The notes under the pieces: generated by a model
Databases searched by the model: none
Seen by the model: the letters and a program-made list of their open reading frames with translations, nothing else
What the model was told of the DNA's origin: nothing
Position numbers and translations under genes: made by a program
Shown: piece by piece, positions 1-34,040 of the stretch
Numbering within the stretch: the first letter of the stretch is position 1
Layout of the letters: each line of letters opens with the position of its first letter
From: Clostridia bacterium
GTDB lineage: Bacteria; Bacillota; Clostridia; Christensenellales; CAG-138
Reading direction: 5' to 3'
Assembly (NCBI GenBank): GCA_017514685.1
Contig: JAFWJN010000029.1
Span: 1 to 34,040 of the forward strand
DNA: 34,040 bases

Positions 1-7
1 GGCGCAG

Positions 8-54
8 CAATCCGTATTCTGAACTCCGCTACGCTCCGTTCATTCTACGGATTG
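8..54. repeat. Nested inverted repeat at the left window edge
   Basis: A perfect 9-bp inverted repeat (CAATCCGTA at 8–16, TACGGATTG at 46–54) encloses a second 4-bp pair (GAAC at 21–24, GTTC at 38–41). A further short pair, GCACCT (64–69) and AGGTGC (85–90), follows. There is no T-tract after either, so neither is a normal intrinsic terminator. The 1–173 stretch holds no convincing gene. It could be a structured RNA, a palindromic intergenic repeat or the end of a mobile element whose body lies outside the window. Confidence 0.4.
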
Positions 55-173
55 TAAAGAAAAGCACCTCGCTCACGTGGAACAAGGTGCAGTATACAAG
101 GTTTTAATTATTTCCTATGTCTACTTGACAAGGGCGGAACAAAGTTGCATGCAAGCCTTCTTTTTTTTGAAAT

Positions 174-200
174 AAAAAACAGACCGCCATGGGCGGTCTG
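174..200 (-). terminator. Intrinsic terminator of hup
   Basis: A perfect 9-bp stem (CAGACCGCC at 180–188, GGCGGTCTG at 192–200) with a 3-nt loop is followed, reading leftward, by a run of six T. It begins 18 bases after the HU stop codon, so it should end the HU transcript. Confidence 0.9.
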
Positions 201-218
201 CATGATATCTGATCTTGA

Positions 219-491
219 TTAGTTCAGAGCATCCTTTAAAGCTTTTCCTGCTTTGAAAGAAGGCGCTTTGGAAGCTGCGATCTCGATCACTTCGCCAGTC
301 GCGGGATTGTGGCCTTTGCGAGCTGCATGCTCTTTTGCTTCAAAGGTGCCGAAGCCAACGAGAGAAACCTTCTCAGAAGCCTTCAGTGCTTCTTCGATGG
401 TGGCGAGTGCGGCGTTGATAGCTTTTTCAGCGTCTTTCTTTGTAAGATTGCTCTTCTCTGCAACAGCAGCGATCAATTCAGTTTTATTCAT
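219..491 (-). CDS. hup: HU family histone-like DNA-binding protein
   Basis: This 90-residue protein has the full HU length and layout. An N-terminal helical dimerisation part ([20 protein letters not shown]) leads to the GFGTFE core, then the DNA-binding arm with the conserved [10 protein letters not shown], and a closing [13 protein letters not shown] helix. HU bends and compacts the chromosome and supports replication and recombination. GGAGG at 499–503 lies 7 bases before the ATG. The gene follows mazG but has its own near-consensus promoter and terminator, so it can be expressed alone at high level. The neighbourhood yabM–mazG–hup is common in Bacillota. An S4-domain yabO gene often follows in that group, but none is visible before the window edge. 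Confidence 0.97.
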
Positions 492-570
492 TTTGATTCC
501 TCCATAAAGTAATTAAATATTGAAACTATAGCTTCGTAATAAAAGACTTGTTTTAAAACGAACCTTGTAC

Positions 571-599
571 ATTTTAACAACCATCCATGCTTTCGTCAA
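571..599 (-). promoter_or_regulatory. Promoter of hup
   Basis: Reading leftward, a -35 box TTGACG (599–594) is separated by 17 bases from a -10 box TAAAAT (576–571). This predicts a leader of about 70 nt before the HU start. The leader includes the perfect palindrome GTTTTAAAAC at 550–559. Confidence 0.75.
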
Positions 600-627
600 G
601 CCTAAAAGTCCGATTTTACAAGAAAAA

Positions 628-2061
628 TCAGCATTTTTTCGATTTCTCCCAATAGGCATCCTGCTCTGAGAGCGGCAACTCCGATAAATGCTTCCCGTCT
701 TCTCTTGCCAGCTGTTCCATCCTGCCATATCGAGCTATGAACTTATCAGTCGCCTCATGCAGTACTTGCTCAGAATCAAGTCCCAGCAGTCTTATGACGT
801 TCACAACGGCAAACAGCAAGTCCCCTGCTTCCTCTTCGAGATTTCCCTGATTATTCATGGCAAGAAGCAATTCTTCTGTTTCCTCCGGAATCTTATGAAA
901 CGCCTGATTTGCATCCTCCCAGTCAAACCCGGCTTTTCTTGCTTTTTTCTGTACTTTGTGTGCTCTCATAAGCGCAGGAAACCGCTTAGGAACCGAGCAG
1001 AGTATTTCTGTTTGTGTTGTCTGATGACGATCCTTTGCTTTGAGCGCATCCCAGTTCTTCAGCACCTCTCCGGATGTTTCCGCTTTCACATTTCCGAACA
1101 CATGCGGATGCCGATAAATCAGTTTTTTAACTATCCCGTCAGAAACATCATCCTGATCGAATCTTCCTTGTTCCTTTGCAATCGTAGCATGAAACACAAC
1201 CTGCATCAGAACATCACCCAATTCTTCAATCAGATGATCATCATTTCCTTCATCGATTGCATCGCAGAGTTCATAACACTCTTCAATCAGATCCCCCTTA
1301 ATGCTCTCATGTGTCTGCTCTTTGTCCCAGGGGCATCCGTTCGGAGCCCGAAGCATTTCCATAATTCTGCACAAATCTGGATAAAGATATTTGCTTTTTT
1401 CAAAAAACGGGATCTTGGGGACCAGCAAAACGGTTCCGGCAAAGAAATCTTTTCTCCGGTCAAGAGTGTACAGAGGAATTTCTTCGATTTTGTAACTGCC
1501 GTCTTCCTGCATGACGGCAAGTTTCACAGGAAATTCATCCGGATAAAAACGCTGCAGATACAGTTTTACTTCTCCGGCAGCAATTATGGTATCAATTTCC
1601 TGGATACAAAGGAGCTCATTTAGGTCAGGAGAATCAGGCAGTTCATTTGCTGTGCACAGCACAGCATTCTGAAGAGAAGGAAACGCGGCTTTTGCATAGG
1701 AAACTCCCGGCAGCACCTTCAGGGTGAATCCGTGCTGTTCACATGCCTGTCCGATAGCATCCATCTGTGCAAAGCAACCGTCACCGGGCACTGCATAGAC
1801 ACAGCTGCCTGATGAGGTAAGCCGTTTGGCAATCAGATTGTTCAAATCATCAAAATCTTCTGCCTGCTCATACAGATCATCCATAGAAACGTATTTCAGA
1901 CCTGCTTGTTTCACTGTATTTGCGGAAGGATGACGGTCTGTCTGAAGATAAAGGTTTTCCGCCTCCTGGATTGCTTTCCATGCGTTCTGCGTCAGTGTAT
2001 ATGGTGTTGATAACGGAGCAATTACAATTTGCTTCGCCGCAGTTTCATTAATGTTTTGCAT
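628..2061 (-). CDS. mazG: MazG-type nucleoside triphosphate pyrophosphohydrolase, YabN-like
   Basis: The 477-residue protein has the YabN architecture: a tetrapyrrole-methylase-like N-terminal half (about 1–215) and two MazG repeats. Repeat one opens at LRAPNGCPWDKEQTHES (237–253) and carries the metal-binding EECYE (260–264) and EELGD (279–283). Repeat two has EETEE (393–397) and EEAGD (410–414). MazG hydrolyses NTPs to NMP and pyrophosphate, removing aberrant nucleotides and, in some bacteria, tuning the stringent response. The methylase half keeps VPGDG at 91–95, but the glycine-rich loop usual near the N-terminus is replaced by APLSTPYTLT, so methyl transfer is doubtful. The start overlaps the end of the upstream flippase gene by 14 bases, which points to coupled translation. 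The start codon has no strong ribosome site of its own. Confidence 0.92.
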   Translation of the reverse strand: MQNINETAAKQIVIAPLSTPYTLTQNAWKAIQEAENLYLQTDRHPSANTVKQAGLKYVSMDDLYEQAEDFDDLNNLIAKRLTSSGSCVYAVPGDGCFAQMDAIGQACEQHGFTLKVLPGVSYAKAAFPSLQNAVLCTANELPDSPDLNELLCIQEIDTIIAAGEVKLYLQRFYPDEFPVKLAVMQEDGSYKIEEIPLYTLDRRKDFFAGTVLLVPKIPFFEKSKYLYPDLCRIMEMLRAPNGCPWDKEQTHESIKGDLIEECYELCDAIDEGNDDHLIEELGDVLMQVVFHATIAKEQGRFDQDDVSDGIVKKLIYRHPHVFGNVKAETSGEVLKNWDALKAKDRHQTTQTEILCSVPKRFPALMRAHKVQKKARKAGFDWEDANQAFHKIPEETEELLLAMNNQGNLEEEAGDLLFAVVNVIRLLGLDSEQVLHEATDKFIARYGRMEQLAREDGKHLSELPLSEQDAYWEKSKKC

Positions 2062-3688
2062 ATCGAATCAGTCTTTTTCCTCCTGGAATTCTCGTCAGTT
2101 CGTCTTTTGTAAAGACCCGCAGTCTCAGAACAAGCACCAGATAGAAAACAATGGCAACGATAATCGCAAGAATACATGCCGCTGTCGAGAACAGATAACG
2201 TCTCATATCAAGCACCATTCCAAGCAAACGATATACGCCCCATGCAGCTCCGCCCATTAAGGCAGAGGCAAGAGCGGGCTTTAAAAATGTGTCCAGAAAC
2301 GGAAGTTTTCCCTTTGTCACTACAACCAGCGCAATCGTGTCCAGAATTGCCGCAACACCGTAGCAAGCCAGATTGCTGAATACAGCACCGTAAATTCCGA
2401 TTCTGGGATTGCTTACATACACAATATTGACAATGACCTTTGTCAATCCACCCAGTGCAAGGAAGTAAACAGGAAGCCGGTGTCTTCCTACTCCCTGCAG
2501 GGCTCCTGTCACTGTCTGTGACAGGGAAATGAAGACAACTGTGAATGCCGCGATATGCATCAAGGAGGATGCAAGATCCAGCGACTCCGGCTGTATATGC
2601 CGGTACAGAAGGAAAATCGCAGGCCTGGCCAGTACAGACAAGCCTACTGCGCATGGCAGTCCAATCGCCATCGCGAGCTTAACACTCATCGCCGAAAGTT
2701 TCTTTGTATCCTCTGTCTCCCTTCTTGCAACGGAAGCAGAAATCGCCGGAACAACCGCCATGGACAAGGAAGTTGAAATACCTGCCGGCAGGTTGATGAT
2801 GGAACGCACATAAGAACAAAGCACCACATACATCCAGTCAGCTTCCGGTTCCGGATATCCGCTTTGGATCAGCAGACGTGTGATCATAGCGGAGTCAAGC
2901 ACGTTTGCAATCGGAAGAATTGATGCTCCAAGCGTTATCGGAATTGCAATTGCAAGAAGACCCTTCAATATATGTTTTTCTTCTTCCGCCGGATTGCTTG
3001 GATCAAAACCGGTCAGCATTACACTTCTTTCTTTGCGGAAAATCGGATAAATAACTGCCAGAGCAAGCGCTTCTGAAATCGTAACACCCAAGAGAACGCC
3101 GACACTGCCCGCCGCTGCAGCAAAAGGCGTATTCGAATACCTTCTGAACAGATACCACGCGAGAGAAAGTCCAAACAGCATTTTAAAAATCTGTTCGGCA
3201 AGCTGAGACAGACTCGTCCCTTCCATTCGCTGAAGTCCCTGCAGGTATCCGCGGTATGCGCATAAGAGAGATGTGAAGAACAGAGCCGGTGCCAATGCGC
3301 ACAGCGCCCAGCGCATGCCTTCATCATGGGAATCCAATACATAGACAGCGATTGGCTGCGACAGTACGATCATGAAAGCAGTCGTAGCCACACCCAGAGC
3401 AAACAGCATCCAGAAAGCCTTCTTGAAAAGTTTGTCTGCCTCTTCGTACATTCCCCGGGCGACTCTGGCAGCAACCATTCTGGAAATAGCAATCGGGATA
3501 CCGGACGAGGAAATGATCAAAAGCCATGAGTAAATCGGATAGACTTTCTCATAGTAGAACATTCCGTCTTCTCCCATGATGCGAATCGCATAGACACGGA
3601 AAAGAACACCGAGTACCTTGCAGACAAGATTTGCCGCTGCAAGCATCGCTGCTCCTGTGATAAAGTTGGTTTTTTCCGTATGTTTCAT
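2048..3688 (-). CDS. Polysaccharide/lipid flippase of the MOP superfamily (YabM/SpoVB-like)
   Basis: This is a polytopic membrane protein of about 546 residues with roughly 14 hydrophobic segments. The N-terminus (TGAAMLAAANLVCKVLGVLF), the SSSGIPIAISRMVA motif near residue 65 and LQGVGRH in the second half match the SpoVB/MurJ-like branch of the MATE/MOP flippases. These move undecaprenyl-linked cell-wall precursors or other lipids across the membrane. It sits before mazG as yabM does in Bacillus subtilis. The substrate of YabM is not established, so no symbol is given. The ATG at 3688 is preferred over the in-frame GTG at 3697. The GTG abuts the -10 box and would lie upstream of the predicted RNA start, and no Shine–Dalgarno sequence is present. 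Confidence 0.88.
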   Translation of the reverse strand: MKHTEKTNFITGAAMLAAANLVCKVLGVLFRVYAIRIMGEDGMFYYEKVYPIYSWLLIISSSGIPIAISRMVAARVARGMYEEADKLFKKAFWMLFALGVATTAFMIVLSQPIAVYVLDSHDEGMRWALCALAPALFFTSLLCAYRGYLQGLQRMEGTSLSQLAEQIFKMLFGLSLAWYLFRRYSNTPFAAAAGSVGVLLGVTISEALALAVIYPIFRKERSVMLTGFDPSNPAEEEKHILKGLLAIAIPITLGASILPIANVLDSAMITRLLIQSGYPEPEADWMYVVLCSYVRSIINLPAGISTSLSMAVVPAISASVARRETEDTKKLSAMSVKLAMAIGLPCAVGLSVLARPAIFLLYRHIQPESLDLASSLMHIAAFTVVFISLSQTVTGALQGVGRHRLPVYFLALGGLTKVIVNIVYVSNPRIGIYGAVFSNLACYGVAAILDTIALVVVTKGKLPFLDTFLKPALASALMGGAAWGVYRLLGMVLDMRRYLFSTAACILAIIVAIVFYLVLVLRLRVFTKDELTRIPGGKRLIRYAKH

Positions 3689-3697
3689 CGTGTGCAC

Positions 3698-3726
3698 AGT
3701 ATAACAGATTATTCAAGTCTTTTCAA
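3698..3726 (-). promoter_or_regulatory. Promoter of the flippase–mazG operon
   Basis: The -35 box TTGAAA (3726–3721) and -10 box TATACT (3703–3698) are 17 bases apart. Transcription should start near 3690–3692, only a few bases before the ATG at 3688, giving a leaderless or nearly leaderless mRNA. Confidence 0.7.
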
Positions 3727-3813
3727 GTTGTTACGACCTTGCAATATTCAAACAGTTAATGAACTTTCTATTTCTTTATATTTTTAATCATGTACCATTC
3801 CGCTGAAAAACAG

Positions 3814-3842
3814 TTGTCAACGAAGTCAAAAGATGATAATAT
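3814..3842 (+). promoter_or_regulatory. Promoter of ddl–murF
   Basis: TTGTCA (3814–3819) and TAATAT (3837–3842) are separated by exactly 17 bases. The predicted RNA start near 3849 leaves a short leader containing the GGAGG ribosome site before the ATG at 3867. Confidence 0.75.
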
Positions 3843-3866
3843 GTAACGGCAAATGGAGGTAGTAGA

Positions 3867-4904
3867 ATGAACATTGTTGTCTTAGCAGGAGGACTTTCTC
3901 CTGAACGCGATGTTTCCTTTTCCAGCGGTACAATGGCCTGTAACGCGCTTTTACAAATGGGACATCATGCAGTCATGATCGACCTGTTTTTCGGAATTCC
4001 GGATTGGGATGGCACTGATTCCATTTTTCTTCAGGCAAAACCTCTTAAGCCGTTTCAGATAACGGAATCCGAACCGGACCTTTCCGCAATCCGAGCATCA
4101 CGAACCAGCGGTTACAATGATTATATCGGAACAAATGTTATCGAGCTCTGCTCAAAAGCAGACATCGTATATATGGCGCTTCACGGAGACTGTGGAGAGA
4201 ACGGGAAGCTTCAGGCTTTATTTGATTCATTCGGAATTCGCTACACGGGTTCCGGATCAAAGGCGTGTGAGCTTGCTATGGATAAATGGGTTTCCAAGGA
4301 TATATTCCAGAAAGCAGGGATCCTCTGCCCGTATGGAATCCGCCTTACTCAAGCAGATCCTGTCCCATATGATTCCATTCCTTATCCCTGTGTTGTCAAG
4401 CCTCTTTGCGGAGGATCGTCTATCGGCGTCTCTATTGTAACACGTCCTGATCTTTTGAAAGACGCTTTGGATGCAGCTTTTGCAGTGGAGCCGGTTATTC
4501 TGATCGAACAGTATATAAAAGGAAGAGAACTCTCCAGCGGAATCTTAGGAGATCTTGCTCTTCCATTAATTGAAATCATTCCAAAGGAAGGGTTTTACGA
4601 CTATAAGAACAAATATCAGGCAGGTTCCACGATTGAAATTACTCCTGCGGAACTGGATCCCGCTACTACCGTAAAAATACAGAATCTGTCACTTGCGGGT
4701 TTTCATGCTCTCGGTCTTCAAGTTTACGGACGTCTTGATTTTCTTCTGACAGAAAACGGAGACGCATATTGTCTTGAAGCCAATACGCTTCCCGGACTCA
4801 CGCCTACTTCTCTTCTCCCACAGGAAGCAGCCGCAGTCGGAATCGACTATCCAACTCTTTGCAAAACAATCATCAAACTTTCCCTGGAGAAAACAAATGG
4901 CTGA
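3867..4904 (+). CDS. ddl: D-alanine–D-alanine ligase
   Basis: This 345-residue ATP-grasp enzyme joins two D-alanines in the cytoplasm for the peptidoglycan stem peptide. Visible landmarks in order are GLSPERDVS (9–17, substrate glutamate), LHGDCGENGKLQ (105–116), YTGSGSKACELAMDKWVSK (126–144), GGSSIGVSIV (182–191), GRELSSGILG (219–228), FYDYKNKY (243–250) and the metal/phosphate site LEANTLPGLTPTSLLP (303–318). Tyr250 in the FYDYxxKY motif is the residue typical of D-Ala-adding ligases. Phenylalanine there marks D-lactate ligases, so intrinsic glycopeptide resistance by this enzyme is not expected. GGAGG precedes the ATG, and the stop overlaps the murF start by 8 bases. Confidence 0.96.
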   Translation: MNIVVLAGGLSPERDVSFSSGTMACNALLQMGHHAVMIDLFFGIPDWDGTDSIFLQAKPLKPFQITESEPDLSAIRASRTSGYNDYIGTNVIELCSKADIVYMALHGDCGENGKLQALFDSFGIRYTGSGSKACELAMDKWVSKDIFQKAGILCPYGIRLTQADPVPYDSIPYPCVVKPLCGGSSIGVSIVTRPDLLKDALDAAFAVEPVILIEQYIKGRELSSGILGDLALPLIEIIPKEGFYDYKNKYQAGSTIEITPAELDPATTVKIQNLSLAGFHALGLQVYGRLDFLLTENGDAYCLEANTLPGLTPTSLLPQEAAAVGIDYPTLCKTIIKLSLEKTNG

Positions 4905-6222
4905 GTTTACAGTGAAAGAACTTCTGACTGCTACAGGAGGCACTCTTCATGCTTCCCTTGATGAGCAATATCTGATTACCGGGGCTACTATAGATACGCG
5001 TACATTAAAGCCGGGCGATCTTTATGTTCCAATCCGCGGGGAAGTATTTGACGGACACCGGTTTATTGATCAGGCGATTCAGCTGGGCTCTCCCCTTGTG
5101 CTGTCCGAAATCGAAACAAACGCTCCGCATATCCGGGTAGACAATTGTGTCCTGGCTTATCAGAATATCGCGAAACTGCACAGGGAACGTTTTGATATCC
5201 CTGTTGTGTGCATTACTGGCAGTGTTGGGAAAACGACCACAAAGGACATGGTAAGATCCGTTTTATCCGCACGTTTTCAGGTTCATGCCACAGTCGGAAA
5301 TCTCAACAATCAGACCGGGGTTCCGACCACGGTTCTCCAGTTGAATCCTTCCCATGAAGTATCCGTTATGGAACTCGGCACCAACCATTTCGGTGAGATC
5401 AGCGCAATCGCACGTGTAACACAGCCTACCATCTGTCTTTTCACCAACATCGGAGAAGCACATATTGAGTTCTTCGGTTCCAGAGAAGGTATCTTCCGCG
5501 GCAAGACAGAGATGCTGCAATATGCGCGTCCCGGAGCGAGTATTCTTGTAAACGGTGATGATGATTATCTCCGTCAGATCCATGGTGCTATCCGCTTTGG
5601 TCTTTCTCCTGAATGCGAGGTCCGGGCGGAAAATATCGTTTCGGATGGTTTAGAGCACACTTCTTTTACCGCACACTTTTTCGGGCAAGCCATGAAAGTC
5701 GACTTATCCGTTTCCGGAGACTATATGGTCCGCAACGCGCTTGCGGCAATTGCTGCCGGTTCGCTGCTTGGCATGACTCAGGAAGAGTTATTGCAGGGGC
5801 TCAGTTTATTCCATCCTGCCTCCGGGCGCGCTGATATCATTCATACCCCCCTCTATACTCTGATAGACGGCACATACAACGCTAATCCGACTTCCATGGA
5901 AGCAGCCTTAAAGCTTCTGTCGTCTGCAAAAAAACGCCGGGTATGTATTTTCGGAGACATGCTTGAGCTCGGGGAAAATGCACCTTCTTACCACGAACGG
6001 ATCGGAAAGATTGCTTCCGATCTTGGCATTGAGCTCATGATTTGTGTTGGAACACTAGCAAAATATGCTGCCTTCGGAGAACATTCCGTATGGTATCCGG
6101 ATCAGGATCAGCTGATGAAAGATCTTCCCGGATTATTGAAAGAAGGCGACACGGTTCTCGTCAAGGCTTCGCAAGGGATGCATCTTGTGAAAACGCTGAA
6201 TTATTTGAAATCCATCCAATGA
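4897..6222 (+). CDS. murF: UDP-N-acetylmuramoyl-tripeptide–D-alanyl-D-alanine ligase
   Basis: MurF adds the D-Ala-D-Ala made by the preceding gene to UDP-MurNAc-tripeptide, the last cytoplasmic step in building the stem peptide. The 441-residue protein has the Mur ligase layout. It shows a short N-terminal substrate domain, the ATP loop TGSVGKTTTKDM (107–118), NLNNQTGVP (135–143), MELGTNHFGEI, and the C-terminal DGTYNANPTSM and FGDMLELG motifs. The frame is open further upstream inside ddl, but the ATG at 4897 has GGAG at 4886–4889 with 7-base spacing and gives the normal family length. The start overlaps ddl, so translation is probably coupled. A bidirectional terminator follows. Confidence 0.96.
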   Translation: MAEFTVKELLTATGGTLHASLDEQYLITGATIDTRTLKPGDLYVPIRGEVFDGHRFIDQAIQLGSPLVLSEIETNAPHIRVDNCVLAYQNIAKLHRERFDIPVVCITGSVGKTTTKDMVRSVLSARFQVHATVGNLNNQTGVPTTVLQLNPSHEVSVMELGTNHFGEISAIARVTQPTICLFTNIGEAHIEFFGSREGIFRGKTEMLQYARPGASILVNGDDDYLRQIHGAIRFGLSPECEVRAENIVSDGLEHTSFTAHFFGQAMKVDLSVSGDYMVRNALAAIAAGSLLGMTQEELLQGLSLFHPASGRADIIHTPLYTLIDGTYNANPTSMEAALKLLSSAKKRRVCIFGDMLELGENAPSYHERIGKIASDLGIELMICVGTLAKYAAFGEHSVWYPDQDQLMKDLPGLLKEGDTVLVKASQGMHLVKTLNYLKSIQ

Positions 6223-6239
6223 TCATTTTTGCGCATGAA

Positions 6240-6267
6240 AAAGGGCTGTCGATGACAGCCCTTTGTT
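6240..6267. terminator. Bidirectional terminator between murF and the PAP2 gene
   Basis: A 10-bp stem (AAGGGCTGTC at 6241–6250, GACAGCCCTT at 6254–6263) with a 3-nt loop lies between convergent genes. Reading right it is followed by CTTTGTTTGT, and reading left by a run of five T, so it can serve both murF and the opposing PAP2 gene. Confidence 0.85.
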
Positions 6268-6280
6268 TGTATGATTTCGT

Positions 6281-7243
6281 TTATTTTTTCTCACCCTTTT
6301 TGCTCCACAAACGGTCAGTCCATTTGAAAATCATGGGGTAAATGCCGATAACCACAAAAATGACTGCGGCATACCGAAGTGACCGAATCAGATGTGCAGC
6401 GAAGTTCCCCGCATCAAGCAATTCCTTTGGAAAAGGCATTTTCAGGATCTCATTCAATCCGAAGTAGATCAGTCCGCCGCCCAACGTACGGAGGATGCAG
6501 CGAAAAATGTTGGAGGTGTTTTTAAAATTCACAAATTTCTCTTCAAAGGGCTCCGCAATAATGAAGCCGAGAAGCATCCCAAAGGAAGTGTAATAATCGT
6601 TGCTTGTGCAGTAGAAAAATCCAGGCAGCGCAGTCAGAAGCAGCACCGCATAGAACACCCAGCGATTCTTGATCGTCTTTCTGAGCCATGGGACCAGAAT
6701 AACCGTTACTGCACCAAGAATCCATCCGCACAGAACATCCGTCGGAAAATGCGCTCCGACAAAGACGCGGGAAAAGCCAACCAGCAAAGGCAGCACGAAC
6801 GCAATTACCCATAACAGTTTTCTCTTCTTCTCATGTACCGCCAAAGAGGAATAAACCGTAACCGCGCTGGAGGAATGTCCGCTCGGGAAAGAAAAGCCCT
6901 GTGCAGCCACGTCCATCGGATCCGCACCCTCATCTATCAGACGAAGCAGTTTAACATTATATCCCGGAACAAAGTACGGTCGTAAACGCAGGACAATGTT
7001 TTTGATCAAAGGATTCCAAACATTGACCATCAGAACATTGACGCCTACGTATTTCCCGAACTCTTTATTCAGTCCCCAGTACAAAAAGCCCATGATGACA
7101 ACCAGCAGAAGCTGCTCGCCGAAGGCGGACAGATTGGATAGCAGCCAAAACACGACACCCTCGCTGCCGATATGGGCCTGAAGCCATTCCATCAGCTGCA
7201 TTTCCCAATCAAAATAAAGTATATTTCCAATAGCCTCTGTCAC
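6281..7243 (-). CDS. PAP2-family membrane phosphatase
   Basis: This integral membrane protein (320 residues) carries the three PAP2 phosphatase motifs: KNIVLRLRP (81–89), PSGHSS (120–125) and SRVFVGAHFPTD (158–169). His123 and His165 are the expected catalytic pair and Asp169 the supporting acid. Such enzymes dephosphorylate lipid phosphates such as undecaprenyl pyrophosphate or phosphatidic acid at the membrane surface. It is longer than minimal PAP2 proteins, with extra membrane segments after the catalytic core. Translation appears to start at GTG (7243), 11 bases after AGGAGG, and that ribosome site lies inside a small hairpin. It follows punA by 39 bases without a terminator, so it is probably the last gene of a deoB–punA–PAP2 unit. 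The substrate cannot be read from sequence. Confidence 0.85.
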   Translation of the reverse strand: MTEAIGNILYFDWEMQLMEWLQAHIGSEGVVFWLLSNLSAFGEQLLLVVIMGFLYWGLNKEFGKYVGVNVLMVNVWNPLIKNIVLRLRPYFVPGYNVKLLRLIDEGADPMDVAAQGFSFPSGHSSSAVTVYSSLAVHEKKRKLLWVIAFVLPLLVGFSRVFVGAHFPTDVLCGWILGAVTVILVPWLRKTIKNRWVFYAVLLLTALPGFFYCTSNDYYTSFGMLLGFIIAEPFEEKFVNFKNTSNIFRCILRTLGGGLIYFGLNEILKMPFPKELLDAGNFAAHLIRSLRYAAVIFVVIGIYPMIFKWTDRLWSKKGEKK

Positions 7244-7247
7244 TTTT

Positions 7248-7261
7248 CAGGAAGCCTCCTG
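7248..7261 (-). promoter_or_regulatory. Ribosome site of the PAP2 gene sequestered in a hairpin
   Basis: On the minus strand CAGGA (7261–7257) and TCCTG (7252–7248) can pair around the loop GGCT, enclosing the AGGAGG Shine–Dalgarno sequence. Combined with the GTG start, this should lower translation of the PAP2 protein relative to punA. Confidence 0.4.
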
Positions 7262-7282
7262 TTCGATAATGTCAACTTATGT

Positions 7283-8104
7283 TCAAAAAACATTCCTGAT
7301 GATCAGATCCACAAGCCGGCTGAATTCTTTGGATGCCTTATTAGCGGTTTCTGTCACTTCCTCATGAGACAACGGCTGGTCCAGAACCCCTGCCGCCATA
7401 TTTGTTATCAATGAGATTCCAACGGTTTTGATTCCGCAGTGCGCGGCAGCGATCACTTCCGGAACGGTAGACATTCCGACAGCATCCGCTCCAATTGCCC
7501 TGGCCATACGTATTTCCGCAGGCGTCTCATAGCAGGGTCCCGACATCATCAGATAGACGCCTTCCTCCAGTGTGATGCCTTCCCTTGACGCAACCTCTTT
7601 CAGAACCATTCTTAAATGCTTGTCGTATGCATTGGACAAATCCGGGAAACGAGGTCCGAACTGATCGAGATTTTTCCCGATCAGCGGGTTTGTTCCCGAC
7701 AGATTGATATGGTCGGAGATCAGCATCAGTGATCCCGCATGATACGATTTGTTCACTCCACCCGCAGCGTTGGTCACAAGCAGTTTCTCCACGCCTAAAA
7801 GTTTCATTGTTCTGACGCCTAAGGTCAGAAGCGATTGCGGATAACCTTCATAAAAGTGGAACCGTCCCTGCATCGCAATTACGGTTTTTCCTTCCTTCTC
7901 ACCTACCACAAAGCGGGATTTATGGCCTACGACGCCGGAAACAGGAAATCCTTCGATCTCTTCATAAGGGATATACCGTTTGTTTTCAAGAGATTCCGCA
8001 TAGTCACCAAGACCGCTTCCCAGGATCAGTCCGATCCTTGCCTTGTCCGCACCTGCTTCTTTCAGCTTTGCTGCAGCATTTTCCAGTATTTTCAGTTCGT
8101 TCAT
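7283..8104 (-). CDS. punA: Purine nucleoside phosphorylase, inosine/guanosine type
   Basis: This 273-residue protein matches the trimeric, high-molecular-mass purine nucleoside phosphorylase family, which splits inosine and guanosine (and deoxy forms) with phosphate into base and (deoxy)ribose 1-phosphate. Visible motifs are the phosphate-binding GSGLGDYAE (29–37), HKSRF (61–65), QGRFHFYEGY (79–88), TNAAGG (111–116), the base site GPCYETPAEIR (189–199) and VGMSTVPE (209–216). The frame is open further upstream inside deoB, but the ATG at 8104 has GGGAGG just before it. That ATG comes two bases after the deoB stop, so the two genes are translationally linked. The product, ribose 1-phosphate, is the substrate of the upstream enzyme. 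Confidence 0.95.
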   Translation of the reverse strand: MNELKILENAAAKLKEAGADKARIGLILGSGLGDYAESLENKRYIPYEEIEGFPVSGVVGHKSRFVVGEKEGKTVIAMQGRFHFYEGYPQSLLTLGVRTMKLLGVEKLLVTNAAGGVNKSYHAGSLMLISDHINLSGTNPLIGKNLDQFGPRFPDLSNAYDKHLRMVLKEVASREGITLEEGVYLMMSGPCYETPAEIRMARAIGADAVGMSTVPEVIAAAHCGIKTVGISLITNMAAGVLDQPLSHEEVTETANKASKEFSRLVDLIIRNVF

Positions 8105-8106
8105 AT

Positions 8107-9282
8107 TCAATCCTCCCAGATTTCTTTCAGGAAAGATGTACCTTCCCTCCATTGTTCGCCTGTAAGATACTCATATACCGTCGCTCCAATATCATTGAAA
8201 GCAGGCCGGATATGCAGATTCACACCCTGCTTCACATGTTTTCCCACAATCAGCAGTGGAATATATTCACGTGTATGGTCCGTTCCCGGATAGGTCGGAT
8301 CACATCCGTGATCCGCGGTGATCATCAGGATATCCCCTTCCTCCATACGTTCTTCCAGTTCCGGAAGTTTCCGGTCGAAATACTCAAGTGCAGCTCCGTA
8401 GCCTTCCACATCGTTCCGATGGCCGTAGAGCATATCTGTATCGACCAGATTTGTAAAAATGAAATCTCCCTTTTTCTCTTCCAGAAACCGCTTGGTTGAC
8501 TCAATTCCCGTAGGATTGTTTTTTGTGTGATCAACCGTGCTGATTCCTCTATGGCAGAAAATGTCTTCTATTTTCCCGATCGCAACGACTTCTTTTCCTT
8601 TTTCCGTCAATCCATCCAGAATCGTCGGCTGAAAAGGTTCCAGGGCATAATCTTTTCTGTTTTCCGTCCTGGTGTAGCTGCCGCTTTTCCCGGTAAACGG
8701 ACGGGCGATCACACGTCCGACCAGGAATTCCCCGACAAGCATTTCTCTTGCGATCTCACAGATCCGATAGAGTTCAGGCAGCGGTATTACATCCTCATGC
8801 GCGGCAATCTGAAACACGCTGTCCGCACTTGTATATACGATCGGACTGCCCGTTCTGACATGTTCGTCTCCGAGTTCCTGTATAATCTGCGTACCGCTTG
8901 CTACAGTGTTCCCCAATGTTTTTCTTCCGATCCGTTCTTCGAAAGCGTCCAAGAAACTTCTCGGGAAACCGTCCGGGTAAGTCAAAAAAGGCTTGTCCAG
9001 TGAGTAACCGGCAATCTCCCAATGTCCGCAGGTAGTATCTTTTGCATGTGTTTTTTCCGCGCATTTCCCATATGCACCTTTAATCTCACCCGCATATTTG
9101 GGCAAAGTACATCCATCGATATTCGCAAGTCCAAGCCGGTACATATTGGGAACATCAAGTTTACCCCGCTTATGATAGATATTGCATATCGTATTAGCGC
9201 CGACATCGCCAAATTCTTCCGCATCCGGCAAATAACCGATCCCGGCACTGTCCAGGACGATCAACGTAACTCTTTTTTTCAT
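8107..9282 (-). CDS. deoB: Phosphopentomutase
   Basis: The enzyme interconverts ribose 1-phosphate and ribose 5-phosphate (and the deoxy forms), linking nucleoside breakdown to the pentose phosphate pathway. The 391-residue length is normal. Alkaline-phosphatase-superfamily metal sites are clear: LDSAGIG near residue 10, [21 protein letters not shown] and GTDHTRE. The phosphorylated threonine is Thr83 in KDTTCGHWE; this aligns with the catalytic threonine of the KDT motif in characterised Bacillus enzymes, while the later GHWE motif has Cys before it instead of Thr. AAGGAG precedes the ATG by 7 bases. It is the first gene of the deoB–punA pair and has a good promoter upstream. Confidence 0.96.
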
Positions 9283-9314
9283 ACATGAACTCCTTCTTTC
9301 CTTACGGTTGTATT

Positions 9315-9344
9315 ATTTTATCATGTTTTTACATAACACGTCAA
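9315..9344 (-). promoter_or_regulatory. Promoter of deoB–punA
   Basis: TTGACG (9344–9339) and TAAAAT (9320–9315) are separated by 18 bases on the minus strand. The spacer contains the inverted repeat TATGTAAAAACATGA-like core (ATGT…ACAT, 9322–9333), which could be a repressor site, but that is only a guess. Confidence 0.65.
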
Positions 9345-9436
9345 CAACGGGACTGACGATGTGTTCAGCAAGAAGACGTCAGTTGCAGCATAACCTTTAA
9401 TCTGATATCGTATATCCCAAATTCTGCCGAGTTGCA

Positions 9437-9464
9437 TTGACAATCTCGAAGGAAAATATATAAT
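9437..9464 (+). promoter_or_regulatory. Promoter of diaminopimelate dehydrogenase
   Basis: TTGACA (9437–9442) and TATAAT (9459–9464) are both perfect consensus boxes with a 16-base spacer. Transcription should start near 9471, just before a perfect 12-bp palindrome. Confidence 0.75.
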
Positions 9465-9475
9465 ATTCTATCATC

Positions 9476-9487
9476 AATGATATCATT
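9476..9487. promoter_or_regulatory. Perfect 12-bp palindrome, candidate operator
   Basis: AATGATATCATT reads the same on both strands and lies about 5–16 bases after the predicted transcription start of the dehydrogenase gene. That placement suits a repressor site. No regulator can be named. Confidence 0.4.
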
Positions 9488-9514
9488 CCCTTCATGAATG
9501 GAAAGGAGCTCATC

Positions 9515-10492
9515 ATGAAACTCGCTATTTTCGGCTACGGAAATCTTGGCCGTGGTGTAGAATGTGCTGCAAAGCAAAATCCCGATATGGAGCTGATCGC
9601 TGTTTTTACGCGCCGTGATCCTTCTTCGGTCCATACCCTGACCGGCGTTCCGGTATATTCCGCATCTGATATTAAATCCTTCAAAGATCAGATTGATGTT
9701 CTGATCATCTGCGGCGGAAGTGCAACGGACCTGCCTGCTCTTACTCCGGTTCTTGCCGAGGATTTCCATGTGATCGACAGCTTCGACACTCATGCGAATA
9801 TCCCCACCCATTTTTCCAACGTTGACAAATCTGCAAAGGAAAGCGGTCATCTGGCTCTTATTTCCGCCGGATGGGATCCCGGTCTGTTCTCGTTAAACCG
9901 CCTGTATGCATCTTCAGTTCTTCCTCATGGTGCCGATTATACCTTCTGGGGCCGCGGTGTCAGCCAGGGACATTCCGATGCGATTCGCAGGATCAAAGGC
10001 GTAAAAGACGCACGTCAGTATACTGTTCCGATCCAGGAAGCTCTTGACAAAGTCAGATCCGGTCAGCAGCCGATGCTGAGCACACGTCAAAAGCACTTAA
10101 GAGAGTGCTATGTTGTTGCGGAAGAAGGCGCAGATCTGGATCGTATCGAGAATGAGATCAAAACGATGCCGAACTATTTCTCCGATTACGACACAACTGT
10201 CACCTTTATTTCGGAGGAAGAACTGCTCCGGGATCACAAAGAACTGCCGCACGGAGGCTTTGTTATTCGTACCGGTAAAACAGGGGTCCGTGAAGAGCAT
10301 ACCGAGCGTATCGAATACTCCCTGAAACTGGATTCCAATCCTGAATTTACCGGCAGCGTTCTTGTGGCATGCGCGCGTGCCATTCTGAAAATGGCAAATC
10401 GCGGTGAAACAGGCTGCAGAACGGTATTCGATATCGCGCCGGCAGATCTTTCACCCCTCAGCAGGGATGAACTTCTTCATTCCATGCTGTAA
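9515..10492 (+). CDS. ddh: meso-Diaminopimelate D-dehydrogenase
   Basis: This 325-residue NADPH-dependent enzyme converts tetrahydrodipicolinate and ammonia to meso-diaminopimelate in one step, giving both lysine precursor and peptidoglycan cross-linking residue. The N-terminal nucleotide site is FGYGNLGRGVE (6–16). Family signatures SAGWDPGLFSLNRL and FWGRGVSQGHSDAIRRIKG follow in the middle of the protein. An upstream in-frame ATG exists, but the ATG at 9515 is chosen because AAAGGAG lies 6 bases before it and the protein then starts directly at the Rossmann strand. It is monocistronic, with its own consensus promoter and terminator. It suggests meso-DAP-type peptidoglycan, consistent with ddl and murF nearby. 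Confidence 0.95.
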   Translation: MKLAIFGYGNLGRGVECAAKQNPDMELIAVFTRRDPSSVHTLTGVPVYSASDIKSFKDQIDVLIICGGSATDLPALTPVLAEDFHVIDSFDTHANIPTHFSNVDKSAKESGHLALISAGWDPGLFSLNRLYASSVLPHGADYTFWGRGVSQGHSDAIRRIKGVKDARQYTVPIQEALDKVRSGQQPMLSTRQKHLRECYVVAEEGADLDRIENEIKTMPNYFSDYDTTVTFISEEELLRDHKELPHGGFVIRTGKTGVREEHTERIEYSLKLDSNPEFTGSVLVACARAILKMANRGETGCRTVFDIAPADLSPLSRDELLHSML

Positions 10493-10510
10493 TGGGATCA
10501 TCCCAATTTG

Positions 10511-10539
10511 AAAAACAGGCTCATTCGAGCCTGTTTTTT
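10511..10539. terminator. Bidirectional terminator shared by ddh and the C26-like hydrolase gene
   Basis: A 12-bp stem (10511–10522 with 10527–10538, loop ATTC) is flanked by A-runs and T-runs in both directions. On the minus strand the first arm encodes the last residues (KNRLE) of the hydrolase and the hairpin contains its TGA stop codon. Confidence 0.9.
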
Positions 10540-11246
10540 GCATATTCGGTTACGGACTCCATAAATCTTTGTAAAAGGAGTCTGCTCGGTTCATCCGTTC
10601 TGTAAATTCTCTCAGGATGCCATTGCACCGCCCAAAGAAACGGATAATCCTCCTTTTCAAAGGCTTCACACAATCCATCTTCTGACTCTGCCGAACAAAT
10701 CAGCCCTTTCGCCAGATCTTTTATCGCCTGATGATGGTAGCTGTTGACTGTAACCGTTTCTTCTCCTAACAGCCGGTAAAGCCCGCTTTCCTTCCTTACC
10801 TTTACCGAATGGGTTGGCCTTGGATCGGAACGGCTCTGCATATGCTGAACCGGAGAAGGTTTCTGGATGCTGATATCCTGATAAAGAGTTCCGCCCAGAG
10901 CGACATTGAGGGATTGAATTCCTCTGCAGATTCCAAAAATAGGCATCTTGAGAGCCATCGCTTCTTTCAAAAACATCATCTCAGAAAGGTCGCGCTCATC
11001 ACAGCAGTTTGAAAGTCCTCTGTCATTGTTTTCTCCATACAAAGCAGGATTTACATCCTCTCCGCCGGAAAAAACCAATCCGTCGCATAGTTTCAGCGAC
11101 GTCCGGATGTTGCCCGTATCCGTTTCCGGGAACAGAACCACAGGAAGACCCCCTGCATCTCTTATAGAGGTCATGTAATCTTTTAAAAGAAAGATTCTGT
11201 CCCGCTCTATTCCGATAGATGGTATAATTCCAACCACTGGCTTCAT
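10521..11246 (-). CDS. Gamma-glutamyl-gamma-aminobutyrate hydrolase-like protein (peptidase C26)
   Basis: This 241-residue protein is a class-I glutamine-amidotransferase-fold hydrolase of the PuuD/C26 family, which cleaves gamma-glutamyl amide bonds. The nucleophile is Cys107 in FGICRGIQSLNV, and the triad is completed by His210 and Glu212 in VQWHPE. FSGGEDVNP (59–67) and NSYHHQ (168–173) are also family hallmarks. No putrescine pathway genes are present, so the natural substrate is open. It follows the second PAP2 gene by 15 bases and has only a weak ribosome site (AAAGGGAT), suggesting dependence on upstream translation. It is the last gene of the operon, and its stop codon lies inside the terminator. 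Confidence 0.88.
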   Translation of the reverse strand: MKPVVGIIPSIGIERDRIFLLKDYMTSIRDAGGLPVVLFPETDTGNIRTSLKLCDGLVFSGGEDVNPALYGENNDRGLSNCCDERDLSEMMFLKEAMALKMPIFGICRGIQSLNVALGGTLYQDISIQKPSPVQHMQSRSDPRPTHSVKVRKESGLYRLLGEETVTVNSYHHQAIKDLAKGLICSAESEDGLCEAFEKEDYPFLWAVQWHPERIYRTDEPSRLLLQRFMESVTEYAKNRLE

Positions 11247-11261
11247 TTTCCAGATCCCTTT

Positions 11262-11951
11262 TCAGTCCTTGATTACAGTCCTTGTATGCTTTTTCTTTTT
11301 CGTGCGTAACAGGTCATTGACAACATCAAATGTCAGAACCAATGCCGCACTGATCAGCAGCCCACCTATGATATCTGTGAACCAATGAACCCCCGATAGA
11401 AGCCTTCCGACGACTGTCAGGGCAATCAACCCGATACAGACTGCTTTTGCGATCAGATATGCTTTTTCGTCTTTCAGATATCTCTTCAGCGCAATCGCTG
11501 CACTCCCCAATATCACGCAGATCAGCATCGTGTGCGTGGACGGGAACGAAGCTTCCGGTTCTGTCTCCCCTGACATAATAACAGGCCGGTAATTGACGAT
11601 TACCTTCTCAAACAGAACATACAGAATGATCACTATGATATAAAGTCCTCCAAGCGCAAGTATCGTCTTGTCGACTTTTAAAACGTTCTTCCGCTTAACA
11701 AGCTGGTATACACCAAGCGCAGCAAATGCTGCCGCCAGTAATATCGCAATGACGCCGATCACTTCCGTCAGATAATACCAGAACATATGCGTGCCGACAG
11801 CATCCCTCACGCTCCCGTTCAGTTTTGAAAAGCCGATGCTTGTTCCGTTCGGGCCGATCGCCTCAACGTTCACGGTTCTCAGCATGATAATCAAGAGCAG
11901 AAACAGCAATCCGAACAGCATTGCCAGCAGCGTTTTTGCTTGAGTCTTCAT
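11262..11951 (-). CDS. Small PAP2-family membrane phosphatase
   Basis: This 229-residue protein has about six membrane segments and the PAP2 motifs KVIVNYRP (116–123), PSTH (137–140) and GRLLSGVHWFTD (182–193). PSTH replaces the more usual PSGH. A long first extracytoplasmic loop (about 27–55) precedes the catalytic part. Likely substrates are lipid phosphates such as undecaprenyl pyrophosphate; sequence alone does not decide. GGAGGGG lies just before the ATG. It starts 8 bases after the AlkD-like gene, clearly within one operon. It is not closely similar to the PAP2 protein at 6281–7243, which has a longer C-terminal part. Confidence 0.85.
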   Translation of the reverse strand: MKTQAKTLLAMLFGLLFLLLIIMLRTVNVEAIGPNGTSIGFSKLNGSVRDAVGTHMFWYYLTEVIGVIAILLAAAFAALGVYQLVKRKNVLKVDKTILALGGLYIIVIILYVLFEKVIVNYRPVIMSGETEPEASFPSTHTMLICVILGSAAIALKRYLKDEKAYLIAKAVCIGLIALTVVGRLLSGVHWFTDIIGGLLISAALVLTFDVVNDLLRTKKKKHTRTVIKD

Positions 11952-11959
11952 AACCCCTC

Positions 11960-12640
11960 CTATTGAATCACTAATCCCGAAAGATAGTCTTTTTGCTCAG
12001 TTGTGATGCGGTAACTTTCCTTTGCCTTGCGGATCGTTTTGTTATGCGTCCACTTAGGCAGAATTCTCTTTTCCAGATAAGGTATCACAGAATCCCATTG
12101 TTTTGCAAGGGCTGTTGCCATATACCACGCCTGCTCCATGCGGATATAATAATCGTCTGACCCGACAGCACAGACCCTGTCCGTATATTCAGTCTGATAG
12201 TCTGCATCCAGATAGTGTCTCATCAGCATCCCGATTGCGAAACGCACCGTATACGTATGATCGGAATCCAGCCATCGGTCTATGGCCGGGAGCAATTCCT
12301 GTTTGTGTTTTGAAAACACCTTGGGAGCAGTCTGATCGCAGGTCGCCCAGTTATCGATATACGGCAGAAAACGCTCCGTCTGAATCAGACATTCCTCAAA
12401 GTTCTTTATTTCAGAAATCATAAATCCATGAATCTGATTTTCTTCGAAACAGGAATGCGGCAATTCATTCAGAAACGCTTTCCCCATCTCAGTTCCGAAT
12501 AACTCTTTCGCGATTTTTCTTAGTTTCGGAGTCCGGACACCCAAAATAGCAGACGGATCCACGGTAGGGATCAGACTGCTCTGAAACTTTTGGTATGACT
12601 CTTCCCGAAGAAGCGTCAATCGGCTGATGATGTTATCCAT
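11960..12640 (-). CDS. AlkD-like DNA alkylation repair protein
   Basis: The 226-residue helical-repeat protein matches the DNA alkylation repair (AlkC/AlkD) family of HEAT-like glycosylases, which remove bulky or positively charged alkylated bases such as N3- and N7-alkylpurines. Conserved features are RTPKLRKIAKEL (36–47), DNWATCD (96–102, with Trp98 and Asp102 placed like AlkD Trp109 and Asp113), Arg133 in TVRFAIGMLM, and Trp172 in MEQAWYMA. The ribosome site is weak. It lies 48 bases after a small regulator gene and 8 bases before a PAP2 gene, in the same leftward operon. A DNA glycosylase here hints that the operon answers to chemical stress, which is inference. Confidence 0.9.
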   Translation of the reverse strand: MDNIISRLTLLREESYQKFQSSLIPTVDPSAILGVRTPKLRKIAKELFGTEMGKAFLNELPHSCFEENQIHGFMISEIKNFEECLIQTERFLPYIDNWATCDQTAPKVFSKHKQELLPAIDRWLDSDHTYTVRFAIGMLMRHYLDADYQTEYTDRVCAVGSDDYYIRMEQAWYMATALAKQWDSVIPYLEKRILPKWTHNKTIRKAKESYRITTEQKDYLSGLVIQ

Positions 12641-12688
12641 TGTTTCCCGACGAATGTTTTGCTCCTTATTCTGAAACTTTTTTCCTCA

Positions 12689-12907
12689 TTAAGACTCGAT
12701 TTTCCGAAATTCCAGCAAATCTCCCGGCTGGCAATCCAAGATAAGGCATAGCTTTTTCAGCGTAGAAATTTTGATTGCTTTGGCCTTTCCTGTTTTCAGG
12801 ATTGACATGTTCGTGATGGTAATCCCCACCTTGTCCGCCAATTCCGTCACGCTCATTTTGCGTTTGGCCAGCATAACATCGATATTGAAAATGATTTCGC
12901 CGTCCAT
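12689..12907 (-). CDS. YozG-like Cro/C1-type regulator
   Basis: This 72-residue protein is almost entirely a helix-turn-helix of the HTH_26 type: MLAKRKMSVTELADKVGITI and ISTLKKLCLILDCQPGDLL are the characteristic blocks. GGAGG precedes the ATG, and the start lies 8 bases after the DUF2975 gene. DUF2975 membrane proteins with a small YozG-like regulator form a recurring pair in Bacillota. The regulator probably controls its own operon and may be tethered or modulated by the membrane partner. Which signal it answers is unknown. Confidence 0.88.
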   Translation of the reverse strand: MDGEIIFNIDVMLAKRKMSVTELADKVGITITNMSILKTGKAKAIKISTLKKLCLILDCQPGDLLEFRKIES

Positions 12908-12915
12908 GTTTCCTC

Positions 12916-13395
12916 CTATATCGTCAGGTCACTCTGCTCTTGCAGCAAAGCCGCCTTCCGGACAAGATGCGACAACGCTCCTGCTGCGACAGCAATCGCA
13001 ATGCCGATGAACACCACCAGAAGCGAGAACAGTATGATTCCCGGATGATTCATGTTGATAAACATCAGCAGGATATTACCCGCAAAGAAGTATCCTGCAT
13101 CTGCCGCAGCAAGCCATGCGATCCATTTCAAATACTTCGCATTTTCATACGAAAAGGATTTGTCAGCGCCGATATTGGATGCTATTTTCCATCCGAACAC
13201 AAATGCGATATAACAAGGAATGGCGGTCGACCAGATAAAAATCAGCCATGGCCAATAACAGCTCGCATATTCCGGATAGTGTCTGGCAATTGCATCCCCG
13301 AATTCCGGTATGATCAGAAAATAGACCACAAGTCCGCAAACAGCGATCCCTGCCAATATTCCCTTAAGCCATCTTGATAAACCTTTCTGCTCCAT
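12916..13395 (-). CDS. DUF2975 membrane protein
   Basis: The 159-residue protein has four predicted membrane segments (about 13–30, 48–70, 89–111 and 119–142) and the conserved DKSFSYENAKYLKWIAW stretch between the second and third, typical of DUF2975 proteins. The function of this family is unknown. Its constant partner is a small YozG-like HTH protein, which follows here directly. AAGGAG lies before the ATG. It is the first gene behind the strongest promoter in the window and probably leads a five-gene operon ending at 10521. Confidence 0.85.
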   Translation of the reverse strand: MEQKGLSRWLKGILAGIAVCGLVVYFLIIPEFGDAIARHYPEYASCYWPWLIFIWSTAIPCYIAFVFGWKIASNIGADKSFSYENAKYLKWIAWLAAADAGYFFAGNILLMFINMNHPGIILFSLLVVFIGIAIAVAAGALSHLVRKAALLQEQSDLTI

Positions 13396-13432
13396 AAGTT
13401 CTCCTTACACTCTGTAGAAGTTTTATGATCAC

Positions 13433-13461
13433 ATTATACTAAGCAGTTATCCCTTTGTCAA
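13433..13461 (-). promoter_or_regulatory. Perfect consensus promoter of the DUF2975 operon
   Basis: On the minus strand TTGACA (13461–13456) and TATAAT (13438–13433) are both exact, with 17-base spacing. The upstream stretch (about 13465–13505) is strongly A+T-rich, like an UP element. Confidence 0.85.
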
Positions 13462-13557
13462 CAGAAATTTATCGTATTTCAACAATTTTTCATTATTAAT
13501 CAACTATTTTCTTTTCAGGTGCAGCCTTTCGAATTCCCTAGAATTTAAGTGCGGGAG

Positions 13558-14376
13558 CTACAATGCCTTCTTGGGGCAGATTTTAACGCATTCCATGCAA
13601 AGGATGCACTCAGTCCCGTTCTGCCGTTTTCTGGAATTATCCAGCACATCAACATTCATTGGGCAAACGCGAAGGCATTTCCCGCAGGAAACACATTTGC
13701 TTTTATCGCAGGTGATCCTGACCAGGGAAAAATAGCTCATGGGTTTCATAAAGACCGTAACAGGACAGATATATTTGCAAAAGGCACGGTTATCCTTCCA
13801 TAGAATAGCCAGTGCAATTCCAACGGCATAATAGAGCACATTACCCGCTATAAACGCCCAGAACATGATCCGTTCCAAATTAGCCGCATGTGTTAAGAAG
13901 AGGATTGCCACAAACGCTAAAGATGCAGCAAATGTCAGATACCTGATCCAGCCGATCTTCTTTCTGGGGCCTGAAGGTATTTTATACGGTAAAAAATCCA
14001 ATACCATTGCGGTCCAGCAGGCATAGCCACACCATCCGCGCCCAAACAGCAGCGGTCCGAAAATCTTGGCTACCGCATAATGGATCGTCGCCGCTTCAAA
14101 TACTCCGGTAAACAGATAATACCAGAACCCTTCAATCTGCATATTTTCGCCTGAGATCAGTCCCAGGTAGACAAGCATATAAAGACCTACCAGAAGCTGT
14201 ACGACTCTTCTCGCCTGCGGGTGTTTACGGATCAGAAGGAAAAGGCCTAATGCGATTGAACAGCCAATATAACTGAAATTGAATAAATAGAACAGATTAT
14301 CCTTTGTCAGCCAGAGCGTTATCCCTACCGCTTCAAAAACGACCAGCATGATAACCGGCATCCAGTACTTTTTCAT
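13558..14376 (-). CDS. Membrane-bound 4Fe-4S protein, NapH/YccM-like
   Basis: The 272-residue protein has about six membrane segments, then a C-terminal double ferredoxin domain. The clusters are held by C228, C231, C234, C238 and C257, C260, C263, C267. Further conserved cysteines sit at membrane edges: GRGWCGYACW (112–121) and AFCKYICPV (198–206), the signature of the NapH/MauN/NosR/YccM group. These proteins pass electrons between membrane quinols and periplasmic or flavin partners. No reductase or maturation gene is adjacent, so the partner is unknown. It begins 31 bases after the CAT-like gene and is the last gene of that run; no clear terminator follows. Confidence 0.85.
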   Translation of the reverse strand: MKKYWMPVIMLVVFEAVGITLWLTKDNLFYLFNFSYIGCSIALGLFLLIRKHPQARRVVQLLVGLYMLVYLGLISGENMQIEGFWYYLFTGVFEAATIHYAVAKIFGPLLFGRGWCGYACWTAMVLDFLPYKIPSGPRKKIGWIRYLTFAASLAFVAILFLTHAANLERIMFWAFIAGNVLYYAVGIALAILWKDNRAFCKYICPVTVFMKPMSYFSLVRITCDKSKCVSCGKCLRVCPMNVDVLDNSRKRQNGTECILCMECVKICPKKAL

Positions 14377-14407
14377 TTCAAATTGCCTCTTTTTTCATTC
14401 TTCTCAA

Positions 14408-15043
14408 TCACGGATTCAGTTCTCTCATGACTCTTTCGAGAGCTTCCGAAAACTTTCCGATATGAATTCCATCAATGAATCTATGATTTACTTCCAGAGA
14501 AACGTGGAGAACCTTCCTGCCGTTTTCTTCCGTATACTTTCCCCACGCAATGCGCGGAATACTGTCATTGAGCGATTCCTCGTCTGAAAGATTCCGTTCG
14601 TTCGTCAATGCTGTCAGCTCTATCCATGGCAGACACGAATAATAAATCAAGGCATCCGTCTCTCTGGATAAATCGATAAACTCCGTCTGTGCTCTGCTTT
14701 GTTTGATCGCTTCTCTGCAGAAATCATCGATCACATCCATGTGATCCATTGTGACGATATGAAACTGCTCCTCTCCCGGATTCAGATCCGTAAAGCTTGG
14801 GTCCCTGCGGTCATACCGGATCAGCCTGCCGTTTTTGACTGCCATCAGAAAAGCTTCCGTCTGATTAAAAGCCTGAGTACATGCCCAGATCATACCGGCA
14901 TAAAAAGACAGTCCGTGCGCTTTTGTATAGCGATATAAATTGGTAACGTCTTCCCGGAATGTCACCATATAGAAAGGATTTGACATGGATGAGAAAAACT
15001 CATAAATGTCTTTTCTCTTCCACTCATCATAATTCAGTTCCAT
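14408..15043 (-). CDS. Chloramphenicol-acetyltransferase-like protein
   Basis: This 211-residue protein has the length and signatures of the CAT fold. The catalytic HxxxDG is NHRFIDGIHIGKF with His187 and Asp191, matching His195 and Asp199 of classical CAT, and SCLPW (136–140) matches the SxxP transition-state-stabilising motif. FTDLNP (84–89) is also typical. Known members acetylate chloramphenicol with acetyl-CoA, but distant chromosomal homologues often have other acceptors, so resistance cannot be claimed. The frame extends to a TTG at 15049, but GGAG at 15052–15055 is 8 bases from the ATG at 15043, which is chosen. That ATG is two bases from the stop of the preceding hydrolase. Confidence 0.85.
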   Translation of the reverse strand: MELNYDEWKRKDIYEFFSSMSNPFYMVTFREDVTNLYRYTKAHGLSFYAGMIWACTQAFNQTEAFLMAVKNGRLIRYDRRDPSFTDLNPGEEQFHIVTMDHMDVIDDFCREAIKQSRAQTEFIDLSRETDALIYYSCLPWIELTALTNERNLSDEESLNDSIPRIAWGKYTEENGRKVLHVSLEVNHRFIDGIHIGKFSEALERVMRELNP

Positions 15044-15045
15044 TT

Positions 15046-15654
15046 TCAATTCTCCAATCTGCTACTCTGAACCCATTCATCCAGAAAGCGCATTTGTTCT
15101 TCCGTATGAAACCAGTGTTCCCCGTCTTCCATCACAGTCAGTTCAGCGGAATGCATTTTAGAAAACGCAACCATCTGTTCATACGAGGTCAGAGAATCTT
15201 TGCTTCCATAAAGAACTTTGGTCGGAGCATTCCAGATAATCGGATTAGTTCTCGTATAATTCAGATAATCCCAGGAGAGTTCTTCACCGGAAGCGGTCCG
15301 GATCGTTTTCTTCTCTTTCAGTTCTGTTTCCGTAATGCCTTCCTGCTTCATCAAACTTTCGATCAGATTTTCCATATCCACAACCGGGGAGATGAAAAAA
15401 GCTTCCTGAATCAGAAGGTCGATTCCCGAACACATGCAGTAGTAAGCCCCTATGCTGTTTGCTATGATTGTGATTGTTTCTCCCTCTTCCTTCAAGCGAA
15501 TCACCTCTTCATGGATTTCTTTTCCGGTTTCCCACGGAAAACGTGCCTGATATTCAAGTCCGATCACTCTGCAATCCGGAAAAAGAGGTTTATAGTGCTC
15601 GCTTTCAGCAGGTGTACCGTATTTTCCATGAACATACAATACAATTTTTTTCAT
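15046..15654 (-). CDS. Small alpha/beta hydrolase
   Basis: The 202-residue protein begins with the hydrolase oxyanion loop HGKYGTP (9–15). It has a nucleophile elbow ANSIGA with Ser67, Asp153 in LYGSKDSLTS, and His180 in DGEHWFH, giving a full triad. There is no signal peptide, so it is cytoplasmic. The family covers esterases and thioesterases of unknown substrate. It starts 15 bases after a GNAT gene and ends two bases before the CAT-like gene, so the three are surely one transcript. The ribosome site is weak, consistent with coupling. Confidence 0.82.
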   Translation of the reverse strand: MKKIVLYVHGKYGTPAESEHYKPLFPDCRVIGLEYQARFPWETGKEIHEEVIRLKEEGETITIIANSIGAYYCMCSGIDLLIQEAFFISPVVDMENLIESLMKQEGITETELKEKKTIRTASGEELSWDYLNYTRTNPIIWNAPTKVLYGSKDSLTSYEQMVAFSKMHSAELTVMEDGEHWFHTEEQMRFLDEWVQSSRLEN

Positions 15655-15669
15655 GGCTCTGATTGTTTC

Positions 15670-16299
15670 CTATTCATCAAACAGCTGCCCCGGTAATTTT
15701 AGTTTCTCTTTCGGGGGAAACTGACTGTCAAACTCCTCAACCTCATCATTCTTCACATAATACCCCGCGGGAGTCTGATAAACTCCGGTTATACCGTTCA
15801 AGTATCCCGGTATCAATTCTCTGCAGAGAAAGAACGAAGCGTCCGCATCTTCGGGAAGATCATGATAGCGGATCCCGAAATTGCTGGAATAAGTAAAACC
15901 GCTTTTTCCGTAGAAACCGATATTGCCTTCGAACAGCACTGCGCCAAAGCCCATTTCTGTTGCTTTCATCAAAGAATAGTCAAGCAGCTTTTTGCCGTAG
16001 CCTTTCCGTTTAAGTTCCGGTGTAATGCAGATCGGTCCCATCGTCAGCACCGGTATCACTTCACCATTGTCTGCTTCGATCACCGTTTTCATAAACATAT
16101 TCTGCCCGATCAACGTTCCGTCCTTTTCCATGACAAAGTTCAGTTCCTTCACAAACGCAGGATCATTTCGAAGAACGTGAATGACATAATGCTCACTGCA
16201 TCCAGGACGATAAACATTCCAAAAAGATTCCCGGATCAGGTTTTCCACTTCACGCTGCTCATCAGCTCTTTCCAATCGTATCAAATAGTCTGTGTCCAT
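15670..16299 (-). CDS. GNAT family N-acetyltransferase
   Basis: The protein of about 209 residues has the acetyl-CoA binding core VLTMGPICITPELKRKGYGKKLLDYSL, with the RKGYGK pyrophosphate loop, followed by FEGNIGFYGKSGF, the usual GNAT end motif. The C-terminal extension GYLNGITGVYQTPAGYY resembles the YhbS-like predicted acetyltransferases. The acceptor is unknown. Two starts are possible. The ATG at 16317 overlaps the upstream stop in an ATGA junction but has no ribosome site. The ATG at 16299 has GAGGAAG directly before it and is used here. Confidence 0.82.
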   Translation of the reverse strand: MDTDYLIRLERADEQREVENLIRESFWNVYRPGCSEHYVIHVLRNDPAFVKELNFVMEKDGTLIGQNMFMKTVIEADNGEVIPVLTMGPICITPELKRKGYGKKLLDYSLMKATEMGFGAVLFEGNIGFYGKSGFTYSSNFGIRYHDLPEDADASFFLCRELIPGYLNGITGVYQTPAGYYVKNDEVEEFDSQFPPKEKLKLPGQLFDE

Positions 16300-16313
16300 T
16301 TTCTTCCTCTCTA

Positions 16314-16898
16314 TCATTTTTGTGTTGTATATTCTTTTAAGATATCCGGAAAAACGCCTTTCAGAAAATGCCGGTATTCCGGATGATTGTCTGCTGCCTC
16401 ATATTCTTTCCTGATGATCTTTATCAGCCAGTCTCTCATTTTATCGGGCATCTGTTCGTAGCGGACGATTTCAATCAATCCTTCCTTTTCTGCTGAAAGA
16501 ATCGCTTCAAAAGCATCCGAAACATACTCTGCACCAGTGACCTCAACGGGGAGTTCACTGACCGCAGCTTCCGGGATTTTTAGCTCATAATCCGTCTCCG
16601 TGATGCTTTCTGCACTGTAAATATATCCCGATACTCCCTTATATGTTCTTTCAAGAGCATCCCTGTAGTATTCCTCCAAACGGATTTTACCATCCGGATT
16701 AAATCCGTACGGTCCCCATTTCTGCCAGATACCATGATACTCAAATCCGGTTTCATTGCAATACTTCTCGACTGCGTTCGACAGATACACCAGTACGTTT
16801 TCTCTCTTTTTGGAAAAATAGACCAAAGACACTCCTTGATTTGAAATTCTTGGTTCCAGTGTTTGGATGCCGGCAACCGGCGATGCATGATAGTACAT
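16314..16898 (-). CDS. Conserved protein of unknown function
   Basis: This 194-residue soluble protein is not assigned to a named family here. It starts MYYHASPVAGIQTLEPRIS, has an SLVYFSKKRENVLVYLSNAV stretch, a WQKWGPYGF core, an acidic middle and a basic C-terminal helix. It has no signal peptide or membrane segment. The opening resembles proteins whose active site faces small nucleotide or aminoacyl substrates (HASP…I.L.P), but this is weak. The open frame extends upstream into the GNAT gene; the ATG at 16898 is chosen because GGAGG lies 4 bases before it. The stop overlaps the next gene's possible ATG. Confidence 0.75.
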   Translation of the reverse strand: MYYHASPVAGIQTLEPRISNQGVSLVYFSKKRENVLVYLSNAVEKYCNETGFEYHGIWQKWGPYGFNPDGKIRLEEYYRDALERTYKGVSGYIYSAESITETDYELKIPEAAVSELPVEVTGAEYVSDAFEAILSAEKEGLIEIVRYEQMPDKMRDWLIKIIRKEYEAADNHPEYRHFLKGVFPDILKEYTTQK

Positions 16899-16917
16899 AG
16901 ATCCTCCGGTGATGAAT

Positions 16918-17400
16918 TCAGCGGTTGAGCACCATTCGTATTTCTGAAGCCGGTCTTCCAAGCCGGATTTCTTTTTCCATACCGTCCCTGAAAAAACCGT
17001 TTTTCTCATAGAAGCGGATTGCCCGGGTATTGTCCTTCAACACCCATAACGCAATTTTCGGATAAATAAGATGTTTTAATCCCTCTTCCATCAGCATCCT
17101 GTCAATGCCCTTTCCATAATAATCTTTCAGTACATAGATTGAAATGATTTCTCCGGTGTCAGGTAAATCTTCCCCGCGATAAGTACCGTAGGCAATGAAG
17201 CCTACCACCTTTTCTCCATCCTTTGCTATCAGATTATTCTCAGGCCACTGAAAAGCGATCCTTTCACATTTTTCCAATGTCAATGCATTCAGATACTCCT
17301 GATCCAAAAGTCCGGAATAAGCCTCCTGCCATGATTGGTAATGAACAAATGCCCTGCCTCTGATTTCCGCTTCGGTCTCCATTTTTTTGATGATCAGCAC
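16918..17400 (-). CDS. GNAT family N-acetyltransferase
   Basis: The 160-residue protein is a compact single-domain GNAT. It shows EIISIYVLKDYYGKGIDRMLM with the YYGKGID acetyl-CoA loop, then LWVLKDNTRAIRFYEKNGF, the classical last strand–helix motif. The acceptor substrate is unknown; some relatives act on protein N-termini or small amines. Translation starts at GTG 17400 with GGGGTGA just upstream, an unusual but complementary ribosome site. It ends 19 bases before the unknown protein gene and probably shares its transcript. Confidence 0.85.
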   Translation of the reverse strand: MLIIKKMETEAEIRGRAFVHYQSWQEAYSGLLDQEYLNALTLEKCERIAFQWPENNLIAKDGEKVVGFIAYGTYRGEDLPDTGEIISIYVLKDYYGKGIDRMLMEEGLKHLIYPKIALWVLKDNTRAIRFYEKNGFFRDGMEKEIRLGRPASEIRMVLNR

Positions 17401-17457
17401 ATTCTGTCACCCCACTTTATAAATCGTTATTTCTGGACCGCAGAAATCAGCGCGCAC

Positions 17458-18264
17458 TTATTCATCCAGATAGCTGAAAACTCTGTCATAGAAATCATCC
17501 GCTTCTTCATATGTCGCATGGCCTAGCCCTTCATAGATGTACAACGTGCTTTTTCCGATAAGGTCATGCATCAAATATGACGCTTCAACTCCTACGATCT
17601 GATCGTCCGAGCCTCCGATAATCAGCGTAGGGCAAATGATTTGATTGATTTCATCCTTTGCATTAAAGGCAAGAATCGCTTCCGCATTAACAAGAAATCT
17701 CTCAAAACTTTTAGGCTTTCCGAAGATTCCGAGAATCGGCAGAATCGCGCGGTTTTTATGCAGATAAGATTCAGAATAGCTCTTTTCAGCAGTATCGGCC
17801 ATCAATTGTTTGTAATCATTCTCTTTTACGAGTTCTATCCAGTGACTGACCCGTTCTCTGACAATCACATTGGCTTCCGGCGCTGAAACTGCTAAAATCA
17901 TTTTTTCTACCAGTTCGGGATGATCGATTGCAAGATACTGCGCAATCATACCCCCTTCAGATACCCCCAGCACAGAAACTTTGGAAAGATTCAATTTGCG
18001 GATGGCTTCCGCCTGATCTTCTGCCATCTGACGAATGGAATATCCCGCATGCATTTGATTCTTTCGGCTGAACAAGTACACGGTGTACCGCTCAAAGAAC
18101 CTGCGGTACGGTGCCGCCAGGAGCAAAGCTTTTCCCTGAACCGTTGCCAATCCATCGGAAAGTCCCGGAAGTACGACAAGGATTCTTTTGCCATGTCCGA
18201 TTGCCGCATAGTACATTTCCGTCTCTTTCAGTGATACATGTCCGTTTCTTGCATTTCTGGTCAT
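17458..18264 (-). CDS. Alpha/beta hydrolase
   Basis: This 268-residue cytoplasmic hydrolase carries a nucleophile elbow LGVSEGGMIA with Ser102, the acid Asp220/221 in IGGSDDQIVG and His249 in EGLGHATYEE. PGLSDG (33–38) forms the oxyanion-hole loop. The general layout is that of lactonase, esterase or carbon–carbon-bond hydrolases; the substrate is not inferable. GGGAG lies upstream of the ATG. It is one of two unrelated alpha/beta hydrolases in the accessory run. Confidence 0.85.
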   Translation of the reverse strand: MTRNARNGHVSLKETEMYYAAIGHGKRILVVLPGLSDGLATVQGKALLLAAPYRRFFERYTVYLFSRKNQMHAGYSIRQMAEDQAEAIRKLNLSKVSVLGVSEGGMIAQYLAIDHPELVEKMILAVSAPEANVIVRERVSHWIELVKENDYKQLMADTAEKSYSESYLHKNRAILPILGIFGKPKSFERFLVNAEAILAFNAKDEINQIICPTLIIGGSDDQIVGVEASYLMHDLIGKSTLYIYEGLGHATYEEADDFYDRVFSYLDE

Positions 18265-18325
18265 AGTTTATTCTCCCTTTGCCCGTTATGACATTCGTCC
18301 CGATTATCAGACGGTAGTGACCCCA

Positions 18326-18820
18326 TCAAAATCCGGATACCCATTGATCCGCTTCCGATCGCGTCTGAAAGATAATTTTTTGCTTTGCCGGATACTTTTC
18401 CATCAGCAATAACAGAACCGGACGGTCAGCGGTTCGATAATTCTGAACCATCTGCACCAATTCCGGATCCAGCGTTTTCTCCGTCCATGGAATATCTTCC
18501 CGCTTTGTGCCGACTCTGTCAATGATCCCTTTCATGCAGGTCTCCTCGCTGAAATCCAGGAAAATAATGGTATCACATGCCTGAATTCTCATCTCATAGG
18601 TTCTGCTGTAATTGCCATCTATAATCCATTTGGGTTCAGACAGAATGGTCCTCAGCTTATCATCAAATTCATCTCTGGAGATATGCGTTCTGTCCGCTTT
18701 CCACCAGATATTATCCAAATGAATCAGGGGAAGCCCCGTTTTCTTCTGCAGTTTTCGGGAAAAGACGCTTTTTCCGCTTCCCGAGCAGCCAAGTACTATG
18801 ATTTTATTTCCAACAGACAT
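18326..18820 (-). CDS. P-loop nucleoside/adenylate kinase-like protein (FlaR-like)
   Basis: This 164-residue protein has the Walker A loop GCSGSGKS near the N-terminus, the HLDNIWWKAD motif and WIIDGNYSRTYEMRI. That combination marks the AAA_17 'topology modulation protein'/FlaR-like family of small kinases. It probably phosphorylates a small molecule with ATP; the substrate is unknown. The start ATG at 18820 shares one base with the stop of the upstream SDR gene (TGATG), so translation is coupled. The WW and DGN motifs are intact, with no sign of decay. Confidence 0.82.
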   Translation of the reverse strand: MSVGNKIIVLGCSGSGKSVFSRKLQKKTGLPLIHLDNIWWKADRTHISRDEFDDKLRTILSEPKWIIDGNYSRTYEMRIQACDTIIFLDFSEETCMKGIIDRVGTKREDIPWTEKTLDPELVQMVQNYRTADRPVLLLLMEKYPAKQKIIFQTRSEADQWVSGF

Positions 18821-19671
18821 CAAAGATCATCCTTTTTATGCAAGCATTTACCGTTTTCGGCAGATTTCCGGCTGGCAGGATTTTCCAGGATTTTTCTGAT
18901 CACCCAGAACCTTATTGTTACCGGTAAGCAGTCGAACAGGATCAAGAGCGGATTTCTGTTAATTGAATAAGCGAAAGCCGGGATTCGTGAGCATGTGATT
19001 TTGTATACCTTTTCGGCGATTCTGTCCGGTGATATTTTTCTTGCTTCCACTTTATCTACAATATTCCTGAACCGTTTCGCATTATATTGATACTGTTTGG
19101 TCTTTTCACAGAACGAATCAAGCTGATCGGTGGACTGCCCCAGCATACCGGTATCGACAGCACCGGCCCGAAGCACAGACACATAGATATCTGAGAGCTG
19201 AAGTTCCATTTTCAAGGAATACGCGTATCGGTCCAAAGCAGCTTTGGTGATCGCATATACCCCTGTGAAGGGAAGCGGATCCCGCACTGCCAGTTCACTG
19301 GTTATCATCATAATACGGGCACCTTTCGTCAAAAACGGCCGGAACAATCTGTTCACAAGGAATGCTCCGCCAAGGTTGACTCTGAAAATTTTCTCCATCT
19401 CGGACGGAGTTATCTCGATTAGCGAATTCAGCAGATAAATTCCCGCAAGATGAAGGATCGCATAAAGTTCCTTGGTTAAACAGCCAACCCGATTCACCGC
19501 ATCAATCAAACTCTTCTCATCTGTCACATCAGCCTGAATGGGTACGATATTCTCACCTTCTGCAGGCAAATCTCTGTCCAGCGCAAATACGCGATAACCG
19601 TTTTTTGCAAATAATCCGGTTACCGCTTTTCCCATTCCTCCGTTTGCGCCTGTTACTAAAATTGATTTCAT
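18820..19671 (-). CDS. Short-chain dehydrogenase/reductase
   Basis: The 283-residue NAD(P)-dependent SDR has the cofactor loop TGANGGMG (7–14), the structural LHLAG near 74–78 and the catalytic set Ser125, Tyr139 and Lys143 (YAITK). The core is of normal length, and a C-terminal tail from about residue 225 adds a hydrophobic stretch (PLLILFDCLPVTIRFWVI) that may associate with the membrane or a partner. The charged last twenty residues are lysine-rich. The substrate is unknown. It ends in a one-base overlap with the kinase-like gene. Confidence 0.87.
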   Translation of the reverse strand: MKSILVTGANGGMGKAVTGLFAKNGYRVFALDRDLPAEGENIVPIQADVTDEKSLIDAVNRVGCLTKELYAILHLAGIYLLNSLIEITPSEMEKIFRVNLGGAFLVNRLFRPFLTKGARIMMITSELAVRDPLPFTGVYAITKAALDRYAYSLKMELQLSDIYVSVLRAGAVDTGMLGQSTDQLDSFCEKTKQYQYNAKRFRNIVDKVEARKISPDRIAEKVYKITCSRIPAFAYSINRNPLLILFDCLPVTIRFWVIRKILENPASRKSAENGKCLHKKDDL

Positions 19672-19720
19672 GATTGCTTTTTCCGGTGCTCCCGCATCCC
19701 GGACATCTCCTGATATTTTT

Positions 19721-20326
19721 CTACTTTTTTATCGCCGTTTTCAGTGGTGAAACCGTAAACAGCCCATGGCGGTTGCAGTATGCATAAATCTGTTTCACCC
19801 GGTTCATTTTAAATCTTGCATCGGCATTTCCTTCCGGATACAGTTTCACGAACTGCATCCCCTGGTCTGACACCGCTGTGAGAAATGAGATGTAATGATC
19901 TTTCGTCATCGGATGATCGACCGATACGTAGTACTCATCTTCTGCAACGCTGATACAGATGAGGTGATCCTGATCCGCTGTTTCTGCTTCTATCGACGGG
20001 AGAATGATTCCGCAGCAACTGATCACAGCTTCTCCTGTTGCGCGGATCACATTCCCACAAACCGGACAGACATAAATCTTTCCCTTCATCATGTTGAATG
20101 CCCGGTTCTGATTCTTTACATCTTCACCGGAAAGCAATTCTATCACTGAGATATCCAGCACTTTTGCCAGCGGTTCCAGTAAACTGATATCGGGGAATCC
20201 CTGTCCTGTCTCCCACTTGCTGACTGCTTTGCTGCTGACAAATATCTTCTCTGCCAGCTCTTCCTGCGTCATTTTCTTACTCTCCCGAAGCTTGCGGATC
20301 ACTGCTCCTGTCACATATCTATCCAT
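19721..20326 (-). CDS. HTH regulator fused to a desulfoferrodoxin-like domain
   Basis: The 201-residue protein joins a Cro/C1 helix-turn-helix (about 8–62, MTQEELAEKIFVSSKAVSKW) to a desulfoferrodoxin-like domain (about 83–195). The iron-sulfur-free Fe(Cys)4 site is complete: C87, C90, C104 and C105. Of the superoxide-reductase iron ligands, H138 and H144 (VDHPMTKDHYI), C184 and H187 (YCNRHG) are visible, but the first histidine is absent: the equivalent HVPVIE stretch reads ILPSIE. It may therefore sense redox or iron rather than reduce superoxide. AAGGAGGT lies upstream of the ATG, and an inverted repeat in the promoter region could be its operator. SDR and kinase-like genes follow. Confidence 0.85.
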   Translation of the reverse strand: MDRYVTGAVIRKLRESKKMTQEELAEKIFVSSKAVSKWETGQGFPDISLLEPLAKVLDISVIELLSGEDVKNQNRAFNMMKGKIYVCPVCGNVIRATGEAVISCCGIILPSIEAETADQDHLICISVAEDEYYVSVDHPMTKDHYISFLTAVSDQGMQFVKLYPEGNADARFKMNRVKQIYAYCNRHGLFTVSPLKTAIKK

Positions 20327-20375
20327 ATTTTATGTACCTCCTTTTTCTTCATCCTATCATTCCTGTGCTTTGGAG

Positions 20376-20393
20376 ACTACCTACGGATAGTAG
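20376..20393. promoter_or_regulatory. Inverted repeat upstream of the HTH–desulfoferrodoxin gene
   Basis: CTAC (20377–20380) and GTAG (20390–20393) bracket a CTACGGATA core containing a second CTAC. The repeat lies about 50 bases before the regulator's start, where a self-binding site would be expected. The -10/-35 boxes around it are weak. Confidence 0.3.
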
Positions 20394-20458
20394 AGTGAAA
20401 AAGTTCGCAGCCGCCCTTTACCGGGTTTTAAGCAACCACTTCTGATTCTTATCGGTTT

Positions 20459-21208
20459 CTAATCTTTTACAGACCGAGTCGCCACATAGGATGGAATGCC
20501 AAGTTCGTACAATCTTCCCGCATTATTTGTGTCCTCGTAGATATCCAGTAATCTGAAGCCGGCTTCCAGCTGACCGCCGATCTGTTCCTCCAGAGTATGA
20601 GAGAACTGAATCCCTGCGTCAACCTCCATCAGCTGTTTTCTTTGTTCCGGATTCTTCAGGGGATTGAACGGTAAAGAGTTGACGATCATCTTCTCATCAT
20701 TGTCAACAATGTAATCGATAAAAAGGCTGGCGCCGGAGATCAGATAACCTCCCTTTTTCAGCACCCTGAAACATTCTCTGAAAATCGGTTTGACCTCTTC
20801 CACGTAACAATTGGACACCGGGTGAAAAATGATATCAAATTCTTCGTTCTCGAAGGGAAGCGGCTTTGTCATATCCCCCCGGATGATTCTTATCTGATAT
20901 CCTTCCCGTTCGGCGACTATCTTCTCATTTTCGAGCTGTTTTTCAGAATAATCGAGCACGGTGCAGTCAGCGCCAAGCGCAGCAAACACCGGCATCTGCT
21001 GTCCGCCTCCGCTTGCAAGGCCCAGGAGCTTCTTTCCGTACAAATTTCCAAGCCATTCATGAGGTACCGGTTTGACAGGTGTAAGAAGCACATTCCATTC
21101 CCCGCTTAAAACTTTGACGAATGTATCATGGGAAACAGGTTTTCCCCACTCCCATCCTGCGCTTACCCATGCGTCGATTGTCTTTGCATTGATTTCCTGA
21201 TAATCCAT
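20459..21208 (-). CDS. Class I SAM-dependent methyltransferase
   Basis: This 249-residue methyltransferase has motif I LLGLASGGGQQMPVFAALG (61–79) with the acidic post-I VLDYS (84–88), motif II/III around FDIIFHPVSNCYVEEV and LKKGGYLI. It is of the UbiE/Methyltransf_11 type acting on small molecules; the acceptor is unknown. The frame opens with ATGATG at 21235, but that lacks a ribosome site. The ATG at 21208, with GAGAG 7 bases upstream, gives MDYQEINAKTIDAWV, the usual start of this group. It lies 53 bases after the TfoX-like gene. Confidence 0.87.
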   Translation of the reverse strand: MDYQEINAKTIDAWVSAGWEWGKPVSHDTFVKVLSGEWNVLLTPVKPVPHEWLGNLYGKKLLGLASGGGQQMPVFAALGADCTVLDYSEKQLENEKIVAEREGYQIRIIRGDMTKPLPFENEEFDIIFHPVSNCYVEEVKPIFRECFRVLKKGGYLISGASLFIDYIVDNDEKMIVNSLPFNPLKNPEQRKQLMEVDAGIQFSHTLEEQIGGQLEAGFRLLDIYEDTNNAGRLYELGIPSYVATRSVKD

Positions 21209-21261
21209 TTCTTTTCTCTCAGCTTTCAGCATCATCTGTACTTGGAGTTGATAGGTGTATC

Positions 21262-21573
21262 TTATCTTTTCTTCTGTAACGGCAGCTCGGCATACATGGC
21301 TTCGAACAGATCTTTCAGAAAAGTTCTGTTTTCCACATTGTCAACGAGTATCATCTCTTTTGCGCCCTCATACGGTGATTCCCTGTCTGCATCCGGCATC
21401 AGAGCCAGAGCAGATTCCGTCTGCTTCACAAGAAACCGATCATCATAGATCCCACCGACTATTTTTCCCCGGTAGTAAATGATGTACTCTCCCATCATAG
21501 GACGATACGAGATCTCATCCAAATCAGAAAGCTGTTCCATTATATAATGCAAATACTCTTTGCCGGACGCCAT
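21262..21573 (-). CDS. TfoX/Sxy N-terminal-domain family protein
   Basis: The 103-residue protein matches the TfoX N-terminal domain: YRPMMGEYIIYYRGKIVGGIYDDRFLVK is the hallmark block. In gammaproteobacteria Sxy/TfoX promotes competence gene expression, but single-domain Bacillota homologues have no established function, so no competence role is claimed. The frame starts earlier at 21597, but the ATG at 21573 follows GGGGA with 8-base spacing and fits the family start MASxKEYL. Confidence 0.85.
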   Translation of the reverse strand: MASGKEYLHYIMEQLSDLDEISYRPMMGEYIIYYRGKIVGGIYDDRFLVKQTESALALMPDADRESPYEGAKEMILVDNVENRTFLKDLFEAMYAELPLQKKR

Positions 21574-21627
21574 AAATTGTTCCCCTTTTTCCGTCATTTC
21601 AACTCTGCTGTTGTTCTTTCTGGAGAT

Positions 21628-22659
21628 TCAGTTCTGAAACCTTATTACCTGTTTTTCCGTGTCCACAGTAGCCTGAACTCCGAACGGAATGATGCAGCGC
21701 GGTTTCGCATGACCAATATTTATATTATAAACAATCGGAAGTCCAGAGTTACCGACCTCTTCCAGCAGTATCTGCTTATATTCCTGCATATATACTTCAT
21801 CCATCGGTTTTCCGACGAGCATCCCTGAAATCACATCAAAAATACCGGTGTCCTTTAATGTTTTCACTGCTATCCTATATTTTGAGGGCGGCATTTTCTC
21901 TTCGCTTGATTCCAGCAAAAGAATCTTTCCATTCCAGTCTTCTTTTTCCGGAAAAAGGCCGTATTTTTTGCAAAGAACAGGCATGTCCGCATATCTGTCT
22001 CCATGGAAGAAATCAAAAAGAGAATCAATGCAGCCGCCAAGTATTTTACCTGAAAAGACAGGGCTGCCCTGAAGCAGTTCAAAGCCGCTGTTCCGATGTG
22101 AAGTTACCGGTTTCCCGATCTGATCCACTCCGAAATGCTCTCTTTCTTCATACCAGACATCACTTGGCCTGACTTCCCGGATGTTTCCGTTTCTGATCAG
22201 CTCTGAAAAATACCTCTCCGTATAGGGAAGCATCTGCCGATCCAGTTCACAGATATCCGCAAGGAATGACTGACCGTAAAACGAATTGATTCCTACTTTA
22301 TGCAGCATGAAATGATTGATGGTTGTATCGGAAAAACCAAGAAAAACTTTATCCGATACAGCATTCTGAAGCTCATTCCGATCAAATAGATAAGGTAGCA
22401 AGCGGTAAGTATCGTCTCCGCCAATTGCACAGAGGATCATGTCGATTTCCGGATCACTGAAAGCCTGCAGCAAATCGGCTGCTCTTTGATCCGGATGGTT
22501 TTTTACGTATTCCATTCCTTTCAGTGCATGCGGCATAAAACGTACGTTCAGTCCGTAGTCTTTCAACCGGTTTATTCCGATTTCAACCTCATGCCTGACA
22601 AAATCTTCACCTATCACTCCGCTTGATAAGCTCACAATAGCAATATTTTTAATCTTCAT
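21628..22659 (-). CDS. S66 family serine carboxypeptidase (LD-carboxypeptidase/MccF-like)
   Basis: The 343-residue cytoplasmic enzyme belongs to peptidase family S66. The expected catalytic residues are Ser110 in FLGFSDTT, Glu250 in LLLESSEE and His317 in NIGHAKPRCIIPFG. IGGDDTYRLLPYL and KILGGCIDSL are the flanking motifs, and the length and middle region look more like MccF than LdcA. MccF-type enzymes cleave the amide bond of peptidyl-nucleotide antibiotics such as microcin C, while LdcA trims tetrapeptides in peptidoglycan recycling. The open frame extends upstream over the preceding gene, but the ATG at 22659 has GGGGA before it and opens with the first strand of the fold. Confidence 0.88.
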   Translation of the reverse strand: MKIKNIAIVSLSSGVIGEDFVRHEVEIGINRLKDYGLNVRFMPHALKGMEYVKNHPDQRAADLLQAFSDPEIDMILCAIGGDDTYRLLPYLFDRNELQNAVSDKVFLGFSDTTINHFMLHKVGINSFYGQSFLADICELDRQMLPYTERYFSELIRNGNIREVRPSDVWYEEREHFGVDQIGKPVTSHRNSGFELLQGSPVFSGKILGGCIDSLFDFFHGDRYADMPVLCKKYGLFPEKEDWNGKILLLESSEEKMPPSKYRIAVKTLKDTGIFDVISGMLVGKPMDEVYMQEYKQILLEEVGNSGLPIVYNINIGHAKPRCIIPFGVQATVDTEKQVIRFQN

Positions 22660-22751
22660 CTGCTTTTTCCCCAGCAACCAGCTTATGTAGTTGATATCCT
22701 CCAAATTCAGGAAACAATAAGAAATTGGAAAACGCTCCTGCGCTTCAGGTA

Positions 22752-23090
22752 TCAGCCTCTCCGTTCTGCGCTTAGCGGCTCGTCCCAAAGAACACAAGCT
22801 CCGTTTTTGCTGCAAACGGCATCAATTGTTTCCTGCAGGTGTTCCAGAAAAGCTTCCTCTTTTTTCTTTGATCTTCTGCCTTTTCCACTGTACAACTCCT
22901 CTTCGAAATATGCATCATAGGAAACTGCAAAATCCTCTTCGTTCACATGCGGGAAGAAAGACACCGCGGCTGTATATCTGATGAAACCCGCTTCCGAATC
23001 ACTTGTCAGGACAACCAGTGCACCATTACGCTGAACTCCTGAGAAAACAGCGTTTGCCTTATAGTAACGTTCGTAAACATTAATTACCAT
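22752..23090 (-). CDS. Conserved protein of unknown function
   Basis: This 112-residue protein was not recognised. It begins MVINVYERYYKANAVFSGV, has a beta-rich middle (GALVVLTSDSEAGFIRYTAA), the distinctive VSFFPHVNEEDFAVSYDAYF stretch and a basic GKGRRSKKKEEAFLEHL segment that may be a helix. No signal peptide or membrane segment is seen. GGAGG before the ATG at 23090 makes this the start. It is the first gene behind a promoter at 23171–23198 and lies 92 bases before the S66 peptidase gene. Confidence 0.75.
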   Translation of the reverse strand: MVINVYERYYKANAVFSGVQRNGALVVLTSDSEAGFIRYTAAVSFFPHVNEEDFAVSYDAYFEEELYSGKGRRSKKKEEAFLEHLQETIDAVCSKNGACVLWDEPLSAERRG

Positions 23091-23170
23091 AACAACCTCC
23101 AGGTAATGATTTTCACATCTCAATATTGACAGTAGCTTCAGCAGCCGGAACTCTCTTGCTGATTTTTCGA

Positions 23171-23198
23171 ATCTTATTTGCTATAACCAGTTTATCAA
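23171..23198 (-). promoter_or_regulatory. Promoter at the head of the 23-kb gene run
   Basis: TTGATA (23198–23193) and TAAGAT (23176–23171) are separated by 16 bases on the minus strand. The -35 box overlaps the T-tract of the terminator-like hairpin just upstream, so one transcript could stop where the next starts. Confidence 0.5.
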
Positions 23199-23245
23199 AA
23201 AAGCTCTTTCCGTTCAACAATCAGTTTCTAACAGATAACGGAAAG
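23196..23245 (-). terminator. Terminator-like hairpin with long loop
   Basis: CTTTCCGTT (23206–23214 on plus) and AACGGAAAG (23237–23245) form a 9-bp inverted repeat with a 22-base loop, followed leftward by a run of six T. The long loop makes it less certain than the others. Confidence 0.45.
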
Positions 23246-23413
23246 GAATGACCCCCCTCCGGGTAATCGTTGGGCAGGCGATTGTTCGAAATGGCAGAGA
23301 TCAACTGTGGCAGCTGGTTAATCGGAGTAAATTATCATCTTACGCTTATAAGCCGTTCCAATCGGTCACATCATTTATTTGCGTTTTATCATGCTTGCAA
23401 GCAAAGACGCCAA
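23246..23413. other. Intergenic stretch without a recognisable gene
   Basis: Between two terminator-like hairpins there is no reading frame with a ribosome site or family motif on either strand. Composition is ordinary and no tRNA cloverleaf is seen. It may be a gene relic. Confidence 0.5.
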
Positions 23414-23414
23414 C

Positions 23415-23447
23415 AAAAAAAGCGAACCGATATAATTACGATTCGCT
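23415..23447 (-). terminator. Intrinsic terminator of the SPL-like radical SAM gene
   Basis: AGCGAA (23421–23426) and TTCGCT (23442–23447), with an inner CG pair, form the stem. Reading leftward a run of seven T follows. It lies 57 bases after the radical SAM stop codon. Confidence 0.7.
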
Positions 23448-23503
23448 ACTCACCGCAAGGAACATTTAAAAGAAGCGTAGTACAGTTTACCAGAAGCCGC
23501 AAA

Positions 23504-24382
23504 TCAAAAATCAAAGATGCTCATCTGTGAAACCTTCTCTGGAAATTCAAACATATAACGGAAACAGTCTTCCGGGCTTGACAAGATACCATTCGCCTTA
23601 CATATTCTTTGAAATAACTCCATTAATTTCCCGGCATTCGGGCTTGCTAATTCATATGAATTTCCATATCGTTTGATATATTCTTTTTTCAATCCGGGAA
23701 AATAATTGTCAAGTGCCGCGTAAAAGTATTCCCTGTCTCCATCTCTCAACGTCAATCCCATGCCAAAATCAATAACCCCCTTTACTCCGACACGAACACA
23801 TTCGTTCAATATGGTTCTGATATTATCCTCTGTATCATTGATATAAGGAAGAATCGGTGTCAACCATACAATCGTCGGAATTCCTCTTTTCTGCATTTCT
23901 TCAAGCACTTCTATACGACGCTTTGTATTGCAAACATTTGGCTCCAATATACGGCATAGGTTGTCATCATAGGTCGTAAGTGTTATTTCTACGACACATT
24001 TTGCGGAATGGTTGATCTCATCCAAAAGATCAATATCCTGAAGAATTCTGTCAGATTTTGTCTGTATCGCAATGCCAAAGCCATTCTGCAGAATAACTTT
24101 CAAGCACTTTCTCGTTAATCGCAGCTTTTCTTCACAGTGCATATACGGGTCTGACATTGATCCGGTTCCGATCATACATTTTTTTCTTTTTGATTTCAGT
24201 GCTCTGTCCAGCAATTCCGGTGCATTCTGCTTCACTTCTATATCTTCAAAAGGATGGGTAAACTGGTAGCATGTACTTCTGCTGTCGCAATAAATACAGC
24301 CGTGGCTGCATCCACGGTAAATATTCATTCCATAGTGTCCGCTGCTGCCGGTCAATATTCCTTTCGTTTCAACAAAATGCAT
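23504..24382 (-). CDS. SPL-family radical SAM protein
   Basis: The 292-residue protein carries the radical SAM cluster motif NIYRGCSHGCIYCDSRS, with C25, C29 and C32 binding a 4Fe-4S cluster that cleaves SAM. The surrounding sequence matches the SplB-like / Rv2578c-type group (GMNxYRGCxHGCxYCD; GTGSMSDPYMHCE; EITLTTYDD). Spore photoproduct lyase, the best-known relative, repairs UV thymine dimers, but this shorter group has no settled reaction. The C-terminus QMSIFDF fits the QxxLF-type sliding-clamp binding motif and would suit a DNA-acting enzyme. The ribosome site is AAGGAC before the ATG. It lies 27 bases after an APH-type kinase gene and is followed by a terminator. Confidence 0.85.
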   Translation of the reverse strand: MHFVETKGILTGSSGHYGMNIYRGCSHGCIYCDSRSTCYQFTHPFEDIEVKQNAPELLDRALKSKRKKCMIGTGSMSDPYMHCEEKLRLTRKCLKVILQNGFGIAIQTKSDRILQDIDLLDEINHSAKCVVEITLTTYDDNLCRILEPNVCNTKRRIEVLEEMQKRGIPTIVWLTPILPYINDTEDNIRTILNECVRVGVKGVIDFGMGLTLRDGDREYFYAALDNYFPGLKKEYIKRYGNSYELASPNAGKLMELFQRICKANGILSSPEDCFRYMFEFPEKVSQMSIFDF

Positions 24383-24409
24383 CTTATCACTGTCCTTTTT
24401 CTTGCAGTT

Positions 24410-25276
24410 TTAAATTGACCGGTACCATATCGGAACAGGTTCTGTCATGTCATGATACCAGACCAGTACTTCTTCCGCTTGGTTCATCATCGTATTCACT
24501 TCAGCCTCTCCGTAAGGAATCGCCCAATACACCGATGAAAGTGTGTTGCTCGATATATATAAAGCAAGAAGCTTCCAGAAATCAAATGGAACATTGCCAT
24601 CGAAATAGCCGTCCACCATTCCAGACGCAAAAAGGGATGATTTCTGGGCACACCAGACTATTCTGTTGAACTCTTCCCATGGATCTCCGAAATCGTTGCG
24701 ATTAAAATCGATGATATAAAGCTTTCCGCTATGGTCGATCATCATGTTCCCGATATGATAGTCCCCGTGCTGATAAACCTGAGGTCTACCATCCAGCAAA
24801 TAGCGATTCTCGTTAATATAGTCGATGAAAGCCTGCCCCTTTGGATATTTGATTGGACAATCATTATATCTCCTGATTTTAGTATCCATTTTTCGATTGA
24901 ATCTGACCGCCCAGTCTTCCTGTGATTCTGAAGCCGGGATGGAATGGATTCTGCTTAGAATCTTCCCTGCCTCAAGTCCATAGCTGTATTGTTCTCTATC
25001 CGACAGCAGCGGTATCAGAGTTTCCGCTGCTTCTCCGTCGATCCAACTCTGGATAGAGTAAACGCCTTCCTCGCAAATACCGAGTTCGATTGGCAGGCAC
25101 ATGGGTGTTCCAAGAGAAGCAACACGCTGCATCATCCTAAATTCAGAATGTTTAGCAGCATACTGTGAAATGTCGGAAATGCGTAAAAGAAACCGGGTGC
25201 CTGTTTCATCCGTTATACAATATTTTTTATCCTCAGACCATCCTTTAAGAATTGGCTCTTTGCTTATGATGTTCAA
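24410..25276 (-). CDS. Aminoglycoside-phosphotransferase-family kinase
   Basis: The 288-residue protein has the APH/choline kinase fold. Catalytic loop QHGDYHIGNMMID (169–181) with Asp172 and Asn177, and metal-binding IIDFNRNDFGDPWEEF (188–203) with Asp190, are both intact. The family phosphorylates aminoglycosides, macrolides, sugars or other small alcohols; the acceptor cannot be assigned and resistance is not implied. Translation begins at TTG 25276, five bases after GGAGG. An ATG in between is out of frame and meets a stop at once. The Walker-like first part is short, as in antibiotic-type members. Confidence 0.85.
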   Translation of the reverse strand: MNIISKEPILKGWSEDKKYCITDETGTRFLLRISDISQYAAKHSEFRMMQRVASLGTPMCLPIELGICEEGVYSIQSWIDGEAAETLIPLLSDREQYSYGLEAGKILSRIHSIPASESQEDWAVRFNRKMDTKIRRYNDCPIKYPKGQAFIDYINENRYLLDGRPQVYQHGDYHIGNMMIDHSGKLYIIDFNRNDFGDPWEEFNRIVWCAQKSSLFASGMVDGYFDGNVPFDFWKLLALYISSNTLSSVYWAIPYGEAEVNTMMNQAEEVLVWYHDMTEPVPIWYRSI

Positions 25277-25508
25277 TGCATCCTCCGAAAAATACCCGCT
25301 TATCAGTTTGCTTCTTTTTCACACTAGCGCAGCCACCATCTCAGTTAATGTGACCATAAGATTCACCCATCTGAAATTTAATAACCGCTTCAGCCCAACT
25401 TTATATTTGTATTATGTGATTCTTGCTCCTGATGGTGCAATTGCCAAATAGTCCTCATATGCCCGGGATCAGCCATGTAGATATTATTCGTTCACCAACT
25501 GCAAGTTG

Positions 25509-26225
25509 TCAAAGAAAAGCATGTTCCCCAAGAGCAGATATCTGTGTAATCATACCATCTTTCACTTTATACGCTTCTCCACGAAGTTCCTCTTTGTCTG
25601 TATTGATAAACAGATAGCTTCCGTCCGGAATAGCATAGAATGTCCTGCCTATACTGTCCGGATAGGCAATATCTTCAAAAACTCTCAATCCATCCAAAAC
25701 ATCATTTTTGACTTCCTGATAATGCGGCAGAAGATTTGTTTTCGTCAGGTTCAGCCCTGTCAGGAATCTTTGATAAGCAGGGTCAGCAGCCTCTCCCTCT
25801 TCTTCGGGTTGCGCGTACACGACATCCGCACTGTTCATGCTCCCGGCGCTTATTCCAATGATAACGCCGTCAAATCCTTGCAACAGATTGCGAAGGCCGA
25901 TTTTATGAAAAAACTGATTCTGCGTCGGCACATGTCCGCCCGCAAGGATCAATAGATTCGAATCCTGCACAAGCTCTTTCGCCTGATTATCGTTTCTTCC
26001 GTCCAGAGTGCGGAATCGTTCAAAAGAGAAACCCGCGTCTTCGAGCATTTTCTTTGTAAGAGAAGCATAATAGTCCATTGCATCCCAGTCATCCGGATTG
26101 GAACAAACATCCAATGCCCTGCATGGAGTTGGAAAGTGCAATCGCAGTTCATCTATAAAATGATTGGACGGATCCAGCTTTGAGGTATTTGGATCGTCTA
26201 TTCTGCTAGTCAAAAAGCAAATCAT
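25509..26225 (-). CDS. S51 family serine peptidase (dipeptidase E-like)
   Basis: The 238-residue protein is a peptidase S51 member with the nucleophile elbow GISAGSMN, Ser126, and the preceding LILAGGHVPTQ (92–102), typical of the class-I glutaminase-like fold. Known members are alpha-aspartyl dipeptidase and cyanophycinase. AGAGGT precedes the ATG. The GH3 gene ends 38 bases upstream, so the two may share a transcript. With the S66 enzyme this is the second peptidase here from families able to cut aspartyl or peptidyl-nucleotide conjugates. The substrate is not known. Confidence 0.87.
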   Translation of the reverse strand: MICFLTSRIDDPNTSKLDPSNHFIDELRLHFPTPCRALDVCSNPDDWDAMDYYASLTKKMLEDAGFSFERFRTLDGRNDNQAKELVQDSNLLILAGGHVPTQNQFFHKIGLRNLLQGFDGVIIGISAGSMNSADVVYAQPEEEGEAADPAYQRFLTGLNLTKTNLLPHYQEVKNDVLDGLRVFEDIAYPDSIGRTFYAIPDGSYLFINTDKEELRGEAYKVKDGMITQISALGEHAFL

Positions 26226-26263
26226 ATATTACCTCTTTTGATCTCTGTAGGATTATGTTCCAA

Positions 26264-28153
26264 TCACTCCGAAGCCCTTTCGGGCTCCTTTTTCAGTTGG
26301 AAGCTGCTTCCATATGAAAGCCCATAGCCACGCTCCAGGAAGTTTTGATCCGTGCCGATCTGGTCGACACTGCTGTACCAAGGTGATGGCAGCTTTCCGG
26401 TAAAATCCGCGCATCCGCATAATACATCGGAAATTCCCTTTCCTTCCGAACCTGGAAGATAGCACATCACAACGCTGTCCCATTCATCAAAGTTATCAGA
26501 ATTAATGATAACGTTTCTGCCTGCTATAATGCAGACAACGGTGGGCTTCCCCAAATTCTTTGCCTCTTCAATAGCCTTTCTGTTTTCAGGAAGGCCAAGG
26601 GCACCGCAAAGCTCCATATCCACGGTGTCGCCGTTCCATTCCGCATAAGCCTGTTCACCTAGACAGAGCAGCACAACATCGGCATCTTTGGCTTTTTTCT
26701 TATTGGTAATGATTTCAATGCCGTAATCTTTGGCATATCGAATAAAAGCATCCTTTATGGTTGTTACGCCCGGGATATCCTTATTCGAAGAACCGTTCCA
26801 TTCTATCGTCCAGCCGCCGCACTGCACTGATGCATCATCTGCCGCCGGTCCCGTTATGTAGACTTTTGTGCCTTCTCTAATCGGAAGAATATCTGAATCG
26901 TTTTTCAGAAGAACAAGGCTCTTTTCGACCAGTTTCTCTGCGATTTTTCTGTATTCCAGAGAACCGGTTTCTTTCTGCTTTATCTCCGTCTTTTCCAGGA
27001 AAGGATCTTCAAACAGTCCCGCTCCTTTTTTGACTTTGATAATTCTCGTTACTGCATCATCTACGCGGTCTTCGCTGATTTCACCATTTTTTACTGCATC
27101 CACGATGATCTGCTTTGTCTCATCAAATCTTTCGACCTCCATAAGCATATCGATCCCAGCATTAATACTTGTAATGACCTGTTCTCTGTAGGACGAACCC
27201 GAAATATGCTGTACCGATTCCCAGTCACTTACAATAAAGCCCTCAAATCCCATTTCATCCTTCAGTTTCATTATGTACTCTTTGTTTTCGTGCATTTTCA
27301 CGCCATTTAAGGATGAATGACTGATCATGACGGTCTGTACGCCGGCATCGATTTGGGCCTGATAAACTTTTAAAAGTTCCTTAATCTCATTGTCGGTAAG
27401 TCCGGCATCTCCCCGATCGATGAGCATTTCAATATCTCCTTTTTCGCCCGTATTATATTCCGCATTTCCATCTGCAAAATAATGCTTTGCACAGGCAACC
27501 AGTCCTCCGGCAATTAGACCCTTTGTGTAAGCAGTACTAAGCTTTGTGATTGTTTCCAGATCCGACCCGTAGGATTCATAAGTTCTTCCCCAGCGGGGAT
27601 CTACGGATTGCGCAATGCATGGAGAATAATTCCACAGCATATGGCAGAGTTTTGCTTCGTCTGCTGTGATCAATCCGACCTGGTACGCAAGCTCCTCATC
27701 ATTGGCTGCGCCCTGTCCGATATTATGAGGGAAGTAAACGGCATTTACGCAGTAATTCACCCCGTGAACATCGTCCTGCCCATAGATAAACGGTATCCCT
27801 GCATCTGATAAAAGTGCGGCATTCTGATTTTTGTCCACCAGACTGCGCCAGGATGGCGCATCAATGCTGCCTACCGTGGAAAGAACACTGCCGTAATCGT
27901 TTTCTTTCATCTTATCCGGGCTGATATTATAAATAGCAGGCATTACCATCTGTGCCGCTTTCTGTTCAAGCGACAGGCTTGCAACAATTTCTTCGGGGCT
28001 CATTGATGCATATTCGATACATTTGTACTCAAATTCTGTGACTGAGTACTTTTCATCTTTCCCGGCTCTCGGAGAATTAGCATGTGAAAAACAGCCGATT
28101 GTCGATATCAGCATCGTCAGTAAAAGAAAAAATGATATCGCTTTTTTCTTCAT
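26264..28153 (-). CDS. Secreted glycoside hydrolase family 3 beta-glycosidase
   Basis: The 629-residue protein starts with a signal peptide (MKKKAISFFLLLTMLISTIG) ending at Cys21. The cysteine suggests a lipoprotein, although TIGC is a poor lipobox. GH3 motifs follow: YGQDDVHG (124–131), DPRWGRTYESYGSD (185–198), KHYFADG (223–229), and the nucleophile Asp310 in FIVSDWESV. The C-terminal domain (about 410–600) carries KSLVLLKNDSDILPI. Such enzymes release glucose or other sugars from beta-glucosides outside the membrane. It is the only exported enzyme in the accessory run. Ribosome site AGGA lies 11 bases from the ATG. No sugar transporter or regulator is nearby. Confidence 0.93.
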   Translation of the reverse strand: MKKKAISFFLLLTMLISTIGCFSHANSPRAGKDEKYSVTEFEYKCIEYASMSPEEIVASLSLEQKAAQMVMPAIYNISPDKMKENDYGSVLSTVGSIDAPSWRSLVDKNQNAALLSDAGIPFIYGQDDVHGVNYCVNAVYFPHNIGQGAANDEELAYQVGLITADEAKLCHMLWNYSPCIAQSVDPRWGRTYESYGSDLETITKLSTAYTKGLIAGGLVACAKHYFADGNAEYNTGEKGDIEMLIDRGDAGLTDNEIKELLKVYQAQIDAGVQTVMISHSSLNGVKMHENKEYIMKLKDEMGFEGFIVSDWESVQHISGSSYREQVITSINAGIDMLMEVERFDETKQIIVDAVKNGEISEDRVDDAVTRIIKVKKGAGLFEDPFLEKTEIKQKETGSLEYRKIAEKLVEKSLVLLKNDSDILPIREGTKVYITGPAADDASVQCGGWTIEWNGSSNKDIPGVTTIKDAFIRYAKDYGIEIITNKKKAKDADVVLLCLGEQAYAEWNGDTVDMELCGALGLPENRKAIEEAKNLGKPTVVCIIAGRNVIINSDNFDEWDSVVMCYLPGSEGKGISDVLCGCADFTGKLPSPWYSSVDQIGTDQNFLERGYGLSYGSSFQLKKEPERASE

Positions 28154-28183
28154 AATTCTTAAATCCTAATTAACACAACAGAT

Positions 28184-28618
28184 CTACAAATCTTTTCTAA
28201 AGCATATGATCCGATTGGCTTCCTCAAAGCCCGATGCCATGTGAAATCTCAAACTATCCATATTGCCGACTTCACAATCGCTGGCGAATTCAGAACAGCC
28301 CTTTTCTTTTGCCCAGTTTTCACATTCTGACAATAGTTCTGTCGCATATCCGTTCCGACGATATTGAACAGATACGAATATACCTTCGAGATACCCCACA
28401 GGAGTACTATCAGTTCCTTCCACATAATCGTGCCGAAGCTGAACCTGAGCGAAAGCAACCGGTTTTTCATCGACACATTTGATAAAACATGCAGATTCTT
28501 CTGAATCTATCAATTCACGGAATGCATTTACCAGATCATGCAGATCATGTTCGTTCCACATCTGTAAGGCTAATCCGGCAATGTTTTCTGCGTCCTGCAT
28601 CTGAGCTTTTCTAATCAT
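28184..28618 (-). CDS. GNAT acetyltransferase resembling aminoglycoside 6'-N-acetyltransferases
   Basis: This 144-residue single-domain GNAT shows a striking match to the AAC(6')-I pattern. The segment VGYLEGIFVSVQYRRNGYA is followed by a GC-x-EFASDCE-x-x-N-x-x-SLRFH block (112–132) and the end motif GFEEANRIICFRKDL. The order and spacing fit enzymes that acetylate the 6'-amine of kanamycin-type aminoglycosides. Aminoglycoside activity is plausible but unproven, since chromosomal AAC(6')-like proteins may have other natural acceptors. AGAGGT precedes the ATG. It lies 30 bases before GH3. No insertion element or integron site flanks it. Confidence 0.82.
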   Translation of the reverse strand: MIRKAQMQDAENIAGLALQMWNEHDLHDLVNAFRELIDSEESACFIKCVDEKPVAFAQVQLRHDYVEGTDSTPVGYLEGIFVSVQYRRNGYATELLSECENWAKEKGCSEFASDCEVGNMDSLRFHMASGFEEANRIICFRKDL

Positions 28619-28731
28619 TTCTACCTCTGAACAAATATTGTCAGCATGTCAGCCATTTTTTCGAATATCATCCGGATAATTTGCCGTACGGGGTTCCTCC
28701 ATAATCTACACGAAATCCATGCGAATATGCA

Positions 28732-29526
28732 TTAGCCAATTGTACACAACTTGCCACGAAGAACATATCCTATCTTCTCATAACAAGCATTTGATGCCAC
28801 ATAATCTGCATCGGTGTACAGCATCGGCATATATCCTTCTTCTTTCACTTTCTTCGTAACCTGATAAACAAGATTTTCTGCATAATGTTTTCTGCGAAAC
28901 TCTGGTCTCGTGAATACAAGACCTATAGATGCAATATTTCCGTTCGGAGCATACTTACAGCTTGCTACGCTGCGCTCCTGATCATCTTTCCAGAAAAACA
29001 TATTTCCTGAACAAATAAATGCTTCTGCATCTTCCCTGTATCCTTGATTATCTTTCTGATCAATGCCAATTTCCTCGTGAAACATCTCCAGAAAGTCAAC
29101 CACTTCATCTAAGTCTTTCATCTCACAACGATAAATATTCCCTTTTGCTTCTATTTCCGGTCTGACAAGGTTAAGACAATCATATGCATACATATTTATA
29201 GTGATTTTCAGTTCAAAACCATCTTCCGCTGCGCGTCTTATGAAATACTTCGCAAGAGAATACTTGGTATTAAAATGATGCTTTCCGACGAGTAGTTCCT
29301 TCTCTTTGGCCAGTAGATATGCCTTCTCCATTTCCTCTTCTGATGCATCATCTGCTGTCCAGATCCAAACGGGGAACGGATGGCCTGTAAAGCAGAGGAT
29401 CAGCCTCTCATGGTCAGACAGCAACAGTTTACATTCTCCTCCCATGATTTTCTCAAGAACGAAGAATGTGTATTTGTCAGTTTCTAAAAGTTTATAGTCT
29501 CTTTCATCAACATACGTATCCATCAT
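28732..29526 (-). CDS. Two-part GNAT N-acetyltransferase
   Basis: The 264-residue protein has a C-terminal GNAT domain (about 140–264) with SIGLVFTRPEFRRKHYAENLV, the RRKHYA acetyl-CoA loop, and MLYTDADYVASNACYEKIGY. The N-terminal 130 residues are a degenerate second domain without a clear cofactor loop. Tandem GNATs of this layout are common, with unknown acceptors. The ribosome site is poor (AAGGA, 15 bases from the ATG). It comes after the Cys-rich radical SAM gene with a 139-base gap holding no clear promoter. Confidence 0.8.
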   Translation of the reverse strand: MMDTYVDERDYKLLETDKYTFFVLEKIMGGECKLLLSDHERLILCFTGHPFPVWIWTADDASEEEMEKAYLLAKEKELLVGKHHFNTKYSLAKYFIRRAAEDGFELKITINMYAYDCLNLVRPEIEAKGNIYRCEMKDLDEVVDFLEMFHEEIGIDQKDNQGYREDAEAFICSGNMFFWKDDQERSVASCKYAPNGNIASIGLVFTRPEFRRKHYAENLVYQVTKKVKEEGYMPMLYTDADYVASNACYEKIGYVLRGKLCTIG

Positions 29527-29665
29527 TATCTAAAAGCACTTTCCTTCTGAAGTTACGTTTGCAATTCGATTACATTATTTCTATAGTCACAAACCGGCTC
29601 GAGTGATCAAAGCGACTGTCTCAGTTGGATGCAGTCGTCGAAACAAATCAACATCTAAACGAGTT

Positions 29666-30676
29666 TCAGTACCTTCTGCTTCCAGACTGCCTTTCATCAG
29701 TAACATCGTAAATATCCAATTTGTGCTCCGCCAGGAACAGTCTGCGGTAATGGTAGTATAAGTCTCTTATTCTATAAAGCCTTTTTCCTTCATGGTTTCC
29801 ATATTGTTCAGCCAGTTCTTCAAAAGCTGGAAAAGCCATGTAATACGCCGCATCCAGCGATTCAATTTCTTCTACTACCGACAAGGCGTCTCTCATTTCA
29901 TAACTGTCAATATTATCTGCTCTTAAAGAAATGATGATCATTCTGTTCGATTCCTGAACAGGGACTGGCGAACTGAGCCAGTCGGATTCTGTCCTGTATA
30001 TATTTCTGTTGAGCAGGCTTAACGATTCAGGAGAAAGTACTGAAAGATCTTGCAGCTCCAAGCGAATCGGATTCAGGGTCTTCCCTCGACCTTCTTCATG
30101 TGGGAGGAAAAGGGTTACTTTGTCATTTCCTGCATTTTTTAAGATGCTTACCAGTTCATCAGTCTTCTTTATATTTTCTTTTGTGATTGGAATACCTGCG
30201 CTGAATGGTATTCCAGTCTCACAGGCCGCATCCATCATTGTAAGAAGCAGATCGAAATCCCCCTTTCTTCCTGCAAAATGGTCATGGTAATCTTTCATTC
30301 CATAAATTGTAAAATTGAGATTCTTGATTCCTGCTTCTTTCAGTGCCTTCATAAGTTCCCTGCATTGTTTTTCATCGCGCATGGCCATTCCGTCGCATTG
30401 GAGAAACTCAGACATTGGACTTCCAAGTTTTCTAAGTGTTTGAATTGCAGTGATTAAATCTGGATGCTCCATCGAATAACCATAAGAGAAAGAAACATTT
30501 ACATTAGGCAGTGCTTCTTTTATTTCGTTTATATATCGTTCAGCAAGCCTGACACCTCGTGTCCATTCTGTTCCAACTACTTTTCCTCCCCAGGATAACA
30601 GGCAATACCTACAGCAGTTGCAACATGGCACGCAAAGGTTCTGGATCATTATGGATTTTGTTTGTATTGATTTCAT
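29666..30676 (-). CDS. Radical SAM protein with a cysteine-rich N-terminal motif
   Basis: The 336-residue protein begins with NLCVPCCNCCRYCLLSWGGK. The Cys-x3-Cys-x2-Cys triad fits C18, C22 and C25, with the aromatic residue before the last cysteine that radical SAM enzymes favour; C15, C19 and C22 give the same spacing as an alternative. Later blocks (NFTIYGMKDYHDHFAGRKGD, GIPITKENI) match the radical SAM TIM-barrel. It probably binds one 4Fe-4S cluster and cleaves SAM. The reaction is unknown. The ribosome site is weak. It follows a truncated AraC fragment by 31 bases. Confidence 0.75.
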   Translation of the reverse strand: MKSIQTKSIMIQNLCVPCCNCCRYCLLSWGGKVVGTEWTRGVRLAERYINEIKEALPNVNVSFSYGYSMEHPDLITAIQTLRKLGSPMSEFLQCDGMAMRDEKQCRELMKALKEAGIKNLNFTIYGMKDYHDHFAGRKGDFDLLLTMMDAACETGIPFSAGIPITKENIKKTDELVSILKNAGNDKVTLFLPHEEGRGKTLNPIRLELQDLSVLSPESLSLLNRNIYRTESDWLSSPVPVQESNRMIIISLRADNIDSYEMRDALSVVEEIESLDAAYYMAFPAFEELAEQYGNHEGKRLYRIRDLYYHYRRLFLAEHKLDIYDVTDERQSGSRRY

Positions 30677-30707
30677 GATCTTTCAATCTCGCAGATACAT
30701 CATAATT

Positions 30708-30860
30708 TCATTTTATTGTTTCCAGATTGTCCGCAGCTTTCGGCTCATACGGAACCGAGATGAAATCCTTCTTTTGGTGGTACAAGCAACATACCGTCTC
30801 GTCGGTCAGATGCTCTTCCATATAATCGATTGCTGTACGAATACTGGTAAGCCACTCCAT
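30708..30860 (-). pseudogene. Truncated AraC-family regulator remnant (50 codons)
   Basis: A 50-residue frame starts at ATG 30860, eight bases after GGAGG. Its first 20 residues (MEWLTSIRTAIDYMEEHL…) match the opening helix of AraC/Rob-type regulators that carry a GyrI-like effector domain. A CCLYHQ stretch recalls the ACCSxYHFQ recognition part after a deletion. Then the match ends and a stop follows. The DNA-binding and effector parts are missing, so it is probably inactive as a regulator. Translation signals remain intact. Confidence 0.55.
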
Positions 30861-30947
30861 CGGCGGATCCTCCGTTCCTTGATGGAATCATTGTATCTCT
30901 CAAAACGAAAATTGTCCTGTCATTTCCTGCCCGGATCTGTCCTGCCG

Positions 30948-31580
30948 CTATCCCTTTCGGATCGGGTGCCGAATCACAGTTTTCAGCTTTTCCAGCGCCA
31001 CTTTTCTTGCGTCGCTCAGGTAGATCTCATGGTGCATTCTCTGCCTTGTTATGTCCAGAACACATCCCTGGCTCTCCATGTACTCATGCATCCGGGCAAT
31101 CGTAGCGGGTTCATCATCATAGGCACCTACATGCAGACATTGAACGCACAGCCCCTCATCATAGGTCAGGAACTCTGCCTTCGAGAAGTCTGTCTTCTTT
31201 TTTCTTGTCGCTTCCTCGACGGCCCACGCAAAATCATCTGCGGTCACGAAATCGGGCAGACGAATCACGGAGATCCACTGAAAGGCGTCTTTATGCGCAT
31301 AGTCAATGCCCTGAACACCGTCCTGCCACCAGAAGCCTTCCAGCGGAGGAACGACGTAATCGAAATAGCCCTCGATGCGATGATCTCCCATCTTGCTCAT
31401 TTTGATGGTAAATGCGATGCCGTACAGCAGAGCGATGGACCGCTTGTACTCGCCATCCTCCTGATTGGGGTCGCCCTGTCCCCGGACGGCGATATAATTC
31501 ATGGACGGCACGGTTACGATGCCGGGTTTATTCTTCGGCATGTAGAATTCTTTGTATTCCTTTTTGAAATCAAAAGCCAT
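30948..31580 (-). CDS. Stand-alone GyrI-like domain protein
   Basis: The 210-residue protein matches the GyrI-like small-molecule-binding superfamily: MAFDFKKEYKEFYMPKNKPG, IVTVPSMNYIAVRGQGDPN and HEYMESQGC/HEIYLSDARK are typical of the stand-alone, longer group. Relatives bind or hydrolyse hydrophobic, often toxic compounds; some cleave cyclopropanoid genotoxins. The start at 31580 is chosen because a G-rich ribosome site (GGGGGG) lies just before it. The region is visibly richer in G+C than genes to the left, as is the next gene. It lies 87 bases before the truncated AraC frame. Confidence 0.85.
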   Translation of the reverse strand: MAFDFKKEYKEFYMPKNKPGIVTVPSMNYIAVRGQGDPNQEDGEYKRSIALLYGIAFTIKMSKMGDHRIEGYFDYVVPPLEGFWWQDGVQGIDYAHKDAFQWISVIRLPDFVTADDFAWAVEEATRKKKTDFSKAEFLTYDEGLCVQCLHVGAYDDEPATIARMHEYMESQGCVLDITRQRMHHEIYLSDARKVALEKLKTVIRHPIRKG

Positions 31581-31667
31581 TGCTTCGCCCCCCAAAGTTT
31601 ATTCTTTCCTTTTACATGGCATGGATTCCATTTACAGAATCCCAAAAGGAAGACCGGACCGAGCCCT

Positions 31668-33032
31668 TTATGCCTTCCGGTAAAACGAGTAATGCTGCGT
31701 CTTTTCAAAGCCGAGCTTTTCATAAAACGGGAGATCGGAGATCACGTAGGCTTGCTTTGCGCCTAAAGCTTTTGCGCGTGAAAAAGCTTCCGAAAGGAGC
31801 GCGGCGGCAATGCCTTTCCCGCGATAGTCAGGGATCGTACAGACCGGCTCCACATAGACGTAGTCCGTATCCGGATGAAACCAGAGGGAGCAGTGCGATA
31901 CCGGCTCTCCGGAAAAATCCGTGGCGGAAAGGCATAGGGTTTTGTTGAAATGCCTTCGGACATGCGGAACATGATCCAGCGAGCGTTCAAACGCTTCCCA
32001 GTCATCCCCGTGATCAAATCCCTGCCAGAACAGCCACTCAAGAGCATCCCGATCCGCGATCTGATCCATTTCCCGAAGCTGCAGTCCCTCGGGAAGCTTT
32101 GATGAGAAATCTCTGTCAAAGGAGAGCTCCATGATCGTTTCTTTCTGATCGATCCGCTCGAATCCGGCCAGCTCAGCGGCTCTTATTTCTGCGGTGTTTT
32201 CTGTATTGATCGCGACAGCCAGTCCGGAATCGTCCTTCAGCTCCCGGCAGGCGTAGTCCAGAATTTCCGGGTACAGCGCCTCATACTCCGGCAGAGCGCC
32301 GCAGAAGGCTTCTCCGAAATACATATCATAGATCGCAGCGCCGACGACTATGCCATCCGACCACCAGAGCCCGATGGAGGAGCTGGCGCTTTTGTCAAAC
32401 TCCGGGTGCTCCATCATCCACTCAAAGCGGGCCCAGTTCCAGTTGATATGCGTTCTGTCCTTCCGATTCAATTCGATGAGGAAATTGCAAACCGCCTCAT
32501 AATCCTCGTCCCTGTAGCTGCGGAGGCTCACCTTGAGCTGCCAATACTGAATGCCCCAGTACTCAAAGTCCCACTGCTCGCTGTAGTCGTTGCACTCATA
32601 ATCCACGTACCAGAGCAGTCCGTCCTGCACAACAAAATTGGTGGGATAATAGTCAACGTTGATCCCGGCGGCCATAGCCTTTGCCGCCATATCCCGCACC
32701 TGGGGCAGATACGGCTCGACCGATACGCCGGAGCGTACCAGTTCCATCACGGTCGGCCCCTCGATATAGTCCTTGACGATTCGCTCGGCGTCCCTGTCAA
32801 CGGCATGCATCCTGGGAATGCGGATGCCGGCGTTTTGCAGCCGCTCATAGTCCCGCAGCTCGGCCTCGATCTTGTTGCCGAAGGCATAATAATCGCAGGG
32901 CTCGTGATGGATCTGCTTGATCACCGCTTGCTGTCCATCCCGTTCTGCGAGATAAGAATATCCGCCCTTGCCTTTTCCCAGCATGCGAACAATCCGGTAT
33001 GCTGTTTCGTTGACCGTAAGACTTCCGTTCAT
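31668..33032 (-). CDS. Kinase-like domain fused to tandem GNAT acetyltransferase domains
   Basis: This 454-residue protein is a fusion. Residues 1–165 form a kinase-like domain: glycine-rich LGKGKGGYSYLA (18–29), Lys39 in VIKQI, IVKDYIEGPT (85–94), catalytic loop NVDYYPTNFVV (125–135) with Asp127 and Asn132, and WYVDYE with Asp144 as metal ligand. From residue 167 (LKVSLRSYRDEDYEAVCNFL) two GNAT domains follow, about 167–305 and 317–454. The second has the acetyl-CoA loop PDYRGKGIAAAL and closes with FYEKLGF. There is no linker at the junction, only three residues. The kinase fold usually stands alone. The ATG at 33032 has AAGGA before it; three upstream in-frame Met codons lack ribosome sites. 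G+C is high. Confidence 0.85.
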   Translation of the reverse strand: MNGSLTVNETAYRIVRMLGKGKGGYSYLAERDGQQAVIKQIHHEPCDYYAFGNKIEAELRDYERLQNAGIRIPRMHAVDRDAERIVKDYIEGPTVMELVRSGVSVEPYLPQVRDMAAKAMAAGINVDYYPTNFVVQDGLLWYVDYECNDYSEQWDFEYWGIQYWQLKVSLRSYRDEDYEAVCNFLIELNRKDRTHINWNWARFEWMMEHPEFDKSASSSIGLWWSDGIVVGAAIYDMYFGEAFCGALPEYEALYPEILDYACRELKDDSGLAVAINTENTAEIRAAELAGFERIDQKETIMELSFDRDFSSKLPEGLQLREMDQIADRDALEWLFWQGFDHGDDWEAFERSLDHVPHVRRHFNKTLCLSATDFSGEPVSHCSLWFHPDTDYVYVEPVCTIPDYRGKGIAAALLSEAFSRAKALGAKQAYVISDLPFYEKLGFEKTQHYSFYRKA

Positions 33033-33049
33033 AATCATATCCTTCATTT

Positions 33050-33237
33050 TGCCCGTCTGCCGCATCGATCGGGCAGTCCAGCGTAAAGCGCGACCCTTCC
33101 TCTCCGAAGGTCCCGATGGGGCGAAAGCCACATTTTTCGAGGACTATCTGAGACGCGGCGTTTCCGGCGTCCGTTTCCGCTTCCAGTGACCTTACATCCG
33201 GGTGCAGAAAAGCCCATCGGCAGGCCGCCTCATATAA
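33050..33237 (-). pseudogene. 5'-truncated GNAT remnant
   Basis: In a different frame from the fusion gene, the minus strand encodes a GNAT C-terminal end: AACRWAFLHPDVRSLEAE, TDAGNAASQIVLEKCGF and RPIGTFGEEGSRF. A stop closes the frame upstream at about 33237 and there is no start codon, so the N-terminal half and acetyl-CoA loop are missing. The frame runs on into the start of the fusion gene without an early stop. Confidence 0.7.
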
Positions 33238-33247
33238 TTATGATAAT

Positions 33248-33276
33248 ATTATACCATACAAGGTGGAATAAGACAA
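33248..33276 (-). promoter_or_regulatory. Promoter upstream of the GNAT remnant and fusion gene
   Basis: TTGTCT (33276–33271) and TATAAT (33253–33248) are 17 bases apart on the minus strand, with a TG extension before the -10 box. The transcript would begin near 33241 and have a leader of about 210 nt made largely of the GNAT remnant. Confidence 0.65.
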
Positions 33277-33280
33277 CCTT

Positions 33281-33333
33281 TCGGAGCAATTCCTCCCCCG
33301 CCTATAGAGGCGGGAGAATCCTTGCTGGCTTTT
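33281..33333 (+). mobile_element. Candidate solo right end of an IS200/IS605-type element
   Basis: The sequence TCGGAGCAATTCCTCCCCCG is followed by a hairpin (CTCCC and GCCT pairing with AGGC and GGGAG, 33292–33315, two-base bulge) and then AATCCTTGCTGG. This arrangement resembles the hairpin right ends of IS605/IS1341 elements that encode TnpB. No tnpA or tnpB reading frame is present. It could instead be a hairpin ending the GyrI-like gene, but no T-tract follows on the minus strand. Confidence 0.4.
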
Positions 33334-33344
33334 AGTTGAATTTC

Positions 33345-33815
33345 TCACTCCACTGGAAAAAACAATTTGTTCTGCCCGGTTGCCGGTTCTGTAAAATCAC
33401 ATACCGCACCTGCAAGCTTCATCCCAAGTTCTGGTATAAGGCTCTTAATCACGTAATCAAATATCTTGCCATAGTTTTCCGGCTGAACCTCTGTCACAAG
33501 ATATTTTCTGGCTGGCCTAACCCACTTTACCCATCCATCCGGAATCGGCGCATCCTCATATACTTCAACGCCTGCCAAATACAAGCCCCTGGAGAAACCG
33601 TCCGTCCACGGCATAAAAGACAGCGTTTCATCGCTCATGGCTCCCCAAAAACCAACAAAAGAACCATCAGCGTTTTTCATTCCAAGATCCTCAATATCAC
33701 TGAAATTGGAATTGGCTTGATGCCACAAATCATGCACTACATTCTTTTCTTTCGTGCATAAGCCTTCCTTGCCAATAATAGCTATTATTGGCAAGTCAAT
33801 AATCTCGTATTTCAC
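33345..33815 (-). CDS. GyrI-like effector-binding domain protein
   Basis: The 156-residue protein matches the effector-binding (AraC E-bind/GyrI-like) domain in stand-alone form. It has the opening YEIIDLPIIAIIGKEG, an FVGFWGAMSDE stretch, LYLAGVEV, IPDGWVKWVRPARKYLVTEV and the end CDFTEPATGQNKLFFPVE. Such proteins bind small molecules, and stand-alone versions often act in drug or toxin tolerance. Translation starts at GTG 33815, seven bases after GGAGG. It differs from the GyrI-like gene at 30948, which is longer and of another subgroup. The next gene upstream, partly outside the window, is a histidine phosphatase. Confidence 0.85.
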   Translation of the reverse strand: MKYEIIDLPIIAIIGKEGLCTKEKNVVHDLWHQANSNFSDIEDLGMKNADGSFVGFWGAMSDETLSFMPWTDGFSRGLYLAGVEVYEDAPIPDGWVKWVRPARKYLVTEVQPENYGKIFDYVIKSLIPELGMKLAGAVCDFTEPATGQNKLFFPVE

Positions 33816-33895
33816 CTTTTCTCCTCCTGCATAATTCAGTTCTTGTCCCCACAAATGGGAATTTATCGTACAAATGACATGTCACTGATTCGCTT

Positions 33896-34040
33896 TATTA
33901 TTCTTTTCCCATCATCCCGCACAATCATCTGGGATACCCCGCCGGCAAAGCCAAACATTTCATATGCGTTCAGTGACTCGACTTCAAGGCCAAGGAACAT
34001 TGAATTGAAAACGCTCAGCAGATCGCCATGGGAAACGATA
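33896..34040 (-). CDS. C-terminal end of a histidine phosphatase family protein (partial)
   Basis: A frame entering from the right edge reads IVSHGDLLSVFNSMFLGLEV, then ESLNAYEMFGFAGGVSQMIV, and stops near 33896. The VSHGD block is the second conserved histidine motif of the histidine phosphatase (phosphoglycerate mutase-like) superfamily. The N-terminal RHG motif and most of the protein lie beyond the window. The exact stop is the least certain part. Confidence 0.6.

Follow-up and report, generated by a model that had tools for sequence, protein, structure and literature searches.

The window considered here, a stretch of 34,040 nt (JAFWJN010000029.1) from a Clostridia bacterium assigned to CAG-138 within the Christensenellales, encodes near its end a single chain in which a short kinase-like domain runs directly into a predicted pair of GNAT folds. 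What would such a chain do, and how did its parts come together? A GNAT part and an aminoglycoside phosphotransferase share one polypeptide in AAC(6')-Ie-APH(2'')-Ia (PMC4964394, in the available part of that article), and our best reading is that the present fusion may be a distant analogue of AAC(6')-APH(2''), built from other families in the opposite order. Judged from the sequence and the predicted structure, it could be a two-headed enzyme phosphorylating and N-acetylating small molecules, probably antimicrobials or amino-sugar-like compounds, a reading to which we give a probability of about 0.45. The gene and its parts are laid out as follows.

31668..33032, minus strand: fused gene, kinase-like domain plus predicted tandem GNAT (454 amino acids plus stop; open frame, full-length relatives at 54-90% identity)
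32538..33032, minus strand: kinase-like domain, residues 1-165 (ATP-site residues G19/G21/K22, K39, D127, N132 and D144)
32118..32534, minus strand: first GNAT fold (predicted), residues 167-305 (from the sequence and a tandem-GNAT alignment over 166-454)
31671..32117, minus strand: second GNAT, residues 306-454, acetyl-CoA loop intact (Pfam PF00583, 49.7 bits against a cut-off of 20.7, and fold)
31806..31823, minus strand: RGKGIA acetyl-CoA pyrophosphate loop, residues 404-409 (R404 in 100%, G405 in 96% and G407 in 97% of 146 rows)

The fused frame starts with an ATG at 33032, and a longer GTG frame begins at 33131. An earlier note on this DNA had described intact ATP-site signatures, a GNAT N-terminus at residue 167 and a complete acetyl-CoA loop in the second GNAT, and these descriptions hold: G19-x-G21-K-G-G-Y-S, K39, D127, N132 and D144 are all present, the listed tandem-GNAT alignments begin at residues 164-175 (mostly 165-171), and R404-G-K-G-I-A409 is in place. 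The stop or frameshift between residues 160 and 170 that the same note had considered as a refutation was not borne out. Of the 80 best named loci, 30, drawn from many assemblies, read through the junction in the same frame, which makes a frameshift or assembly artefact very unlikely, and this explanation was ruled out. An internal restart for the GNAT part was also rejected: codon 169 is GTG here, but the residue is variable in relatives (V, A, M, others). The predicted structure (pTM 0.71) leaves the relative placement of the kinase and GNAT halves uncertain.

With the single sequence and Pfam cut-offs, the second GNAT is the sole domain detected, the kinase half falling below every one of them, and none of the curated family cut-offs tried on this half (Pfam, NCBIfam) is reached. 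It scores 13.4 bits for Pfam RIO1 (gathering score 22) and 28.1 bits for the NCBIfam Bud32 equivalog (cut-off 125), while the APH domain PF01636 yields no match at E 1 for the window kinase and a match in one of 39 relatives at E 0.14. A Pfam scan of 39 family members reached no cut-off as far as the table shows (best E 0.012). The family is nevertheless large, as 7985 of 8000 scored candidates matched in the kinase search (120 of them listed), and well conserved at its ATP site: K39 is found in 223, D127 in 221, N132 in 221 and D144 in 223 of 224 aligned domains, fused and free. Two further blocks, HHEPC (42-46) and Y-x-D-Y-E-C-N (142-148), are near-invariant. The catalytic loop carries an Asn in place of the His usual in kinases.

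A profile search of solved chains with this half places the Ser/Thr kinase 4eqm nearest (E 1.8e-5), followed by Bud32 (E 8e-4), and RIO chains are absent from its 28 rows. Rio1 occupies 2 of the 50 rows shown in the fold comparison, these rows being dominated by the GNAT part; the kinase fold is predicted to be closest to Rio1 among the chains compared, with little C-lobe. The model of the kinase folded by itself, without alignment, has a pLDDT of 38 and was set aside. The available part of PMC2564912 gives LVHADLSEYN as the RIO1 signature and STGKEA as its loop, with GxGKES in RIO2. These motifs are not matched by the kinase, which has INVDYYPTNF and GKGKGGYS at these places and only GxGK in common with RIO2. 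The mini-kinase falls short of the RIO1 and Bud32 family cut-offs tried and lacks LVHADLSEYN and STGKEA; HHEPC and Y-x-D-Y-E-C-N are motifs of its own.

Behind the kinase, two GNAT folds are predicted in tandem, with an intact acetyl-CoA loop in the second. The first lacks the R-x-x-G-x-G/A loop and has LPEYEALYPEIL at the corresponding place. The nearest tandem GNATs are MAB_4324c, the mycothiol synthase MshD and the glucosamine N-acetyltransferase of C. acetobutylicum, at 13-16% identity, from which the present chain differs by the kinase domain in front. In MshD, as described in the accessible part of PMC4964394, both GNATs keep the acetyl-CoA loop, unlike the first GNAT here. For MAB_4324c, the part of PMC10727445 at hand, citing another paper, reports a mild in vitro acetylation of amikacin and an amikacin sensitivity unchanged by deletion.

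The likeness to AAC(6')-Ie-APH(2'')-Ia resides in the coexistence of a GNAT part and a phosphotransferase part in one chain, aminoglycoside phosphotransferases having a kinase-like fold. The difference is one of family, order and doubled GNAT: here the kinase comes first, is 165 residues long and is not an APH according to Pfam, with a tandem pair predicted for the GNAT part. The contrast drawn earlier with the bifunctional aminoglycoside enzymes as having "other folds" is inexact, since AAC(6')-Ie-APH(2'')-Ia also combines a GNAT and a phosphotransferase (PMC4964394, same part). Its order, GNAT first and then kinase, is not that of the window protein, in which the kinase is 1-165; it is found in some relatives (14 of 296 listed proteins). 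Among the 18 NCBIfam models listed, the sole AAC model, AAC(6')-If, scores 13.2 bits against a cut-off of 300. No paper on this kinase-GNAT fusion was found among open-licence PMC papers.

The distribution of the parts among relatives was surveyed in proteins, in named loci and in related genomes. The protein sample comes from a full-length search (1339 matches among 7997 candidates, 120 listed) and a GNAT search (1034 among 2176, 120 listed), together with the kinase search above. Its architectures are written with KIN for the kinase-like part, GN2 for the tandem GNAT part, RIMJ for a RimJ-type GNAT (PF13302 was found in P0050), and HYD for a family that the window also encodes:

15049-15654: HYD, hydrolase-like family (Pfam UPF0227, 23.1 bits against 21)

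Local BLAST classes divide the 296 distinct listed proteins, a sample biased to its queries (the fusion and its halves), into 114 KIN, 76 KIN-GN2, 52 GN2, 14 GN2-KIN, 10 HYD-KIN-GN2, 6 KIN-GN2 cut short, 4 RIMJ-GN2, 4 CPT-GN2, 2 NUDIX-KIN-GN2 and 14 others. Some KIN chains stop a few residues into the GNAT (P0125, P0134, P0133), so that some of this class are broken or contig-end pieces. Full-length kinase-first fusions show 54-90% identity among the matches listed. The linker is almost always absent: the extrapolated domain ends are separated by 0 or -1 residue in 98 of 101 kinase-first rows (query included) and by 10-15 in the other three (P0090, P0094, P0095). The reverse order, GN2 then KIN, is represented by P0083-P0089, P0091-P0093, P0096, P0097, P0099 and P0119. 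GN2 is retained with a short kinase remnant in some relatives (e.g. P0079, P0106, P0253, P0259), and hydrolase-like, RimJ-type, CPT-like or NUDIX domains accompany the double GNAT in other chains. To note, the triple HYD-KIN-GN2 fusions are ~650 amino acids long (P0026, P0055, P0064 and seven others).

The named-genome loci are the best 80 of at least 594 matching stretches; their counts favour close relatives, and some lie on the same contigs as the related genomes considered below. Thirty are fused kinase-first, 6 have adjacent kinase-first genes less than 100 nt apart, 3 are adjacent with GN2 first, 5 have the genes farther apart on the same strand, 1 has them on opposite strands, and 35 have GN2 alone in the locus. 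In the fused loci L070 and L074, a 33-nt gap between the matches corresponds to about 11 linker residues. All 30 fused loci come from MAGs or uncultured assemblies, with no cultured isolate, and these MAGs are assigned to several families, L084 being a Coriobacteriaceae MAG. In the isolate Butyrivibrio sp. CB08 (L090), an interval of 54 nt, with a stop, separates the kinase and GNAT genes. Ruminant gut samples are named in many record titles of the matching loci.

Closer to the window, the fusion is rare. It occurs in 2 of 201 related genomes, the window's own and G046, of another genus, and order-wide in the same 2 of 396; the universal presence in the family that the earlier note had named as a refutation did not occur. 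Where genomes of the same genus possess the parts, these are encoded by separate genes. Of the 201 genomes, 16 have GN2 as a separate strong match (E below 1e-100), and 11 of the 16 also have a separate strong kinase match; in 7 of these 11 both halves share a contig, 6 of the 7 having them no more than 7.5 kb apart on one strand. Most genomes with nearby separate halves belong to one genus, and a single inherited arrangement may therefore account for them. The kinase is a separate strong match in 29 genomes, of which 18 lack a strong GN2 match (some assemblies being incomplete). In G034:C38, G054:C2 and G071:C17, the free kinase is followed on the same strand, after 0.9-1.3 kb, by a diverged GN2-like match (28-29%). 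HYD is the immediate neighbour of GN2 in 9 of the 16 genomes where the latter is a separate gene. A wider conserved array was nonetheless rejected: 14 same-genus genomes contain both GN2 and the GNAT family of 15673-16317, and in each of them the two are on different contigs, so that the window's genes do not all form part of one shared set.

The earlier note had proposed a recent fusion of former neighbours. The neighbourhood part is favoured by the separate genes found elsewhere (11 of 201 genomes), which sometimes adjoin, and by the unfused pairs less than 100 nt apart in the same order (6 of the 80 best loci). "Recent" finds no support, as the fusions span 54-90% identity and kinase-first fusions occur in MAGs of several families, including the Coriobacteriaceae one.

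How often the joining took place was approached with trees, for which the architecture labels had been fixed beforehand. For the GN2 tree, 49 rows were chosen by hand from a quick tree of 146, with one further pick outside the set, and the AU tests came after that quick tree. They reject, for the GN2 tree, a single clade of kinase-first fusions (p 3.6e-5) and likewise a single clade of all fusions; for the 87-row kinase tree, whose bootstrap had not settled, they reject a single kinase-first clade at p 0.019. In the latter tree, the reversed fusions group together (100/90) next to a free kinase (98/88), and the NUDIX-bearing pair lies beside another free kinase (88/92, not starred). The reversed row P0119 has a long branch in the GN2 tree and is separate from the other reversed rows, and free GN2 and free kinase rows are nested within fused clades. 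Loss of a half would also break a clade, so that the rejection of one clade is by itself no proof of several joinings. The reversed order, for its part, needs its own rearrangement, and another free kinase is the neighbour of the form with a linker; we read the trees as indicating that the same two families were joined at least three times.

All parts show a low dN/dS. For the window paired with each of 18 of the 30 fused loci, NG86 gives 0.06-0.22 for the kinase, 0.10-0.27 for GNAT1 and 0.10-0.22 for GNAT2; these values, computable for 17, 17 and 15 of the 18, respectively, are rough, several dS being above 1. Six of the 18 loci (L062, L063, L064, L066, L068 and L084) drop to 41-65% nucleotide identity over codons of about 270-390. 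In L062, the identity is 88-93% over codons 150-270, then 47-60%, then 74-83%; in L063, it goes from 91% to 73% and to 42-54%. From the sequences, this drop looks like recombination inside the GNAT part. The diverged central GNAT segment between better-conserved ends in these six loci forms a mosaic that may swap the acceptor pocket.

The window copy lies within a compact region whose boundaries can be traced by comparison.

30799..33230, no strand: likely transferred fragment, 2.4 kb (parts match other genomes up to both edges, nothing beyond)
33078..33230 (ends approximate), minus strand: 3' remnant of a RimJ-type GNAT gene, 5' part missing
30948..31580, minus strand: GyrI-like small-molecule-binding protein, intact, downstream of the fusion (PF06445, 67.2 bits)
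30799..30860, minus strand: 5' remnant (62 nt) of an AraC-type regulator gene, cut at 30799
33248..33276, minus strand: promoter-like site TTGTCT-17-TATAAT, just outside the fragment (a consensus match alone, 10/12; 4 such sites found against 1.5 expected in shuffles)

Compared by blastn with 19 loci, the fragment is matched up to 33228-33230 in nine (L051, L052, L056, L062, L063, L064, L067, L084, L088) and down to 30799-30801 in six (L051, L054, L062, L063, L069, L087), and no match runs past either edge. In these 19 loci the whole stretch is never matched unbroken; the longest match, 30799-32979 in L054, is ended by its contig end. Its GC content is 0.533, against a mean of 0.450 (sd 0.020, maximum 0.486) in 284 overlapping windows of equal length at lower coordinates. 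This composition (53% against 45%) and the genes cut at both ends suggest that transfer is the likely source of 30799-33230 in this genome, and that the fusion arrived with it. Identity to G046 is 89% for the fusion protein and 70% for the product of the sole other gene compared, the phosphopentomutase-like 8110-9282.

The cut genes are found whole elsewhere: in L056, L067 and L084 a full-length RimJ-type copy precedes the kinase by 44-54 nt, and the AraC-type gene is whole in L051 (7483-8376), where HTH_18/HTH_AraC is combined with a GyrI-like part. A 156-nt piece common to several loci includes the 5' end of the AraC-type gene, and the GyrI-like gene is missing from L051, L062 and L069. The GyrI-like protein of L051:7483-8376 matches Cass2, an integron-associated effector-binding protein, at 64.1 bits; another of the window (33348-33854) does so at 25.9 bits, under the cut-off of 27. 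An integron-type cassette array was rejected, a repeat search of 9000-34040 (not a dedicated attC search) having given short two- or three-copy matches and no array, and the folding of 30780-30970 being no better than that of shuffles (z -0.71). Farther away, CAT-, APH-, S66 peptidase- and GNAT-type genes are found among many small same-strand genes (14408-25276), a set that fits chemical defence and proves nothing on the fusion.

In the mechanism that the two-headed reading implies, the first GNAT would shape the acceptor pocket and the second would do the chemistry, as predicted for an MshD/MAB_4324-like double GNAT. The second GNAT would most probably acetylate an amine lodged between both folds, a mode described for mycothiol synthase (PMC4964394, in the part available), and the mini-kinase would phosphorylate the same or a related small molecule. 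Both sites may be active and share one molecule, and the result may protect the cell. This reading builds on the single frame, the conserved ATP-site residues, an acetyl-CoA loop intact solely in the last GNAT, the low dN/dS throughout, the joining in both orders and a 2.4-kb fragment of foreign composition beside a GyrI-like gene and a cut AraC-type gene. The fusion may, however, follow neighbourhood as much as function, since the GNAT part is joined to unrelated partners too. Deletions among small modifying enzymes could join neighbours in frame, the halves keeping separate jobs and the fusion being near neutral; we regard this as possible, if somewhat doubtful. The hydrolase-like, RimJ-type, CPT-like, NUDIX and kinase partners of the same double GNAT, the unfused adjoining pairs, the short in-frame kinase and RimJ remnants persisting in some relatives and the genes cut at the fragment ends all agree with it. 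Kinase-stub relatives and other enzyme partners are real evidence against an obligate partnership. Yet kinase plus GN2 is the commonest combination (76 KIN-GN2, 14 GN2-KIN and 10 HYD-KIN-GN2 of the 296 listed, query-biased), both orders exist with intact ATP residues, and some neighbours, such as the 15673-16317 family, do not travel along.

The kinase domain could alternatively be a regulator, an ATP-binding or autophosphorylating switch controlling the acetyltransferase instead of a second modifying head. RIO1 is chiefly an ATPase according to the available part of PMC9138534, so that the domain here need not phosphorylate a small molecule. Rio1 is among the fold matches, and 165 residues would leave little C-lobe as a platform for a protein substrate. 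Same-family kinases without a GNAT part are common, however, as counted in the related genomes, and a linker-free fusion in either order fits a switch less well, which makes this explanation unlikely. RIO and RimJ-like enzymes modify protein or ribosomal targets, and the kinase and GNATs might likewise act on a cellular protein or ribosomal target, as the Rio1 fold matches and the frequent RimJ-type GNAT gene upstream could suggest. Against this, the near folds with small-molecule substrates include MshD and glucosamine N-acetyltransferase (N-myristoyltransferase, also listed, acts on proteins), and a gene on a likely transferred fragment, its fusion absent from 199 of 201 genomes, makes a protein target quite improbable.

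A broader form of the two-headed reading can be proposed, tentatively: in bacteria, many of them from the ruminant gut, one tandem GNAT may time and again become fused in frame, on either side, with members of a large unnamed mini-kinase family as well as with hydrolase-like, CPT-like, RimJ and NUDIX domains, as a plug-in acetyltransferase yielding shuffled multi-headed enzymes that would modify one small molecule stepwise. Should both heads act on one molecule, the fusion would represent a second solution to the AAC-APH design, with other families and in little-studied bacteria. The mini-kinase family being large and its 39 scanned members reaching no Pfam cut-off, many genes could be annotated once the fusion had led to a substrate. 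Natural controls for the effect of fusion are at hand in the unfused, fused and reversed pairs.

Plasmid or phage carriage of the fusion was considered and rejected: one plasmid and three phage records contain the kinase part alone, and the search of viral contigs for close relatives did not find the fusion, its one record again having the kinase part alone. A role in anti-phage defence was likewise rejected, as the kinase matches only PD-T4-6 models, weakly (best 20.2 bits), and the GNAT part none. Mini-kinase relatives at 41-54% identity are present in the human-gut phage records MT836927, MT835772 and MT836457, and one at 72% identity is encoded on a viral contig (L131).
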